A stretch of DNA of 64,000 nucleotides from Vitreimonas flagellata (GTDB taxonomy: Bacteria > Pseudomonadota > Alphaproteobacteria > Caulobacterales > Aquidulcibacteraceae), in contig NZ_SBJL01000001.1 in NCBI RefSeq assembly GCF_004634425.1, positions 655,001-719,000 of the forward strand, given 5' to 3'. A program made the position numbers and the translations under genes. Below are positions 1 through 64,000 of the stretch, in pieces (the first letter of the stretch is position 1; each line of letters begins with the position of its first letter). Below the pieces are notes generated by a model, which was given only the letters and a program-made list of their open reading frames with translations, searched no databases and had not been told where the DNA came from.

Positions 1-941
1 TAGCCGAAATAGGCTTCGAACGTCGTCAGCCATTCCGGCGCATTAGCGCCCATACCGGCGAAACTCGCGACCGTCGTCGGCAACAACAGAAGCGATGAGG
101 CGAAGATCGGCGGAATGACGCCAGCGGTGTTGATCTTGAGCGGCAGGAACGAGCTTTCGCCCATGAACATGCGATTGCCCTGCTGGCGCTTCGGATATTG
201 GACGACGAGACGACGCAGCGAGCGTTCGATGAAAACGATGAACACGATCACTGCAAGCATCACGGCCGCGATCGCGAAGATCGCGAACGGATTGATGTCG
301 CCGGTGCGGGCCAATTCGAGCGATTGCAAAATCACGCGCGGGAATTCCGCAACGATGCCGGTGAAGATGATGAGCGAAATGCCGTTGCCGACGCCGCGCG
401 CAGTCACCTGCTCGCCCAGCCACATCAAGAACATCGTGCCGCCCGTAAGCGTGATCACGGTGGACGCGATAAAGAAGAGGCCTGGATTGCTGACCACGCC
501 AGGGCTCGAAGAAAGACCGATGGCGATGCCGTACGATTGCACCAGCGCCAACACGAGCGTGAGATAGCGCGTGTATTGATTGAGCTGCTTGCGGCCGACT
601 TCGCCTTCTTTTTTCAAACGCTCAAGAGACGGCACTGAAGTGGCCATCAGCTGAATGATGATCGACGCCGAAATATACGGCATCACGTTCAAGGCGAAGA
701 TCGCCATCCGTTCCACGGCGCCGCCGGAGAACGTGTTGAACATGCCTAGAATGCCGCCCGCCTGCTGCTGGAACGCATTGGCGAAAGCGGTCGGGTCAAT
801 GCCCGGGATAGGGATGAAAGTGCCGATGCGATAAACAACGAGCGCGATCAGGGTGAACCAGATGCGCTTTTGTAGATCTGTAGCCTTCGCGAACGCCGCG
901 AAGTTGATGTTTGCGGCAAGCTGCTCTGCGGCTGAGGCCAT
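1..941 (-). CDS. secY: SecY preprotein translocase subunit, 3' part missing at window edge
   Basis: SecY is the channel-forming membrane subunit of the SecYEG translocon. About 313 codons are visible before the left edge cuts the gene. The product starts MASAAEQLAANINFAAF and contains the N-terminal RIWFTLIALVVYRIGTFIPIPG segment characteristic of SecY (first transmembrane helix), then the plug and TM2 region (GGILGMFNTFSGGAVERM) and several further hydrophobic helices. It is the last visible gene of the spc part of the ribosomal protein cluster, directly after rplO, which is its usual place. The ATG at 939-941 was chosen because it gives the normal SecY N terminus. Confidence 0.95.
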   Translation of the reverse strand, partial: MASAAEQLAANINFAAFAKATDLQKRIWFTLIALVVYRIGTFIPIPGIDPTAFANAFQQQAGGILGMFNTFSGGAVERMAIFALNVMPYISASIIIQLMATSVPSLERLKKEGEVGRKQLNQYTRYLTLVLALVQSYGIAIGLSSSPGVVSNPGLFFIASTVITLTGGTMFLMWLGEQVTARGVGNGISLIIFTGIVAEFPRVILQSLELARTGDINPFAIFAIAAVMLAVIVFIVFIERSLRRLVVQYPKRQQGNRMFMGESSFLPLKINTAGVIPPIFASSLLLLPTTVASFAGMGANAPEWLTTFEAYFG

Positions 942-1004
942 GTGGTCGCGCTGCTCCGAATCTTACCGGCGAGGCCGGCATACTCCCCGTCCGGAGAGCG
1001 AACC

Positions 1005-1490
1005 TTAGGCGGTTGCTGCTTCCGCCTTGGGCGGGTTCAGCAACGTCACCTTACCGCCGGCTTTTTCGACAGCAGCAATCGCCGCCGCCGAAGCGCCTGA
1101 AACGGTGATGTTCACTTTGGCTTTCAGCTCGCCGCGCGCAAGGAGGCGCACGCCGTCTTTCTTACGGCGCAGCACACCGGCCTCGACCAGCGTGTCTTCG
1201 GTAATTTCGCTCTTCGCGTCGATCTTCTTGTTATCAATCGCGTTTTGCAGCGTGGTCAGATTGATCCACTGCGTGTTCTTGCTGTTGAGCGCGTTGAACC
1301 CGCGCTTCGGCATACGCATGTGGAGCGGCATCTGGCCGCCTTCGAAGCCATTGATCGACACGCCGCGACGGGACTTTTGGCCCTTCACGCCGCGACCACC
1401 CGTCTTGCCCTTACCCGAGCCGACGCCGCGACCGACGCGCATCAGCTTCTTGGTGGAGCCCGGATTATCGGCCAGTTCGTTCAGTTTCAT
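1005..1490 (-). CDS. rplO: 50S ribosomal protein L15
   Basis: L15 is a late-assembly protein of the large subunit. The 161-residue product begins [15 protein letters not shown] and carries the Gly/Arg-rich signature region ([18 protein letters not shown]) followed by [11 protein letters not shown], as expected for the family. Length is normal to slightly long because of an Ala-rich C-terminal end. It sits between rpmD and secY in the conserved order. Confidence 0.97.
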
Positions 1491-1517
1491 CGTACGTACT
1501 CCGACGGCTGCGCCGTC

Positions 1518-1703
1518 TTATTTCACGATTTCGACCAGGTGGTGAACTTTGCGGATCATGCCGTGGATCGACGGCGTATCCTCAAGCTCAACCACTTGGT
1601 TGGCGCGCTTCAGGCCAAGGCCTAGAAGCGTGGTGCGTTGCACGTTGTCGCGGCGGATCGGGCTTCCGACACGGCGCACTTTGATGGTTTTCTTCGCGGC
1701 CAT
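1518..1703 (-). CDS. rpmD: 50S ribosomal protein L30
   Basis: A 61-residue protein with the L30 pattern: a basic N terminus ([18 protein letters not shown]), then [33 protein letters not shown]. The length is standard for bacterial L30. It is tightly packed after rpsE (3-nt gap) and before rplO in the spc order. Confidence 0.97.
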
Positions 1704-1706
1704 CTC

Positions 1707-2408
1707 TTAGCCCTCCGCCGGCACGTCGCCGAGGCTCGCGCCGTCCTTACGACGGGCAACAAGGTCGGACACCTTCAGGCCACGGCGGTTTGCAACCTGA
1801 CGCGGCGAGGTTTGGTTCTTCAGCGCGTCGATCGTGGCGCGCACCATGTTGTACGGGTTCGACGAACCCTTCGACTTGGCGACGACGTCCGAAACGCCCA
1901 GCACTTCGAGAACGGCGCGCATCGGGCCGCCCGCGATGAGGCCCTTACCGGCCGGCGCCGAGCGCAGCATGACTTTGCCCGCACCCCAACGGCCATCGCC
2001 GTCATGGTGCAGCGTGCGGCCTTCGCGCAGCGGCACGCGGATCATCGTCTTCTTGGCCTCTTCGGTCGCCTTGCGGATGGCTTCCGGCACTTCGCGCGCC
2101 TTACCGTGACCAAAGCCAACGCGGCCCTTCTTGTCGCCAACGACGACGAGAGCTGCGAACGCGAAGTTCTTACCACCCTTCACGACCTTGGCGACGCGGT
2201 TGATGGCGACCAGCTTATCGACCAGCTCGCCCTCAGCGCGCTCTTCGGGAGCTGCGTTGCGGTTGCGGTCATCGCGGCGCGGGCCACGATTGCCGCCCGG
2301 GCCACCAGGTCCACGGCCACCGCCAGCGCCGCCGCGGCGCGGGCCGCGCGGGCGTTGCTCGGAACCTGTGGCGTCGGCCGGCGGGCCGCCTGCGGTTTCG
2401 TCGGTCAT
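1707..2408 (-). CDS. rpsE: 30S ribosomal protein S5 with Arg/Gly-rich N-terminal extension
   Basis: S5 acts in decoding fidelity and lines the mRNA entry channel. I start at the ATG at 2406-2408 (MTDETAGG, 233 residues) because TGAGGT ahead of it supplies a ribosome binding site and merges with the rplR stop; an in-frame ATG at 2441 would overlap rplR by 23 nt. The S5 core begins near residue 65 ([16 protein letters not shown]). Residues of about 15-60 form an Arg/Gly/Asn-rich low-complexity tail absent from the shorter E. coli protein (about 167 residues), probably disordered. Confidence 0.96.
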
Positions 2409-2418
2409 CGATTCTACC

Positions 2419-2784
2419 TCAGAACTCGAGACCGCCCTCACGGGCGGCGTCGGCCAGCGCTTTCACGCGGCCATGGAATACAAAGCGGCCGCGATCGAAC
2501 ACGACGCTCTTCTTGCCAGCGGCAAGAGCGCGTTCGGCGATCAGCTTGCCGATGGTGGCGGCGCCCTCTTTGTCCGAGCTCTTCTTGCCGGACTTCTTGA
2601 AGGCTTCGTCAAGCGTCGACGCAGCTGCGACAGTCACGCCCTTCTCATCATCGATGAGCTGAGCCGAGATGTGCTTCGACGAGCGAAACACGGAAAGACG
2701 CAAACGGCCTTCGCCAGCCAGCTTCTTAAGCCGGGTGCGGTTGCGACGGGCGCGGTGCTCAGTGGGATTAAGCTTGCGGACCAT
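2419..2784 (-). CDS. rplR: 50S ribosomal protein L18
   Basis: L18 binds 5S rRNA. The 121-residue product has the basic start ([19 protein letters not shown]), the [21 protein letters not shown] strand region and the C-terminal [28 protein letters not shown] motif of the family. The length is standard, and the gene follows rplF by 3 nt. Confidence 0.97.
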
Positions 2785-2787
2785 GGC

Positions 2788-3321
2788 TTACTTCTTCTTG
2801 CCTTCCTTGCGGCGAATACGTTCGCCGGCATAGCGCACGCCCTTGCCCTTGTAGGGCTCCGGCGGACGGTAGGAACGGATTTCGGCGGCGGCTTGGCCGA
2901 CGGCTTGCGGATCGATGCCGCTGACCTTGATTTCAGTCGGTTTCGGAGTGGCCAAAGTGATGCCTTCCGGCGCCACGTAAACGATCTCGTGGCTGTAGCC
3001 CAGCTGCATCTGCAAGTTCTTACCTTGCATCGCCGCACGATAGCCAACGCCGGTCATTTCGAGGTTCTTTTCGAAACCTTCGGAAACGCCCTTCACGTTG
3101 GCGGCCAACACAGCGCGCGTCGTGCCCCAGAGCGCGCGAGCGCGCGGAGTTTCGTGACGCGGCTTCACCGAGAGCTCGCCATTGCCGTACGCGACTTCGA
3201 CATCGTCGTGCGCACGGAAGTTCAGCGTGCCCTTCGGACCCTTCACGTTCACGTCCTGGCCCTTTACCGTGATGGTGACGCCGTTCGGAGCGGGGATCGG
3301 TTTTTTGCCGAGGCGAGACAT
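2788..3321 (-). CDS. rplF: 50S ribosomal protein L6
   Basis: L6 binds near the factor-binding site of the large subunit. The 177-residue product starts [15 protein letters not shown] and ends with the L6 signature [22 protein letters not shown]. The ATG overlaps the rpsH stop codon by one base (TAATG arrangement), which suggests translational coupling. Confidence 0.97.
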
Positions 3322-3716
3322 CAGTAAACCTCGCAGAGGATTTCGCCGCCGACATTTGCGTCGCGCGCAGCGTTGTCGCTCATCACGCCCTTCGGCGTGG
3401 AGAGTATCGAAATGCCAAGACCGTTACGCACCAGGCGCAGGTCCTTGATCGAGGAATAGACACGGCGGCCGGGCTTCGACACGCGCTGGATCTCATGGAT
3501 CGCCGGCGCGCCTTCGAAATACTTCAGCTCGATCTCGAGTTCCTTGTGACCGTCGTTTTCGACTTCACGGAAATCGCGAATGTAGCCTTCGTCCTTCAGC
3601 ACGTTGAGCACGCGGACGCGTAGCGTCGACGCAGGCGACACCAGCTTGGAGCGGCCACGCATCTGCGCGTTGCGGATACGGGTGATGAGATCGCCGACGG
3701 GATCGTTCAGATTCAT
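3321..3716 (-). CDS. rpsH: 30S ribosomal protein S8
   Basis: S8 binds the central domain of 16S rRNA and is the translational repressor of the spc operon in E. coli. The 131-residue product begins with [18 protein letters not shown] and contains the C-terminal [33 protein letters not shown] block typical of S8. Length is normal. It lies between rpsN and rplF, as in most bacteria. Confidence 0.97.
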
Positions 3717-3728
3717 GTGATCCCTCCC

Positions 3729-4034
3729 TTACCAGCTCGACTTGACCATGCCCGGGATCTGGCCGCTCGAGGCCAGTTCACGGAGCGCGATACGCGACAG
3801 TTTCAGCTTGCGATAGAACGCACGCGGACGGCCCGTCAGTTCGCAACGATTGCGCACGCGCGTCGGCGCGGAATTGCGCGGCAGCTGCGCCAGCTTCAGG
3901 CGCGCGTCGAAGCGTTCTTCCAAAGGAAGATCCTCGTTTAGCGCGGCCGCACGCAGCTTGGCGCGGCGCGCGGCGTACTTTTTCGCCAGACGTTCCCGCT
4001 TCTTGTTGCGTTCGATAGAGCTTGTCTTCGCCAT
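3729..4034 (-). CDS. rpsN: 30S ribosomal protein S14, zinc-free long form
   Basis: The 101-residue product has the S14 C-terminal block ([19 protein letters not shown], then [11 protein letters not shown]). No CxxC pairs are present, so this is the zinc-independent form of about 100 residues found in Proteobacteria. It is located between rplE and rpsH in the canonical order. Confidence 0.97.
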
Positions 4035-4084
4035 ACTCTTTCACTCTCTCCCGATGCGTTCTGGGGTGGATCAGCTCGCGCCGA

Positions 4085-4639
4085 TCAGTTCCGGAACGGG
4101 AAATCGAATTCTTTCAGAAGGGCCTTGGCCTCATCGTCGGTGCGCGCGGTGGTGCAGACGATGATGTCCATGCCCCAGATTTGATCGATCTGGTCGTAGT
4201 TGATTTCCGGGAACACGATGTGTTCCTTGACGCCCATGGCGTAATTGCCGCGACCGTCGAAGCTTCTGCCGTTCAGACCACGGAAGTCCTTCACGCGCGG
4301 CAACGCGATCGTCACCAGGCGGTCGAGGAATTCGTACATGCGGTCCTTACGAAGCGTGACCTTCGCACCGACGCTCATGCCTTCACGCAGCTTGAACGCC
4401 GCGATCGACTTGCGCGCCTTCGTCGCCACCGGCTTCTGACCCGAGATCGCCGTCAGCGCCGCGATGGCGGAAGTGAGCTTCTTGGAGTCGGCCGTGGCTT
4501 CGCCCACGCCCATATTGATCACGATCTTGTCGAGACGCGGGATCTGCATCTCGTTCGTGTAATTGAACTGTTCGCGCAGGCTCTTCTTGATCTCGTTCTT
4601 GTAACGAGTCTTCAGCCGCGGCTCGTAAGCCTCAGACAT
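4085..4639 (-). CDS. rplE: 50S ribosomal protein L5
   Basis: L5 is a 5S rRNA-binding protein of the central protuberance. The chosen ATG (4637-4639, [16 protein letters not shown], 184 residues) overlaps the rplX stop by 8 nt and gives the expected N terminus; the frame stays open upstream to 4744 but that part is unlike L5. Motifs include [15 protein letters not shown] and the C-terminal [19 protein letters not shown]. Confidence 0.97.
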
Positions 4640-4961
4640 CGATCTGCACTCCAGAACCCTTCGCGACGCGGACCTTGCGGCGCTGAGCGCCCTCGCCCAC
4701 GAACTTGAACCCAACGCGCGTCGCCTTGCCCGTCTGCGGATCACGCAGCGCGACGTTTGAAATGTGAAGCGGCGCTTCCTTAGCGATCACGCCGCCTTGC
4801 GGATGCGCGACGTTCGGCGCGGTGTGGCGCTTGGCCATGTTCACGCCTTCGACCAGCACGCGCTGCTCTTCGGTGAGAACCTTCAGCACCTTGCCGGTGC
4901 GGCCCTTGTCCTTGCCGGCGAGCACGACGACGGTGTCGTCCTTCTTAATACGAGCGGCCAT
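4632..4961 (-). CDS. rplX: 50S ribosomal protein L24
   Basis: L24 is an assembly-initiator protein with a KOW domain. The 109-residue product starts [20 protein letters not shown], which is the KOW motif, followed by [13 protein letters not shown]. The ATG at 4959-4961 overlaps the rplN stop by one base. The frame is open much further upstream, but that sequence is antisense or shadow coding over rplN. Confidence 0.97.
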
Positions 4962-5329
4962 TAGAGGACCTCCGGCGCGAGCGAGATGATCTTCATCTGG
5001 TTCTTCGCGCGCAGTTCGCGCGGCACCGGTCCGAAGATACGCGTGCCAATCGGCTCGCCTTGGTTGTTGATCAGAACCGCAGCATTCGAGTCGAAGCGGA
5101 TGGTCGAGCCGTCCTTGCGCTTGATGTCCTTCGACACGCGCACGACGATCGCCTTGCGGACATCGCCCTTCTTCACCCGGCCGCGCGGCATCGCTTCTTT
5201 GATGGAAACGACGATGATGTCGCCCACGGTGGCGTAGCGGCGCTTCGAGCCGCCCAGCACCTTGATGCACATCACGCGCTTGGCGCCGCTGTTGTCGGCG
5301 ACGTCCAGATTGGTTTGCATCTGGATCAT
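4961..5329 (-). CDS. rplN: 50S ribosomal protein L14
   Basis: L14 lies at the subunit interface. The 122-residue product begins [17 protein letters not shown] and contains the conserved [12 protein letters not shown] and [20 protein letters not shown] blocks, with a normal C terminus ([10 protein letters not shown]). Length matches the family exactly. It is 3 nt from rpsQ. Confidence 0.98.
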
Positions 5330-5332
5330 GGC

Positions 5333-5572
5333 TTACGCTCCGACGCGTCCGACCACTTCCCAGCGTTTCAGCTTGGACTTGGGCGGGCATTCTTGAATGG
5401 TGACGACTTCGCCAGCCTTGAAGGCATTGGCTTCATCATGGGCGTGGAACTTCGCCGAACGACGAACCGTCTTCTTGAGGAGCGGGTGCAGATAGGTGCG
5501 TTCCACCTGCACGACGACAGTCTTGTCGCCCTTGTCGCTCACAATCGTTCCCTGCATCACGCGACGTGGCAT
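5333..5572 (-). CDS. rpsQ: 30S ribosomal protein S17
   Basis: An OB-fold primary-binding protein of the small subunit. The 79-residue product shows the family pattern [18 protein letters not shown], then [19 protein letters not shown] and the C-terminal [19 protein letters not shown]. The length is normal, and the gene is packed 3 nt after rpmC. Confidence 0.97.
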
Positions 5573-5575
5573 GGC

Positions 5576-5785
5576 TTAAACTTTCGCTTTCGGTGACTTT
5601 TCGCGGAGCGCGGTCTTCACGCGTGCAACCGCGCGGCGGACTTCGCGGATACGCGAGGATTTCTCGAGCTGACCGGTGGCTTGCTGGAAGCGCAGATTGA
5701 ACTGCTCCTTCTTCAGCTTGCCCAGCTCTTCTTTCAAACGAGCGGAGTCCATATCCCGGACGGTCTTGATGTCAGCTTCAGCCAT
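5576..5785 (-). CDS. rpmC: 50S ribosomal protein L29
   Basis: L29 is a small helical protein at the peptide exit tunnel, close to the SRP and trigger factor docking site. The 69-residue product contains [35 protein letters not shown], the conserved L29 core. Its ATG overlaps the rplP stop by one base, which implies coupling. Confidence 0.97.
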
Positions 5786-6201
5786 TAGAGACCCTCCACG
5801 CGCGCGATGATCTTGGTCTTGACCGAAAGCTTCGCAGCGCCGAGGCGCAGCGATTCACGGGCGACCGCTTCCGGCACGCCGTCGATCTCGAACATGATCC
5901 GGCCAGGCGCGACACGCGCGGCCCAGAATTCCGGCGAACCCTTACCTTTACCCATGCGGACTTCGATCGGCTTCTTGGAGACCGGAACGTCCGGGAAGAT
6001 ACGAATCCACACGCGGCCTTGGCGCTTCATTTCACGCGTGATCGCGCGGCGGGCCGCTTCGATCTCGCGCGCATTGACGCGGTTCGGCTCAAGCGCCTTC
6101 AGGCCGAATTGGCCGAAGTTCAGAGCGGCGCCGCCCTTGGTGTTCCCTTTGATCCGGCCTTTGAAGGCGCGGCGGAACTTGGTTTTCTTAGGCTGCATCA
6201 T
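5785..6201 (-). CDS. rplP: 50S ribosomal protein L16
   Basis: L16 organises the A-site region of 23S rRNA. The 138-residue product starts [20 protein letters not shown]; the second Met (6198) is the usual family start, so the true N terminus may be one residue shorter. Conserved blocks include [21 protein letters not shown] and [17 protein letters not shown]. Confidence 0.97.
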
Positions 6202-6207
6202 GACGGG

Positions 6208-7017
6208 TTAGCCTTCCGAATCCGAGCCGGCTTCTTCGCCGCCGCGCGGCGGACGACGGCCGCGACGCGGGCGGTCAGCGCCCGGACGATCTTCACGCGC
6301 ACCACGCGGGCCGCGGTCATCACGATCGCGACGCTCACGGCTCTCGCCGGTTTCCAGCGCGCGCTTGTCTTGCGCCATCGGGTCGTGCTCGAGGATCTCA
6401 CCTTTGAAGATCCAGACCTTCACGCCGATCTTACCGTAGGCCGTGTCAGCTTCGGTGAAGCCGTAATCGACATCGGCGCGCAGCGTGTGCAGCGGCACGC
6501 GGCCTTCGCGGTACCATTCCATGCGCGCGATTTCCGCGCCGCCCAGACGTCCCGAGACGTTGATGCGAATGCCTTGCGCACCCAAGCGCATGGCCGATTG
6601 CATCGCGCGCTTCATGGCGCGACGGAACGCAACGCGGCGCTCAAGCTGTTGAGCAACGCCTTCAGCGACGAGGTTCGCATCCGTTTCCGGCTTGCGGACT
6701 TCGACGAGGTTCAGGTGAACCTCAGCGCCCGGCGCCATCTTCGAGAGCTCCTTGCGGAGCTTTTCGATGTCCGCGCCCTTCTTGCCGATCACGACGCCCG
6801 GTTTGGCGGTGTGGACGGTGACGCGGCACTTCTTCAGCGGGCGCTCGATGATGATCTTCGAGATGCCGGCCGCCTTCAACTTTTCGCGCACGAACTGACG
6901 GATCTTGAGGTCTTCGTGCAGCAGGCGCGCGTAATCCTTCGTGTTGGCGTACCAACGCGAATCCCACGTGCGGTTGACGCCGAGGCGCAGACCGATCGGA
7001 TTGACTTTCTGACCCAT
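6208..7017 (-). CDS. rpsC: 30S ribosomal protein S3 with Arg/Gly/Asp-rich C-terminal tail
   Basis: S3 contributes to mRNA helicase activity and binds at the entry pore. The 269-residue product starts [20 protein letters not shown], has the KH domain ([21 protein letters not shown]) and the C-terminal S3 domain (ISGRL-like [19 protein letters not shown]). From about residue 222 the protein continues as a highly charged Arg/Asp/Gly tail to the end, making it longer than the E. coli protein (233). The ATG overlaps the rplV stop by one base. Confidence 0.97.
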
Positions 7018-7415
7018 TATGCGGCCTCAGCAGTTTCGGGCTGCTTCGTGGTGTCACGGAGCACGATGGTGAGTTGGGAGAAGTGCTTCTCGATGCGAAC
7101 GCCGCGACCGCGAGCGCGGGCGTGCATGCGCTTCATCGTGATGTTCTTGCCGACATGCGCTTGCGCAACAACGAGGCCGTCGACGTCGAGGCCGTGATTG
7201 TTTTCAGCGTTGTCGATCGCCGACTTCAGGCACTTCAGCACGTCCTTGGAGATGCGCTTTTGCGAGAAGCGGAGTTCGTTCACCGCCTTCTCAGCGCTCA
7301 GACCACGGATCGACTGGGCGACCAGATTGAGCTTTTGCGGGCTGATACGAAGCGTGCGCAGAACTGCGCGCGACTCGTTCGAGGCCTGCTTCGGAGGAGC
7401 CTTGGGCTTGCTCAT
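7017..7415 (-). CDS. rplV: 50S ribosomal protein L22
   Basis: L22 lines the exit tunnel and contributes to macrolide sensitivity. The 132-residue product contains [19 protein letters not shown] and ends in the beta-hairpin region [26 protein letters not shown]. Both ends carry short Ala/Pro/Lys-rich extensions. It is located between rpsS and rpsC. Confidence 0.97.
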
Positions 7416-7416
7416 C

Positions 7417-7695
7417 TTACTTCCTCTTGGCCTTCTTATCGGCGCCGTGGCCGAAATAGTTCCGCGTCGGCGCGAATTCGCCGAGCTTGTGGCCGACCAT
7501 GTCTTCGCTCACGAGCACCGGCGTGAATTGCTTGCCGTTGTGAACTTGGAAGGTGAGGCCGACGAATTGCGGCATGATGGTGGAGCGGCGCGACCAGGTC
7601 TTGATGGTCTCGCGACGAGCACTGCCAGCGGCCTTCTCGGCCTTTTGCAGCAGATAACCGTCGACGAACGGGCCTTTCCAAACAGAACGCGGCAT
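7417..7695 (-). CDS. rpsS: 30S ribosomal protein S19
   Basis: S19 sits in the head of the small subunit and contacts A-site tRNA. The start at 7695 ([16 protein letters not shown]) gives the standard 92 residues; an earlier in-frame start at 7794 would run back into rplB. Conserved features are [22 protein letters not shown] and the basic C terminus [20 protein letters not shown]. Confidence 0.97.
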
Positions 7696-7700
7696 CTGGA

Positions 7701-8537
7701 TTAGCTCACTTTCTTCGAGTGACGACGACGGACGATCAGGCGATCCGACGGCTTGGTTTTGCGGGTCTTGGGACCGCGGGTCTTCTTGCCCCACGGCGTA
7801 ACAGGGTGACGGCCGCCGGAGGTCTTGCCTTCACCGCCGCCGTGCGGGTGATCGACCGGGTTCATGGCGACGCCGCGAACGCTCGGCTTACGGCCAAGCC
7901 ACTTCGAACGGCCAGCTTTGCCCCAGACTTCGTTCATGTTGTCGGGGTTCGACACAGCGCCGATCGTAGCCATGCAGATGTCCTGCACCATGCGCACTTC
8001 GCCCGAGGCCATACGAATCTGAGCGTAGCCAGCGTCACGGCCCACAACTTGAGCGTAGGTGCCGGCCGAACGCGCCATTTGAGCGCCCTTCAACGGCTTC
8101 AGCTCGATGTTGTGAATGATCGTGCCGACCGGGATCGCCTTCAGCGGCATCGCGTTGCCCGGCTTCACGTCGACCTTCTCGCCGGCGACGACGGTGTCGC
8201 CAACCTTCAAGCGTTGCGGCGCGATGATGTAGGCAAGCTCGCCATCGGCGTACTTGATCAGCGCGATGAACGCGGTGCGGTTCGGATCGTACTCAAGACG
8301 CTCGACCGTCGCTTCCACACCCCACTTGCGGCGCTTGAAGTCGATCATGCGGTACGTGCGCTTGTGACCGCCGCCGTGACGGAACGCAGTGACACGACCG
8401 ACATTGTTACGGCCGCCTGACTTGGTCAGACCTTCAGTCAGCGCCTTAACCGGCTTGCCTTTGTGCAGCTCGCTGCGATCAACGATCACAAGCTGGCGGC
8501 GACCCGGCGAGGTCGGGTTGAATGTCTTGAGCGCCAT
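7701..8537 (-). CDS. rplB: 50S ribosomal protein L2
   Basis: L2 is required for subunit association and peptidyl transferase activity. The 278-residue product starts [15 protein letters not shown] and carries the C-terminal hallmark [21 protein letters not shown], including the conserved histidine of the HPHGGGEG loop. The length is standard. It lies between rplW and rpsS. Confidence 0.98.
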
Positions 8538-8538
8538 C

Positions 8539-8835
8539 TCAGAGCCCCGTCGTCACGTCGATGGAATAACCGTCGAGCAGGGTCACGACCGCGTTCTTGT
8601 GGTCGCTGCGCTTGCCCGGGACGCCACGGAAAAACTTGGTCTTGCCTTTGCGGACGATGGTGTTCACCGCGCCCACTTTGACGTTGAACAGCTTTTCAAC
8701 GGCTTCCTTGATGTCTTTCTTCGTCGCGCTGAGCGGCACGCGGAAGACGACCTTATTCTGCTCGGAAAGCAGCGTGGCCTTTTCCGTGATCACCGGCGCG
8801 AGAATGGTGTCGTAGTGCTTGTTGAGCGCGCTCAT
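8539..8835 (-). CDS. rplW: 50S ribosomal protein L23
   Basis: L23 forms the docking site for trigger factor and SRP at the exit tunnel. The 98-residue product contains [21 protein letters not shown] and [21 protein letters not shown], both diagnostic. Its start overlaps the rplD stop by 4 nt (ATGA), and the stop is one base from rplB. Confidence 0.97.
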
Positions 8836-9482
8836 GCCGCAGCTCCCTTAGCTTCGGTTTTCTTGAAGCGCTCGTGGATGGCGTTCACGGCGTCTTGCGT
8901 CAGAACCAGTTTGTTGGCGCGCAGGATATCGTAAACGTTCAGACCAGCGTTCGGCAGCACATCCACGTACGGGATGTTGGCCGCGGCGCGGGCGAAGTTT
9001 TGATCGACCTCGGCGCCGCCGATGATGAGAACTTTGTCCAGCTTCAGACCGGCGAGCTGCTTCTTCAGCGCGGCCGTCTTCGGCTCCTTCACCGCGATTG
9101 TATCGAGCACGACGATATCGCCGGCATTGGCCTTCGCCGACAGCGCGTGACGCAGCGCGAGCGCGCGGAACTTCTTCGTCAGATCGTGCGAGTAATCGCG
9201 CGGCAGACGATTGTGGGCGTGACCACCGCCACGGAAGATCGGGGCGTTCTTCGAGCCGTGACGGGCGCCACCCGTGCCCTTTTGCTTATAGAGCTTGGAG
9301 TGTGTGACCGACACTTCGCCGCGCGATTGCGTCTTGTGCGTACCGGCGCGGCGCTTGGCGAGCTGGTACTTCACCATGCGCTGCAGGATGTCGCCACGGA
9401 CTTCCTTGATGCCGAAGATGGCGTCGTCGAGATCGACGGAGCCGGCCTTCTTGGCGTCGAGAGTTTGAACGTCGAGTTTCAT
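8832..9482 (-). CDS. rplD: 50S ribosomal protein L4
   Basis: L4 is a structural protein of the large subunit and, in gammaproteobacteria, the autogenous regulator of the S10 operon. The 216-residue product includes the loop that reaches the exit tunnel ([22 protein letters not shown]) preceded by [10 protein letters not shown]-like sequence. Whether it also regulates this operon is unknown, but a terminator-like hairpin is present in the rpsJ leader. Confidence 0.97.
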
Positions 9483-9489
9483 GACCGCC

Positions 9490-10299
9490 TCACTCAGCCG
9501 CGGCTTGCGCTTGGCGAACGCCGGCGGGCTTCGGAGCTTCCTTCGGAAGATCAGCCTTCACAGCGTCACGCACTTCAACCCAGCCGCCCTCGGCGCCCGG
9601 CACAGAACCACGGACAAACAAAAGCCCGCGATCGGCATCGACGCGGACGATTTGCAGATTTTGAGTCGTAACGCGCTCATCGCCCAGGTGGCCGGCCATC
9701 TTCTTGCCTTTGAAGACCTTACCCGGATCCTGGCGCTGGCCCGTCGAGCCGTGCGAACGGTGCGAAACGGAGACACCGTGCGTCGCGCGCAGACCGCCGA
9801 AATTCCAGCGCTTCATGGCGCCAGCAAAACCCTTACCGATGCTAATGCCAGCGACATCGACCTTTTGGCCGACGACGAAATGGTCCGCGCTGATTTCAGC
9901 ACCGACCGGCAAGAGGTTGTCATCGGAAACGCGGAATTCGCGAACGATCGCTTTCGGCTCGACCTTAGCGCGGGCGAACTGGCCGCGCTCGGCTTGCGTC
10001 GCGCGCTTGGCTTTCGCCGCACCCGCGCCAAGCACAACGGCGCTGTAGCCGTCAGCCTTCGCTTCACGCGCCGGCGCTTCACGCTTTTCGTTCTTGCGCG
10101 ACTTCTTCGGCTTCAGCGCAACGGCTTCCCCAGCCGAATTCTTGAACTCTTCGGCGCCGACCGTACGGCGACCGACGACTTGGCAGCCGGCGAGATCGAG
10201 CACGGTGACCGGAATGTGCGAATTGTCTTCACCGAAGACACGCATCATGCCGACTTTGCGCGCGATAACGCCAGTGCGAACGGATTGCTCTTGAGCCAT
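9490..10299 (-). CDS. rplC: 50S ribosomal protein L3 with internal and C-terminal extensions
   Basis: L3 initiates large-subunit assembly. The start at 10297-10299 ([22 protein letters not shown]) gives 269 residues, longer than the approximately 209 of E. coli. The extra length is a Lys/Arg/Ala-rich insertion between about residues 42 and 85 and an Ala/Pro-rich C-terminal end. The core block [33 protein letters not shown], where the conserved glutamine region follows, is intact. Confidence 0.96.
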
Positions 10300-10304
10300 C
10301 GCTA

Positions 10305-10619
10305 TCAACCCAGCACTTGGATTTGAACGTCAACGCCAGCGGAGAGGTCGAGCTTCATCAGCGCATCGACCGTCTGCGGCGTCGGTTGAACGATATCGAG
10401 CACGCGCTTGAACGTGCGGATTTCAAATTGCTCGCGGCTCTTCTTATCGACGTGCGGCGAGCGGTTCACCGTGAACTTCTCAATGCGCGTGGGCAGCGGC
10501 ACCGGGCCGATGACCGTGGCGCCCGTGCGCTTCGCCGTCGACACGATCTCTTTTGCAGAGAGATCGAGCGTGCGGTGATCGAAGGCTTTCAGCCTGATCC
10601 GGATATTTTGCTGCATCAT
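10305..10619 (-). CDS. rpsJ: 30S ribosomal protein S10
   Basis: S10 is a small-subunit head protein and the NusE antitermination factor. The 104-residue product starts [19 protein letters not shown]; the second Met at 10616 would give the usual family length. Conserved blocks are [30 protein letters not shown] and [12 protein letters not shown]. It is the first gene of the S10 operon here; a promoter at 10873-10901 and a structured leader precede it. Confidence 0.97.
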
Positions 10620-10697
10620 CACCAGAATTCCCGAATGCGCCCAACTTCTCGCCGGACGCAAAACACGACGGCGCGCCTGTTTCGGCCCACCGACGAG

Positions 10698-10722
10698 AAA
10701 AACGCCGCCCGAACCGGACGGC
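10698..10722 (-). terminator. Terminator-like hairpin in the rpsJ leader
   Basis: On the minus strand an 8-bp stem (GCCGTCCG / CGGGCGGC, one G-U pair, 3-nt loop) is followed by GTTTTTCTC. It lies about 80 bp before the rpsJ start and about 150 bp after the predicted promoter, so it is either the terminator of the upstream gene or an attenuator inside the S10 leader. The second reading fits the promoter position better. Confidence 0.6.
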
Positions 10723-10872
10723 GCTCGCAGACGTGAGGATCGCAAAAAACGCTGCCGAGGCGGGGTTTGGACCCCGCGCATTCCCAATTAGCCATTCCGG
10801 CTGTGGGCTGGCGCCGCGAAGCTTGCGAACCGCGTCTAAGCACGAGTGCTTACGGCCGGCTCGAAGGGGGGT

Positions 10873-10901
10873 GTCCTACAGAGGTGAATCGGGGGCGTCA
10901 A
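10873..10901 (-). promoter_or_regulatory. Predicted sigma-70-type promoter of the S10 operon
   Basis: The minus strand reads TTGACG (10901-10896), a 17-nt spacer, then TAGGAC (10878-10873). The spacing is ideal and the position is just downstream of the 10921-11904 gene and upstream of rpsJ. A transcript from here would have a leader of roughly 250 nt with a 7-bp inverted repeat at 10837-10852 (TAAGCAC/GTGCTTA), a GCGGGGT/ACCCCGC hairpin at about 10759-10776 and the terminator-like hairpin at 10698-10722. Confidence 0.55.
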
Positions 10902-10920
10902 GGCGCGTTTTGCGCTTCTG

Positions 10921-11904
10921 TCACTGCCCCACACGCACATCGCCCGGACCCATGACATCTTTGGTGATCGTGCCGGTAACCGCGCGCGCAGAAACCACGC
11001 CAACGCCTGCAATATCAGCATTAATGTCGCCAACAGTATTGGCCACGTCGAGATCGCCCGCGCCGACCATGGAGACGTTCAAGGTCTGCACGGGTGCGGC
11101 GATATTCACATCGCCAGCGCCCGCCATATCGACCTCCGCAACCGTGATGGCGCCACCCTGGATGGTGATGTTTCCGGCCCCGGCAGAATCAGCGTTCAGC
11201 GAGCCCGTGAGCGAGGCGACGGTGACGTCCCCAGCGCCCGCGATATCGATCTGGGCGTACTCCCCGATGGCGCCGACGGTGACATCGCCCGCACCCGCCA
11301 TGTCGAGGTTGAGCGTCCGCGCGGCGCCAGTGGTTACCGCCCCCGAGCCCGCCAGGTCGAGCTCAAGCTCGCCCGAGACATCAGCAATGTTGGCCGAGCC
11401 GCAGCCCATAAGGTCGAAATTGACGCTTTCCGCTGCAGCAATCTCGGTCGTGCCAGCGCCGCCACGCTCCATAACGAGCGCGCGCGGGGTGCGGATGTTG
11501 ATGATCGGCAGGTTATCGGGGGTGATCGGGTCGTAACCGCGAAGCTCGGCGGCGCCGTCTTCGCGGCAATTACTGATGCGGCCGCGCAGATGGCCGTTAA
11601 TGGTGACCTGGTCGCCGTTCACTTCGACCGTCGGCATCGGCACACCGCCGGGGTTCGTGATCTCAATCTGGAAATCCGCGCGGTCCTCTGGGGTTACCAC
11701 GACGCGGGCCAGTGTGTGACGAAGGCGCAGGGAAGAGCCCACGAACACTTCGGGCTCCAGGCGTCCGGCCTCAGTCGAGGCGATTTCGGCCGTGCCGCCC
11801 TCGTCGGTCTCGATGTGGATGCCCCAATCGTTGGCGCCGACCAGCGCTTTGATACCGAAAAACACCGCGATCACGATCGCGACGACGAATACGAAACGCT
11901 CCAT
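10921..11904 (-). CDS. Envelope protein with GIN/DUF2807-like repeat domain
   Basis: The 327-residue product has one N-terminal hydrophobic segment (FVFVVAIVIAVFFGIKALVG), so it is probably anchored in the inner membrane facing the periplasm or exported. The C-terminal half (about residues 165-315) is built of short repeats around xDMAGAGDVxV / DIAGAGDV, the pattern of the GIN (putative adhesin, DUF2807) beta-helix-like domain. Function is unknown. It lies between tuf and the S10 operon on the same strand, and its stop is 20 nt from the predicted rpsJ promoter. It is not a ribosomal operon gene by family, so its position is unusual. Confidence 0.75.
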   Translation of the reverse strand: MERFVFVVAIVIAVFFGIKALVGANDWGIHIETDEGGTAEIASTEAGRLEPEVFVGSSLRLRHTLARVVVTPEDRADFQIEITNPGGVPMPTVEVNGDQVTINGHLRGRISNCREDGAAELRGYDPITPDNLPIINIRTPRALVMERGGAGTTEIAAAESVNFDLMGCGSANIADVSGELELDLAGSGAVTTGAARTLNLDMAGAGDVTVGAIGEYAQIDIAGAGDVTVASLTGSLNADSAGAGNITIQGGAITVAEVDMAGAGDVNIAAPVQTLNVSMVGAGDLDVANTVGDINADIAGVGVVSARAVTGTITKDVMGPGDVRVGQ

Positions 11905-12000
11905 AAGCCTCTCCCTCGCGCTCTCGCGCGTGCGTCCTATGTCATGAAAGATGCGCCTAGCTGGCGCGTCGGATGCACGCCGGCGACACTATCGTCCCGC

Positions 12001-12231
12001 TTAGTTTGCAGCTAGCCGACGGGCCCGGAGCCGCGCTTCGATGTCTCGATTGAAGTCGGCCAGCACCTGACGCTGCACATTGAGCGGGTCTTGCGCCGCG
12101 GGCGTCGGCGTCGAGGTCAAAGCCTCAATACGGGCGCTCGCAGGCGCGGACTTGGATTTGTCCAACGTATCGGCCCAGACGCTGGGCGAACTGAGACAAA
12201 GCGCCAAAGCGGCGGTCATGATCAAACGCAT
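12001..12231 (-). CDS. Small secreted hypothetical protein
   Basis: A 76-residue product with a clear signal peptide (MRLIMTAALALCLSSPSVWADT, likely cleavage after SVWA) and a short mature part ending in an Arg-rich helix (DFNRDIEARLRARRLAAN). No family is recognised. It is located between tuf and the GIN-domain gene on the same strand, separated from tuf by the strong terminator at 12304-12329, so it is expected to have its own promoter. An in-frame ATG at 12219 is an alternative start. Confidence 0.65.
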   Translation of the reverse strand: MRLIMTAALALCLSSPSVWADTLDKSKSAPASARIEALTSTPTPAAQDPLNVQRQVLADFNRDIEARLRARRLAAN

Positions 12232-12303
12232 GATGCATTCTCCGATCCAACCCGCACTTCAAAGATGCCGCGGCAAAGCCGCTTAGATGCGGCCCAAAAG
12301 CAA

Positions 12304-12329
12304 AAGGGCCGCTCCGAGGAGCGGCCCTT
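12304..12329 (-). terminator. Rho-independent terminator of tuf
   Basis: A perfect 11-bp stem (AAGGGCCGCTC / GAGCGGCCCTT, 4-nt loop) followed on the minus strand by TTGCTTTTGG. It starts 25 nt after the tuf stop codon and is the strongest terminator hairpin in this part of the window. Confidence 0.85.
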
Positions 12330-12353
12330 CCGTATTTCCCATGCGGGGAAAGA

Positions 12354-13544
<1,191 letters not shown>

Positions 13545-13622
13545 TGTAAGGTCCTGTCTCTCCGGCGTGCAAAATGCTGATGGGCGCTAAGGCCCAGCCA
13601 AAGCGCGCGCGTAAGGTGCGCG

Positions 13623-13650
13623 TCTTTAGCCGCATCAACACGGGCGTCAA
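13623..13650 (-). promoter_or_regulatory. Predicted tuf promoter
   Basis: On the minus strand TTGACG (13650-13645), a 16-nt spacer, then TAAAGA (13628-13623), about 80 bp upstream of the tuf start codon. The -35 element is followed by CCC, as in the predicted S10 promoter. Nothing else in the 13545-13706 interval looks like a gene. Confidence 0.5.
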
Positions 13651-13706
13651 GCCCTCTAACGCCTTGGCGCGCCGTTCTAACGCGGTTATTGCTGCACCCG
13701 CGATGG

Positions 13707-13873
13707 TCGTCCCACACGGGACGCTAAGAGGGAACGTGGTGCCGGGGTTCGCCCCCAATCCACGGCTGTGCCCGCAACTGTAAGCGGTGAGCGCTTCGCC
13801 TCACGCCACTGGCCCCGAAACGGCTGGGAAGGCGGCGAAGCCGCAATGACCCGCGAGCCAGGAGACCTGCCGC
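13707..13873 (+). promoter_or_regulatory. Cobalamin riboswitch
   Basis: The interval has the conserved elements of the AdoCbl riboswitch in order: AAGAGGGAAC with the following GTGGTG, the B12-box-like GGCTGTGCCCGCAACTGTAAG, GCCACTGG, GGGAAGGCGG, and GACCCGCGAGCCAGGAGACC with CTGCC. It is upstream of the BtuB-like receptor gene by about 155 nt; that interval (13874-14028) would hold the expression platform and the ribosome binding site AAAAGGGGACGCTCCT before the ATG. Ligand binding would be expected to switch the receptor off when B12 is abundant. Confidence 0.93.
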
Positions 13874-14028
13874 CGCACGTCGCTCGTTCGCCCGGCCGGG
13901 ATCAGCCGTCGAACCGGAAGTCTCCGCAGCAGCGACGCGGGCGGCCCCGCGCTTAAACCGGCGCCCCGCTTGTCGCTGTTCGACGCGCCCTTGGGGACGA
14001 GGCGTGTCTGCAAAAAGGGGACGCTCCT

Positions 14029-15903
14029 ATGCGCCTTTATTCTACCCGCGCTGCCCTGTTGGCGGCCGTTTCTCTCACCACCCTGCCCGCGTACGCGCAG
14101 GATTCGAACGACGTGATCGTCGTCACCGGCGCGCCAGCGCCGATCACGATCGAAAGTCTCCCGGCAGCAATCACGGTGATCGACGCCGACGAAGCCCGCG
14201 CACGCGGCGACATCGCACTCGACCAAGCGCTGGCCAGCGTGCCTGGCGTCCAAGCCCCGCGCACTGGCCCGATTGGTCAACAAACCTCAATCTTCAGCGG
14301 CGGCTTTGAATCGAACCACACGCTTGTGTTGTTCGATGGCGTTCGCATCGACGATCCGTCTACCCCGGAAAGCATCTTCGACGCCGGCCAAGACACGTTG
14401 GCCGACGCCAGCCGCATCGAGGTCGTGCAGGGCCCCCTCTCGGCACTCTACGGCTCCGGCGCGCTCGGCGGCGTCGTCAACATACTGCCGCGCCGCGGCG
14501 GCGAGGGCGCGCTCAACCCGCGCTTGGAAGTCGCAACCGGCTCGTTCGAGACCCTTCTCGCGAACGCGGCCGCTGACGGCGCACTCGGCAATTTTCGCTA
14601 CGCTGTGACTGCTGAGGGCTATGCAAGCGACGGCTACGACATCGTGCCTGAGCGCATGTCGGTTCACACCGGCGAAGGAGACGGCGCATCCATCACCACG
14701 CTCACCGGCGTGTTCGACTACGCGCTCACCGACACGCTTGGTGTTGATTTGCTGCTGCGCCAACGCAAAGCGGACGTCGACTTCGATCCAGGCTTCTTCG
14801 GCGACATTGGCGAAAACCCAGAAGCGGAGATCGCCAGCGACACCGCACTCTGGCGCCTTGGCGCCACTTGGGCGCTGAGCGATGCGCTTTCGCTGCGTCT
14901 GAGCGGCGGCGCGCTGGAAACGGATCGCGTCATCACCGATGCCGGCGTCTCGGGCGACGAATATCATGGAGATCGCGATTTCGCCGACTTCACTGCGACC
15001 TGGTCGATCGCGCCGGATTGGACGCTATTGCTCGGCGCGCAAACGGAAGACGAGACGATTGACGCCGTGAATTTCGGCTCATCGGTTGTCGGCGAGCAAG
15101 AGCACTGGGGCGCTTATGTAGCAGCACAGGGTGCGCTTGGTCCGCTGGCCATCACCGGTGCTGTGCGCCAGGATGATTTTGATGGCTTCGGCCAAGAGGC
15201 GACATGGCGCGCCGGCGTTGCATATCCTTTCGCCGATATCGGTCGGGTCTATGCGTCGTACGGCACGTCGTATCGCGCGCCCTCGCTCTTCGAACGCTTC
15301 GTGCCGTTCTACGGCAATGCCGCGCTCGATCCGGAAAGCGCGGAAACATGGGAAGTGGGCGGCGACGCGCATTTTGCTTTGTTTGGACGGGGCGATGGCC
15401 TCGAACTCGGCGCACTCTATCGCGCCAGTGAGATCGAAGATCTCATCGGTTTTGTCGGCTTCGCCTATGGCAACATTGATGAAGCGGAAATCGAATACGC
15501 CGAAGCGCGCATTGCCGTGCGGCCCACCGATTGGCTGACGGCGCGCGTGATCTACGCCAACACGGACGCGGTGAACGCAAACACGGATGTCGCACTGCAG
15601 CGTCGCCCGGAAGAGGCTTGGAGCGCAGAACTCGCCGCCGAACACGGCGCCCTCAGCGGCCAAATCTCGTGGCGCCAAGTCGGCTCACGTCTCGACACCG
15701 TCTATAATGATCTCGGCTTCTGGTCGGGCGTAGCGGAAGTAGAAGCGTACGACATTCTGCGCGCTTCAGCGGCGTGGGCTGTGGGCGACGACGTGAAACT
15801 CTACGTCGCGGCCGACAATGTGCTCGATGAAACCTACGAGCCCGTCAACGGCTTCGCCGGCGCGCCGGCAAGCGTGTTCGTCGGCATTCGCGTGACGCCG
15901 TAA
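14029..15903 (+). CDS. btuB: TonB-dependent vitamin B12 receptor, BtuB-like
   Basis: This outer-membrane receptor of 624 residues imports cobalamin using TonB energy. It has a signal peptide (MRLYSTRAALLAAVSLTTLPAYA), a TonB-box-like start of the mature part (DVIVVTGAP), a plug domain (about residues 40-155, with VLFDGVRIDDPS and RIEVVQGPLSALYGSGALGGVVNI) and a 22-strand-type barrel that ends in the aromatic-poor but typical VFVGIRVTP. The cobalamin riboswitch directly upstream makes the substrate assignment strong. No btuCDF or btuFCD transporter genes accompany it here. A hairpin at 15911-15934 follows. Confidence 0.88.
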   Translation: MRLYSTRAALLAAVSLTTLPAYAQDSNDVIVVTGAPAPITIESLPAAITVIDADEARARGDIALDQALASVPGVQAPRTGPIGQQTSIFSGGFESNHTLVLFDGVRIDDPSTPESIFDAGQDTLADASRIEVVQGPLSALYGSGALGGVVNILPRRGGEGALNPRLEVATGSFETLLANAAADGALGNFRYAVTAEGYASDGYDIVPERMSVHTGEGDGASITTLTGVFDYALTDTLGVDLLLRQRKADVDFDPGFFGDIGENPEAEIASDTALWRLGATWALSDALSLRLSGGALETDRVITDAGVSGDEYHGDRDFADFTATWSIAPDWTLLLGAQTEDETIDAVNFGSSVVGEQEHWGAYVAAQGALGPLAITGAVRQDDFDGFGQEATWRAGVAYPFADIGRVYASYGTSYRAPSLFERFVPFYGNAALDPESAETWEVGGDAHFALFGRGDGLELGALYRASEIEDLIGFVGFAYGNIDEAEIEYAEARIAVRPTDWLTARVIYANTDAVNANTDVALQRRPEEAWSAELAAEHGALSGQISWRQVGSRLDTVYNDLGFWSGVAEVEAYDILRASAAWAVGDDVKLYVAADNVLDETYEPVNGFAGAPASVFVGIRVTP

Positions 15904-15910
15904 ACTGCAT

Positions 15911-15934
15911 GGGAGCCGCTTTCGAGCGGCTCCC
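15911..15934. terminator. Bidirectional terminator between convergent genes
   Basis: A perfect 10-bp stem GGGAGCCGCT / AGCGGCTCCC with a TTCG tetraloop, located 7 nt after the btuB stop and touching the stop codon of the convergent 15934-16746 gene. T-rich tails are weak on both sides. Confidence 0.65.
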
Positions 15935-16746
15935 TATTGCGCGGGAAGGGCGGGATAGAGCTCCATATCTTCGCCGCGCACTTCGCGTGCTTCGGTGTCG
16001 TAGCACACTGACCGCATCTGGCCGTTTTCGCGCCCGTCGGTTGGGTCGCCAGCGAACCATTGCCGGCTCATCGACACGGCGCCGTCACCGGGCGAGCCAA
16101 TGGCGCCCCAGGTATCGTTCACACGCGTTTGAATGGACTGCGACCGCGCCCAACTCGGCCACGCATCGGCGATGTGGCGGAAGCGCACTTGCAGCGTGCC
16201 ACACGGATAATTACCGAACTGCGTTTCAAGAATTTCAACCACCCGCCGCTCGGACGGCATACAAAAAGACATGCGTCCGCTTGCAGGTGAACCAACTAAG
16301 CGATCGTCGCCTAATCTAGTCAGGCGATATTCAATCACACCCGGGCCGATATCCGATTGCTCGCGCGCCACGAGCACGCCCATGTCCACAAATTCGGCGA
16401 GGCGCGCACGCGTGCGCGCCGTGACCTCGCCGCCCCAATCGCGCTCCATGAGGTCGAAGCGCACGATGAAGACACGGCGCCGTTCCGCCGGATCGAGCCA
16501 GACGCTCGGCCACGGGAAGCACATCGTCTCGCGATCGAGCTGCGCTTGAACCGCCGCAAAAATTTCGGCTTGCGAAATCTCCGGCTCTACACGCTGCACC
16601 ACCATCTCGCGCGCGCCGTTGCTGATTTCGCGCGGCATCCGCGCAGTACTGGATTGCGACCACGCGGTCGCGGCGGCGCACAAGAACACCGCCAGCGCGA
16701 CTGCGCCGACCCAAATGCGAGGCATCGCTCTCGATAGCGGCATCAC
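15934..16746 (-). CDS. Exported hypothetical protein
   Basis: A 270-residue product with an N-terminal signal sequence (RIWVGAVALAVFLCAAATAWSQ) and a soluble remainder. I recognise no family. Visible are paired cysteines (positions around 75, 167, 181 and 247), suggesting disulfides in the periplasm, and a segment RRVFIVRFDLMERDWGGEVTARTRARL. The second in-frame Met (MPRIWVG) is an equally good start. It is convergent with btuB and followed on the other side by tRNA-Gly. Confidence 0.7.
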   Translation of the reverse strand: MMPLSRAMPRIWVGAVALAVFLCAAATAWSQSSTARMPREISNGAREMVVQRVEPEISQAEIFAAVQAQLDRETMCFPWPSVWLDPAERRRVFIVRFDLMERDWGGEVTARTRARLAEFVDMGVLVAREQSDIGPGVIEYRLTRLGDDRLVGSPASGRMSFCMPSERRVVEILETQFGNYPCGTLQVRFRHIADAWPSWARSQSIQTRVNDTWGAIGSPGDGAVSMSRQWFAGDPTDGRENGQMRSVCYDTEAREVRGEDMELYPALPAQ

Positions 16747-16891
16747 CGCCTCCCCCGACCCTCAGCTCCCCCGCCACACTTATTCGTGATCGGGGCCATG
16801 ACCGCAATGTCAGGATGAAACTTTTGTGGTCGCGATTTGTAGGCGCCCGCGATTTAGTCAGCGTAGCGTCTGCGACGTTTGGCGGTTGGGT

Positions 16892-16965
16892 TGGAGCGGG
16901 TAGAGGGAATCGAACCCTCGTCTTTAGCTTGGAAGGCTACGGCTCTACCATTGAGCTATACCCGC
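16892..16965 (-). tRNA. tRNA-Gly (anticodon TCC), CCA encoded
   Basis: The minus strand reads GCGGGTATAGCTCAATGGTA as acceptor and D arm, then an anticodon loop CTTCCAA giving anticodon TCC, then GAGGGTTCGATTCCCTC as T arm and TACCCGC T CCA. The acceptor stem is a perfect 7-bp pairing and CCA is encoded. Confidence 0.96.
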
Positions 16966-17071
16966 GCGGCTCCGCAGATAGCGGCTTCGCGGCGTCTGCG
17001 CCAGCGTCAGAAAGTCCGTATTTGCGCGCTTGAACAGCAGAGCCATGCCCGCTAGAAGCCGCGCTCCGGCT

Positions 17072-17157
17072 GGAAGGGTGGCCGAGTGGTTAATGGCAGC
17101 AGACTGTAAATCTGCCCGCGCGAGCGTACGCTGGTTCGAATCCAGCCCCTTCCACCA
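17072..17157 (+). tRNA. tRNA-Tyr (anticodon GTA), CCA encoded
   Basis: An 86-nt class II tRNA: acceptor GGAAGGG pairing with CCCTTCC, discriminator A and encoded CCA; anticodon loop CTGTAAA gives GTA; the long variable arm CCCGCGCGAGCGTACG separates the anticodon stem from the T arm CTGGTTCGAATCCAG. It is divergent from tRNA-Gly and upstream of rlmB. Confidence 0.97.
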
Positions 17158-17277
17158 TCCTACGCTCGCGAACCGCGCGTAGGATGCTCTCCGTAGCCTC
17201 GGCGAAGGAGCATCACGTTTCCCACTCGCGAGCTTCGGATGGCTGACGCCCTGACCGCGTCTTGAAAGTATCGGCTC

Positions 17278-18069
17278 GTGAACAAGCGTCCTCCATCATC
17301 TCAACGTCCCGCCCACGGCATTCCCGAAGACAAGCTCCCGCGCCGGCAGTTCGAGGAGGAGTTTGGCGGCCCGTCTTGGGTGTGGGGCGTACACGCCTCG
17401 CTCGCGGCGATAGCGAACCCAGCGCGCCGGATTGAGCGTATCGTCGCCACCAAGAACGCTGCTTCCCGCCTCCCCGAGAACGTCAGGCCGCAGATCCTTG
17501 AGCCCGACGCGATCGAGGGAATGTTGCCGCCAGGCGCCGTGCACCAGGGCTTGGCGGTGCGCGCCCATCCGCTCGAGCCAGTGTCGCTGGAAGCGGCGGC
17601 CGGGCCACCTGACGGTCGCAGTGTGCTGGTGCTCGACGGCGTCACCGACCCTCAGAACGTAGGCGCGACTTTCCGTTCCGCCGTCGCCTTCGGCGCGCGC
17701 GCAATCGTGCTCCAAGATCGTAAGTCACCGCCGCTGACGGGCGTGCTCGCCAAGGCCGCCGCCGGCGCCATAGAGCTTGTGCCGCACGTGCGCGCCGTGA
17801 ATCTCGGCCGTGCGATCGAAACGCTGCGGTCGCTTGGTTACGTCACAGTGGCGCTGGAAGGCGAAGCGGAACTCAGCCTGGAAGAGGCGCTGAACGACAA
17901 GCGTCCCGTGGCCCTCGTGCTCGGTGCAGAGGGCAAAGGCTTGCGCCCAGGCGTTGCGGAAGCGTGCGAAAAGCGCGCGCGCATTCCGATCGCGCCGGTC
18001 ATGGAAAGCTTGAACGTGTCCGCAGCGGCTGCAGTCGCCCTATACGAAGCGCGCCGCGGCCGCGCTTAG
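17278..18069 (+). CDS. rlmB: TrmH-family 23S rRNA guanosine-2'-O-methyltransferase, RlmB-like
   Basis: A SPOUT methyltransferase, probably methylating G2251 of 23S rRNA. The 263-residue product has an N-terminal substrate-binding domain (WVWGVHASLAAIANPARRIERIVAT) and the SPOUT knot with its three motifs: GVTDPQNVGATFRSAVAFGA, LVLGAEGKGLRPGV and IPIAPVMESLNVSAAAAVALYE. It starts with GTG at 17278. The neighbourhood tRNA-Tyr/tRNA-Gly/tuf is a common one for this gene. Related TrmH-like proteins with other RNA targets cannot be fully excluded. Confidence 0.9.
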   Translation: MNKRPPSSQRPAHGIPEDKLPRRQFEEEFGGPSWVWGVHASLAAIANPARRIERIVATKNAASRLPENVRPQILEPDAIEGMLPPGAVHQGLAVRAHPLEPVSLEAAAGPPDGRSVLVLDGVTDPQNVGATFRSAVAFGARAIVLQDRKSPPLTGVLAKAAAGAIELVPHVRAVNLGRAIETLRSLGYVTVALEGEAELSLEEALNDKRPVALVLGAEGKGLRPGVAEACEKRARIPIAPVMESLNVSAAAAVALYEARRGRA

Positions 18070-18401
18070 TGCCCGCCGCCACCGCCGCGAAAGATCATGC
18101 GCTTCACGAAGAAGAAGACGCCGATAATAATCAAATAGCCGAGCAATAGAACGAGCACGCGCGTCCAGAACGTCTCGCTCGTGATATCTGGCAACACCAC
18201 CGCGCCGCCATTGCCGGCCAGCACCGGCGCCAATTGCTCAATCGCGATGTGCACGATCACCGCGACAAGCGAGATCGGAAACCATTGCTTCCAAGAGCCC
18301 AAAAACAGCGTCGCAGCGAGCGCTATCAGCAGGCCCTTCGGGTTGTTGATGTTCGCGAAGCCCTCGCGCAGATACGCGACGGCCTGATCCACAAGTTCCA
18401 T
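18066..18401 (-). CDS. Small inner-membrane protein, unknown function
   Basis: A 111-residue product starting MELVDQAVAYLREGF. Three hydrophobic stretches are visible: GLLIALAATLFLG, WFPISLVAVIVHIAIEQL and VLVLLLGYLIIIGVFFFV, followed by a Gly/His C terminus (GGGGGH). The chosen ATG gives the shortest N terminus; the frame is open upstream but that part is hydrophilic and Arg-rich. Its 3' end overlaps the rlmB 3' end by 4 nt in convergent orientation. No family recognised. Confidence 0.7.
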   Translation of the reverse strand: MELVDQAVAYLREGFANINNPKGLLIALAATLFLGSWKQWFPISLVAVIVHIAIEQLAPVLAGNGGAVVLPDITSETFWTRVLVLLLGYLIIIGVFFFVKRMIFRGGGGGH

Positions 18402-18480
18402 GCGACGCCCCCTGCTCGGCCATCCCCATCGGCCGGTTCGCAATTGGTAAAAGGGAAAGTCCGGGTCGTCCAGACGGGCC

Positions 18481-19200
18481 TTAGGGCCGACGTGACCGAA
18501 TCCAACCTGTAATCGAGTGCCGCGCGCCGCGCGCAAACGGCGCCACCACACTGACAGCATGCGGCTGCGGGACTTTGAGGATATTCAAAGCGTTCCAGCG
18601 CGGGGTGTAAGCCTCGGCCACGTGCCCGTCGTCGGTCAAAAACATGAGCAGGCCGCCCCAATCGGCTATCCATTGCGGTGTCAGGTTGAGCACGTAGGCA
18701 AACAGGCGATCTTTGCCCTCGGCGTGATCATCGTGCTGCGTGAGGAAGTGGCCGGGCCGGTAGCGTGTCGCTTGCGCGTCCACATAAGCACAGCGCTCGT
18801 CGCCCGTGAGCTTGCGCAGAAATTGCAGGCCGGCCTCCGAATTGAGCCAGCGGTACAAATCCGCCATCTGCCCGTTCACATAGCGGCCGGCATCGACCTC
18901 ATCGCTCACGCGGAAAGAGTCGAAGAGATACTGAAACTCGTTCGCCGCCTGCGTATGGATCAGGCCCAGCAATTGGTGTCGCTTGCTGACGTCCAGTGCG
19001 GCGACATCCGTGCTCTTTAGATCGTAGCCGCCCTGTTTGCCTTGAAACACGAGCCGCCAATCAAGCGTCTCGCTTTCTTGCAACAGCGCCTGCGCCGCCA
19101 AGGGCTGCAGCACGCCGGGCAAGTGCAAGCGCCCCGTCTTGGTGAGCACGCCACGCGCCTGCGTCAGCATGCGCTCGTCCAGCAAGTCGTTGGCGATCAT
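18481..19200 (-). CDS. 2-oxoglutarate/Fe(II)-dependent dioxygenase, prolyl hydroxylase type
   Basis: The 239-residue product has the double-stranded beta-helix pattern of Fe(II)/2OG dioxygenases: RYRPGHFLTQHDDHAEGKDR supplies the HxD pair (H156, D158), LMFL and NILKVPQPHAVSVVAPF supply the distal His (H214) and an Arg about 10-13 residues later (R224 or R227) for 2OG binding. This matches the SM-20/PHD-like proline 4-hydroxylase family. The substrate is unknown. It is located just downstream of metG on the same strand (18-nt gap), so it may be co-transcribed. The ATG at 19198-19200 was chosen because an earlier start would overlap metG. Confidence 0.82.
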   Translation of the reverse strand: MIANDLLDERMLTQARGVLTKTGRLHLPGVLQPLAAQALLQESETLDWRLVFQGKQGGYDLKSTDVAALDVSKRHQLLGLIHTQAANEFQYLFDSFRVSDEVDAGRYVNGQMADLYRWLNSEAGLQFLRKLTGDERCAYVDAQATRYRPGHFLTQHDDHAEGKDRLFAYVLNLTPQWIADWGGLLMFLTDDGHVAEAYTPRWNALNILKVPQPHAVSVVAPFARGARHSITGWIRSRRP

Positions 19201-19217
19201 AGCTGAGGCCGTAACGC

Positions 19218-20930
19218 TCAAGCCCCGCCCCCGAAGCGTTCGGCCCACGCGGCGACATCTTCGTCTTCAATCTTCTTGAAGAGCACGTCCGGCGGGGTGA
19301 ATTGCAGTCCACGCGGCAGTGCGTCCCAGACGCCGCGATCTTCTGGCGTCGGCCACATGCGGGTCTTCTCCGGCACGCCAATCGCGTCGAGAACGACCTT
19401 TGCAGCGTCCGGAATGAACGGCTGCGCGAGGATGGCGAAGAGCGCGCAGGCGTTGAGGCCTGTCCGGACGCCGACGGCTGCCTTCTCGGGATCGGTTTTG
19501 AACGCCGTCCAAGGCGCCGACACTTGCAGATACTCATTGCCCGCTACCCAGATGGCGCGGAGTTCGGCGGCGGCTTTGCGGAATTCCATTTGATCGTGGA
19601 ATTGCGTCAGCGCAGCCAAACGCTCGGCGAATTCGTTGGCGAGTTTTTCCTCGTGCTCGCCCCATGCGCCGCCGTCCGGCACCTTCGAGTCAAACTTCGA
19701 CGCCGCGAACCGCGTGATGCGGTTCACGAAATTGCCGAACACGTTGGCGAGGTCAGCGTTGATGGTTTGCTGGAATTGCTCGAGCGTGAACGCTGCGTCC
19801 GCGCTCTCGGGCGCATTCGCCATCAAATACCAGCGCCAATAATCGCTCGGCAGCAGCTCCAACGCTTGATCCATGAAGATGCCGCGCTTCTCGGACGTCG
19901 AGAATTTGCCGCCGTACCACGTGACCCAATTGAACGCCTTCAAGCGATCAACCAGCTTCCAAGGCTCGCCTGAGCCCATGATCGTCACGGGGAAACTCAC
20001 GGTGTGGAAGGCGACGTTATCCTTGCCCATGAATTCGACATAGGTGACGTCGTGCGCGCCTTTATCAATGCGCCACCAGCGCTCCCAATCAGCGCCGCCA
20101 TTGGCCTGTGACCACTCAACGCTCGCGCCCATATATTGGATCGGCGCATCGAACCAGACGTAGAACACCTTGTTCTCAAAGCCGGGACGGATCTTGCCGT
20201 CCTTCATCACTTTGATGCCCCACGAGAGGTCGCGCGTAATCGAACGGTCGATCAACCCTTCATCGAGCCATTTGTACGCAATCGAGCGCGCCAGCGACGG
20301 CCATTCGGTCGACTGATCGACCCAGGCGCGGACGCGGTCCTGCATCAAAGGCTGCTTCAAAAAGAGATGCGCCGTGTCCCGCGCTTCAAGATTAGAGGAG
20401 CCCGAAATCTTCGAACGCGGGTTCTTCAATTCGGTCGGATCGAGCAGCGTGCCGCAATTGTCGCATTGGTCGCCACGTGCGCGTTCGAAGCCGCAATTCG
20501 GGCAGGCGCCTTCAACGTAGCGATCCGGCAGGAAGCGCTTGTCGTCGATCGAATAGATTTGCTTGGTGACGCGCTCTTCAATCAGCCCGTTCTTCTCCAG
20601 CACTTCGGCGAAATGCTGCGTGAGCTGATGGTTCGGCGGATTGGACGAGCGGCCGAAATGGTCGAACGAGAGCCGGAAGCCCTCGCACGCGGCCTTCTGC
20701 ACTTCGTATTGCGCGTCACAATAAGTGCGCACGTCCTGGCCGGCTTCGGCCGCGGCAAGCTCTGCCGGCGTGCCGTGTTCGTCGGTCGCGCAAATGAACA
20801 GAACTTCGTGTCCCTGGAGACGACGGAAACGCGCATGAATGTCCGCCGGCAACATCGAGCCGGCGAGGTTGCCCAAGTGCTTGATGCCGTTGATGTAAGG
20901 AAGCGCGGACGTGATCAGATAGCGAGCCAT
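19218..20930 (-). CDS. metG: Methionine--tRNA ligase
   Basis: A class I aminoacyl-tRNA synthetase of 570 residues that charges tRNA-Met. Visible are the ATP-binding HLGN version of HIGH in [17 protein letters not shown], a zinc-knuckle with [28 protein letters not shown] and the KMSKS-loop variant KFSTSEKRG. An anticodon-binding helical domain follows. There is no C-terminal EMAP/Trbp111-like domain, as in many alphaproteobacteria. Confidence 0.96.
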
Positions 20931-20980
20931 GATGCTCGCTACCTAGGCCCCGCCCCTCTCACACGCAAGCGCGGGCCTGA

Positions 20981-21793
20981 TCAGGCGATCGCGGCCGGGT
21001 TGGCTTTGATGCGTGCGTAGGCTTGCGCCATCTTAGTGTCGTACTGGTTCGCCGCGTAGCCGGGGCCGTTGTAGCGGCTGGCAAAGCCCGTCCAGTCCTT
21101 GCGCTGCAGCTCGTCGGCCAAGCTATTGGCGCGGATGAAGCCTTCAAACGCTTCAAGCTGATCCCGTTCCGAGCGAGCCAGTTTCGACACGTATTCGTGC
21201 GCGTTCGGCATCGAGAGGTTCGGGTAATTCTGGCCGAGCACTTGGAAGCGGCCGTAACTGGCGCTCGCGAGCGCGGCTTCGGCGTCGAGCGCATAAGCTT
21301 CAGTAAGCTGCGCCCAGCGCTCGGCCTGCGTGCGCGGATACCCCCCCGGCGTGCGGTTCGAAACCGTCGGGTGCGAAGCGTCGAACCGCGAGTTGGTTTT
21401 GCGCGAGAAGAGGTGGCGCTCAAACAAGATCACCGGGCGGCCATCCTGACCGAAGCCACCGAGCGGCCCCGACTCCACTTCCGCCACAGCAGCCACGGCT
21501 TCCCACTCGCAATTCAAGCGCGCGGCCACCGCTTCAAAGTCCGCACGCCGCAATGGCGACGCATCCTGCACGCGCAGCGTCTCAAGATAGCTCGCCGCGG
21601 GCGGCGGTGGTGGTGGCGGAGGTGGCGGCGCAACGGGCGGAGGCGCCGGTGGCGCGACCGGCGGCGATGCGGGCGGAGCAACCGGCGGCCGCGGTGGCGC
21701 AACGGGCGGCGGCGGTGGCGGCGACGATGTGTCTTTCGTACCGCCGCCTCGGCGGCCGAAGATCAAGCGAAATAGCGCTTCAAAGATATTCAT
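20981..21793 (-). CDS. N-acetylmuramidase-family protein with proline-rich N terminus
   Basis: A 270-residue product predicted to cleave the glycan strand of peptidoglycan. Residues 1-13 (MNIFEALFRLIFG) are amphipathic, residues about 24-66 are Pro/Ala-rich, and residues about 68-262 form the N-acetylmuramidase (DUF3380-type) domain with the VAEVESGPLGGF motif carrying the likely catalytic Glu and GRPVILFERHLFSRKT. No signal peptide is visible. It is a paralog of the next gene (21813-23300). Phage endolysins share this domain, but no other phage genes are nearby. Confidence 0.82.
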   Translation of the reverse strand: MNIFEALFRLIFGRRGGGTKDTSSPPPPPPVAPPRPPVAPPASPPVAPPAPPPVAPPPPPPPPPPAASYLETLRVQDASPLRRADFEAVAARLNCEWEAVAAVAEVESGPLGGFGQDGRPVILFERHLFSRKTNSRFDASHPTVSNRTPGGYPRTQAERWAQLTEAYALDAEAALASASYGRFQVLGQNYPNLSMPNAHEYVSKLARSERDQLEAFEGFIRANSLADELQRKDWTGFASRYNGPGYAANQYDTKMAQAYARIKANPAAIA

Positions 21794-21812
21794 CGCCGGC
21801 CCCTACCCTCGC

Positions 21813-23300
21813 TTACGACGTCGCCTTCAAGCGCTCATACGCTTCACGCATCAATCGCCCGTACCGCTCGACTTGGCCGGAGCCATTGTAACCGGCGGCG
21901 AAGCCTTCCCAATCCTTGCGCACGAGTTCGTCCGCGAGATTATTCGCGCGCACGAAATTCGCGAACGCTTTGAGCTGCTGCGCTTGGCTGCGGCACATAT
22001 CGGTGACGAAGGATTTCGGATCCGGGAAGCCGCAGGCGTTGTGATTGAAGCCCATGATTTGGAAGAGACCATAGCTGGCCGACGCGATCGCTTCTTGCGG
22101 ATTGAGCGCATAGGCCTCGCGCAATTGCGCCCAGCGACCGTCCTGCGTGCGCGGATATTTCGTGGCATCCCACGAACGATACGAAATCGTCGGATGGCTC
22201 GCGTCGTATTGACGATTGGTGCGACGCGAGAAGATGTGCGGCTCGTACAAAATGATCGGCTTGCCGTTGGCGGCGAACGCGCCCGCGGAGCCGCTTTCGA
22301 CCTGCACCACAGCTTGGATCGCTTCGACTTCACAGCCGAGCATCGCGGCGACTTCTTCGAAATTCGCGCGCGTCAACCCATCACGCGTGCCCGCGACCAA
22401 GCTGTCGATGTAACCGTCACTGGTGGCGGGCGGCGCGAGCGTCGCGTATGCGCGCGCGAGTGCGGAGGAGTATTGGCCTGCGCCATTCTCGCCTTCATAG
22501 GCTCGCGCGAACGTATCCCAATCGCGGCGTTGCAATTCGTCCGCGAGGCCCTTGCGCGAGATATACGCTTCGAACGCCGCGAGCTGGCGCGCTTCCGATT
22601 GCGCCATGTCGCGCACGAATGCGAACACATCGGAATAACCGGCGTCCGCATAATAGCGGCCGGGCAATTGGAACGCGCCCCACGAGGCCGCGCCAAGTGC
22701 GGCTTCCGGATCGAGGCCATAAGCTTCAGTCAGCTTCATCCAGCGCGACGCTTGATTGCCGCCAAGATACGCGCGGTTCGATGCTTGCGAGACGCCGGGG
22801 TTCGACGCATCGAAGCGACCTGCGGTCGCTTGGCTGAACCAGAACGGCTCAAACGAGAGCAACGGCCTGCCATCGGCGAAGCCCGGACCCGCGCTCTCAA
22901 CTTTGATCACGGCCTTCAGCACATTAGCTTCGACGCCGAGACGCTGCGCGGACGCTGCAATCTCCGCATCGGTGAGACGCGCCGCATTCGTCGCGCGCAG
23001 AGCGTCGAGCGAGAAGCCAACCGACGGATCGAGCACGGGCGGCGGCGAGGTGTTGACTGGGGGCGACGGTGGTGCGGGTGGCGTCGGCGGCAACGGCGCC
23101 GCCGGCGGCGGCAGCGGGGCCATTGGCGGCGGTGGCGGCGCGGCAGGCGGAGATGCAGGCGGAGATGCGGGCGGAGCCGCCGGCGGCGGCGTGGCCGGCG
23201 GACGCGGCGGGGTCGCCGGTGGGCGCGCGGGCGGCGGCGAGGTCGGCCGCGAGCCGCGTGAACCGAAAATCGCGCGGAACACAGAATCCCAGAAGCTCAT
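21813..23300 (-). CDS. Protein with two N-acetylmuramidase domains and proline-rich linker
   Basis: A 495-residue product beginning MSFWDSVFRAIFGSRGSRP, with GGGGAAATAAC before the ATG as ribosome binding site. A Pro/Ala-rich stretch (about residues 18-90) is followed by two tandem N-acetylmuramidase domains: the first has IKVESAGPGFADGRPLLSFE, the second VQVESGSAGAF with PIILYEPHIFSRRTN. The second domain and the single domain of the downstream gene are clearly similar. Like its neighbour it lacks a recognisable signal peptide. An in-frame earlier ATG (23393) is less likely. Confidence 0.82.
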   Translation of the reverse strand: MSFWDSVFRAIFGSRGSRPTSPPPARPPATPPRPPATPPPAAPPASPPASPPAAPPPPPMAPLPPPAAPLPPTPPAPPSPPVNTSPPPVLDPSVGFSLDALRATNAARLTDAEIAASAQRLGVEANVLKAVIKVESAGPGFADGRPLLSFEPFWFSQATAGRFDASNPGVSQASNRAYLGGNQASRWMKLTEAYGLDPEAALGAASWGAFQLPGRYYADAGYSDVFAFVRDMAQSEARQLAAFEAYISRKGLADELQRRDWDTFARAYEGENGAGQYSSALARAYATLAPPATSDGYIDSLVAGTRDGLTRANFEEVAAMLGCEVEAIQAVVQVESGSAGAFAANGKPIILYEPHIFSRRTNRQYDASHPTISYRSWDATKYPRTQDGRWAQLREAYALNPQEAIASASYGLFQIMGFNHNACGFPDPKSFVTDMCRSQAQQLKAFANFVRANNLADELVRKDWEGFAAGYNGSGQVERYGRLMREAYERLKATS

Positions 23301-23489
23301 GTTATTTCCCCACTTTTCTGTGTTCGCCGCGTCCTGCGCGGATGTCCCCTGAGGCGCGAGCCCCGAACCCGGCCTTAACCATATCCGACACAAGCCGCAA
23401 AGGGGAGTTTGCCGGGACGATTTTCCTTTCCGACGAAATGCGGACCAGGACTTCCGTCACAGACACGACGCTGGCAAAAGGTCGCCCGC

Positions 23490-23562
23490 GCCGCCTTAGC
23501 TCAGCTGGTAGAGCACCTGATTTGTAATCAGGGGGTCACAGGTTCGAGTCCTGTAGGCGGCA
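23490..23562 (+). tRNA. tRNA-Thr (anticodon TGT)
   Basis: 73 nt: acceptor GCCGCCT with AGGCGGC, D arm TAGCTCAGCTGGTAGAGCA, anticodon loop TTTGTAA giving TGT, T arm ACAGGTTCGAGTCCTGT, discriminator A. CCA is not encoded. It stands alone between the N-acetylmuramidase genes and the cytochrome c gene. Confidence 0.96.
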
Positions 23563-23663
23563 CGTTTCCCCTCCGCACGCGGCGCTAGGCCGCGCGAATT
23601 CAAGATTGCCGGCGGGACCGGCGCGCACGACATTCCGCTCGCGTTGAGGAAGGGATTGAACTT

Positions 23664-24161
23664 ATGCGTCGTCTTCTGATTTCCGTCGCTCTGGCCGCGT
23701 GCGTCGCCGCGTGCGGGCAACCTGCTTCCCAAACAGCTGCGTCTTCCGAGAGCCCGGCGCCAGCAGCTGCGCCTGCCGCGCCCGCGCCTGACACGGCAGC
23801 GCTGCAAGCCGCAATCGCCGCCCTGCCCGCGCCGTACAACGAAGCGACCTACGAAGCCGGCCGGCGCGTGTTTGCGCAATGCCGCTCCTGCCACACGATC
23901 GAGGCCGGTGCGCCGAACCGCGTAGGCCCAAACCTGCATGGCGTGTTTGGGCGCGAGATCGGTTCGCTCGAGGGCTTCAATTATTCGCAGGCCGTGCAGG
24001 ACGCGAACTTCGTCTGGGACGCCGCCCAATTGGACAATTGGTTGGCCAACCCACAGACCTTCCTGCCGGGCAACCGCATGGCGTTCGCCGGCGTGCGCAA
24101 CGAAACGCAACGCCGCGATCTCATCGCCTATCTCATGGTCGAAAGCGCGACAGCGCCCTGA
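23664..24161 (+). CDS. Lipoprotein class I cytochrome c
   Basis: A 165-residue product with a lipobox (LAACVAACG; lipidated Cys likely C17, alternatively C13), an Ala/Pro linker and a cytochrome c domain carrying CRSCH (C73, C76, H77) and a distal Met ligand in PGNRMAF (M139). The GPNLHGVFGREIGSLEGFNYS region is typical of mitochondrial-type soluble cytochrome c. It should act as a periplasmic electron carrier tethered to a membrane. Confidence 0.88.
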   Translation: MRRLLISVALAACVAACGQPASQTAASSESPAPAAAPAAPAPDTAALQAAIAALPAPYNEATYEAGRRVFAQCRSCHTIEAGAPNRVGPNLHGVFGREIGSLEGFNYSQAVQDANFVWDAAQLDNWLANPQTFLPGNRMAFAGVRNETQRRDLIAYLMVESATAP

Positions 24162-24175
24162 TTATCGCGCTTTGA

Positions 24176-27100
24176 TCACTCGGCGGGGCGGGCGACCGCC
24201 TCGTCATGCTCAAACGCTTCGATCTCTTTGGCGGTCGCCTCTGGCGACTTCGTATAGCGCGCCAGCAGATCGTAGAACGCCGGGATCACAAACAGCGTCA
24301 GCATGGTCGCGAGCGTGAGGCCGAAGAAGATGACGACGCCAATGGTCATCCGGCTCTCGCCGCCTGCGCCGTGTCCCATAATTAGCGGAATAGCGCCGAC
24401 CACGGTCGCCACCGACGTCATCAGCACCGGCCGCACGCGCAGATCCGAGGCTTCCACGATGGCGTCGCGGATCGACCTGCCCTCGTCGCGCAATTGGTTG
24501 GCGAATTCGACGATCAAGATCCCATTCTTCGCCGCTAGCGCGATCAGGATGATGAGGCCGATCTGGCTGTAAATGTTCAGTGTGAAGTCAAACAGGAAGA
24601 GCCCGAATAGACCTCCGGTCAGCGCCAGCGGCACCGAAAGCATGATCACCAGCGGGTGCACGAAGCTCTCGAACTGCGCCGCCAAAACCAAGAACACGAT
24701 CAGAAGCGCAAAGCCGAACGCAAACACGATCGCGCCCGTCGATTGTTTGAACTGCCGCGCAGCGCCCGTGTAATCGATCGCGATCGGTTGATCGCCGATC
24801 TCCTCGCGTGCGATTTGCTCAACCTCGTTCAGGGCGTCACCGATGGCATAATCGCCCGCGATGGACGCGGACACCGTGATCGCAGCCTGGCGGTTCATAC
24901 GCCGGCGCTCGGCTGTGTCACCCTGCGTGCGCGTCGTCACCAACGTCGATAGGGGCACGAGTTCGCCGGTGCGGTCAGAGCGCACGAACTTGTTGGACAG
25001 ATCGGCGATGTTCGAGCGTTCGTCGCGCTCGGCCTGCAGATAGACGTAATATTCCTCGCCGCGATCCGTGATCGTGTTCACGCGGCGCGAACCCATGGTC
25101 GCTTCGAGCGTGCGGCCAATGGCTTGCACGGAGACGCCAAGCGCCGCCGCACGTTCGCGGTCGATCTCGACCAGCACGCGCGGCGAAGTCGGCTCATAAT
25201 TCATGCGCGGACGCTGGAAGTTCGGGCTCTCGCGCATGCGGTCAACGATGCGCTGCGCGACCGGCGCGACCTGGGCATAGGTGGAGCCAAGCAGCACAAC
25301 CGAGGCGCCGTCGGCGCCGCCACCACCGCCACCACCACCGCTAAACGGACTCTGCATCCGGGCGCGAATAGTCGCGCCCGGAATTTGCGCGAGGCGTTGA
25401 TTGATCTCGGTCTCGATCTCAGCGCCCGTGCGACGCCTATCTTCCCAATTGGCGAGAAAAACGCGCGCGATGCCGCTCGAGAACCGGCTCGTGCCGGCGT
25501 CGCCGAATCCTGGCGCAACGACGAGGACGCGCTGCGCCTCGCCTGATTCCACATAGCTCATGAGCACGTCTTCGACCTGGCTCATGACCCGGCTCGTGTA
25601 CTCGAAGCCCGCGCCCTCAGGCGCCTGCGCGAACACGATCAAATTGCCGCGATCTTCCGAGGGTGTCAGCTCCGAGGAGAGCTGGGTGAAGATGAACCCG
25701 CCCAACAGAACGACAACGCCGAACACTGCGAAGACCAGGCCCTTGGCCCGCAGCGCCGCCTCCAAGGAAGCGCGATACGAGGCGCGCAATTTGTCGAGCG
25801 CGCCATCGATGATTTTTGTCAGGCGCGTTTCGCTCTTCACGGGCTTGACCAGCTTCGAGCACATCATCGGCGAGAGCGAGAGCGCCGCAAACGCCGAGAT
25901 CACCACGACGCCGGCGATCGTCACCGCAAGTTCCACGAACAAGCTGCCGACATAGCCGCCAACGAACAGCAACGGCGCAAACACCGCGACGAGCACGGCG
26001 GACGTCGCCACGATGGCGAAAAACACCTGCCGCGTGCCGCGCTCGGCCGCCACTAAAGGCGGCTCGCCCAACGTGTCGACACGACGCTGCACGTTTTCCA
26101 GCACCACAATCGAGTCATCGACGACGAGGCCGATCGCGAGCACGAGCGCGAGCAAGGTCAGCAAATTGATGGAGAAGCCGAACACCGACATCACCAGAAA
26201 CGCGCCGATCAAGCACACGGGGATCACGGCTGCCGGAATAAACGCCGCGCGCCATGATCCGAGGAACAGGAAGATGACGAGGACGACGAGCACGGTCGAT
26301 TCAAGCAAGGCTTGACCCACGCGCTGGATGGCGCGGTCGATGAAGAGCGTGGCGTCGTACGACAGGACAAAGCGCGTCCCCTCAGGAAGCGTGGGCGTAA
26401 TCCGATCAATTTCCGCTTTCACCTCGCGCCCGACGTCCAACGCGTTGGATTGAGACTGCCGGACGATGCCTAGGCCCACCTGCTCGACACGATTGCCGCG
26501 GAAGAGGCTACGCGTTTCTTCCGGCGCGATCTCTACGCGCGCGACATCGCCCAAACGCACCACAGCATCGTCCGTCGCAGAGCGGCTGATGGGCAGGCGC
26601 TGGAATTGTTCCGGCGTCTCGAACGCGCGCGCGACGCGGACTTGATAGTCGCGCTCCTGGCTTTGCACGTAGCCGGCCGGCAGTTCGATGTTCTGACTGC
26701 GCAACGCACTTTCGACGTCCTGCACGGTCAGGCCGCGCGCGGCGAGCGCGTTGGTATCCAGCCAAATGCGCAAGGAGCGCCGATATGCGCCGCCGATTTG
26801 CACGTTGGCGACGCCATTCAAAACGGCAAGGCGATCGACGACGTAGCGATCGGCGTAATCCGTCAATTCGAGGCGATCGAGTGTGGTGGATTCGAGGCTA
26901 TACCAAATGATTGCATCGGCATCGGCGTCCGCCTTGCGGATCACCGGCTCGTCTACATCGGCAGGCAATTGCCCACGCGCACGGCTCACGGCGTTGCGGA
27001 CATCATTGGCGGCGTCTTCGATGTCGCGATCGAGAGTAAACTCGATACTGATCCCCGAGCGACCATCACGGCTGATTGCGTTGATCACATCGATACCATC

Positions 27101-27322
27101 GATGCCGGAGAGCTGATCTTCGATAACGCGCGTGATCTGATTTTCAACGACCTGCGCCGACGCGCCCGGATAGGACGTGCTGACCGAAACCACCGGGCGA
27201 TCCACGTCCGGCAATTCGCGGAGCGGAAGCGTCGTGAATGCGATCAGGCCAAAGGCGATAATGATCAGCGAAAACACCGTCGCGAGGACCGGACGGCGGA
27301 CGGAGAGATCGGAGAGCGTCAT
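24176..27322 (-). CDS. RND-family efflux permease (HAE1/AcrB-like)
   Basis: The 1048-residue inner-membrane proton-driven pump has the RND architecture: TM1 at the N terminus (VLATVFSLIIIAFGLIAF), two large periplasmic loops, and the TM4 proton-relay motif AIGLVVDDSIVVLENV with its paired Asp residues. The C-terminal half contains SQIGLIILIALAAKNGILIVEFANQLRDEG. Length is standard. A Gly-rich run of nine residues lies in the second periplasmic loop (PFSGGGGGGGGADG). The adaptor gene is 6 nt upstream, so the two are co-transcribed. Substrate cannot be told; no outer-membrane factor gene is adjacent. Confidence 0.94.
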   Translation of the reverse strand: MTLSDLSVRRPVLATVFSLIIIAFGLIAFTTLPLRELPDVDRPVVSVSTSYPGASAQVVENQITRVIEDQLSGIDGIDVINAISRDGRSGISIEFTLDRDIEDAANDVRNAVSRARGQLPADVDEPVIRKADADADAIIWYSLESTTLDRLELTDYADRYVVDRLAVLNGVANVQIGGAYRRSLRIWLDTNALAARGLTVQDVESALRSQNIELPAGYVQSQERDYQVRVARAFETPEQFQRLPISRSATDDAVVRLGDVARVEIAPEETRSLFRGNRVEQVGLGIVRQSQSNALDVGREVKAEIDRITPTLPEGTRFVLSYDATLFIDRAIQRVGQALLESTVLVVLVIFLFLGSWRAAFIPAAVIPVCLIGAFLVMSVFGFSINLLTLLALVLAIGLVVDDSIVVLENVQRRVDTLGEPPLVAAERGTRQVFFAIVATSAVLVAVFAPLLFVGGYVGSLFVELAVTIAGVVVISAFAALSLSPMMCSKLVKPVKSETRLTKIIDGALDKLRASYRASLEAALRAKGLVFAVFGVVVLLGGFIFTQLSSELTPSEDRGNLIVFAQAPEGAGFEYTSRVMSQVEDVLMSYVESGEAQRVLVVAPGFGDAGTSRFSSGIARVFLANWEDRRRTGAEIETEINQRLAQIPGATIRARMQSPFSGGGGGGGGADGASVVLLGSTYAQVAPVAQRIVDRMRESPNFQRPRMNYEPTSPRVLVEIDRERAAALGVSVQAIGRTLEATMGSRRVNTITDRGEEYYVYLQAERDERSNIADLSNKFVRSDRTGELVPLSTLVTTRTQGDTAERRRMNRQAAITVSASIAGDYAIGDALNEVEQIAREEIGDQPIAIDYTGAARQFKQSTGAIVFAFGFALLIVFLVLAAQFESFVHPLVIMLSVPLALTGGLFGLFLFDFTLNIYSQIGLIILIALAAKNGILIVEFANQLRDEGRSIRDAIVEASDLRVRPVLMTSVATVVGAIPLIMGHGAGGESRMTIGVVIFFGLTLATMLTLFVIPAFYDLLARYTKSPEATAKEIEAFEHDEAVARPAE

Positions 27323-27328
27323 ACGCGC

Positions 27329-28486
27329 TTACCCGCGCGGCCGGAGTTCGGCGGCGCCCGCTTCGGCAGGGGCATCGCCCGCGACCTGTACTGGCAATCC
27401 AGGACGCATGCTCTGCACGCCTTCGGTCACAACGCGATCACCCGCGCCCAAGCCATCCAGCACTTCGGCCATGCCGCCGCTGCGCTGGCCGGTTTGGATG
27501 CGCACCAACTCGGCCTGTTGGCCGCCGCCTTCGCGGGCTGAAATGCGATAGACGTACGCGCCGTCTGCTTGATCGAGGATCGCGATCTCCGGGATCGCCA
27601 GGGCTTGGCGCGGGTTCGAGCGTACATCGACAGTCATCAGCATGCCGGGGCGCAGCATCTCGTCGCTGTTCGGCAACATGGCGCGCACGCGCACGGTACG
27701 TGTCGTCGGATCCACGCGGCTGTCGACCGTATCGATGCGGCCTTGGAAGGTGCGGTCCGGATAAGCACTGGCGCGCGCGACGATCTCGACGCCGGGCGCG
27801 ATGCTGGAGACGCGCGTCTCGGGCACATCGAAGTCGAGCTTGATTTCGCTGATATCGTCGAGCGTGCCGATCTGGTCGCCGGGCCGCATGTATTGGCCAG
27901 GGCTCGCCGTGCGCAAACCGACGACGCCAGAGAACGGCGCGGTGATGGTGCGGTCCGCAATGCGCGAACCACCTGCGTTCACGCGCGCAGCGGCCGCATC
28001 GGCCGCGGCACGCACGGTGTCCAGGCGCGCCTGCGAAGCGAAACCGCGATCATAGAGTTCCTGGTAGCGGCGCAGCTCTTCTTGCGCCGCATCGTTGGAG
28101 GCGCGCGCCTCAGCAAGATCCGCCGCTTGCTCCACGTTCGACATCTCGACCAGCACCTGGCCGCGCCGCACGCGGTCGCCGCTGTCAAAGCGAATGAGCC
28201 GAATCGTATCGGCGACCTTCGGCGTCAGCACGATGCTCTCGCGCGCCTGGGCGGTGCCCAAGACTTGCAGGCCGTCCGTAAAGGTGTGCATCCCAGCGGA
28301 CGCGACCACCACGGACGGCGCGCCGCCGCCCGGTCCGCCAGGGCCCTTCGCCCCGCCCGGCGCGGACGCGCTGGCCTGCTCGCCAACCGCCGAAAACAAA
28401 GATTTGCCCGCCACGACGAGCGTCATCAACGCAAGACCTGCGGCCACCACCGCCGCAAAGCCGTAGCGTTTGAAAAACCCCAACAT
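27329..28486 (-). CDS. RND efflux periplasmic adaptor (membrane fusion protein)
   Basis: A 385-residue product that links the permease to the outer-membrane channel. It begins MLGFFKRYGFAAVVAAGLALMTLVVAG, an N-terminal membrane anchor, then has a Gly/Pro linker, the half-lipoyl motif (VRRGQVLVEMSNVEQAADLAEARASNDAA with an alpha-hairpin after it), TITAPFSGVVGLRTASPGQYMRPGDQI and a C-terminal membrane-proximal domain. The frame opens earlier (28576) but MLGFF is the natural start. It is the first gene of the pair with the permease. Confidence 0.92.
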   Translation of the reverse strand: MLGFFKRYGFAAVVAAGLALMTLVVAGKSLFSAVGEQASASAPGGAKGPGGPGGGAPSVVVASAGMHTFTDGLQVLGTAQARESIVLTPKVADTIRLIRFDSGDRVRRGQVLVEMSNVEQAADLAEARASNDAAQEELRRYQELYDRGFASQARLDTVRAAADAAAARVNAGGSRIADRTITAPFSGVVGLRTASPGQYMRPGDQIGTLDDISEIKLDFDVPETRVSSIAPGVEIVARASAYPDRTFQGRIDTVDSRVDPTTRTVRVRAMLPNSDEMLRPGMLMTVDVRSNPRQALAIPEIAILDQADGAYVYRISAREGGGQQAELVRIQTGQRSGGMAEVLDGLGAGDRVVTEGVQSMRPGLPVQVAGDAPAEAGAAELRPRG

Positions 28487-28554
28487 GTAGCGGACCCTAC
28501 AAGGCAATCTTTGAAGAAATGTGTCTGGGACTACGAACGACCTGCAAAATGCGA

Positions 28555-29222
28555 TCAATTCCCAGGACGGCCCCATAATCCTATCACAAGGGCGGGTTCT
28601 TGTGCGCCGTCATCGATGCGCGCGTGCAGCCCAATCTGCAGCCCCCGCCCGCTTTCCCCGAAGCGCACCAGCGTAAATTGCGCCTTTAGGGCTCTCATCG
28701 CCGTTGCGCGGCGCGTCGAGGAACACTTGCCCGATGAGGCGCCAATCATCGTTTGGCCGGTAACCCGCGGTGAGGTCCAGCCGCTCGCCCTCGCAGCCGC
28801 CGTCCAGCGCCCGCGTCGCCAGTTCAAAATTCGAACGCCCCTTCGCAGGGCAGTGAGCCGCCCGCGAGCAGACGAACCTCCGCGCCACCCTCACCACACG
28901 CGTCCAGGCCAGGGTGCGAAATCCAGAGCGCGCCGCCTTGGAGAGCGACGGCCGTATTATCGCCGCGGTGGAGCGTTTGCTTGAAGCCGAGCATCGCTTC
29001 GCCACGCCAGCCGTCGTCAGTGTCAAAGTTCTGCTCAAACCAGGGCGCGGCGACGAACGAATTGTTCTCGCCGACCGGCAATTCCCAATAGGCGGACGTC
29101 TCGTAAAACGTGACCTCGTCGCGTTCGCCAACGACATTGGTCCAAATCTCTTGCCCGCCTTCGGGCGCGATCCACGCGCCCGCCGCAGCGGGCGCCGGCG
29201 CGAAGGCGGCGAGAACGCTTAG
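28555..29222 (-). pseudogene. Frameshifted exported protein gene
   Basis: Three pieces of one protein lie in different frames on the minus strand. Piece 1 (to the stop at 28824) reads LSVLAAFAPAPAAAGAWIAPEGG then a beta-rich region (TFYETSAYWELPVGENN); piece 2 continues NFELATRALDGGCEGERLDL; piece 3 reads ALKAQFTLVRFGESGRGLQI and ends at 28555. One extra T in TTCGAATTTTGA near 28829 and one extra C in the CCC near 28700 restore a single frame. No good start codon is visible either; the 5' end overlaps the aldolase stop by 4 nt. No family is recognised. Two homopolymer-type errors could also be sequencing indels. Confidence 0.7.
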
Positions 29223-29983
29223 GTATCGTAACCAGGCAATGCGCGGTCCAGTTTCCGCAGCAGGCCGGGCCAAGCGAGCCCTGACACCATGCCCAGGCCT
29301 TTGCTCTGACCGCGGGTTTCTTCCTGCGCCGCATCCGGCGCGATCAGAACATTGTCGCGCCCCGCGCTCAGCGCGTTTACCTGCTGTGCGCATGCCCGCT
29401 CCAGGAAGAAGATGCCAATGAAAGCATCCGCCGCGTTCACGCCAACGGAGAGCGTGCCGTGATTGCGCAGCAGCATGAGTTTCTTGTCGCCGATGTCGGC
29501 CACCAAACGCTCGCGTTCATCAAGGTTGAGCGCGACGCCCTCGTAGCCGTGGTACGCAAGGTTCGGCAGCACCAGGAGCGAATTCTGTGTGAGCGGCAGA
29601 AGGCCATCCTTCTGCGCCGAGACACCAACGCCCGCATCCGTGTGCAGATGGATCACGCACAACGCATCTTCGCGCGCGGCATGGATCGCCGAGTGGATCG
29701 TGAAGCCGGCCGGATTGATGTAGTACGGCGTCGGCGCGACGATATTGCCGTCGAGATCGACCTTCACCAACGATGACGCGGTGATCTCTTCAAAGAACAT
29801 CCCGTATGGATTGATCAGGAAGTGGTGCTCGGGCCCCGGCACGCGCATCGAGATATGCGTAAAAATCATATCGTCCCAGCCGTGCAGCGCGACGAGCCGA
29901 TAGAGCGCGGCCAGATCGACCCGCGCCTGCCATTCTTCAGCGCTCACCCTGCCCTTAAGTGACGTACCAGCGTCGTCGGCCAT
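29219..29983 (-). CDS. Class II aldolase/adducin family protein
   Basis: The 254-residue product has the zinc-dependent class II aldolase/adducin fold: residues ALHGWDDMIFTHISMRVP near the N terminus, the metal-binding pair in CVIHLHTDAGVGVS and the later His of MLLRNHGTLSVG. Family members act on sugar phosphates or related aldols; substrate is not identifiable here. It begins MADDAGTSLKGRV. Short terminal overlap with the downstream pseudogene (4 nt) suggests they were once co-translated. Confidence 0.85.
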   Translation of the reverse strand: MADDAGTSLKGRVSAEEWQARVDLAALYRLVALHGWDDMIFTHISMRVPGPEHHFLINPYGMFFEEITASSLVKVDLDGNIVAPTPYYINPAGFTIHSAIHAAREDALCVIHLHTDAGVGVSAQKDGLLPLTQNSLLVLPNLAYHGYEGVALNLDERERLVADIGDKKLMLLRNHGTLSVGVNAADAFIGIFFLERACAQQVNALSAGRDNVLIAPDAAQEETRGQSKGLGMVSGLAWPGLLRKLDRALPGYDT

Positions 29984-30108
29984 GTGTTCCTCCTAATTCC
30001 CCGCTAGCCTAGACCCAGCTTTTCGCACGCTCAACCTGCACGATCGTCTTCGGCTAACCATATTGCGCCAGAGACGAACGCCGCCGTGCTGAGTAGGATC
30101 AAGTCGGA

Positions 30109-30864
30109 ATGAAGCTCGCTTTCACCGCCAGCGCCCGTCCAGAAGCGCAAGAGGCCCTCCGCCGGCTCCGCCACACCTATGGCGAGAGCGGCGAAGCCGA
30201 GGCCGATGTCATCGTGGCGCTGGGCGGCGACGGCCACATGTTGGACGCGCTGCGCAAGCGTCTCAAAGACAAGAAACCCGTGTACGGCATGAACCGCGGC
30301 ACGGTCGGCTTCCTCATGAACGAATATGCTGAGGACGGTCTGGTCGAGCGGCTGGAGAAAGCCTCACCGATCCGCATCCGGCCGCTGATCGCGCGCAGCG
30401 AAACGACGGACGGGCAAGTCGTCGAACGCGCTTTCAACGAAGTCTCGCTGCTGCGCCAATCGGCGCAATCGGCGTGGCTCAAAATCATCGTCGATGGCGC
30501 CGTGCGCATGCCCGAGCTCTCCTGCGACGGCATCATGGTGGCCACGCCTGCAGGCTCGACCGCCTACAATTACTCCGCCCACGGCCCGATCCTGCCGATC
30601 AATGCGCGCCTGCTGGCGCTGACCCCGATCAGCGCCTTCCGTCCTCGCCGCTGGCGCGGCGCGCTTCTGCCCCACTCGGCGCAGGTTCGGATCGAAGTGA
30701 TCGATCCCGAGCGCCGTCCGGTCAGCTGCTCGGCCGACAATCTGGAAACCCGCAATGTCAGCGCCGTCGACATCCGCGAGGATTCCAGCACCTCGCTGAC
30801 GCTTTTGTTCGACCAGGGCCATGCGCTGGACGAACGTATCCTGCGCGAACAATTCAACGTCTGA
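30109..30864 (+). CDS. nadK: NAD kinase
   Basis: NadK phosphorylates NAD to NADP using ATP or polyphosphate. The 251-residue product has the GGDG motif in DVIVALGGDGHMLDAL, the NRGTVGFLMN strand, FNEVSLLRQS and the GIMVATPAGSTAYNYSAHGPI block that closes the active site. Its length is typical of the shorter alphaproteobacterial NadK. It starts MKLAFTASARPEAQ. The downstream HPt gene follows after 61 nt. Confidence 0.94.
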   Translation: MKLAFTASARPEAQEALRRLRHTYGESGEAEADVIVALGGDGHMLDALRKRLKDKKPVYGMNRGTVGFLMNEYAEDGLVERLEKASPIRIRPLIARSETTDGQVVERAFNEVSLLRQSAQSAWLKIIVDGAVRMPELSCDGIMVATPAGSTAYNYSAHGPILPINARLLALTPISAFRPRRWRGALLPHSAQVRIEVIDPERRPVSCSADNLETRNVSAVDIREDSSTSLTLLFDQGHALDERILREQFNV

Positions 30865-30925
30865 CGGCCGTCTCGGCAGCGTCGTCAACGCTCTGTTCAC
30901 CACCGCGCATGAAGCTCTCCGCGCT

Positions 30926-31417
30926 ATGAGCAAACCGGCCGAGTTCATCGATCCGCGCACCAAGGGCCTCCGCGGCCTGACGCTTCGCCAGCCCGTGTTC
31001 AGCCCCGAAGCGGTTGAGCGCGCCGACAGCGCGCTGAAAGAGCTGAGCGGTTCGATGCAAGAATGGCTCGACGCCGATATCGAGCGCCTGAGCGCCGCGC
31101 GCCAAGAAGCCGAGGCGGCGAAATGGAGCTTTGCGGCGCTCGCGAAACTCGCCGGCGTCGCACACGAGCTCAAAGGCATGGGTACGACCTACGGCTATCC
31201 GTTGGTCACCCAGATCGGCGCCTCAATGTGCCGTCTGATCGAAACCGAAAGCGGCAAAGCGCTCGCACAACATGACCCAACGTTGGTGATCGCGCACGTG
31301 GATGCGTTGAAGGCCGCCGTCCGCGACCAGGTGAAGGACGACCAGCACCCCGTCGGCCGCGCGCTTCTACGCGCGCTGGAAGCGCAAGTCGAACGCCTGG
31401 GCGTGGCGCCGCGCTAA
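30926..31417 (+). CDS. HPt-domain phosphotransfer protein
   Basis: The 163-residue product is helical and has the histidine phosphotransfer motif AHELKGMGTTYGYPLV, with the phospho-accepting His at about residue 80 (HxxKG). A helix pair with RLIETES follows. Such single-domain HPt proteins shuttle phosphate between response regulators. The ATG at 30926 (MSKPAEFIDP) was preferred to an earlier in-frame ATG inside nadK. The partner histidine kinase and regulator are not in this window. Confidence 0.78.
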   Translation: MSKPAEFIDPRTKGLRGLTLRQPVFSPEAVERADSALKELSGSMQEWLDADIERLSAARQEAEAAKWSFAALAKLAGVAHELKGMGTTYGYPLVTQIGASMCRLIETESGKALAQHDPTLVIAHVDALKAAVRDQVKDDQHPVGRALLRALEAQVERLGVAPR

Positions 31418-31423
31418 ACGCGC

Positions 31424-31726
31424 TTACACTTGCGTCAGCGCGTCCTTGCCGACGACGGTGATCCATTCGCGCACGCGCCAAGCCGTGACCACGCCCTGGG
31501 TGACGTAGGGATCGGTCTTCGCGAACTCTTCGGCGACGGCCGACGTTTCTGATTTGAACAGCAATAGTCCAAACGGCGGCTCATCGCTCGGCACTGCGCC
31601 GCCGAGTTGCAGCTCATCGCGCGCCGCCGACGCGCGCGCCTTTTCCAAATGCACCGCCCGATGCGCGGCGCGCTTTTCCAGATAGTCCGGCGCGTAGGTG
31701 TAGATGAGCAGGAAGTGTTTCATCAC
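31424..31726 (-). CDS. YciI-like protein
   Basis: A 100-residue YCII-related protein: [29 protein letters not shown] carries the His/Asp pair expected in the ferredoxin-like fold, and [22 protein letters not shown] is the family core. The function of YciI proteins is poorly known. It overlaps the nuoF stop by 4 nt (ATGA) and is the last gene of the minus-strand nuo group here. Confidence 0.85.
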
Positions 31727-33036
31727 TCCGCCGCCACCGGCGTGCGCACTTGATGGATACCCTTGGCGGCGCGATAGCGATCGATGCGCTGTTCGATTTC
31801 ACTGCGGAAGCATCGGATGAGGCCTTGGATCGGCCATGCGGCGGCGTCGCCCAAAGCACAGATCGTGTGGCCCTCGACCTGGCCGGCCACGTCGAGCAGC
31901 AGATCGATCTCACTGTGATCGGCTTCGCCCTTGGCCATGCGCTCCAGCACGCGCCACATCCAGCCGGTGCCTTCACGGCACGGCGTGCACTGGCCGCAGC
32001 TTTCGTGCTTGTAGAAATAAGCGATGCGCGCGATCGCACGGATCATGTCGGTCGATTGATCCATCACGATCACAGCCGCAGTGCCGAGGCCCGAACGATG
32101 CGGCGCGGCTGAGAGCGAGTCGAAATCCATCAGCATGGTCTCGCACTCTTCTGCCTTCAGCATCCGCACCGACGAGCCGCCAGGGATCACCGCTTTCAGA
32201 TTACCCCAGCCGCCGCGCACGCCGCCGGCATGCTCCTCAAGCAGCGTCTTCAGCGGAATGCTCATCGCCTCTTCGATGTTGAGCGGCTTGTTCACGTGGC
32301 CTGAGACGCAGAAGACTTTGGTGCCAGTGTTGTTGGCGCGGCCGATGCTGGCGAACCACTTGGCGCCGCGGCGGATGATCGTCGGCGCCACCGCGATCGA
32401 TTCCACATTGTTCACCGTGGTCGGACAGCCATAGAGGCCGACATTGGCCGGGAATGGCGGCTTCAGGCGTGGCTGGCCCTTCTTGCCTTCAAGGCTTTCG
32501 AGCAACGCAGTCTCTTCGCCGCAAATGTACGCGCCTGCGCCGTGGTGCATGTAGATGTCGAAATCCCAGCCATGCACGTTGTTCTTGCCCACGAGCTTGG
32601 CCTCGTAGGCTTCCTTGATCGCGCGCTCCATCGCTTCGCGTTCAGCGACGTACTCGCCGCGCACATAGATGTAGCAAGCGTGCGCCTGCATAGCGAACGA
32701 GGCGACCAAGCACCCTTCGATCAGCAGATGCGGATCGTGGCGCATAATATCGCGGTCTTTGCACGTGCCCGGCTCGGACTCGTCGGCGTTCACAACCAGA
32801 TAATGCGGACGATCCTTCACTTCCTTCGGCATGAAGGACCACTTCAACCCCGTCGGGAAACCTGCGCCGCCGCGGCCGCGCAGACCAGAATCCTTCACTT
32901 GCTGAATGATCCAGTCACGCCCGGCGTCGAGCATGTCTTTGGTGCCATTCCAGGCGCCACGCTTCTTCGCGCTCTCCAGGTCCGCGCCGTGCGTCCCGTA
33001 GAGATTGAGGAAAATGCGATCCTTATCCGCGAGCAT
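31723..33036 (-). CDS. nuoF: NADH-quinone oxidoreductase subunit F
   Basis: NuoF binds NADH, FMN and the N3 [4Fe-4S] cluster in the peripheral arm of complex I. The 437-residue product contains the NADH-binding [16 protein letters not shown] motif, [20 protein letters not shown] and the cluster-ligand segment [15 protein letters not shown], with the fourth Cys further on in the [11 protein letters not shown] segment. Length is normal. It follows two small membrane-protein genes after nuoE. Confidence 0.97.
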
Positions 33037-33039
33037 ATC

Positions 33040-33315
33040 TCAGTCCTGCGTGTCAGCGCCGCGCATACGGCGGCGGTGATAAAGTGTGCGCTGAATCATG
33101 GCGTAGAGCAGGATAAGCCACCCCGCCCCGAGCACGACCCAACCCAAATTCAAAAGCCATGGCGCCGGCGCTTCAGCCGACTTCGCCGTGATCAGCAAGC
33201 CAGCGCCGGCGATCACAACGATAAATCCGATCATGCGCGGCCCGCGCGCAATCGCACGCAGCTCAGCGCGATAGGCGTCGCGCGCTTCGGGCGTTTCAAG
33301 ATCGGGCTCGCTCAT
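33040..33315 (-). CDS. Small membrane protein within the nuo operon
   Basis: A 91-residue product starting MSEPDLETPEARDAYRAEL, with two hydrophobic segments (RMIGFIVVIAGAGLLITA and WLLNLGWVVLGAGWLILLYAMI) and an Arg-rich C terminus. No family recognised. It overlaps the preceding small gene by 4 nt and is 3 nt from nuoF, so it is translated with the complex I genes. Confidence 0.75.
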   Translation of the reverse strand: MSEPDLETPEARDAYRAELRAIARGPRMIGFIVVIAGAGLLITAKSAEAPAPWLLNLGWVVLGAGWLILLYAMIQRTLYHRRRMRGADTQD

Positions 33316-33578
33316 CGCCCGCCTCGCGGCGCAAGCGACATGAAAAGCCGCAGCGCAAACCACGCCGCACCAATGGCGGGGCCGGCGACGTAGCTGCTGG
33401 CCAACGGGCGTTGCTCAACCAGCGCCATGTACGCGGCCAAACCGATCAGCCCCAACGTCAGCACGCCATAGACGGCGACCGCAGCGCCCTTCTGCGGCGC
33501 GCGCGAAAATGCGTTCGGATCGAACGGCAACCGGCCTTTGGTGCGCGGCAACGGCGGAGGCGGTTGGCTTTCGCTCAC
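33312..33578 (-). CDS. Small membrane protein within the nuo operon
   Basis: An 88-residue product with a Pro-rich cytoplasmic N terminus (MSESQPPPPLPRTKGRLPFDPNAF) and two hydrophobic helices (AVAVYGVLTLGLIGLAAYMALV and YVAGPAIGAAWFALRLFM). Overlaps nuoE by 4 nt. Function is not known; it may be a complex I accessory or simply lodged in the operon. Confidence 0.72.
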   Translation of the reverse strand: MSESQPPPPLPRTKGRLPFDPNAFSRAPQKGAAVAVYGVLTLGLIGLAAYMALVEQRPLASSYVAGPAIGAAWFALRLFMSLAPRGGR

Positions 33579-34228
33579 ACCTTCTCCGGCAAGTTCGGCA
33601 GCGTGATCTTTTGACCAAGCGAGCCGTCATACATCGCGGGATCCGTCAGCGCGCTCGTGCCGCCAGCGGGCGCGGACGCATCGCGGCCGATCGCTGAGCC
33701 CGGCGTAATCTTCTCGCCGCGCGCGAGCTTGTCGAACAGCGCCTCCAGCGCGTCGGGCGTCAGGTCTTCGTGATAATAATCGTCGATCGCGATCACCGGC
33801 GCATTCACGCAAGCGCCGACACACTCGACCTCTTCCCAAGAGAACAAGCCGTCTGCGCTGACGCTGTGCTTTGGGCCGATGCGGCGCTTGCAGACGTCCT
33901 TCAAATCCTCCGCGCCGCGCAGCGCGCATGGCGTCGTGCCGCAGAGCTGGAAGTGATGCTTGCCGACCGGCGAAAGGTGGAACATCGTGTAGAAGGTCGC
34001 GACTTCCAGCACGCGGATCAGCGGCATTTCCAGCAATTGCGAAATCGCCTGGATCGCCGGCTCGCTCACCCATCCCTCTTGCTTCTGCACCAGCCACAGG
34101 ATCGGGATCACAGCCGATTGCTTCCGCTCGGGCGGATACTTGGCGATCCACCAACGCGCCTGCTCCATCGTCGCGTCAGAGAAGGCGAAGCTGGCGGGTT
34201 GTTCGGCTGCGAGACGACGGACGCTCAT
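33575..34228 (-). CDS. nuoE: NADH-quinone oxidoreductase subunit E
   Basis: NuoE carries the N1a [2Fe-2S] cluster in the thioredoxin-like fold. The 217-residue product has FQLCGTTPCALRGAED and VECVGACVNAPVIAIDD, which together supply the four Cys ligands. The helical N-terminal part (WWIAKYPPERKQSAVIPILWLVQKQEGW) is typical. It has an extended C terminus of about 40 residues beyond the family core, as in other alphaproteobacteria. Confidence 0.96.
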   Translation of the reverse strand: MSVRRLAAEQPASFAFSDATMEQARWWIAKYPPERKQSAVIPILWLVQKQEGWVSEPAIQAISQLLEMPLIRVLEVATFYTMFHLSPVGKHHFQLCGTTPCALRGAEDLKDVCKRRIGPKHSVSADGLFSWEEVECVGACVNAPVIAIDDYYHEDLTPDALEALFDKLARGEKITPGSAIGRDASAPAGGTSALTDPAMYDGSLGQKITLPNLPEKV

Positions 34229-34235
34229 GCTCTTC

Positions 34236-34568
34236 TCACTTCACGAAATCGACGCGGGCGATCTGCCCGTTTTTGACAGTGTAAATCGCGATGGCTTCAA
34301 GGCGCGGACCGCTCGGGCCGCGCACCACGTCCTCATGATCGATGACGACGTCACCCAGGCTCATACGATGCACAAGCCGCGCTTTGTTTTCAGGAAACTG
34401 CGCGAACATCGCCGCGTAACGCGCGCGGATTTCGTCGCGGCCGTTCTGCGTGACGGCGCCGTTCAGATCGCAGATCTGGCAATCCGGCGCATAGGTCGCG
34501 AGAAACGCGCCCATGTCTTGGGCGTTGTAGGCTTCAAGCTGGCGTTGGACGACTTCTACCGCACTCAT
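34236..34568 (-). CDS. SnoaL-like (NTF2-fold) protein within the nuo operon
   Basis: A 110-residue product with the SnoaL/NTF2-like pattern (VVQRQLEAYNAQDMGAFLATYAPDCQICDLNG, then GRDEIRARYAAMFAQFPE and VDFV at the end). Such proteins form cone-shaped binding pockets; the substrate is unknown. It overlaps the upstream membrane-protein gene by 4 nt and lies 7 nt before nuoE. Confidence 0.82.
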   Translation of the reverse strand: MSAVEVVQRQLEAYNAQDMGAFLATYAPDCQICDLNGAVTQNGRDEIRARYAAMFAQFPENKARLVHRMSLGDVVIDHEDVVRGPSGPRLEAIAIYTVKNGQIARVDFVK

Positions 34569-34999
34569 GCCGCCGCTCCCCGGCCTTCTATTTTGTCGAG
34601 CTTCGCGAGCGCCTTCTCAGCGTCGTCGCGCGCCTTCAGCAGCGAGGCGCGGCGATAGGCGCGCAGATACGTTTTCAGCACCGGCGCTTTCAGCAAGGCG
34701 CCGCGGCGGATCGCGATCAACATCAGCAGAGCCGGCAGAAACGAAAGCGTCGACAATCCCGGCGCGGCGCGTGGATCAATCACGTCCATATATTGCATGC
34801 GCAGCGGAACGACGACGAAGCCGATCATTAGGCCAATCGTAAGTCCCTGGATCGCAGCGCCGATGCGCACGCGTGCGGGATGGTGCTCCACATGCTCCGG
34901 CTTAAACGCAATAAACGCGTGCAGCACGAACGCGAGCGCGATCACGAGGGCGACAATGCCCTCGATCCACAGCATCAGCGGTCCATGCTCCGGGTTCAC
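34565..34999 (-). CDS. Membrane protein within the nuo operon
   Basis: The 144-residue product has hydrophobic segments [44 protein letters not shown] and [13 protein letters not shown], then a charged C-terminal coil ([23 protein letters not shown]). I chose the GTG at 34997-34999, which overlaps the nuoD stop (GTGA) and has GGGGAAG 7 nt upstream; an ATG at 34975 is the alternative. No family recognised. Confidence 0.7.
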
Positions 35000-36201
35000 C
35001 GATCGACTTCCCCGAACACGATGTCGAGCGAGCCCAGCACAGCCGAGACGTCCGCCAACATGTGGCCCTTGCATAGATAATCCATCGCCGAGAGGTGCGG
35101 GAAACCCGGCGCGCGGATTTTCAGGCGGTAAGGCTTATTGGTGCCGTCGCTCACGAGATAAACACCGAACTCGCCCTTCGGCGCCTCGACGGCGGCGTAA
35201 GCCTCGCCAGCGGGCACGTGGAAGCCTTCGGTGTAGAGCTTGAAGTGATGGATCAACGCTTCCATCGATTGCTTCATCTCCGCCCGACGCGGCGGCGCGA
35301 ACTTGGATTTTTCCGGCAGCACCGGCCCCGAAGTTTTACGCAGCAACTTCACGCATTGCTGAATGATCTTCGTCGACTCGTACATTTCCTCGACGCGGCA
35401 GAGGTAGCGATCGTAGCAATCGCCGTTCTTGCCGAGCGGAATTCTGAAATCGAGCTCGTTGTAGATTTCGTAGGGCTGCGAGCGACGCAAATCCCAGGCC
35501 ATGCCCGAGCCGCGCACCATCACGCCCGAGAAGCCCCACTTCAGCGCGTCTTCCTGGCTGACGACGCCGATATCGACGTTACGCTGCTTGAAGATGCGGT
35601 TGTTGGTGAGCAGCGTTTCGATGTCGCGCACTTTTTGCGGGAATTGCTCTGCCCAAGCCTCGATGTCGTCGACCAATTGCGGCGACAAATCTTGGTGCAC
35701 GCCGCCTGGGCGCACATAATTGGCGTGCATGCGCGAGCCAGAGGCGCGCTCATAGAACACCATCAGTTTTTCGCGCTCTTCGAAGCCCCAGAGCGGCGGC
35801 GTCAGTGCGCCGACGTCCATCGCCTGCGTCGTGACGTTCAGCAGATGGTTCAGCACGCGGCCAATTTCGGAATAGAGCACACGGATGATCGAGGCGCGGC
35901 GCGGCACTTCGATGCCCGCGAGCCGCTCGATCGCCATACAGAACGCATGCTCTTGGTTCATCGGCGCGACGTAATCGAGACGATCGAAATACGGGATCGC
36001 TTGCAGATAGGTTTTGTATTCGATCAGCTTCTCGGTGCCGCGATGGAGCAGACCGATATGCGGATCGACGCGCTCGACCACTTCGCCGTCTAGCTCGAGC
36101 ACAAGGCGCAACACGCCGTGCGCAGCCGGGTGCTGCGGCCCGAAATTGATCGTGAAGGTGCGCTTCTCTTCGTTCGGCGCGTTGGAGAGATCGTCAGCCA
36201 T
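34996..36201 (-). CDS. nuoD: NADH-quinone oxidoreductase subunit D
   Basis: NuoD forms the quinone-binding surface with NuoB and resembles the large subunit of NiFe hydrogenases. The 401-residue product starts [33 protein letters not shown]; the quinone-site motif GPQHPAAHG is intact, as is [30 protein letters not shown]. It overlaps nuoC by 8 nt. Separate nuoC and nuoD genes are the usual alphaproteobacterial state. Confidence 0.97.
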
Positions 36202-36790
36202 TGGCCTTCTCATCACCCGGCAGGGTCATGCCTTCCCACGGAGAGAGGAAGTCGAAATTGCGGAATGCTTGCGTGAGCTTCACCGGCTCATAGACCACGC
36301 GTTGCTGTTCGGCGTCGTAGCGAACCTCGACGTGACCGGAGAGCGGGAAATCCTTGCGCAACGGCCAGCCTTGGAAGCCGTAATCGGTGAGCAAACGACG
36401 CAGATCCGGGTGATTCGAAAACAGAATGCCGTACATGTCGAACGCTTCGCGCTCGAACCAGTCCGCGCACGGGAAGATGCTGGCCACGCTCGGCACGGCG
36501 GCTTCTTCGTCCGTCTCGATCTTGATGCGGATGCGCTGGTTCAAGTGCATCGACAGCAGATGATAGACGACGTCGAAGCGCTTGCCGCGCTCCGGGTAAT
36601 CCACGCCGCAAATGTCGATCAACGTCGTGAAACGGCAGCGCGGATCATCGCGCAGGAACATCATCACCGGGTGGATTTGCTCGGCCTTGGCCGTCAGCGT
36701 GAGTTCACCGGCAGCAATAGTTTCGCCGGTGATCGCGCTCGTCATGGACGCTGCGATGTGCGCGCCGAGATCGTCCAGGGATTGGCTCAT
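36194..36790 (-). CDS. nuoC: NADH-quinone oxidoreductase subunit C
   Basis: A 198-residue subunit of the connecting fragment. It contains [24 protein letters not shown] and the signature [42 protein letters not shown]. Length is normal. It overlaps nuoB by 4 nt and nuoD by 8 nt. Confidence 0.97.
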
Positions 36791-37350
36791 CGCACGATAT
36801 TCCCTTCGCGGCGGATTTTACGCTGCAGCTGAAGGATGCCGTACACGAGCGCTTCCGCCGTTGGTGGGCAGCCAGGAATGTAGATGTCGACCGGCACGAC
36901 GCGATCGCAGCCGCGCACCACGGCGTAGCTATAGTGATAATAGCCGCCGCCATTCGCGCATGATCCCATCGAGATCACGTAACGCGGGTTCGGCATCTGG
37001 TCGTAAACCTTGCGCAGAGCCGGCGCCATTTTGTTCGTGAGCGTACCGGCCACGATCATGACGTCGGACTGACGCGGAGAAGCGCGGGGCGCAAAGCCAA
37101 AACGCTCGACGTCGTAACGCGGCATCGACGCCTGCATCATCTCGACCGCGCAGCAGGCGAGGCCGAACGTCATCCACATCAGCGAGCCCGTGCGCGCCCA
37201 AGTGACGAGATCGTCGGCCGCAGCAACGAGAAAGCCCTTATCGGCAAGCTGGTTCGAAAGCCCCGTGTAGAACGGATCGTCTTCCTTGACCGGGAAGCCG
37301 CCTTCGACACCGGCGCGCGCAGCCGCGCCTGCTGGCGTAATCACTCCCAT
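36787..37350 (-). CDS. nuoB: NADH-quinone oxidoreductase subunit B
   Basis: NuoB holds cluster N2, the last Fe-S centre before quinone. The 187-residue product starts [18 protein letters not shown]; conserved features are [19 protein letters not shown] (the tandem Cys pair), [38 protein letters not shown]. The ATG overlaps the nuoA stop by 10 nt; earlier in-frame starts lie inside nuoA. Confidence 0.97.
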
Positions 37351-37718
37351 TCGAGCGCGCCCTTCTTCCATTCGTAGATAAAGCCAACGGTCAACACGCC
37401 GAGGAACGCCATCATCGACCAGAATGCGAACTGACCGAGCGCTGGGTCCATGCCACCGAGCGTGATCGCCCACGGAAACAGGAACGCGACCTCAAGGTCG
37501 AAAATGATAAAGAGGATCGACACGAGATAGAAGCGCACGTCAAACTTCATGCGTGCGTCGTCGAACGCGTTGAAGCCGCACTCGTAGGCCGACACTTTTT
37601 CTTTGTCCGGGCTCTTCGGCGCGACCACCCACGCCGCGATGAGGAAGCCCGCGCCCATCACCAGAGCGATGGCGAAGAAGATCAGGATCGGCAGATAATC
37701 TAGAAGTTCGAGGCCCAT
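37341..37718 (-). CDS. nuoA: NADH-quinone oxidoreductase subunit A
   Basis: A small membrane subunit at the junction of the two complex I arms. The 125-residue product starts [24 protein letters not shown], with GGGGGAC before the ATG as ribosome binding site, and has the family block [44 protein letters not shown] with the conserved Cys. It is the first gene of the nuo operon here; upstream (37719-37855) no gene is seen and the promoter should lie there. Confidence 0.96.
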
Positions 37719-37855
37719 GTCCCCCACCTATGCCGCGTCGGGCCGCCTCGCCAGAGCATTGGCGCCGCAGCCGCGAAATCGCGCGGAAGCTAGGGGCGCC
37801 CGTTCGTTATGTCCATGCGCGATCTGACAGCAAAATTGGGCAGCAATTACCGCCC

Positions 37856-38827
37856 TTAAACCAGCGCCTGCGGCTTGTTGCGCAGCCATTGCGACAGCAC
37901 CCATTTACGCCCGCGCGTCGGCGGCAAGCCGGCATGCAAACTACGCCGCTCCGGTTCGCCGCGCGCGTCCACATTTGCGAATAAGACGCAATCGCCTGGG
38001 CGTCCCTTTACCTTGAGGCCCAATTCCGGAAACGCGGTCTCGCCGCCATCGAAATCGTCGCTGAGATAGGTCACGCAGGTCAGCACGCGCTGCCCGAAAA
38101 GCGCGACTTCCTCGTCGAAATGTCCCGAGAGTGGGTCGAAGAAGTCGAAATGTGGCTCGAATTGTTGCCCCGGTAGGTAGCTGATCACATTCGGCGGCTC
38201 GTGCAGCGCCACCGGCACGCCCGTCACCATTTCTGCGCGCGCCTGGCAAAGCGCCACCACCACATCGCGTTCGAGGATTGGAAAGGCGGCGACCTTTGCG
38301 GTGCGCATCGGATGTTCATGCGTCTCACCGGTCATCGCGTCGTTGATCATGCCGCGGGCCAGCCGCCCCTGCGCGCGCCGTTTGAGCCAATTGGCGCAGC
38401 GCGTCGTCAAGAAGCCCTCCACCAGCAGCACGCGCGGCTCGTCCGAGACCACTTTCACGCGTGGCGGCGCAAACAAGAAGCGAATCTCGATCTCGTTGCG
38501 AAGCCGATGCCAAATGTTTCGGCCCGATGGATCGCGCGGGACGGCGCGGCGCCGCGGCGCCAAGACCGCCATCTGAAATTGTGCGGGCGCGTCCCCCAGC
38601 TGGGCGGCCAACGCCAACCAGTCGAGTGCGTCCGGCCAGTGCGGGGCGCCGCCCACGCCGACAGCGGTCAGCATTGCAAGTCGCGCAGCAGCAGCGCCAG
38701 CGCCTTTCTCGGCGGCGTCCTTGTAAAGCGCCGCGGCCAATTGCGGATCGGGGTCGCAATCAGTAGCGCCAACGAGAACGTTGTCGGCCTCGCGTACGCG
38801 CGCCTCCAGGCCCAGTGCCCGCACCAT
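37856..38827 (-). CDS. Prolyl 4-hydroxylase-like 2OG-Fe(II) dioxygenase with helical repeats
   Basis: The 323-residue product has an N-terminal Ala-rich helical part with Sel1-like character (ALYKDAAEKGAGAAAARLAM, DALDWLALAAQLGDAPAQ) and a C-terminal P4H domain with iron ligands H226 and D228 (EPHFDFFDP), distal H298 (RRSLHAGLPPTRG) and 2OG-binding K308. Acts on peptidyl proline by family. In another frame just upstream (38836-38886) the peptide VALMREAEPLFELGASG would continue naturally into this protein if one G were added to the GGGG near 38850, so the true start may have been lost to an indel. Confidence 0.82.
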   Translation of the reverse strand: MVRALGLEARVREADNVLVGATDCDPDPQLAAALYKDAAEKGAGAAAARLAMLTAVGVGGAPHWPDALDWLALAAQLGDAPAQFQMAVLAPRRRAVPRDPSGRNIWHRLRNEIEIRFLFAPPRVKVVSDEPRVLLVEGFLTTRCANWLKRRAQGRLARGMINDAMTGETHEHPMRTAKVAAFPILERDVVVALCQARAEMVTGVPVALHEPPNVISYLPGQQFEPHFDFFDPLSGHFDEEVALFGQRVLTCVTYLSDDFDGGETAFPELGLKVKGRPGDCVLFANVDARGEPERRSLHAGLPPTRGRKWVLSQWLRNKPQALV

Positions 38828-39050
38828 CTGAAATGCCCCGATGCGCCGAGCTCAAACAAAGGCTCGGCCTCCCGCATCAGGGCCACTCACGCAGTGACAA
38901 AGCTAATGTGAAACGATAATTACGCTTTCGCGTACGATGGCTGACCGGCCTTTTCGACAAGCGCCATTCGTCGTCGTGCGCGAGCGGTAAGTTGATGCAG
39001 GCACACGCGCCGAGCGTGTTGACCAAAGTTGGGATTGATCTAATCCGCAA

Positions 39051-39095
39051 TGGCGCGAGTGACGGGGCTCGAACCCGCGACCTCCGGCGTGACAG
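39051..39095 (-). other. Orphan 3' part of tRNA-Asp, att-site scar
   Basis: The minus strand holds the anticodon loop CTGTCAC (anticodon GTC), 3' anticodon stem GCCGG, variable AGGTC, T arm GCGGGTTCGAGCCCCGT, acceptor 3' strand CACTCGC, discriminator G and CCA of a tRNA-Asp. The 5' half is absent: upstream of the loop the sequence is CAGTC, which cannot pair. A 45-nt fragment starting at the anticodon loop is the classical product of site-specific integration at a tRNA 3' end, so this is probably the distal attachment site of the island to the right. Confidence 0.85.
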
Positions 39096-39126
39096 GACTG
39101 AAAAAACTGAACAAAATCAAGCACTG

Positions 39127-39215
39127 TTCCATCAAATGACCGAATTCTGGCGCCTATATAAATCAATGACTTAGCGCTAAGCGATGGAACGCTATTATGG
39201 GAAATTCCATCAAAT
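39127..39215. repeat. 11-bp direct repeat pair with central palindrome next to the att scar
   Basis: TTCCATCAAAT occurs at 39127-39137 and 39205-39215; between them the 10-bp perfect palindrome TTAGCGCTAA occupies 39171-39180. The interval is more AT-rich than its surroundings. Arm-type recombinase or excisionase sites would look like this, but no protein evidence supports it. Confidence 0.35.
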
Positions 39216-39319
39216 TGTGACGCCGTTTTTGGCGCCCAAAGTTGCCCTTCGTGGCCCCCCACACCCTTATGCGCATCGCGTGGAGCGAATACGGGACGCT
39301 TGCAACGGTCCTCGTCCCT

Positions 39320-39352
39320 ATTGCATGATATTTTAATAACGTTTCTTGCAAT
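39320..39352. promoter_or_regulatory. Possible AbiE operator/promoter
   Basis: Inverted hexamers ATTGCA (39320-39325) and TGCAAT (39347-39352) flank an AT-rich core TGATATTTTAATAACG just 38 bp before the antitoxin start. AbiEi antitoxins are known to autorepress by binding inverted repeats upstream of their operon, so this is a reasonable operator candidate. Confidence 0.35.
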
Positions 39353-39390
39353 GTGATGCGGCCTTACTATCTTCGCCGAGTAGGAAAAGC

Positions 39391-39987
39391 ATGTCCGCTC
39401 TGAACCCTCTCCGAAAGCACCTGCGTCCAGGTCAGGTCTACCGCCGCAAGGAGCTTGCGCGGTGGTCAAAGGCTGTCGATCGCCATCTGGCGCAGCTGGT
39501 CGAAGAAGGCCGGCTCGAGAAGGTGTCAGGCGGTCTTTATATGGTCCCGCGCGAAACGCGGTTTGGCAAAGCAGCCGCGGCGGATGAGGAGCTGGTCGGC
39601 GCCTTCCTCGGCGACGATCGCTATCTGCTCGTCTCACCCAATGCTTATAACGGTCTCGGGGTGGGTACGACGCAACTCTACAACGCGCCGGTCGTCTATA
39701 ATCGCAAGCGCCATGGCCGGCTCGACCTCGATGGGCGGCCTTATGAATTCCGGCGCCGGATGTCTTTCCCAAAGACGGTCAGCGCGGAATTCCTGTTGGT
39801 CGACCTCCTCCACAACCTCGACCGGTTGGCAGAAGACACCGACGCCGTTCGAGAGCGTGCGTTGGCGCGTGCTGCGGAGATGGACGCAACGCGTTTGTCG
39901 AAGGCTGTTCACGACTACGACTCCGCAAGGGTTCGTCGATTGCTTGCGCCGGTGCTCGAGGACGACAACGCAGGTCTCGCGGCATGA
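39391..39987 (+). CDS. AbiEi-type antitoxin (type IV toxin-antitoxin)
   Basis: The 198-residue product has an N-terminal winged-helix part (RPGQVYRRKELARWSKAVDRHLAQLVEEGRLEKVSGGLYMVP), as in AbiEi antitoxins, followed by the C-terminal domain with LVSPNAYNGLGVGTTQLYN and FPKTVSAEFLLVDLLHNLDRLAED. It starts MSALNPLRK with AGGAAAAGC upstream. Its stop overlaps the start of the toxin gene by 4 nt (ATGA). AbiEi represses the operon and counteracts AbiEii; the module gives abortive phage resistance and element maintenance in studied systems. Confidence 0.85.
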   Translation: MSALNPLRKHLRPGQVYRRKELARWSKAVDRHLAQLVEEGRLEKVSGGLYMVPRETRFGKAAAADEELVGAFLGDDRYLLVSPNAYNGLGVGTTQLYNAPVVYNRKRHGRLDLDGRPYEFRRRMSFPKTVSAEFLLVDLLHNLDRLAEDTDAVRERALARAAEMDATRLSKAVHDYDSARVRRLLAPVLEDDNAGLAA

Positions 39988-40922
39988 GACTTCTCCACGA
40001 GGAGCCGGACTTCGCCGATCTTTTGGCCGTCACCGGTCGGAGCCTCGGCACCGATCCAAGCCTCGTGGAGAAGGATTATTGGATCATGCATGCGCTTTGG
40101 GGTCTACAGCAGCTTGGCAGACGGTTTGAACTCAAGGGCGGGACATCGCTTTCCAAAGGCTACGGCATTATCGATCGCTTCTCTGAAGACATCGATATCC
40201 GTATCGAGCCGCCGGCAGACCTGCCCGTTGGGGCCAATCACGACAAAGAACACCATGCTGAGGCGCGACGCGCCTTCTATGACGGGTTGGCGCAATCCAT
40301 CGTCATCTCGGGGTTTGGCAAGGTCGAGCGCGACACTGCGTTCGATGACACACGCTATCGAAGCGGCGGCGTGCGGCTCCTCTACCAAAGCGCTTTCCCA
40401 CTGCCCGCGGGCATCAAACAAGGCGTGCTGCTAGAAGCCGGGTTCGATCAGGTAGCGCCCAATCGTCCGCGTGACATTTCATCATGGGCCTACGACGCTG
40501 CGTCGCGTGCCGGCGTCACCGACATCATTGATAACAGAGCCCTGGGCGTCCCCTGCTACGAGCCAGGCTACACGCTCGTTGAAAAGCTGCAGACGATTTC
40601 CACCAAGCACCGCCAACACCAAGCGACTGGGAAGATGCCGCAGAACTTCATGCGGCACTATTATGACGTCTATTGCTTGCTAGCCGATCGCGACGTGCAA
40701 AGTTTCATCGGGACCGCACTCTATGTGGCGCACAAAGCCAAACGATTTCCAGCTGCGGATAATCAGGACATTGCCGCCAATGATGCGTTCGTGCTCTCCG
40801 ACACCTCGATCCGAAGCGCGTACGAGGCCGCTTACGTTTCGACCTCAGCGCTGTATTTCCGTGGGCAACCGACTTTTGGCGAGCTGCTTGAACGGATTCA
40901 TCGCGATGCGCCTCGCCTATAA
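39984..40922 (+). CDS. AbiEii/AbiGii-type nucleotidyltransferase toxin
   Basis: The 312-residue product carries the nucleotidyltransferase motif RFELKGGTSLSKGYGIIDRFSEDIDIRI (GGTSLSK ... SEDIDI), the hallmark of AbiEii/AbiGii toxins, and later TLVEKLQTISTKHRQHQ and FMRHYYDVYCLLAD, also family motifs. Such toxins transfer nucleotides to tRNA or other targets and halt growth. It forms a translationally coupled pair with the upstream antitoxin. Both genes appear intact. Confidence 0.88.
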   Translation: MRLLHEEPDFADLLAVTGRSLGTDPSLVEKDYWIMHALWGLQQLGRRFELKGGTSLSKGYGIIDRFSEDIDIRIEPPADLPVGANHDKEHHAEARRAFYDGLAQSIVISGFGKVERDTAFDDTRYRSGGVRLLYQSAFPLPAGIKQGVLLEAGFDQVAPNRPRDISSWAYDAASRAGVTDIIDNRALGVPCYEPGYTLVEKLQTISTKHRQHQATGKMPQNFMRHYYDVYCLLADRDVQSFIGTALYVAHKAKRFPAADNQDIAANDAFVLSDTSIRSAYEAAYVSTSALYFRGQPTFGELLERIHRDAPRL

Positions 40923-41093
40923 GCGCGGGACTTAGCGCTTGCGTTTCTTGAGCGCGAACAACTGGCGCCCGGCGATCGCCCGTGATGATGCGGCGCCCAC
41001 CTGAGGCTGCCGTCGCGCGTGTTTCATGTGGAACGTATGCGGAACGATCTCGCGCCAGCGCACCCTGCGGCTGGATCATTCGCTGTCATTGGG

Positions 41094-41318
41094 TCAGGCG
41101 TAGGCGATCGTCTCGAGCGCTGAAGTCGCATCACCACGAGAAGTGTAGCGCCCGACAAGCGCGCCCGGACCAGCGAGCGCCTTCGGCCGGAACATGTGGA
41201 ATTTCTTGTCGCCGCCTTTGACCAGCTGAAAGACGCGGCCATTGAGGCGGCAATAGAGACCGCGATGCGCGTCTCGGCCATTGGCTCGATCGATGAAACC
41301 GGTCGAGGACTTGCGCAT
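41094..41318 (-). CDS. Small hypothetical protein
   Basis: A 74-residue product starting MRKSSTGFIDRANGRDAHRG. Codon use is clean (mostly G/C at third positions, TAC for Tyr, ATC for Ile), which supports translation. It contains RLNGRVFQLVKGGDKKFHMFRPKAL. No family recognised and no membrane segment. The flanks 40923-41093 and 41319-41468 show no supported gene. Confidence 0.5.
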   Translation of the reverse strand: MRKSSTGFIDRANGRDAHRGLYCRLNGRVFQLVKGGDKKFHMFRPKALAGPGALVGRYTSRGDATSALETIAYA

Positions 41319-41468
41319 TTTGGACCGCAACCTAGACTTTCAACGCCTCAAAGCGGTCGAAGTCTGCACAACGGGGCGGGTTCCGGGGGGGATCGCATGG
41401 CTAGGTCGACCTGGGCTGCGAGCGCTTACGCTCACGCTTTGATTTCAACGCAGCGCCGATAACGCGCG

Positions 41469-44400
41469 ATGTCCGATCTCCATCGCAAGCACGCCATAGC
41501 CAAACTTTCCGTGCGTAGTCCGTTCGTGCGCGAGTTCGAACAACGGGCCCAAGGATCGAAGGTGGAGCCCAGCGACGACGAGATTGTGCACATCCTTCGC
41601 TGCATTATCGTGACAGCGCCAAATGCACGCTTGACCACCGTCGAGGGCCTCGGCCGCGCAATGTTCACCCAATATGATGTGGCGCGCGCTTGGCCCGTCA
41701 AACGCGGCGGCAAAATCATCAACGCCAGTACCATCTGCAGCGTGATCAAAGGCAAGCAGAAGATCCCGGATTACCAATTGCTGCATCGCGGCTTGCTGAT
41801 CGAAGCGGCCGTGGCGTTGAAATACAAAACTGAAGACGCCCCCGCTTTAATGGCGGCGATCCGCACGCCGCAATCTTCGCTGAAAGAATGCGTCAACGCC
41901 GCGTTTTTCTTTGGCACCGACACCGATGTTCCGCTTCGACCCTTGATCGCTTCGCCGCTTTCATTGCCGGCTTATTGGGAGGGGCGCGACGACGATACGC
42001 CAGCACCGCCGGCAAAATTGTTGGCCGAACGGGTCCGCACCGCGCTGCGTGATGACGCCGAACGCATCTTCTACATTCATGGCGCGCCCTTCTCGGCCAA
42101 GCGGGAAATCCTCAAATCTGTCGTGCGCGGTCTGGAAGACGGATTCCTCGTGCGCTCGGATCGAAAACGCATGCCTGCTCTGGCGCTCGCCGCCGAAGCG
42201 GTCAGCACCAAAGTGTTCGTCGATCGTGTTTTTCAGTTCTTCGCCGCAAACATTCCAGCCGCCGATACGCTGCGCGAGAGCCTCGACACTGACGGCAAGA
42301 TCGCCTTCATCCGTGCAAGCGCCAAAGCGACACCGGTGCTGTTTATCGTGGCCGATATCGAGCCGTTCGACGCTGACGCCATGATCCGGCGCCTGCGCGG
42401 TGATCGCATCGGCGACGTTCTGCAAGCCGTCATCGAGGGGCATCCCGACACACGCGTTGTGATTGCCGGAGGTGAGAACGTACACCCGCCCAATGGGGAA
42501 AGCCTGCCGACCGCGTTCTGGCGCACGGCGGCCGTTCCTATCCAAGTGCACGCCTCGCCCGACGAATATTTGCGCGCGCTGCAGATTCTTGGCCCCACGC
42601 TCACCAAGCGATTTGCCCGCCACGTCTCAGCGGAGCTTGCCTCTCCCGACACGCCGGGCGCGAACGACTTTCTTCTCGACGCTTTGACGATGCGCTTGGC
42701 TATCGGCATTTTTGAACAGAGCAAGCCCGGTAAGCTCGCGGTCGAAGCCGGTCGGTTGAGCGCTGCCCTACGCAACAATTCCGCCCAAGACGTTTTCGAT
42801 TGCGCCTGGGAGGCTTTGCTGACCCCCATGGATCGGTTGGCGTTCGGCTTAATTGCTGCAAGCCATGACGGACTGCGCTGTTCCACCTTCGTGCGGCTGC
42901 TGACCGCAATGCGCGCGCTGGATTCCACGACAGCTATGCATGACGCGATCGACGCGTTCGATTGCAGTCCTGCTGCCTTGACCGCATGGGCGCGCCGCCA
43001 CGGCTCGTTTGTGCGGGTGCGCGACGACGACGCCGAGGACCCCTCGGTCTATTTCCGCGACCAGATCCGTCGTCTCGTCTTGAAGACCTGGATGCGTGAA
43101 GATGCCAATCAAGCACGCGATGGTTTCTGGTGTATCGCCCGCGAAGCGCTGGACCAGGCGCATCAGCACCAATTCAGCGGCGGCGGCGACGCTGAAGACA
43201 CCGCGTTCGGCCGCTATTTGCAGGCATTGCACGCCCTGCTGTCCTCCATCGACCCAGCGGGCCTCGCACACGCACCGCCATCGGCCGCGCCGGGTCCTGC
43301 GTTCGCGATATTACCCCCACTCGACTCACCGGCGACGCAACGCCCTTGCCCGCGCACGTCCTATCAGTACGCATGGGCCGAACTCTATTGTCACGAATTG
43401 CGCGGCGGCGGGCGCGCCATTGACGAACGTTATGGCGGACCCGCGACGCAATTGGCGGCGCTGCTTGTTTTCCTGACACCGGACAAACCCTGGGCGGCGT
43501 TTGAAACAAGCGACACCTGGTTCAGCGAACCGCTTTATCCCCAAGGCATGCCGGTGGCCGCCATTGTATTGCGTCCGCCGCACCAATTGGCGCTGCTCAC
43601 CGAGATCGCGGTCGCGGCGTTGCGCGCGCAGCGGTTTGCGCTGCTGTTAAATATTCTCAAACTGGCTGAAGGCTTGCCGCGCGATACGCTGCAACGCGCC
43701 GATTGGGTTCGCCTCCAGCGCATACGCTTGACGTTAAGTCTGCTGCATTGCGGCGATCCCGCGATCAAGGCGCGCACACTGCGCAGAAGCGAGGAGAAAC
43801 TTCCCGACGAGGTTAAGCGCTACAAGCTGGAATGGGCGGAAAGCCTTGCGCAATCTTTGCTGAACGATTTGAGCGGCCGCGATGATGTGGATTCGATCAT
43901 CGCGCGCGGAAAGCTCAATATGCGCATCGGCGAAATCCGTCACTGGCTCGGCAGGCGCGGCGGCGCGGGTTTGGCCTATATGGAAGGGTATCGGGCTGAA
44001 CGCGCGTTGGGCGGCGACGGCGGTATCGATGCGTTGAAAGTAACGCCCGGGCGCGGCATCCGTACCGCAGTGCGGTATCTGCTTTCGCGCAGTCCCACAC
44101 CCTATGAAGTGCTAGAGTTTGAAGACAAACTCGCCTGGCCTGCGCTCGGGGCCACACATGACGACGCAACACTCCGGCTGGTGCGCAGCTTCGCGGAAAT
44201 CAACAAACGACGGGCGCGCGGCGGGGCGGTGCGCGATCGACTCTTGGCCAAACTCGACGACGCACGCATCCTTTTGCACACCGGCAAATATTCCGCAGCC
44301 TGCGCCGCGGTCGCCATCGCCGAAAAACTCGCCGAACAAGGCGGCGCCGCGTTCGAAACCGTGCTCGAACTCGATGAATTGCGGCTGGCGGTGTTGATCG

Positions 44401-44726
44401 AACAGGCGATGCGCGACACCCACGCACAAATTATGGATGCCGAGCGCGCGACTCAGATGCGCCTCGCCATCGAAACCGCGCTGCAGCACCTGCGTAAGCT
44501 GGCGCATACCCCACTCGCGGAATGCATCCTGCTCAGCGCTGAGACCAACGCGTACATTGCTTTCAGCCGCCTCTTTGCACCGGTTTCGCCGGAATCACGC
44601 CAGCACTTGGTAAACGCCCACGAGCGCCTCCTTGAGGCGATTGACGCTACGAACGAGCATGGCGTCCTGCTCTTGGCGCCGCGTCTGGCGCTGATGAAAA
44701 CTGGTCTTGAATCAATCCTCGACTGA
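41469..44726 (+). CDS. Large STAND-like protein with degenerate P-loop, unknown function
   Basis: The 1085-residue product has no family I can name. Residues 1-150 form a helical domain (DDEIVHILRCIIVTAPNARLT, TICSVIKGKQKIPDYQLLHR) that might bind DNA or a partner. Residues 190-340 look like a P-loop NTPase: ERIFYIHGAPFSAKREILKSVV is in Walker A position but has A-K-R instead of G-K-S/T (K211 is the only retained core residue), and TPVLFIVADIEPFD is a Walker B-like strand; HPDTRVVIAGGEN resembles the STAND sensor strand. The remainder, about 700 residues, is helical and rich in Leu/Ala/Arg, like TPR or other superhelical repeats. This architecture fits STAND-type sensors. It heads a run of unrecognised plus-strand genes (45058-49157). 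Confidence 0.6.
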   Translation: MSDLHRKHAIAKLSVRSPFVREFEQRAQGSKVEPSDDEIVHILRCIIVTAPNARLTTVEGLGRAMFTQYDVARAWPVKRGGKIINASTICSVIKGKQKIPDYQLLHRGLLIEAAVALKYKTEDAPALMAAIRTPQSSLKECVNAAFFFGTDTDVPLRPLIASPLSLPAYWEGRDDDTPAPPAKLLAERVRTALRDDAERIFYIHGAPFSAKREILKSVVRGLEDGFLVRSDRKRMPALALAAEAVSTKVFVDRVFQFFAANIPAADTLRESLDTDGKIAFIRASAKATPVLFIVADIEPFDADAMIRRLRGDRIGDVLQAVIEGHPDTRVVIAGGENVHPPNGESLPTAFWRTAAVPIQVHASPDEYLRALQILGPTLTKRFARHVSAELASPDTPGANDFLLDALTMRLAIGIFEQSKPGKLAVEAGRLSAALRNNSAQDVFDCAWEALLTPMDRLAFGLIAASHDGLRCSTFVRLLTAMRALDSTTAMHDAIDAFDCSPAALTAWARRHGSFVRVRDDDAEDPSVYFRDQIRRLVLKTWMREDANQARDGFWCIAREALDQAHQHQFSGGGDAEDTAFGRYLQALHALLSSIDPAGLAHAPPSAAPGPAFAILPPLDSPATQRPCPRTSYQYAWAELYCHELRGGGRAIDERYGGPATQLAALLVFLTPDKPWAAFETSDTWFSEPLYPQGMPVAAIVLRPPHQLALLTEIAVAALRAQRFALLLNILKLAEGLPRDTLQRADWVRLQRIRLTLSLLHCGDPAIKARTLRRSEEKLPDEVKRYKLEWAESLAQSLLNDLSGRDDVDSIIARGKLNMRIGEIRHWLGRRGGAGLAYMEGYRAERALGGDGGIDALKVTPGRGIRTAVRYLLSRSPTPYEVLEFEDKLAWPALGATHDDATLRLVRSFAEINKRRARGGAVRDRLLAKLDDARILLHTGKYSAACAAVAIAEKLAEQGGAAFETVLELDELRLAVLIEQAMRDTHAQIMDAERATQMRLAIETALQHLRKLAHTPLAECILLSAETNAYIAFSRLFAPVSPESRQHLVNAHERLLEAIDATNEHGVLLLAPRLALMKTGLESILD

Positions 44727-45057
44727 GACGTTGCGCCCGATTTTCCCCGGATTCACGCGCGTGCGTCTGCGCTTTGCAAACGGCGCACACGCTTGCGCAC
44801 GACAGCGAAACGACCGCGATTTTCGATAAGCGCGATTTCAAAATGATCTGATCGACGGCGCGCGTTTGCGCCCGCGCAGAAATCCGACGCCTTCCGAGCG
44901 GTGCGCTTTTCAAATGCGCGCAACGCGTCTCAGACTGCCTCCATCGTCAACAACAATGCGAGGATGCCTTCAATGAACCTGCACCTGACAACAGCGCTCG
45001 ATCTCGCGCTTCGGCTTGCACTCGTACTGGCACAGGACACCCTGTCGGGAGGCTCAC
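44727..45057 (+). other. 331-bp gap with one possible leader peptide
   Basis: No standard gene. A small frame at 44973-45074 encodes 33 residues (MNLHLTTALDLALRLALVLA then QDTLSGGSHDGVS), preceded by GAGGATGCC as a possible ribosome binding site and overlapping the next gene start by 17 nt. It is hydrophobic in the middle and may be a leader peptide or chance. Upstream of it the interval (44727-44972) shows nothing convincing. Confidence 0.3.
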
Positions 45058-46026
45058 ATGACGGCGTATCGTGATATCGTCAGCGCATCGACTGACGATG
45101 ACCAATTCCAAATCCTGCATCACCGCAAAAGCCTCGCGCTCATCGAGGACGGTGAACAGGTTCGCGCTTATCTGCGCGCGATCGAGCGCACGTTTAAGAC
45201 TTACGCACCCGAGGGCGCCGCGAAGCTGAAGCTCCTGGCGCAAGTGCGCCGCGACGACCGTGAAATCATCAAAGGCGCCAGCGTGCTGTTCACGCCAGAA
45301 TCCGCACCAGGGCGCCTGTTGGCGCTGACCGTCGTGTTGAACGGAGTCAGCAAGCACGAGCGCACCGCTTTTCACGGCCGCACGGTCGGGCAGGACAAAG
45401 CGCGCGGCGTGCTCGGCGTACGCCGCCCCATCGCCGACGATGTGCAAAACCGCGTGCGCATGAAGCGGATCAAATTCGTCGGCGGCGACCTTTATCTCGA
45501 ATTGCTCGACGCCACCGCTGGCGAAACGCCATATCTTTATACGGGCGATGAATGGCGCGATACCACCGCCGGCGTAATTGTGCCCAAACCGATGGCGCCG
45601 CGCGCGACGGCGACAAAGGCCGAACGCGCCTCGACAACGCCAACGCCCGCAAATGACAGTGGTCTAGCGGCGACGCTCTCAGATCGCGCGTTGCGCACCG
45701 CGAGCGCTGCACTTCTCTCGGTGCTCGCGTCGACCATGAGTGAGGCCGCGGAAGCCAACGCTGCGCCTGCGGAGGAGCCGACGACGACAGATTTCGTCGG
45801 CGGCGAGCTGGCGCCGGTGGATCCCGCCAAGGAGATCACCGTGCTCTCGCCGCTCGACCAGAGCGCAAACCTCTCGCAGCCGCGCGAGTTCAGCCGCCAT
45901 GAAGTGCAGCTCGACGTCTCCGCCGAGGTGTCGAAATGGCTGAAGCCATTTTTGGGCTCGTTCGACGTTTCGCTGAAGGGGTCATCCGCGCGCTATCGCG
46001 AAGGTCTTGATCCCAAGGAGGAATAG
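45058..46026 (+). CDS. Hypothetical protein with two-domain layout, STAND cluster
   Basis: A 322-residue product starting MTAYRDIVSASTDDD with GGGAGG as ribosome binding site. The N-terminal 170 residues look globular (YLRAIERTFKTYAPEGAAKLKLLAQ, GRLLALTVVLNGVSKHER); residues of about 180-255 are an Ala/Thr/Pro-rich linker that includes a mildly hydrophobic stretch (ASAALLSVLASTMSEAAEA); the C-terminal 65 residues end in LKPFLGSFDVSLKGSSARYREGLD. No family recognised. It follows the STAND-like gene on the same strand and ends at a strong hairpin. Confidence 0.55.
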   Translation: MTAYRDIVSASTDDDQFQILHHRKSLALIEDGEQVRAYLRAIERTFKTYAPEGAAKLKLLAQVRRDDREIIKGASVLFTPESAPGRLLALTVVLNGVSKHERTAFHGRTVGQDKARGVLGVRRPIADDVQNRVRMKRIKFVGGDLYLELLDATAGETPYLYTGDEWRDTTAGVIVPKPMAPRATATKAERASTTPTPANDSGLAATLSDRALRTASAALLSVLASTMSEAAEANAAPAEEPTTTDFVGGELAPVDPAKEITVLSPLDQSANLSQPREFSRHEVQLDVSAEVSKWLKPFLGSFDVSLKGSSARYREGLDPKEE

Positions 46027-46032
46027 TCCGTC

Positions 46033-46066
46033 ATCCGCGTCGCGCGCTAAGGCGCGCGGCGCGGAT
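46033..46066 (+). terminator. Strong hairpin after the 45058-46026 gene
   Basis: ATCCGCGTCGCGCGC and GCGCGCGGCGCGGAT form a 15-bp stem (one G-U pair in RNA) with a 4-nt loop TAAG, starting 7 nt after the stop codon. There is no T-run behind it, so it may act as a processing or Rho-associated signal rather than a full intrinsic terminator. Confidence 0.45.
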
Positions 46067-46195
46067 CGTCTCAACCTCGATCACTGGCGCCCGCCCTACC
46101 GACAATTTTTTTGCGTCGCCTTCAAGCAGCAGCTTTGGGGCGCGTCCTTGGGGTGGTGAGGGCTCTCGGCGGTCACGCTAAAATGGAATAGTGCG

Positions 46196-46987
46196 ATGGG
46201 TTCATCGTCAGATAAAATCAATGCGGCGCTCGCGAAGGCGCTCCGTAACGTCCCGGGCGAGGCGTTGCGCACCATGATTCTCCATCCGGAGTTTCAGACA
46301 ATTCTGCACGATCCCCGACGCGGGATACCTGCAGGGCCCGTATCGGAAGACGTCGCTTTTGGCTGCTGGGCGACGGTCGTCGCCTTCGCCTACACTTATC
46401 TAGGCGACTCCAACACAATGTGCGGCAATGACCCGGCCGAGCGCTACGCTATCGCCGCGCAAATCGGCGAGACCTTTCTCGAACGCCGTTTCCCCGGTAT
46501 GAATTTGGCGGCGCCGTTCGCACCAGATTCCCTGCTGGGGTATTTGCGGACGTCCGGATATCGCGGCGTAAAGTCCGCAGGCAGAAAAGCCGTCGCCGCA
46601 AAAAAATACCAAGACGCCGCAGCACAAGAAGCCGATATCGCCGCGAAGGCAGAAGACCGATACCCGCCACAGGTGCGCCACACCGAAGAACGCGAATTGT
46701 CCTTTACGGACGTTCAGGGGCTTTTGACTTCCATCGACATCTCCGACCGTCCAGACGCCGCAGCACTCGCGGATCTGTGGCGTCTAGAAGGATCGCAGAG
46801 CGTCCGCATCGAACGCGATACGCTGCGCAATCACCCCACCTTCTCCGACCGCGACCCGCCGCTCTCCGATTCAGACGTAGAGACGCTGCGGGCGCTGCTG
46901 GTGCGCCGCCTAAAGGCCCGCCACAGCTCTCAACTTAAATCCGCGCTTATGACCGCGCCGACGCCCTTAAACAGCAAATCCGAATGA
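46196..46987 (+). CDS. Hypothetical protein, STAND cluster
   Basis: A 263-residue, mainly helical product starting MGSSSDKINAALAKALRNVPGEAL. The N-terminal half contains SEDVAFGCWATVVAFAYTYLGD and RYAIAAQIGETFLERRFPGMN; the middle is an Ala/Lys-rich coil (SAGRKAVAAKKYQDAAAQEADIAAKAED). No family recognised. It is 10 nt from the next gene, so those two are one transcript, probably with 48468-49157. Confidence 0.55.
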   Translation: MGSSSDKINAALAKALRNVPGEALRTMILHPEFQTILHDPRRGIPAGPVSEDVAFGCWATVVAFAYTYLGDSNTMCGNDPAERYAIAAQIGETFLERRFPGMNLAAPFAPDSLLGYLRTSGYRGVKSAGRKAVAAKKYQDAAAQEADIAAKAEDRYPPQVRHTEERELSFTDVQGLLTSIDISDRPDAAALADLWRLEGSQSVRIERDTLRNHPTFSDRDPPLSDSDVETLRALLVRRLKARHSSQLKSALMTAPTPLNSKSE

Positions 46988-46997
46988 AGAGCACATC

Positions 46998-48374
46998 ATG
47001 AGCAAGAACCCTATCGACGACTTCGTCGACGGACTGCGGCGACACGCAGAAGCCGGCAAGGATCCTCATTTTCTCGACAAAGATGCCCCCCCTGAAGCGC
47101 CCGATGAAGAGATCGCCGCCCAATTGGACGACGCGCTGACGCTGTTTGAGAGCACGTCCGGCGTCGACGATGCGCGCATCTGCGCGGACGCTGCAAATGC
47201 GATTGCGCGCGCGCGCTCGCGGGCGCCGCGCGCAGCCGTGAAGCCTGAGCCGCAGCCGGCGTGCGCGCTGGCGATGCATCTGACGGCGGAGAACGATCTC
47301 GTCGTGGTGCCGATGCCGTCGACCGACGCGCCGCGCGTCAGGACCGCGCCTTCGGCAGCGTCGCGTGTCGCTTATGCGTCGTATGCGAGCACGCCGAAGA
47401 CACGGTTCTTTGTCTATCGCTACGATCACATTGCCGATTACGATCAATTGGCGACATTCTTCGCGCGCGCCCAGGATCGCGACAGCGCCTCTATCAACAT
47501 GGCGTTGCTGCGCCGCGCCTCCTGCCCCCGCGCCATCATCGTCACCAAACTCGATCCGCTCGGCCGGGCCACCATCCACGGGGCGAGCGTCGTGGGCGAC
47601 CTGGTCGACAATTTCGAGGGCATGGGACTTGTGGCGCCGTTCGTGTCGTCGCGCCGACTTGACATGCAGGCCCGCACGCGGGCGATCGAATTGATCGCAC
47701 GCGCCGATTTCTATTCCGAGAAAAAATCGGTCTTCTATATCGCCGATGGCGCTGCACGCACCGATAGTCTGGCGCTTCAGGCCTCCGGCGCCCGTCGCAC
47801 CTTTCCTTCCAGTCCTTGGCTACAATTTCTGCTGCCGCTCTCGTGCGAGCCCGCCTTCTATCAATTGCGTTCGCGCACGCCGCTCGGTGAATTGCCGGGT
47901 CTGGCTAACCTCTCGCCCCTGCCCAGCACCATCGACGCGTGCCAAGCGCTTTGGTCGAGCGACAAGAGTCGGCGCACTCCTAAATCCTTTTCCTTGTTCA
48001 ACCTGCTGCAATTGAGCGTCCATCGCAGCTATTGCATGGACACGGGCGCGTTGGCCGCACGCGACATGGTCCAGAATCTTGCTCTCTTCCCAACGCTCGC
48101 CGGCGACGACGAGCAATGGACGCCTGCCTTCGGACCATTGCTGCGCCTCAGCCAAGCGGCGGCGGCGCAATGTGTGAACGACAACATTCCCGAAGAAGGT
48201 GCAATCTGGACCTCGATGCGTCTGCGTAAACTCAGCGACGCGGTCGCGGCGTGGGAAGCGCGCACGCCAACGGCGCCGATCTCTGCGCTAGAGAACGCAC
48301 CTGTGTTCGGCTTCGGCTTCGAAGAAGGCGGCGCGCACGCGCAATTGCCGCGTGAAGTCATCGCAATCGCTTAA
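46998..48374 (+). CDS. Hypothetical protein, STAND cluster
   Basis: A 458-residue product starting MSKNPIDDFVDGLRRHAEAGKD. The N-terminal 100 residues are acidic and helical; a globular part follows with KTRFFVYRYDHIADYDQLATFF and SCPRAIIVTKLDPLGRATIHGASVVGDLVDNFEGMGLVAP. No catalytic motif I recognise. The next gene starts 93 nt downstream on the same strand. Confidence 0.55.
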   Translation: MSKNPIDDFVDGLRRHAEAGKDPHFLDKDAPPEAPDEEIAAQLDDALTLFESTSGVDDARICADAANAIARARSRAPRAAVKPEPQPACALAMHLTAENDLVVVPMPSTDAPRVRTAPSAASRVAYASYASTPKTRFFVYRYDHIADYDQLATFFARAQDRDSASINMALLRRASCPRAIIVTKLDPLGRATIHGASVVGDLVDNFEGMGLVAPFVSSRRLDMQARTRAIELIARADFYSEKKSVFYIADGAARTDSLALQASGARRTFPSSPWLQFLLPLSCEPAFYQLRSRTPLGELPGLANLSPLPSTIDACQALWSSDKSRRTPKSFSLFNLLQLSVHRSYCMDTGALAARDMVQNLALFPTLAGDDEQWTPAFGPLLRLSQAAAAQCVNDNIPEEGAIWTSMRLRKLSDAVAAWEARTPTAPISALENAPVFGFGFEEGGAHAQLPREVIAIA

Positions 48375-48467
48375 AGTGAAATAATCTCATCGTGAGCTTC
48401 AAGCACCTGCGTCGCCGTGCGTCTCTTTTTCAAACGCGGCGCAGACCGCTTGGCTTGGAGAGACGAG

Positions 48468-49157
48468 ATGAACGCTTTGGTGCCGGTGTCCGCCGTGAAG
48501 AACGGATACCGCTTTGACTATATCGACAATGCGCGCGCCGATCTGGAAACCCGCCTGCACATCGAGCGTCGCCTTGACCGCGACGTGCGCGCGGACGCCA
48601 GCTGGAACGCGTTCTTTGGCGACTATCCTGTCTCCGCGTTTGCGCTCACGCACTTTAAGTTGGGTGGCGATCGGCTGACGACAAGCCGGAAGGCAACCAT
48701 GCTGATCGCAGAAATCAGCGAGGGCATCTATGTCCTCGGACCGCCCGTCTTGGCGTCGGATGCGCCCGCCACCTATGTGCGCGCGATGCGCTGCCAAGTC
48801 GCGCACGCCCTCGCCAATCTGGGCGCCACAATCATCATCGCGGTGATGGCGCCGGGTCGGATCGATGACGACCTCTTTTTGCGCAAGAGCGGCCGCTTCT
48901 TCGAGGATCACGCCATTGATCAGGCATTGATGGACGCCGCAGGCGCCGCTTTCATGCATGTGCACCTGGACATGCCCGAACGCGGCTTGTTGGTGGCGCG
49001 CTATGACATCGCGCGCGCCTATCAACCGGTGCGCAGCCCGCCGCCGCCTTCATCGGCGGGCATACGCCTCGAGCGCTTCGGTTTCCGTGGTCGGGTCCGC
49101 GCGCCAGGCAACGTCATCGACGGCGAAGGTTACGCCGATTGGGCGCGCAAGGATTGA
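48468..49157 (+). CDS. Hypothetical protein, STAND cluster
   Basis: A 229-residue product starting MNALVPVSAVKNGYRFDYID with GGAGAGACGAG upstream of the ATG. It contains SRKATMLIAEISEGIYVLGPP, ALANLGATIIIAVMAPGRIDDD and AAGAAFMHVHLDMPERGLLV, a pattern of alternating strands and helices, so a small alpha/beta fold is likely. No family recognised. It closes the plus-strand run that begins with the STAND-like gene; an opposite-strand small gene overlaps its end by 28 nt. Confidence 0.55.
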   Translation: MNALVPVSAVKNGYRFDYIDNARADLETRLHIERRLDRDVRADASWNAFFGDYPVSAFALTHFKLGGDRLTTSRKATMLIAEISEGIYVLGPPVLASDAPATYVRAMRCQVAHALANLGATIIIAVMAPGRIDDDLFLRKSGRFFEDHAIDQALMDAAGAAFMHVHLDMPERGLLVARYDIARAYQPVRSPPPPSSAGIRLERFGFRGRVRAPGNVIDGEGYADWARKD

Positions 49158-49354
49158 ACGGGATATGGCCTTCGGCTGCCCTCAGTGACGACGTCGTCGA
49201 TGAGGCGAGCGGCTTCGATCATCAACCGCTTCGAGCTTGGCAAGACTTCGAAGTGAGGGCGACGACTCTTGCTGCCACACATGAGACCGAGACCCGTCAT
49301 TTCAAGCCGGTGTAAAGCCGACAACGCGCCTCGTCGAATGAGGGTAGATGCCAT
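49130..49354 (-). CDS. Small hypothetical protein
   Basis: A 74-residue product (MASTLIRRGALSALHRLEMT at the start, SSKRLMIEAARLIDDVVTEG in the second half). Codon use is acceptable but not strongly biased. Convergent overlap of 28 nt with the 48468-49157 gene. It might be a small regulator or chance. Confidence 0.3.
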   Translation of the reverse strand: MASTLIRRGALSALHRLEMTGLGLMCGSKSRRPHFEVLPSSKRLMIEAARLIDDVVTEGSRRPYPVQSLRAQSA

Positions 49355-49401
49355 TTCTCCGTCGTTGCGACCTCGTCGTCGACGGCGCCAAGCTTAGGAT
49401 T

Positions 49402-50241
49402 TCATGACGCGACGTCGCGCGGCGCCACCAACGGGTTCCAAGATTCCGTCTGGTGACGACGGATGCGCTGCTCACGGCGCAGCTCCTGCTGATCGGGCGG
49501 ATCGTCGTTGGCCCATCGCAGAAGAAGTTCTTGGTCGGCGATCACATACTCAAACGGCAGACCGTAGACGTAATGCATGTAGAGAATGGCGCGGGCGATA
49601 TCGCCGCGCGCGCTGTCGGCCGGCTCGACATAGGTTTCCTCATCGATGCGGCCGCGTTCGAAATCATCGCAGATGTCGGAATAGTTCGGATTGGTCGTGC
49701 CCTCACCGTCGAGCTCGGCGTAAGCAAGGTTACTGCGGCTCTGGTTCATCGGCGCGTAGGCTGGAAAGAGATTGTAGAGATCTGCGGCCGCCGCCTTGCA
49801 AAGGCCAGCGTCAGTGTCCGCTGCCGCGACGCCCGGCGTCGGCGTGCGGCAGGAGCGATTTGTATAGCCGAAATGGTCGGCGATGCTGTCGGCCGGGTAG
49901 ACGTGCTCCAGCTGCATTTCGACGTCGTTGGTCATCTGCACAGCGGCTTCGGCGCCGGTGAAACGCGCGCGGCAATAGAGTTCGACGCCGCCGCCGCTAT
50001 AGACCTCAAGCCAAAGCGTCTCGCGCACGCGCGTATTGTATTGCGTGAATTCCTGCTGCGGCGCTGGCCAATCCATGCCGTCGAGGCGCGCCCAGGTGAG
50101 ACGCGGCCGCGTCGTCATCATGCGATCGCCGGCCGGCGCCGACATAGTAACGGCTTGCGATGGGGATGTGGATGAAGTCGCCGGCGCTGAGGCGCACGCA
50201 GCAAGCGTGACGCACATAAGCGAGAACAATGCGCGATGCAT
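49402..50241 (-). CDS. Lipoprotein endonuclease I-family nuclease
   Basis: A 279-residue product with a lipobox (SLMCVTLAACAS, C16 the likely lipidation site) and the EndA/NucM endonuclease I fold: LEHVYPADSIADHFG (His113 in the position of the catalytic His), ADLYNLFPAYAPMNQSRSNLAYAEL with the conserved Asn residues, GDIARAILYMHYVYGLP and LLRWANDDPPDQQELRREQRIRRHQTESWNP. Family members are non-specific periplasmic or secreted nucleases. Anchoring by lipid would place it in the envelope, where it could degrade incoming DNA. It is divergent from the patatin gene. The start at MHRALF was chosen because of the lipobox. Confidence 0.85.
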   Translation of the reverse strand: MHRALFSLMCVTLAACASAPATSSTSPSQAVTMSAPAGDRMMTTRPRLTWARLDGMDWPAPQQEFTQYNTRVRETLWLEVYSGGGVELYCRARFTGAEAAVQMTNDVEMQLEHVYPADSIADHFGYTNRSCRTPTPGVAAADTDAGLCKAAAADLYNLFPAYAPMNQSRSNLAYAELDGEGTTNPNYSDICDDFERGRIDEETYVEPADSARGDIARAILYMHYVYGLPFEYVIADQELLLRWANDDPPDQQELRREQRIRRHQTESWNPLVAPRDVAS

Positions 50242-50455
50242 GATCGATCCTCCCGGTTTTTTCGCTAGCATATCTCCAGTTGCAGCGCTATCCACAAGCT
50301 GGGGAGTCACGAAAGACTTTCGGCACGTCGATGCGCCGGCGGCGCGTGTGAATTCACGCGGCGCGCATCGAGGCGACCGGCCAGCATCATGCGGCACGCC
50401 ATGCGTCAGAACATCGAACGGCGCTTCACAATAATTGAGCGCCGAAGGAGCGCTC

Positions 50456-52162
50456 ATGACTTATTCCGCAGAGGCGATCCTCGCCGCGAAAGAGACTTGC
50501 GATCTCGTGATGAAGGGCGGAGTTACCTCGGGCGTCGTCTATCCGCGCGCGATCGTGAAGCTTGCGCACCGCTATCGCTTTCAATCGATCGGCGGCGCGT
50601 CGGCCGGCGCGATCGCTGCGGCCTTCACCGCCGCTGCCGAATATGCGCGGGTCGCGCGCGGCGACGCCGGCGGCTTTCTGCGCCTAGCCGAACGCGCCGA
50701 GGCGCTCCCTGCTCTTCTTGAGGACCTGTTTCAGCCGACGCCCGCGCTGAAGCCGTTGCTCAAATTACTGAAAACCGCGACGAGCCGCGGGTCGACGCTC
50801 GATCTGATCGGCGGCGTGTTCAACGCCTTTCCGGCCTCGATCCCGCTGGGTGCGGCGGCGATTGGCGGCGCGTTCTTTCTGTTCGGCGGTCCCATCGGCG
50901 CTGTCGTCGGCGCACTCCTTGGCGCGGTCGCGGGCCCGGGCGTGCAGATCACACAAAAGATGCTGACGGCACTTGAGAAGAATGATTACGGCATTTGCCG
51001 AGGCCTGCGCACGCCAGGGTCGGACAAACCGGCGCTGACGGAATGGATTCACGAGAGCCTGCAATACATTGCGTTCGGCCAAGAGAAACACGCGCCGCTG
51101 ACGTTCGGCGATCTTGAGAACGCCGCAGGCGAAGGCAAGCGCGGCGTAAAGTTGCGAATGGTGACGACCAATCTCTCGCTGCGGCGACCTCACTTTTTGC
51201 CCTATTTCGGCAGCGTCAAGATCGGTTTCAAACTGGACGAGTGGAAGAATTACTTTCCCGCCGACGTGATCGCCGCGCTCGCTGAAACAACGCCTGGGCC
51301 TCTGCATACATCAGCGCCCGACGTGCTCGACATGGTAGGACCGAAGAATCTGCCGGTGGTGGTCGCCACGCGGATGAGTCTCAGCTTTCCCGTGCTGCTC
51401 TGCACCCTGCCCGTCTACGCGATCGATTATGCCGAGAAGGAAAAGAGCGCAGCACTGGGCTTGGCGGCAAAACCCTTGCGCGTGCGTCGCTGCTTACTGA
51501 GCGATGGCGGCGTCTGCAGCAATTTCCCGATCCATTTCTTCGACCAATCGCTGCCGCAGCGCCCGACTTTTGCCATCAGTCTCGATCCGCTGCCCGACGA
51601 CATGAAGGATGCGCCGCGACGCGCCTACATGCCGGCCACCGCCGATGAGGGAAACGCGCTGCCGGTCTGGGAGTTCAAGGGGCTCGGCGGCTTCGCCATG
51701 GCGCTGCTCAATTCAGCAAAGGATTGGCAAGACACATTACAATCGTCGCTGCCCGGCTACCGCGATCGGATCGTGCGCGTCGCTTTGCTTGAAAGCGAAG
51801 GCGGCTTGAACCTCGCCATGGCGCCGGCGACAGTCGCTAAACTTCTGAAATATGGCGAGGAAGCCGCTGACGCGATCGACAGCACCTTCGTGCTGCGTGA
51901 ACATCAATGGCGACGCATGATGGCGTCGTACCAGGCCTTGTCCGACTTTGCCGACGGTGCCGACAAGGCCTGGGAGCACCTCCGCCCGCTCATGATCAGC
52001 TATGAGACCGAAGCCAAAAGCTATCAGCGACTGAAGCCCTATTTTGTCGATGTCGTTCGCGGCTACGATGCCGTAGCGGCGGCCAATAAATTGTTTCCAA
52101 CAAAGCCGCCGCGCTCGCTCTCGCCGCGACCACTCGTGCGGCTGCGGATTCAAATCGACTGA
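50456..52162 (+). CDS. Patatin-like phospholipase with central hydrophobic segment
   Basis: The 568-residue product starts MTYSAEAILAAKETCDLVMKGG, with AAGGAG before the ATG. The patatin elements are all present: KGGVTSGVVYPRAI (oxyanion-hole Gly-rich loop), the nucleophile elbow SIGGASAGAI (Ser49 in GxSxG) and LLSDGGVCSNFP (Asp350 of the catalytic dyad). Residues of about 128-162 are strongly hydrophobic (SIPLGAAAIGGAFFLFGG) and probably insert into membrane. Patatins hydrolyse phospholipids; some are effectors in anti-phage systems, though nothing here proves that use. Two genes follow on the same strand. Confidence 0.85.
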   Translation: MTYSAEAILAAKETCDLVMKGGVTSGVVYPRAIVKLAHRYRFQSIGGASAGAIAAAFTAAAEYARVARGDAGGFLRLAERAEALPALLEDLFQPTPALKPLLKLLKTATSRGSTLDLIGGVFNAFPASIPLGAAAIGGAFFLFGGPIGAVVGALLGAVAGPGVQITQKMLTALEKNDYGICRGLRTPGSDKPALTEWIHESLQYIAFGQEKHAPLTFGDLENAAGEGKRGVKLRMVTTNLSLRRPHFLPYFGSVKIGFKLDEWKNYFPADVIAALAETTPGPLHTSAPDVLDMVGPKNLPVVVATRMSLSFPVLLCTLPVYAIDYAEKEKSAALGLAAKPLRVRRCLLSDGGVCSNFPIHFFDQSLPQRPTFAISLDPLPDDMKDAPRRAYMPATADEGNALPVWEFKGLGGFAMALLNSAKDWQDTLQSSLPGYRDRIVRVALLESEGGLNLAMAPATVAKLLKYGEEAADAIDSTFVLREHQWRRMMASYQALSDFADGADKAWEHLRPLMISYETEAKSYQRLKPYFVDVVRGYDAVAAANKLFPTKPPRSLSPRPLVRLRIQID

Positions 52163-52260
52163 GCTTGATGTCGTACGCATTACACTTGCGCGCGCGGCGA
52201 TAGGACTTGTCGAGACGCGCTATCTAGGGTTGACTTGACCGCTTAGCGTGCGGGAGGGGC

Positions 52261-52599
52261 ATGACGATGGCGAAAACGATTGGCTCGTTCGAAACGATCG
52301 CTGCGGTGCAAGCAGCCTTTGCTCAAGAGCTCGATAGCCTCGGGAAGAAATACAAACCGTCCGGCAAGTGGGACAAAGCTTACGGCTTTCAGAGTTCGCG
52401 GCTGTTGGGGACGTTTCTCGGCGCAGTTGCGGTGCGATTGCGCCAGACCTTCAAGCCGCACGCCAACAAACTCAAACTTGAGCCTGACTCCAGTGAACTC
52501 GCCAGCCTCTATGCGCAAACCGCCGACCAGACGGTTTTCTGGGCGCACTCGGCCCTGAACAAGGTTCTTTCGGTGAACACCAATGCCAAGGTCGTTTAA
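52261..52599 (+). CDS. Small hypothetical protein between patatin and barrel genes
   Basis: A 112-residue product starting MTMAKTIGSFETIAAVQAAFAQ, likely all helical. The start could be the Met at 52267 (MAKTIGSF), which would give the GGAGGGG ribosome binding site better spacing. No family recognised. It overlaps the following gene by 17 nt, so the two are translated together. Confidence 0.55.
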   Translation: MTMAKTIGSFETIAAVQAAFAQELDSLGKKYKPSGKWDKAYGFQSSRLLGTFLGAVAVRLRQTFKPHANKLKLEPDSSELASLYAQTADQTVFWAHSALNKVLSVNTNAKVV

Positions 52600-53899
52600 A
52601 CTCAGTGCCGCGGCCCTATGCGCCGCGTTCGTCACCTCCCCTGCGTTCGCGCAAGGGATCCAGGAGCACATCCCGGAAGAGGCGTGCGCGGCCGGCGGCC
52701 AAGTGCCGCTTGAACTCGTGTTCGAGCATGCCTTGCAGGCCCACGAGGTCATCTTGCTTCAGTCGGAGCGGCAGAATCTGGCCCGGTTCGGGGAAAATTC
52801 AGTTGCGCTCGTGCGCGACAATCCCACGGCCGAGGGGCTTGAAGGCCAAGCGCTTGCGCGTTGGCGTCTTGCGTTCTCGGCAACCGCTTTCATCATCAAC
52901 AGTGCTGAAGACGGCGCCGAGGATTCCGAGCGGACCCATGTGGTCGTGGATCGAAGCGCGCCCGCTAGCCGCGAGGCGCGCGTGCGCGGGTTTCTCTCGC
53001 TCGACGCCAATTGGCTGCACGTGGTCTGCGCGCCGCCGGAGACGCCGGTCGCGCCCGTAAGCGACACACCCGTGCGTCAGCGCCAAGTCAATCCCGCGAT
53101 CACCTATCTCGGGCGCATTCAGATCGCCCGCGATCTCGAAGGCGCGCAAGCCGATGCGCGGAGCGATCGTTCGTTCGCGACTTTGTCAGGGCGCGACGAC
53201 CGTGAGACAGGCGAGCAGACAGCTTCTTTTGAAGGTGTGGCGCTTCTGCCGACGATCTCGCGTCCCTTCGGCAATGCGGAGCTGCGCCCCTATCTCGGCT
53301 ATCATCGCACGCACTCGTCGACGTCAGACAAGGAAATCAATGATCTCAGTTTTGGCGGTTTGCTCTCGTTTTACGAACAGACCCCCAACGCAAGCGCGCT
53401 ATTACCTGACGGGCATTTCTTCGACGCGTCTTTTGATTGGGAGACCGACGACGGTTTTGAGTCCAGCGTGACGACGGCCGAACTCACCTACAACCCGATC
53501 TGGCTTGGCCGCTATGGCAACGAGTTTCGCATTCAAGGGTGCCTCGGCGGCGAGTGCTCGTGGGATTTGACGTTCGTCGCCGACTTCGCCGAAGTGGGCG
53601 ATCCAGGGGCGAAGACCGCCCTGCTCGACATGGATCAATACGGGCGCATCGGCGGCAATCTCGAACTCGGCTATTATATTCGAACGCCGGTCGGTGTGAT
53701 TTCGCTCACTGGCGATTATCGCGTGCGCGACGCCTTCACCGAGGATGGCGGCGACGCTGATCGCTTGGTGGCGGAGCTTGCGCTCACGCCAAGCGACACC
53801 GGACGCTTCAAGATCGGTCTGGAATATGTCACTGGCGAAGATCTGACGAGCTTCGAGGTGGAGGATTACACCGCGCTCGCCATCGGCTTTCGCAACTGA
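52583..53899 (+). CDS. Putative outer-membrane beta-barrel protein
   Basis: A 438-residue product with a signal peptide (MPRSFKLSAAALCAAFVTSPAFAQ). The first half is soluble, acidic and unrecognised. From about residue 185 alternating aromatic strands dominate: TYLGRIQIARDLEG, LRPYLGYHRTHSS, ELTYNPIWLGRYGNEFRIQG, RIGGNLELGYYIRTPVG, and the C terminus ends in YTALAIGFRN, a barrel-like last strand. Probably an outer-membrane protein. The two genes upstream (patatin and 112-residue protein) run in the same direction. Confidence 0.55.
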   Translation: MPRSFKLSAAALCAAFVTSPAFAQGIQEHIPEEACAAGGQVPLELVFEHALQAHEVILLQSERQNLARFGENSVALVRDNPTAEGLEGQALARWRLAFSATAFIINSAEDGAEDSERTHVVVDRSAPASREARVRGFLSLDANWLHVVCAPPETPVAPVSDTPVRQRQVNPAITYLGRIQIARDLEGAQADARSDRSFATLSGRDDRETGEQTASFEGVALLPTISRPFGNAELRPYLGYHRTHSSTSDKEINDLSFGGLLSFYEQTPNASALLPDGHFFDASFDWETDDGFESSVTTAELTYNPIWLGRYGNEFRIQGCLGGECSWDLTFVADFAEVGDPGAKTALLDMDQYGRIGGNLELGYYIRTPVGVISLTGDYRVRDAFTEDGGDADRLVAELALTPSDTGRFKIGLEYVTGEDLTSFEVEDYTALAIGFRN

Positions 53900-54001
53900 C
53901 ACGCCGATGCAAGCGGACGCGCCCTCGCGTCGAGCGCCTCCGTGTATTGCCTAATGCGGCCTCGGACCCTCGAGCGCAGCGGCAGCGCAAGCGGAGGCCC
54001 T

Positions 54002-54208
54002 TTAGTGCGGGGCGTCGCATGCGTGCGGACGGGCGCGACCGTGATGGACGGAGATCCAATGGCCCTGGGGCGGGGTTGGGATGTCATGGCGCTTGCAGAG
54101 CTTCTTTAAGCCCACATCGGTGAGGCCCAGTTCAGGGGCGAGCGTGTTGAGGGGTTTCGTCCAGACGAGAGCGTGGAGCTCTGAGCGGGTGAGAGAGATT
54201 GGGCGCAT
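54002..54208 (-). pseudogene. Truncated HTH-type protein (N-terminal domain only)
   Basis: A 68-residue frame (MRPISLTRSELHALVWTKPL, then APELGLTDVGLKKLCKRHDIPTPPQGHW) matches the N-terminal helix-turn-helix found at the start of larger proteins, where SRxELYxxVWxxPMxxLAxxxGxSDxGLAKxC is followed by IPxPPRGYW. After GHWIS the frame loses similarity and stops. A remnant is likely. Flanks 53900-54001 and 54209-54446 contain no gene that I can support. Confidence 0.55.
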
Positions 54209-54446
54209 GTCGTCTTGAGGAAAGACGAGTGAGCGGGGTGGGATTGGCAGCCGGGCGGAGAATTATTTTGGGCGTCGCCCGCTAAGCGCGGGCCCGCGCT
54301 CTAGTCGCTGCGCGACCGAGCCGCGTGCCGCGTCTCGACCCTGGCGGGCTTCTATCGCTGACGCATCCCAGACACGGCGCCGTTAGACTTTGCCGGTCCG
54401 CGTCGATCGCTCGCGCGGATGCGCGATATCGCTCGACGCCGAACTG

Positions 54447-55187
54447 CTAGCCGAAATCGAATTCAGCGATGATAGGGTTGTGGTCGCTGAGGCTGAGCCA
54501 ATCGTCACCGGTCACGACATGGCAAGCGCGAAGGCGCGAGAGCCAGTTGAGCGGCACGAAGAGACCATCGATATGATAGGCGATGCTTGGATCGCGCGAC
54601 CAGCGCAGCGTCTGGGCGAGCGGCGCTTCGGGATTGGCCGAGCGCCAGCAATTGGCCAAGGCGAATTCGATGCGGAGGCGTTCCTGGATGGCCTGCTCTT
54701 GGGCTTTGATCTTGCGGCTCTCAGATGCAGAGGGCGGCGAGATCGTTAGGTTGAAATCGCCGCCGATAATCAGATGTGCGCCATCGGCGAAAGGCGCCAT
54801 CGCGTCGAGCGCCGCATGCACAAGTTCGACATAAGAGACGCCGGTACGTGTGGGGGCGTGCAGCGAAAACGCACGCAGCGGCCGCGCATCTCCCAACGTC
54901 TTGGGCGCATCGATCTCCGCCCCGACGATCCAGCCTTCAAAGCCCGGCACAGTCAAAGTCTGGCGCACGATGCCGCGCACGATCACCGCACTCCCCCACT
55001 TCAGCTGCTTCGCGCCTGAGCTTGCCGCACTCCAGGTGCAATCGATCTCGGGATCGGTTGCAAACAAATCCGTTGGATCGGCAGCTTCCTGCGCCAGGAG
55101 AATGTCGGGCGGCAAGGCGTTCTCTATGCGTCGCCAATGAGACGGCCCGCGTCCTCCAGAACGCATATTGTACGTGGCGATCTTCAT
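54447..55187 (-). CDS. Endonuclease/exonuclease/phosphatase family protein
   Basis: A 246-residue product with the EEP fold: MKIATYNMRSGG (Asn metal ligand), ILLAQEAAD (Glu ligand), LHAPTRTG, LIIGGDFNLTIS (catalytic Asp/Asn) and WLSLSDHNPIIAEFDFG with the terminal SDH motif. These phosphodiesterases act on nucleic acids or phospholipids; substrate is unknown. The start at MKIATYN was chosen; the frame runs further upstream without family similarity. Confidence 0.85.
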   Translation of the reverse strand: MKIATYNMRSGGRGPSHWRRIENALPPDILLAQEAADPTDLFATDPEIDCTWSAASSGAKQLKWGSAVIVRGIVRQTLTVPGFEGWIVGAEIDAPKTLGDARPLRAFSLHAPTRTGVSYVELVHAALDAMAPFADGAHLIIGGDFNLTISPPSASESRKIKAQEQAIQERLRIEFALANCWRSANPEAPLAQTLRWSRDPSIAYHIDGLFVPLNWLSRLRACHVVTGDDWLSLSDHNPIIAEFDFG

Positions 55188-55440
55188 TTCTGGTCGCTTG
55201 TGTGGCTGGCGCAGCTTAGCGGTGGCGACCAGCGGCGAGAAATTGGTTTGAGGAGGCCAAATCGGGCTCCAGACGAGATGTCGCGAACTCTTCATGAGTA
55301 AGCGACGCCTCGGCCAAAGGACAACAGAAGCCGGCAAACTCCGGTGTTCGTGGACCAGCAAGCGTTTCGTCGCTATCGATGGCTGTCGCCATGCCGGTAT
55401 CCGGCGTTGGTGATCTCGATTGTCGGACAGGAGGGATCAG

Positions 55441-56259
55441 ATGCGGGCATGGCCTTTGGTGGCGGTTGTACTGGTCGCAGCCGGCGTTTGGTATTTCTGG
55501 CAGAGCAAGAGCGACACGGCCGGTGCTCCGCCGATCTCCCTCGCGTCTAATGAGACCGATTCTGCGGGCGTCGGAGAAACCGGCGTCAACGCTTTACCGA
55601 TGGCGGACGCGCGCAGCATTAGCGCCATGCGTTCACTTTACCCCGACGCCGATGCAACAACCGGCGTTCTCATCGGTCCCGGACGGCGCGGGGAGTTCGG
55701 CGCCGCCGGTCCGATCCCGCAGACCGCGCCACTCTTTGTTATTGGCGGCGTGGATACCCCTATCCTGATCACAGCGACAACCTCGGATGACGCCGCGCAT
55801 GCCGAAAGCGGGTTTCTGTCGGCCTTTTATCTCAGACCCGCAGCAGCCGGCGGTTACGATCTCATCTCCGCGCACCCCGACTTCGGCGGCCACGGAGAGT
55901 ATGGACGCAGCGGCGAGGCTGAATTGATTACATTGCACGGAGAGCCCGCCCTACTCAGCCGGTACAGCGGCGGCGGGATGGGCTGCATCGTCGAACTTGC
56001 GCAGATCTATACGTTCGGCCCCACCGGCCCAAGAGAGATATTGGCGCGCGAGTTCGTGTCCTACCGGAACGACGGCATCGGCGGCGAAGGCGACGAAGTT
56101 GTCGGTATCGTTATCGATCCGCCGGCCGGGTACGACATGGCTATCCGATTCACTGGGAGCTTCCTCGGTGATCGTATCGACGACACTGTGCTCTATCAGA
56201 TGCAGTCGGGAAGTCTCGCACCTGTGAGAGGCGAGAACCCTCTCGCGGGCGGCTGTTAG
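55441..56259 (+). CDS. Hypothetical protein with N-terminal membrane anchor
   Basis: A 272-residue product starting MRAWPLVAVVLVAAGVWYFWQ, with AGGAGGG upstream of the ATG. It is anchored by its N terminus and has a periplasmic domain of beta-rich character (FVIGGVDTPILITATTSDD, GGMGCIVELAQIYTFGP). No family recognised. Its stop codon shares bases with the stop of the convergent TIR gene (TTAG), so the two transcripts overlap. 55188-55440 upstream has no supported gene. Confidence 0.6.
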   Translation: MRAWPLVAVVLVAAGVWYFWQSKSDTAGAPPISLASNETDSAGVGETGVNALPMADARSISAMRSLYPDADATTGVLIGPGRRGEFGAAGPIPQTAPLFVIGGVDTPILITATTSDDAAHAESGFLSAFYLRPAAAGGYDLISAHPDFGGHGEYGRSGEAELITLHGEPALLSRYSGGGMGCIVELAQIYTFGPTGPREILAREFVSYRNDGIGGEGDEVVGIVIDPPAGYDMAIRFTGSFLGDRIDDTVLYQMQSGSLAPVRGENPLAGGC

Positions 56260-58013
56260 CGTCGCCAAAGATCGGCGAAGGATTGAGGCGCCTGCATCCA
56301 GCCTGCAGGCGAAAGCAGCCCCCTGCGCGCGCAAAGATCTTGTGTAGCGCTGGGCAGCGCATCAGCCCAGCGTGAACGACATACATCCTGGCGCACGTGC
56401 GAGGACGAGGCCAGCAGCATGTCCATCTCCGCATATTCGACGAGATCGATCACGCCGTGACGGGTTTGGCCCCGCGCGCTCAGCACTACAAATCGTCCGC
56501 CGGGACTGAGTTCGATGCCTCGTCCGTCATAGCTCCACTCCTCAACAAAGGGAGCGCGCATCCACCTCTCGGCATAAAAAATCATGGGACCTTCTTCCCC
56601 AATCGCGACAACTGCGCGGTCAGACTGCGCGAGAATGCGCTCAAGGCCAGAAGCCGGGGCTGGGAAGTGCGCACGCAGACGCGCGCGATCATCATTTTCG
56701 ACGACATCAGAGAGCTGAAATGCGCCAAGAGACCGCCGCTCCGGCGGGATCGCAATGACGGCGCCGTCCATTGCCTGCACAATGAGGCCGCGCCCGTCAG
56801 CGCAATCAACCAGGACAGAATCACCATCGCGCGCGCGAAGGTCAGTCACACGGCAACCAGCGTCGATACGGCGCAGAGGGCGCAAATCGGGCCACGACAA
56901 CACTGCCATCTCGCCCTGGATATCGGCGCTGATCAGATGATTGCGCGCTCCTGGAAGCAACGTCAGCCCCACAATTGCGCTATCATGCATCGGATGTTGG
57001 GCGAGAAGAGCGCCGTCCCGGTCGAAGGCGGCAACGTTGCCGTCGGCATCGGCGGATGCAATGCGGTCGCCGCTAACGGCGACGGCAAACACTGCACATT
57101 CATTCCAGATCGTGTCGGCCTTGTCATTGCACGCGCGGGTCCAGCTGATGGGCGCCATTTCCCTCGTTTCCGAAGCAAATCGCAGCAGCGAGCCATCGCT
57201 CAGACCGATAACGGCAAAGCGCTCGTCTTCCGAGAACCCGGTCGCAGATATTTCGGCCGACGTACGCAGCAAAGCTGCTCCTCGAACAATATCACCCGCC
57301 GCCAGGTTCGCGCCATCAGGCTCAGCGCGGAGCACTGCCGCGACAGGCGAAAGCGCAGCAAACGCCTCACCCCGGCGCGCCAGATCGCTGCGACGTCCGA
57401 GTTCTGCGACGGTTGAAAGACCTGTCAGGACAAAGAAACCAACGGCAACGCCGAGCAGCACACGCTGCACGAGACTTCGCTGACGCTGGGCTTTGTCCCT
57501 GTCACGCAGAACGCCCGGGCTCACGTTGATTATACCCGCGATGAGCTTGAGCAACGCGTACCGGAATCCGTCTTTGCCGGAGCGAGCATCTGCCGCGAGC
57601 GGTTCAGGACCAAGTGCGACAGGCAAACACGCACGCGTGCGATCCTTGCCCGCCTCATCAGCCGGGACAGTTTCTGCTATGATCGAGAATATCCGTCCGC
57701 CCTGCGGCAGCGTCTTGAAGTACTCGATCTCTTTTTGCACCCATTGACTGGCGGCCGCAGCGCTGGAGCACACAACGATGAGAGCCGAAGATGCGCGAAG
57801 GCTTGCTTCAATGCCCTCGCTCAGCTGCCCGGCGGCGAGCTCTTCACGATCACGGAATACGGGATAGATCCGATTCGACTTGCCGCCCTCAGTGATCCGC
57901 ACCTGTCCAAGTGACTTCGGCACTTGGTAGACTTCGAGCGTCCGGTGGAGGCGCTTGGCGAACGCCGCGTCGATGCTCGAGTATGATATGAAAGCGGCGT
58001 AGCGGTACGGCAT
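56256..58013 (-). CDS. TIR-domain protein with membrane helix and WD40/beta-propeller-like C terminus
   Basis: A 585-residue product starting MPYRYAAFISYSSIDAAFAK. Residues 1-150 form a TIR domain (FISYSSIDAAFAKRLHRTLE, IYPVFRDREELAAGQLSEGIEASLRASSALIVVCSS), with E95 in SQWVQKEIEYFKTL at the usual catalytic Glu position of NAD-consuming TIRs. A single transmembrane segment lies at about 182-203 (VQRVLLGVAVGFFVLTGLS). Residues beyond 230 are repeats of short strands with DGNVAAFDRDG and GLTLLPGARNHLISADIQGE, like WD40 or quinoprotein propeller blades. Similar layouts occur as membrane-bound TIR signalling proteins; a defence role is possible but not proven. No known partner gene is adjacent. 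Confidence 0.8.
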   Translation of the reverse strand: MPYRYAAFISYSSIDAAFAKRLHRTLEVYQVPKSLGQVRITEGGKSNRIYPVFRDREELAAGQLSEGIEASLRASSALIVVCSSAAAASQWVQKEIEYFKTLPQGGRIFSIIAETVPADEAGKDRTRACLPVALGPEPLAADARSGKDGFRYALLKLIAGIINVSPGVLRDRDKAQRQRSLVQRVLLGVAVGFFVLTGLSTVAELGRRSDLARRGEAFAALSPVAAVLRAEPDGANLAAGDIVRGAALLRTSAEISATGFSEDERFAVIGLSDGSLLRFASETREMAPISWTRACNDKADTIWNECAVFAVAVSGDRIASADADGNVAAFDRDGALLAQHPMHDSAIVGLTLLPGARNHLISADIQGEMAVLSWPDLRPLRRIDAGCRVTDLRARDGDSVLVDCADGRGLIVQAMDGAVIAIPPERRSLGAFQLSDVVENDDRARLRAHFPAPASGLERILAQSDRAVVAIGEEGPMIFYAERWMRAPFVEEWSYDGRGIELSPGGRFVVLSARGQTRHGVIDLVEYAEMDMLLASSSHVRQDVCRSRWADALPSATQDLCARRGLLSPAGWMQAPQSFADLWRR

Positions 58014-58240
58014 GTGGCGCGGACTATACCAGCCTGACCCAAGCCTGAAAGCCGGTAAACTTCGCCCCGATCCTGTCCCCTTTAGCCTCAGCATCGCACG
58101 CGGTCGGGCGTGCGCAAGGCCAAGCCTCACGGGCGCGTTCCGCGCGCCTTGCGCCCGCCCTCTTCCCGCGTGCGCTCGACATAGGCGTCGCGGGGACGGC
58201 TCGCGGCGCGCGCCGGCGCGATCCGGCTGGACTGTCTGCC

Positions 58241-58555
58241 ATGCTCTCCTTTGCTCTTTCCGGCACGATCGGCTGCGTGCTGACGACTGCACCCGATGAA
58301 GTCACGCTTGCCATCTCGTCTCCGCTTAATCGTCCAGACCAATCACCACGCGCGGCCTGGGTGATCTGCGTCGCACGGGATCATGCTCTGCGTGCGCGTA
58401 TCCTGGAATGCTTTCGCCCGGGCGATCTTGTCCGCATCGAAGGCGAGATCGAGCAGCGCCGCCGCCAGGTTGGCGAACTTGCCTTCCATAGCGTGGGCTT
58501 TGTTGCCCAGACGATCGAGCGCCTGCCCTCTCCGCACGATGGAGAGCAATCATGA
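58241..58555 (+). CDS. SSB-like OB-fold protein, copy 1
   Basis: A 104-residue product starting MLSFALSGTIGCVLTTAPDE. The layout resembles a small single-stranded DNA-binding OB fold: an early strand, the central WVICVAR strand, and GDLVRIEGEIEQRRRQ with SVGFVAQTIERL at the end, as in SSB (GDLVRVEGxL ... IxAxxIExL). It is a paralog of 62742-63056 and overlaps the HNH gene start by 4 nt (ATGA). The SSB assignment is by pattern only. Confidence 0.6.
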   Translation: MLSFALSGTIGCVLTTAPDEVTLAISSPLNRPDQSPRAAWVICVARDHALRARILECFRPGDLVRIEGEIEQRRRQVGELAFHSVGFVAQTIERLPSPHDGEQS

Positions 58556-58855
58556 GCCGGCTTTATCTCACGGCGCGCGAGCATGCGGCGCTTCTTGAAC
58601 GCCAGGGCGGTGTGCTGCGTTGCGGATTGCGAGGAGACCGGAGACCTGATCGCGGAACATTCAACGCCGAATGCACTCAAGGCCGGCAAGCCCGATCAGC
58701 TGATGTGCGTCGCCTGTCACAAAGTGAAGACGTTGCGGGACGTGAAGGCGATCGCGAAGGCTAAGCGCCTCAACGGAGAGACGTCGAGCCAGTATGAGCG
58801 CCGGAAGAGATATGGATCGCGGCGGCGTGGGCGTGGGTTTGAGAAGCGGAAATAG
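58552..58855 (+). pseudogene. HNH-like endonuclease gene, copy 1, frameshifted near 5' end
   Basis: Starts MSRLYLTAREHAALLERQGG then loses frame; a second frame resumes VCCVADCEETGDLIAEHSTPNALK and continues through GKPDQLMCVACHKVKTLRDVKAIAKAKRLNGETSSQYERRKRYGS. Compared with copy 2, two bases are missing after CAGGGCGG (about 58609). The intact protein would be 101 residues and HNH-like: CC..C, EHSTP, LMCVACHK and the IAKAKRL tail. An ATG at 58583 in the second frame could give a 90-residue product lacking the N terminus. Confidence 0.65.
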
Positions 58856-58894
58856 ACGTCAAAAGTATCCCAATAACGGCTGTTCTCGCATGCG

Positions 58895-58931
58895 CGCCGT
58901 ATAGCAGTCGTCGACCGTCCGCTATACGGCG
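58895..58931. repeat. Perfect 11-bp inverted repeat
   Basis: CGCCGTATAGC (58895-58905) and GCTATACGGCG (58921-58931) are perfect inverses with a 15-bp spacer containing GTCGAC. It lies 40 bp after HNH copy 1. It is too symmetric to be chance in this composition; operator, recombination site or terminator stem are possible. Confidence 0.5.
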
Positions 58932-59010
58932 GAAGCGGTCGTGGTTTGCGTGACTCCGCGTCCCTCGGCCACGCACCTGGCAGTACGTCAGCTCATCGCT
59001 GCAATCGAAT

Positions 59011-59199
59011 TTGGCCGCCGGCAGCGTGGCGGCGATTTACATCGTCGACTTGGACTATCGACAGATCAAAGCCGGAGAGACTGCGCGCCCCGCTTGGCAA
59101 TTGGCGGGTCTGGCCTTCTTCGTCGGCATGCTTGTGTCCGTTGCGACCGTGCCGCTCATGCTCGGCGCTCATCTCGCGCTTGAGCAGTTCGGGTACTAG
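59011..59199 (+). CDS. Small membrane protein (uncertain)
   Basis: A 62-residue frame starting at TTG 59011 (LAAGSVAAIYIVDLDYRQIK) and containing one hydrophobic helix (LAGLAFFVGMLVSVATVPLM). GTG at 59026 is an alternative start. No ribosome binding site is clear, and no family is recognised. Confidence 0.35.
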   Translation: MAAGSVAAIYIVDLDYRQIKAGETARPAWQLAGLAFFVGMLVSVATVPLMLGAHLALEQFGY

Positions 59200-59258
59200 C
59201 TACCCCGCCTCTCCGCGGCCTTACACGCCACCGACACGGCGATGTGCTCAACGCCTAG

Positions 59259-59431
59259 CCTTCGAGCGACGCGGCGCAACCCGGCGACAGCCTGCGCGAG
59301 AAGATGGAGGCCGGCCTCGGCGAGATGACGCATTTCGCCGTCGTGTTGACGCCCACCTCGATCACCAACGCCCGGGTCGCCAAGAGATCGATGTCGGGCG
59401 GCATCACTCGGTTGGTCGCCGCGCCGAATGA
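59259..59431 (+). pseudogene. Degraded TIR-domain remnant
   Basis: After an in-frame stop at 59256-59258 the sequence reads QPGDSLREKMEAGLGEMTHF then AVVLTPTSIT, the central TIR pattern (PGDSL..K...GL....H..VVLTP.SI). The next frame then supplies QEIDVG where a TIR domain has the W-V-x-x-E-I segment, so a frameshift near 59380 separates the two. The N-terminal strand is missing. The rest of 59200-59661 shows overlapping frames on both strands but no gene I can support. Confidence 0.5.
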
Positions 59432-59661
59432 ACAGCGCAATCTGCTGTCTTGTACGGACGGGGCGCGATCGCCGCTCGTCATGCGCTCGCCTCGGATCCC
59501 TGGCGTGGTGTCCACCTCATTTGTACAGACCAGACGCTGCGCTTCGCCCGGAGCGACGGTTAGACGCCGAGCACACACCCAGGCGAGATGGAAGCGCCCG
59601 TCGCAATCGAGGGTAGCAATCTTGTCCCGCTCCGCTAAACCCCATGCTCGGGTGAAACATC

Positions 59662-62427
59662 ATGACGATCAAATTCAAAGATACCGGCACGTTCGCCGAA
59701 AACCTCGCCTTGTTTGACGAGCATCTGCGGTCACTGGACCAAGATCTGGCTTACGACTTCCTGGTCGATGTTCAGGCCCATGCGGACGGACGGCTCGACC
59801 GAGAAGCCGTCCTCGATCACCTGATGACAGCGATCAAGACCGCAGAGGCCGCAAAGGAGGCGAAGGCCGAACAGGCCGCTGCCGCCGGAGCGGAGAGCGG
59901 CGCCAGCGAAGCCGGCGCGAACGAGGTCTCGCAGACGCCGCCTTTTACCGCGCCCACCAAAGCGACCGTCGGCTGGCTCCTCGAGCAACTCGACATCGAG
60001 GGTTTTCGGGGCATCAACAATGAAAACGCACCGCTCATCCTCAAATTCAAAACGAGCGCCGTCAGTTCGATTTCCGCACCCAACGGCGTCGGAAAGAGCT
60101 CGATCTTCGACGCCCTCACCTATGCGCTGCGCAAGAGCATTCCGAAGCTCGACGATTTGCACGCCGCGGAAAAAGGCCGTGACTACTACCTGAACCGCTT
60201 TCACAGCGGCGGAGTCGGCACGGTCATCCTCAAGGTCAAGCCGACCGACGGCTCCGCGTCGATCGCCATAACGGTGAAGCTCGACGCCACGGGCAAGCGG
60301 ACAGTGAGTGCAACGAACGGCGTCGATGGTGAAGCTCTGCTGGAAGAGCTCTATCGCGAGTTCGTTTTGTTGGACGGGCAAACCTTCCAGCGGTTCATTA
60401 GTGAAACGTCGCTGAACCGCGGTCGCAATTTCGCGGGGCTGCTCGGTCTGGCGCAATACGCCGCCATGCGCCGAACACTCGACATGCTCTCAAACACGCG
60501 CGCGTTCAATAATCACTTTGACCGGACTGCGGTGGACGCGCGCAAGAAGGCCGCCAGCCGATCAATCGCAGACGTGTCCGCGCGTATCGGGGCCGACTAC
60601 GAAATCCTGATCAAGGAGCCGCTGGAGCCAGCGACCGAAAGGTCCGACGCGCAAGCACGCTGCCATAGCGCTCTCAGCGGCATCCAGGTGCTCGCCAAGC
60701 ACTGCGACGGCCAGACTTTCGCCCAGGTCGATCTCGACGCCTGCCTGAGCACCATCATCGAGGAAGAAGGCGGAGAAACGAAGAAGCGCCACGGCGAGCT
60801 GACGCAGACGATCTCGAACCTTGAAGAGGCCGAGAAGAAGGGAGCATCGGAAGCGGAAGTGGAGGAGCTGGCCGCCATCGCCGCGCGCCGCGACGCTGCG
60901 GTCGCCCTCACGGCGGGTGACTTGTTGAACGAAGTCTATCGCGCGAGTGAGAAGGTGCTTGTGCAAGCCGCCTGGCCGAGCAGCCGTTGCCCCACCTGCG
61001 ACCGGGATGACGGCTCTTCCGTGCTGGACCTCGTACATGCGAAGATCGCCGAGTATGAGAAGGTCGATGAAGAAACCACGGCCGGCGTCGCGGCGTGGAC
61101 GGCTGGCTCCTGGGCTGAAGTCTCCGCGTTGGGCAAAGCCCATCTGCCGGTGGCCGATGTTGAAGCCCTGAAACCGCTTCTCGCAAGGGGAGCCAAGGGC
61201 GAGCTGACTGCGGCGGATGCAACGACGCTCGCCACCCACCTCGCGACGATCCGCACACAAATTGCGACCTCACTCGCGGAGGCGCGCACGGCGCGCGACA
61301 CCCTGGCCGGCACCCTGCCGCCATCAATGGCCGCCGCCACCAATGCCATCAACGTCAGTCGTCGGCTCCAAACGCATTGGAGCGACGTCGCCAACCACGA
61401 AGAAGCCCATGCCCGCGAGAGCGCGATCGAAGACCGCATCGCTCGCATCAAGACCTTCGTCGATGGCGCGAACACGGCCTTCGCCGGCGCCGAGAGCGCA
61501 ATGGCGAATGAGCGCCTACAGAAGGTGCTCCCGGTTTGCCGCAATCTCTTCAAGGCGATCATGGGCCAATCCGTTGTCCCCGGGCTGGCCAAGCGAACCG
61601 GCACCGAAGAAATCGCGATCAGCCTGACGGAGTTCTGGTCGCTGAAGGATGTCTCGGCCCAGGCTTTGTTGTCTGAGAGCTTCCGAAACGGGTTCGCGGT
61701 CTCGGTCTATCTGGCGGCCGCGTCGCTCTACGGCGGCGCGCCCAAGTTCATGATCCTTGACGACGTCACCTCGAGCCTTGACGCCGGACACCAGCTCAAT
61801 CTCATCGACGTCATCCGACTGCAGTTCGCCCGCCCCGAGGTGGCAGACGGTCCACAGATCATCATTCTCAGCCATGACACCATGCTGGAGAAGCTGTTCA
61901 ACACCAACGGCAACAGCGCGGGCTGGCAGCACCAACGCCTTGAGGGGACGCCGCAGTTGGCGGTGCTCCCGCAGACGGGGGCGATCAACAAGGTGCGCGA
62001 TGGAACGAAGGACCTGCTGAACCAGGGTCGCGCGACGGACGCGGCACCCTTCATCCGGCAGTACCTCGAGTACCAACTCAGCTTCATCATCAGCAAATGT
62101 CGGATCCCGGTGCCGATCGACATTGCGTACAGCGATGAGCAGAAGATGGTCGGCAAGCTTCTAAAAGCCGTCCAGGACGCGGTGGCTTTGCACAAGAAGG
62201 CTGGCGATCTGGTTCTGGAGCCGGCGCAGGAAACGGCGCTTGACCAGCGCGTGACCAGCATCACCAGCAATTTCGTATCCCACTGGGCGACGGGAAGCAG
62301 CGGCGCCTACTCCGCCGCCGCGCTGCAGACCGTTCTGGCGGCGATCGAAACCCTGGAAGACAGCTTCCAATATGAACCGACGCCCGGCGCGGCGAAGGTT
62401 TGGTATTTTTCATTGTCGAAACGCTGA
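59662..62427 (+). CDS. Rad50/SMC-like ATPase with CPTC zinc-hook motif
   Basis: The 921-residue product has an N-terminal extension (about 100 residues, Ala/Glu-rich), then Walker A APNGVGKSSIFDALTYAL (139-150) just after IEGFRGINN, coiled-coil-prone helices (residues about 290-430 and 470-620), a CPTC zinc-hook-like motif (C443-C446) between them, the LSES signature (670-673), and Walker B FMILDDVTSSLDAG (about 696-709). This is the Rad50/SbcC/RecF-type ABC ATPase arrangement. After the ATPase head there is a further C-terminal domain of about 180 residues. Proteins of this sort act in DNA end processing and in several phage-defence systems. Which one this is cannot be told. No nuclease partner in the same operon is intact. 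Confidence 0.75.
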   Translation: MTIKFKDTGTFAENLALFDEHLRSLDQDLAYDFLVDVQAHADGRLDREAVLDHLMTAIKTAEAAKEAKAEQAAAAGAESGASEAGANEVSQTPPFTAPTKATVGWLLEQLDIEGFRGINNENAPLILKFKTSAVSSISAPNGVGKSSIFDALTYALRKSIPKLDDLHAAEKGRDYYLNRFHSGGVGTVILKVKPTDGSASIAITVKLDATGKRTVSATNGVDGEALLEELYREFVLLDGQTFQRFISETSLNRGRNFAGLLGLAQYAAMRRTLDMLSNTRAFNNHFDRTAVDARKKAASRSIADVSARIGADYEILIKEPLEPATERSDAQARCHSALSGIQVLAKHCDGQTFAQVDLDACLSTIIEEEGGETKKRHGELTQTISNLEEAEKKGASEAEVEELAAIAARRDAAVALTAGDLLNEVYRASEKVLVQAAWPSSRCPTCDRDDGSSVLDLVHAKIAEYEKVDEETTAGVAAWTAGSWAEVSALGKAHLPVADVEALKPLLARGAKGELTAADATTLATHLATIRTQIATSLAEARTARDTLAGTLPPSMAAATNAINVSRRLQTHWSDVANHEEAHARESAIEDRIARIKTFVDGANTAFAGAESAMANERLQKVLPVCRNLFKAIMGQSVVPGLAKRTGTEEIAISLTEFWSLKDVSAQALLSESFRNGFAVSVYLAAASLYGGAPKFMILDDVTSSLDAGHQLNLIDVIRLQFARPEVADGPQIIILSHDTMLEKLFNTNGNSAGWQHQRLEGTPQLAVLPQTGAINKVRDGTKDLLNQGRATDAAPFIRQYLEYQLSFIISKCRIPVPIDIAYSDEQKMVGKLLKAVQDAVALHKKAGDLVLEPAQETALDQRVTSITSNFVSHWATGSSGAYSAAALQTVLAAIETLEDSFQYEPTPGAAKVWYFSLSKR

Positions 62428-62741
62428 AGCGCCGCGCCGTCGAATGCCGCACGCCCGCCTATAACTGAGTCCGCTGCGGTCGACGGAATCGCCCACTTCC
62501 GCAAATGCCCCGAAGCGGCCCCAGCGTGCTTTGACACGATCGGTTGGCTGGGCCCGCACGCACACGCCGCGCGCCCTCCCCGCTCCTCATCTGCATCGCA
62601 CGCGGGCGGCCCCGCGCAAGGGCAAGCCCTCGGCGCTGACGCGCCCTTGCGCGCGTCCTCGATCCCGCGTGCGCCAAACGCAAGACGTCGCGGGGACGGC
62701 TCGCGGCGCGCCGCCGGCGCTTCCGGCGTCGGATCTCCTCC
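62428..62741 (+). other. 314-bp gap: second copy leader
   Basis: No gene supported. The second half (62593-62741) is the conserved leader of cassette copy 2, with the GC-rich block at 62687-62710 identical to 58187-58210. Long minus-strand frames here are shadows of this GC-rich sequence. Confidence 0.5.
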
Positions 62742-63056
62742 ATGCTTTCATTCACGCTCACCGGCACAGTCAGCTCTGTCCTGACCAATGCACCCGATGA
62801 AACGACGCTCGTCCTTGAAACACTGGTTGCACGCACTGACGCCCAACCCCGCCTGTCATGGATATTGTGCAGCGTTCGCGACGCAGATCCGCGCAAGATC
62901 GCGGCGCAACATCTTCGCCAAGGTGATCAGGTCCGGGTCGATGGCGAGATCGAGCAACATCGCCGCCAGGTCGGCGAACTTGGGTTCTTCAGCTTGGTCT
63001 TCATCGCTCGAAAGATCGAGCGATTGCCTGAACCGATCACAGGAGCCGGCCAATGA
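62742..63056 (+). CDS. SSB-like OB-fold protein, copy 2
   Basis: A 104-residue product starting MLSFTLTGTVSSVLTNAPDE. It aligns with copy 1 (58241-58555) end to end without gaps; by my hand count about 53 of 104 positions match. Conserved core: GDQVRVDGEIEQHRRQVGEL and ARKIERLPEP. Its stop overlaps the HNH gene start (ATGA), as in copy 1. Confidence 0.6.
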   Translation: MLSFTLTGTVSSVLTNAPDETTLVLETLVARTDAQPRLSWILCSVRDADPRKIAAQHLRQGDQVRVDGEIEQHRRQVGELGFFSLVFIARKIERLPEPITGAGQ

Positions 63057-63357
63057 GCCGGCTCTATCTCACGCAGCGCGAATACGATGCGTTGCTCGAG
63101 GCGCAAGGCGGCACGTGCTGCGTCGCCGAGTGCGAAGAAACGGAAGGCCTGATCGCCGAGCACTCAACGCCCAACGCTTTGCGACCTGGCAAGCCGTATC
63201 AATTGATGTGTGTGGCCTGCCACAAGTGAAAACCTTGCGCGATGTGAAGGCGATCGCCAGGGCCAAGCGGCTCAATGGCGAAACGTCAAGCCAGTATGAG
63301 CGACGAAAGAAGTTTGGTTCGCGATTGAAAGGGCGTGGCTTTGATAAGCCCGGCTAA
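63053..63357 (+). pseudogene. HNH-like endonuclease gene, copy 2, frameshifted near 3' end
   Basis: Reads MSRLYLTQREYDALLEAQGG, then CCVAECEETEGLIAEHSTPNA and LMCVACHK before a stop at 63227-63229. One base is missing in CACAAGTGA relative to CACAAAGTGA of copy 1; the downstream frame continues VKTLRDVKAIARAKRLNGET. Restored length is 101 residues. The lesion is at a different place from that in copy 1, so the two copies were damaged independently. Confidence 0.65.
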
Positions 63358-63418
63358 GTGGCTGGGGAGCGGATCAATGACGACCGGACTCCAGTGGCGG
63401 CTGGATGAGAAACGGGGG

Positions 63419-63622
63419 TCACGTCAAGATCAACAATGGATGCTCTTGCGCGATCCTCGCCTTGATCAACAATTCGCCCGCGTGCGACGCTTGAAGTACC
63501 GAAAGCTCGGACCAGTACTTATTCTCTAAACTTTTGCGGTTCGCGTGCCAGTTGGCGTGGGCCAACGCTCCTAGACCCAAGCCGCGCATATGTTCGTGCA
63601 CGTTCTCGGCTAGCAGCGACAC
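63419..63622 (-). pseudogene. Truncated conserved protein next to MT-A70 methylase
   Basis: A 67-residue frame starting GTG at 63622 (MSLLAENVHEHMRGLGLGAL), with YWSELSVLQASHAGELLIKA and RIAQEHPLLILT before the stop. The SVLQASHA...IKARIAQEHPLLI stretch is the kind of conserved start seen in longer proteins, so the gene looks cut off at its 3' end, close to cassette copy 2. The start overlaps the stop of the upstream methyltransferase gene by one base (TAGTG). I do not know its family. Confidence 0.5.
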
Positions 63623-64000
63623 TACGCGGACTTTCGTTTCTTGGATGGCGATGGCTTGCGACGTTCACTTGTGGCCTTCTCAGTTGCCTTTTTCACTTTG
63701 CCAATCGAAACCACATTCGACTGACTGTGATTAGAGTACGTGTCCCACGTGGGAGCATAGCTTTCATCAGCTTGATTGCCCCAAAGCGCCCATCCAGGAC
63801 GTGTCCCGCGCGCGAAGAGCTCCAGATACGGGCCAGGGCTACATGCCTCGATAATCGGGAAAATCTCGTCCGGCTTTCGCGAGTGCTCACGCTTCCTCGT
63901 CGCGAGAAGATTGACCTGACTGCGCCCAGGTCCAAGGGTGCGTGCATTCTTCCCGCGCACGCCAAATAACAAGATCTCCGTGACATTCCGAAAGTAGAAT
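63622..64000 (-). CDS. MT-A70-family DNA adenine methyltransferase, 5' part outside window
   Basis: The C-terminal 120-odd residues are visible: YFRNVTEILLFGVRGKNARTL, then QVNLLATRKREHSRKPDEIFPIIEACSPGPYLELFARGTRPGW and WGNQADESY. This is the conserved end of MT-A70 methyltransferases (N6-adenine), a family found in prophages and islands. The catalytic DPPW motif would lie upstream, beyond the right edge. It is followed by a truncated gene on the same strand. Confidence 0.85.
   Translation of the reverse strand, partial: FYFRNVTEILLFGVRGKNARTLGPGRSQVNLLATRKREHSRKPDEIFPIIEACSPGPYLELFARGTRPGWALWGNQADESYAPTWDTYSNHSQSNVVSIGKVKKATEKATSERRKPSPSKKRKSA

Follow-up and report, generated by a model that had tools for sequence, protein, structure and literature searches.

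Five consecutive genes between positions 41469 and 49157 of the window (the whole 64,000-nucleotide stretch of Vitreimonas flagellata DNA that was analysed) raise the question of whether they constitute a single system and, if so, what it does. The first-pass annotation had put them forward as a candidate undescribed system consisting of a large protein with a STAND-like layout and four further proteins of no recognized family. Our answer is tentative and is given somewhat less than even weight: the five genes would be cargo encoding an uncharacterised locus of defence or inter-element conflict, in which the product of the first gene is a STAND-type scaffold controlling the products of the last three.

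The five open reading frames lie on the + strand and have the lengths that had been claimed for them. P1 (41469..44726, 1085 aa) is probably a degenerate STAND NTPase over approximately residues 158-440, with no fold assigned to its C-terminal half. The remaining four proteins have no family: P2 (45058..46026, 322 aa), which has an Ala-rich stretch in its second half; P3 (46196..46987, 263 aa), the likely first gene of a three-gene operon; P4 (46998..48374, 458 aa), starting 10 nt past P3, which is the interval that had been reported between the two genes; and P5 (48468..49157, 229 aa), starting 93 nt past P4. Mechanically delimited, the P2 and P5 frames would begin at 45016 and 48417 instead of 45058 and 48468. 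Directly upstream of the latter two positions lie, as read by eye, GGGAGG and GGAGA, respectively; these ribosome-site-like stretches support the starts originally chosen for P2 and P5. All five are genuine coding genes. With the trusted genes of the window as the reference, and with P2 and P5 scored from their longer mechanical starts, the codon log-likelihood is positive for every one of them (213.7, 75.5, 23.0, 97.0 and 73.6 for P1 through P5); the score per codon is lowest in P3 (0.088).

What carries these genes can be delimited exactly. A 47-bp exact copy of the 3' end of tRNA-Asp lies at 39050..39096 (- strand) and constitutes attL, the left boundary of an element. The full tRNA-Asp gene is found 65.7 kb past this left copy, outside the window, and contains attR (at the equivalent of 104778-104824), so placed that an integrase-like gene encoding 439 aa ends in it; the element thus measures ~66 kb. 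(The integrase-like protein scores E 0.063 with the Phage_integrase model, which is under the cut-off, and has no PHROG match at 0.001.) Flanks were compared in 20 of the 27 other genomes that have a nuoD match. Nineteen of these 20 relatives have a full-length tRNA-Asp next to nuoA, with at most two mismatches (the orientation is the same in 17 and opposite in two), and the remaining one, G182, has the same truncated tRNA copy that is seen here. The core genes found after nuoA in the relatives pick up again in this genome at contig position 760597, ~68 kb further on. In some of the 19, nuoA is followed by different insertions that range from a few kb to ~10 kb.

The element encodes TrbI, VirB8, TrbL/VirB6, TrbE/VirB4, a VirB11-type ATPase and VirD4, and it also has a relaxase match (E 3.2e-4, scoring 21.4 bits where the cut-off is 24.6), so that the relaxase and type IV secretion set that mark an integrative conjugative element are both there, as is the direct repeat (the 47-bp repeat at tRNA-Asp) that such an element should have. 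Judged by its sequence, then, the cluster rides on an integrative conjugative-type element in tRNA-Asp, which goes beyond anything in the first-pass annotation. That annotation had placed the genes in an island, correctly, and the case is stronger than it could see, because the island is a conjugative-type element with many defence-type genes. Cargo adjoining attL comprises the AbiEi antitoxin gene (39346..39987, + strand; PADLOC E 1.1e-82) and the AbiEii toxin gene (39984..40922, + strand; Pfam E 2.4e-29, PADLOC E 3.1e-69). The downstream edge of the cluster is marked by a gene for an endonuclease I-like protein (49402..50457, - strand; Pfam E 9.2e-20), which is followed by one for a patatin-like phospholipase (50435..52162, + strand; Pfam E 2.5e-12), taken as neighbouring cargo and not counted in the cluster. 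Elsewhere the cargo includes a TIR protein with a ThsB-type match, a TIR-FGE protein, a STAND-WD40 protein, an LmuB-like ATPase (E 1.3e-18), two LeoA-like dynamins (E 1.6e-18 and 1.2e-19), an MT-A70 protein and, by a weak match, a DndB/DpdB-like protein. ArdC and a LuxR-type regulator are also encoded by the element.

Set among so many nameable genes, P1-P5 stay nameless, as had been thought: at E <= 1, none of them has a confident match in Pfam, NCBIfam, PADLOC or PHROGs. PADLOC returns no family at all at that threshold, and no protein model of a known system was matched. The best sub-threshold rows (Pfam, E 0.068 for P1; NCBIfam, E 0.1 for P2; PHROGs, E 0.24 for P5) are far under the cut-offs where the library sets one. 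Searching Pfam with nine pieces at E <= 10 also gave no confident match, the best row (E 0.098) being a HAMP-domain model, and brought up no STAND, TPR or HTH family. When P1 and P4 were queried against the sequences of the PDB, the best row for P1 was an uninformative one to a nucleocapsid protein (E 0.61) and there was none for P4. Single-sequence AlphaFold2 models, made without relatives, have pLDDT values of 38.9 (P1) and 39.0 (P5). Rfam has no match over 38500-52500. A prophage origin of the cluster was considered and rejected: P1-P4 have no PHROG row at E <= 1 (that of P5 being the one already referred to), and the genes of the element are of the conjugation type.

Is P1 a STAND protein? 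The proposed STAND-like layout finds weak support in profile alignment, but P1 has no hmmsearch match and its Walker A motif is not intact. Aligned by hhalign with an nSTAND1 profile (PF20703 type) built on nine such domains from the order, residues 158-596 of P1 score 29.6 (P 0.011, probability 3.7%), a value reached by one of 150 global shuffles and none of 150 block shuffles of P1. When 52 proteins from the region are ranked, P1 comes seventh, and the six that score higher (an SMC-type ATPase, the STAND-WD40 protein, VirB11, VirB4 and the two dynamins) are all P-loop NTPases by Pfam. VirD4, a known P-loop protein, ranks under P1 (20.7), and the ranking is therefore not clean. In the alignment, the GRD, GAPFSAKR and RVVIAGG stretches of P1 stand opposite the GRE, GPSGCGKS and VVITMR stretches of the profile, and FIVADIEPF is set against the Walker B strand, its Asp (D296) being one column off. 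The P-loop-like GAPFSAKR occupies residues 205-212 (G205, A210, K211, R212); the lysine of an intact Walker A, GxxxxGK[ST], is kept while its second Gly and its Ser/Thr are replaced. With its filters off, hmmsearch finds no match of P1 to either STAND profile, whereas the same nSTAND1 search gives 12.4 bits for the element's own STAND protein and 59.6 bits for the one in G182, with 5.6 for the best shuffle. The NACHT profile aligns by hhalign elsewhere on P1, at residues 641-791. As for C-terminal sensor repeats (TPR/WD40), no Pfam repeat matches P1 and a TPR consensus query stays within the range of shuffles; the C-terminal half is helix-rich only in the low-pLDDT model. From the weak co-linear alignment, a degenerate STAND NTPase is the probable identity of P1. 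Residues 84-101, INASTICSVIKGKQKIPD, form a short stretch that looks XRE-like by eye.

How the five genes are spaced bears directly on whether they belong together. Gaps of 331 nt separate P1 from P2 and 169 nt P2 from P3, as against 10 nt between P3 and P4 and 93 nt between P4 and P5, and this spacing suggests three transcription units: P1 alone, P2 alone, and a P3-P4-P5 operon (46196-49157). The signal from a scan for promoters and terminators does not rise above that of shuffles, and a motif common to the upstream regions of the genes is not apparent, the four shared 9-mers being equalled in 54 of 200 shuffles, which is the chance level. It is possible, if doubtful, that P1, P2 and the P3-P5 operon were acquired separately as unrelated cargo and that P3-P4-P5 is the only unit. 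The spacing just described fits that account, as does the patchwork of cargo, in both orientations, that surrounds the cluster; moreover, no domain or sequence is common to the five proteins (all listed phmmer pairs have E >= 0.58). Against it, all five genes are on one strand, in a block flanked by AbiE and by the opposite-strand endonuclease gene, and a known family is found for none of them. We continue to prefer the reading of P1-P5 as one conflict locus.

Comparison with the related element in G182 shows what is constant between the two and what is exchanged. The G182 element has in common with the one described here the left end up to position 39211, together with 40996-41205, and, across the right end, a 6.3-kb stretch at 88% identity, ~4.2 kb of which is inside the element and contains the relaxase and integrase-like genes. 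Past its left end, G182 has caspase-, TIR- and STAND-like genes in place of AbiE and P1-P5 (these labels were assigned by eye, that of the STAND gene being also backed by hmmsearch), and nothing in it matches P4 or P1. With common ends, other genes after the left end and no counterpart of P4 or P1, the cluster is therefore exchangeable, and P1-P5 are variable accessory cargo of the element. This has consequences for the proposal that the genes perform housekeeping for the element itself, in transfer regulation, in exclusion of related elements or in stability, with P1 as a STAND-type regulator. The start of P1 is only 2.4 kb from attL in an element with conjugation-type genes, and the XRE-like stretch of P1 would suit a regulator, but G182 retains both ends, that with the relaxase and integrase included, while having other genes after the left one, and no HTH family appeared at E <= 10. 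We judge housekeeping improbable; cargo that may be engaged in conflict is the better description.

Full-length relatives of the five proteins were sought in plasmids, viral contigs and sampled genomes, and none was found. No match was given by tblastn of all five against 72,556 plasmids, by tblastn of P1 and P4 against 50,697 phage records, by a pattern scan of genome contigs with P1 and P4, or by one of viral contigs with P1-P5 (the pattern scans look for short, exactly matching peptides and have only close relatives within reach). Among whole genomes, P4 is in one of 200 of the order, which is its own genome, P1 in one of 60 of the family, P3 in one of 150, P5 in two of 150 (the second being a 66-aa stretch with four stops) and P2 in six of 150, five of these with weak partial rows (six rows, E 8.3e-4 to 0.009). 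Among 385 genomes of the class, P1 is in two, the second as a 77-aa stretch with a stop inside (E 0.0096). These weak rows (one each for P1 and P5, and the six in five genomes for P2) are partial, and all except L008 contain internal stops; those of P2 chiefly cover its Ala-rich part. A joined query, for which at most two candidates per genome were scored, was matched in five of 385 genomes, four of them weakly (E 5.8e-4 to 0.0033). Two of the four weak rows were read, L068 and L070 being left out; judged by eye, L067 is a long repeat/outer-membrane-like protein and L069 is ParA-like. Two kinds of finding had been named at the outset as counting against a joint system, homologs occurring independently of one another and housekeeping families for the small proteins, and the sets searched contain neither; nor do they supply the joint occurrence in other genomes that had been asked for as support. 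Searching the literature by title found no paper on this cluster, which is weak evidence, since the cluster has no name to search by. That these are remnants, fast-diverging and perhaps decaying cargo with no present function, is very improbable, for while the lack of relatives in the sets searched, the degraded P-loop of P1 and the weak codon score of P3 would agree with decay, all five frames are open across 0.7-3.3 kb and have coding bias.

The conflict locus that we tentatively favour would then work as follows. STAND proteins are oligomerising sensors. P1 would be a sensor or scaffold of the STAND type whose NTPase core has decayed (with its P-loop broken, such a form would act as a scaffold), and its C-terminal half would bind the trigger or the partner proteins. 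P3, P4 and P5 are the natural effectors because they have the look of one operon and come after P1; made from that operon, they would serve as effector or adaptor proteins under P1 control. P2 would either be a partner with a transcript of its own or have no part in the locus. We infer both the joint action of P1-P5 and their function. A more specific version, which we consider unlikely, makes P1 with P3-P5, and perhaps P2, a new multi-gene defence system in which a catalytically degenerate STAND scaffold would detect an invader and, in response, switch three effectors with undescribed folds, the whole being spread by conjugative elements. At any rate, the cluster makes a good candidate for a defence system that has yet to be described.

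The cargo zones of mobile elements have been the source of many of the defence systems found. This one offers five intact genes that fall outside four family libraries and have defence-type genes for neighbours. Because the ends of the element are known exactly and relatives have the tRNA uninterrupted, the cluster can easily be delimited, moved or deleted, and tested. Should P1 be a degenerate STAND protein, it would provide a scaffold whose action may not require hydrolysis of nucleotides.

Of known proteins, the nSTAND1-type STAND NTPases (PF20703) come nearest to P1: residues 158-596 are weakly co-linear with them, and the GRD, the P-loop and a stretch resembling a sensor line up. In contrast with them, P1 lies below detection by Pfam and hmmsearch, and its P-loop is without the second Gly and the Ser/Thr. 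The setting of the cluster resembles the defence hotspots and defence-carrying genomic islands, which are mobile or exchangeable and have defence-type cargo (PMC10250203, PMC12629846): the element described here is also of a mobile type with such cargo, but part of that cargo is without a described family. In the iSTAND ternary conflict systems, an inactive STAND protein is combined with proteins of the MoxR and vWA types (Kaur et al. 2020, PMC7159879). The likeness is that here, too, a STAND protein that seems to be inactive is encoded close to several other proteins, and that the element has TIR genes at other places. No Pfam match to a MoxR AAA+ or vWA partner was found among the scanned neighbours of P1-P5 and the scanned proteins of the element, and the cluster is therefore not counted among the ternary systems, although P1 and its neighbours may operate on a similar principle.

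The mobile element that occupies the tRNA-Asp gene is an integrative conjugative-type element of 65.7 kb, and defence-type genes are numerous on it. Its left end is at 39050; its right end lies outside the window and would be position 104824 if the numbering were continued. The same tRNA-Asp site in a relative (genome G182) holds a related element with different cargo, lying within an insertion of more than 100 kb.

A patatin-like phospholipase is followed on the same strand by proteins of 112 and 438 residues, neither with an assigned family (50435-53899); the three may constitute a second small system. The minus-strand TIR protein at 56256-58292 gives a ThsB-type TIR match and has a weakly matching WD40-like part; its gene has a low codon score. 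The SMC/LmuB-like gene is bracketed by diverged direct repeats, 58063-58847 and 62565-63349 (72-97% by block, spaced ~4500 nt), which are possibly a duplicated module.

Two further stretches carry genes of this element and are numbered separately. One (L044:1048-3965 and L044:1-383) encodes a weakly matching DndB/DpdB-like protein, a 443-residue protein without a family and an MT-A70 protein, possibly a DNA-modification locus; in the other (L078:4949-10309), two LeoA-like dynamins adjoin a TIR-FGE protein.

At 1005-11904, ~20 tightly spaced genes run on the minus strand alone. Three of them have no match in the PHROGs phage protein family library at E 0.001; the layout of the run, judged by eye, is like that of a gene-transfer agent or a prophage.
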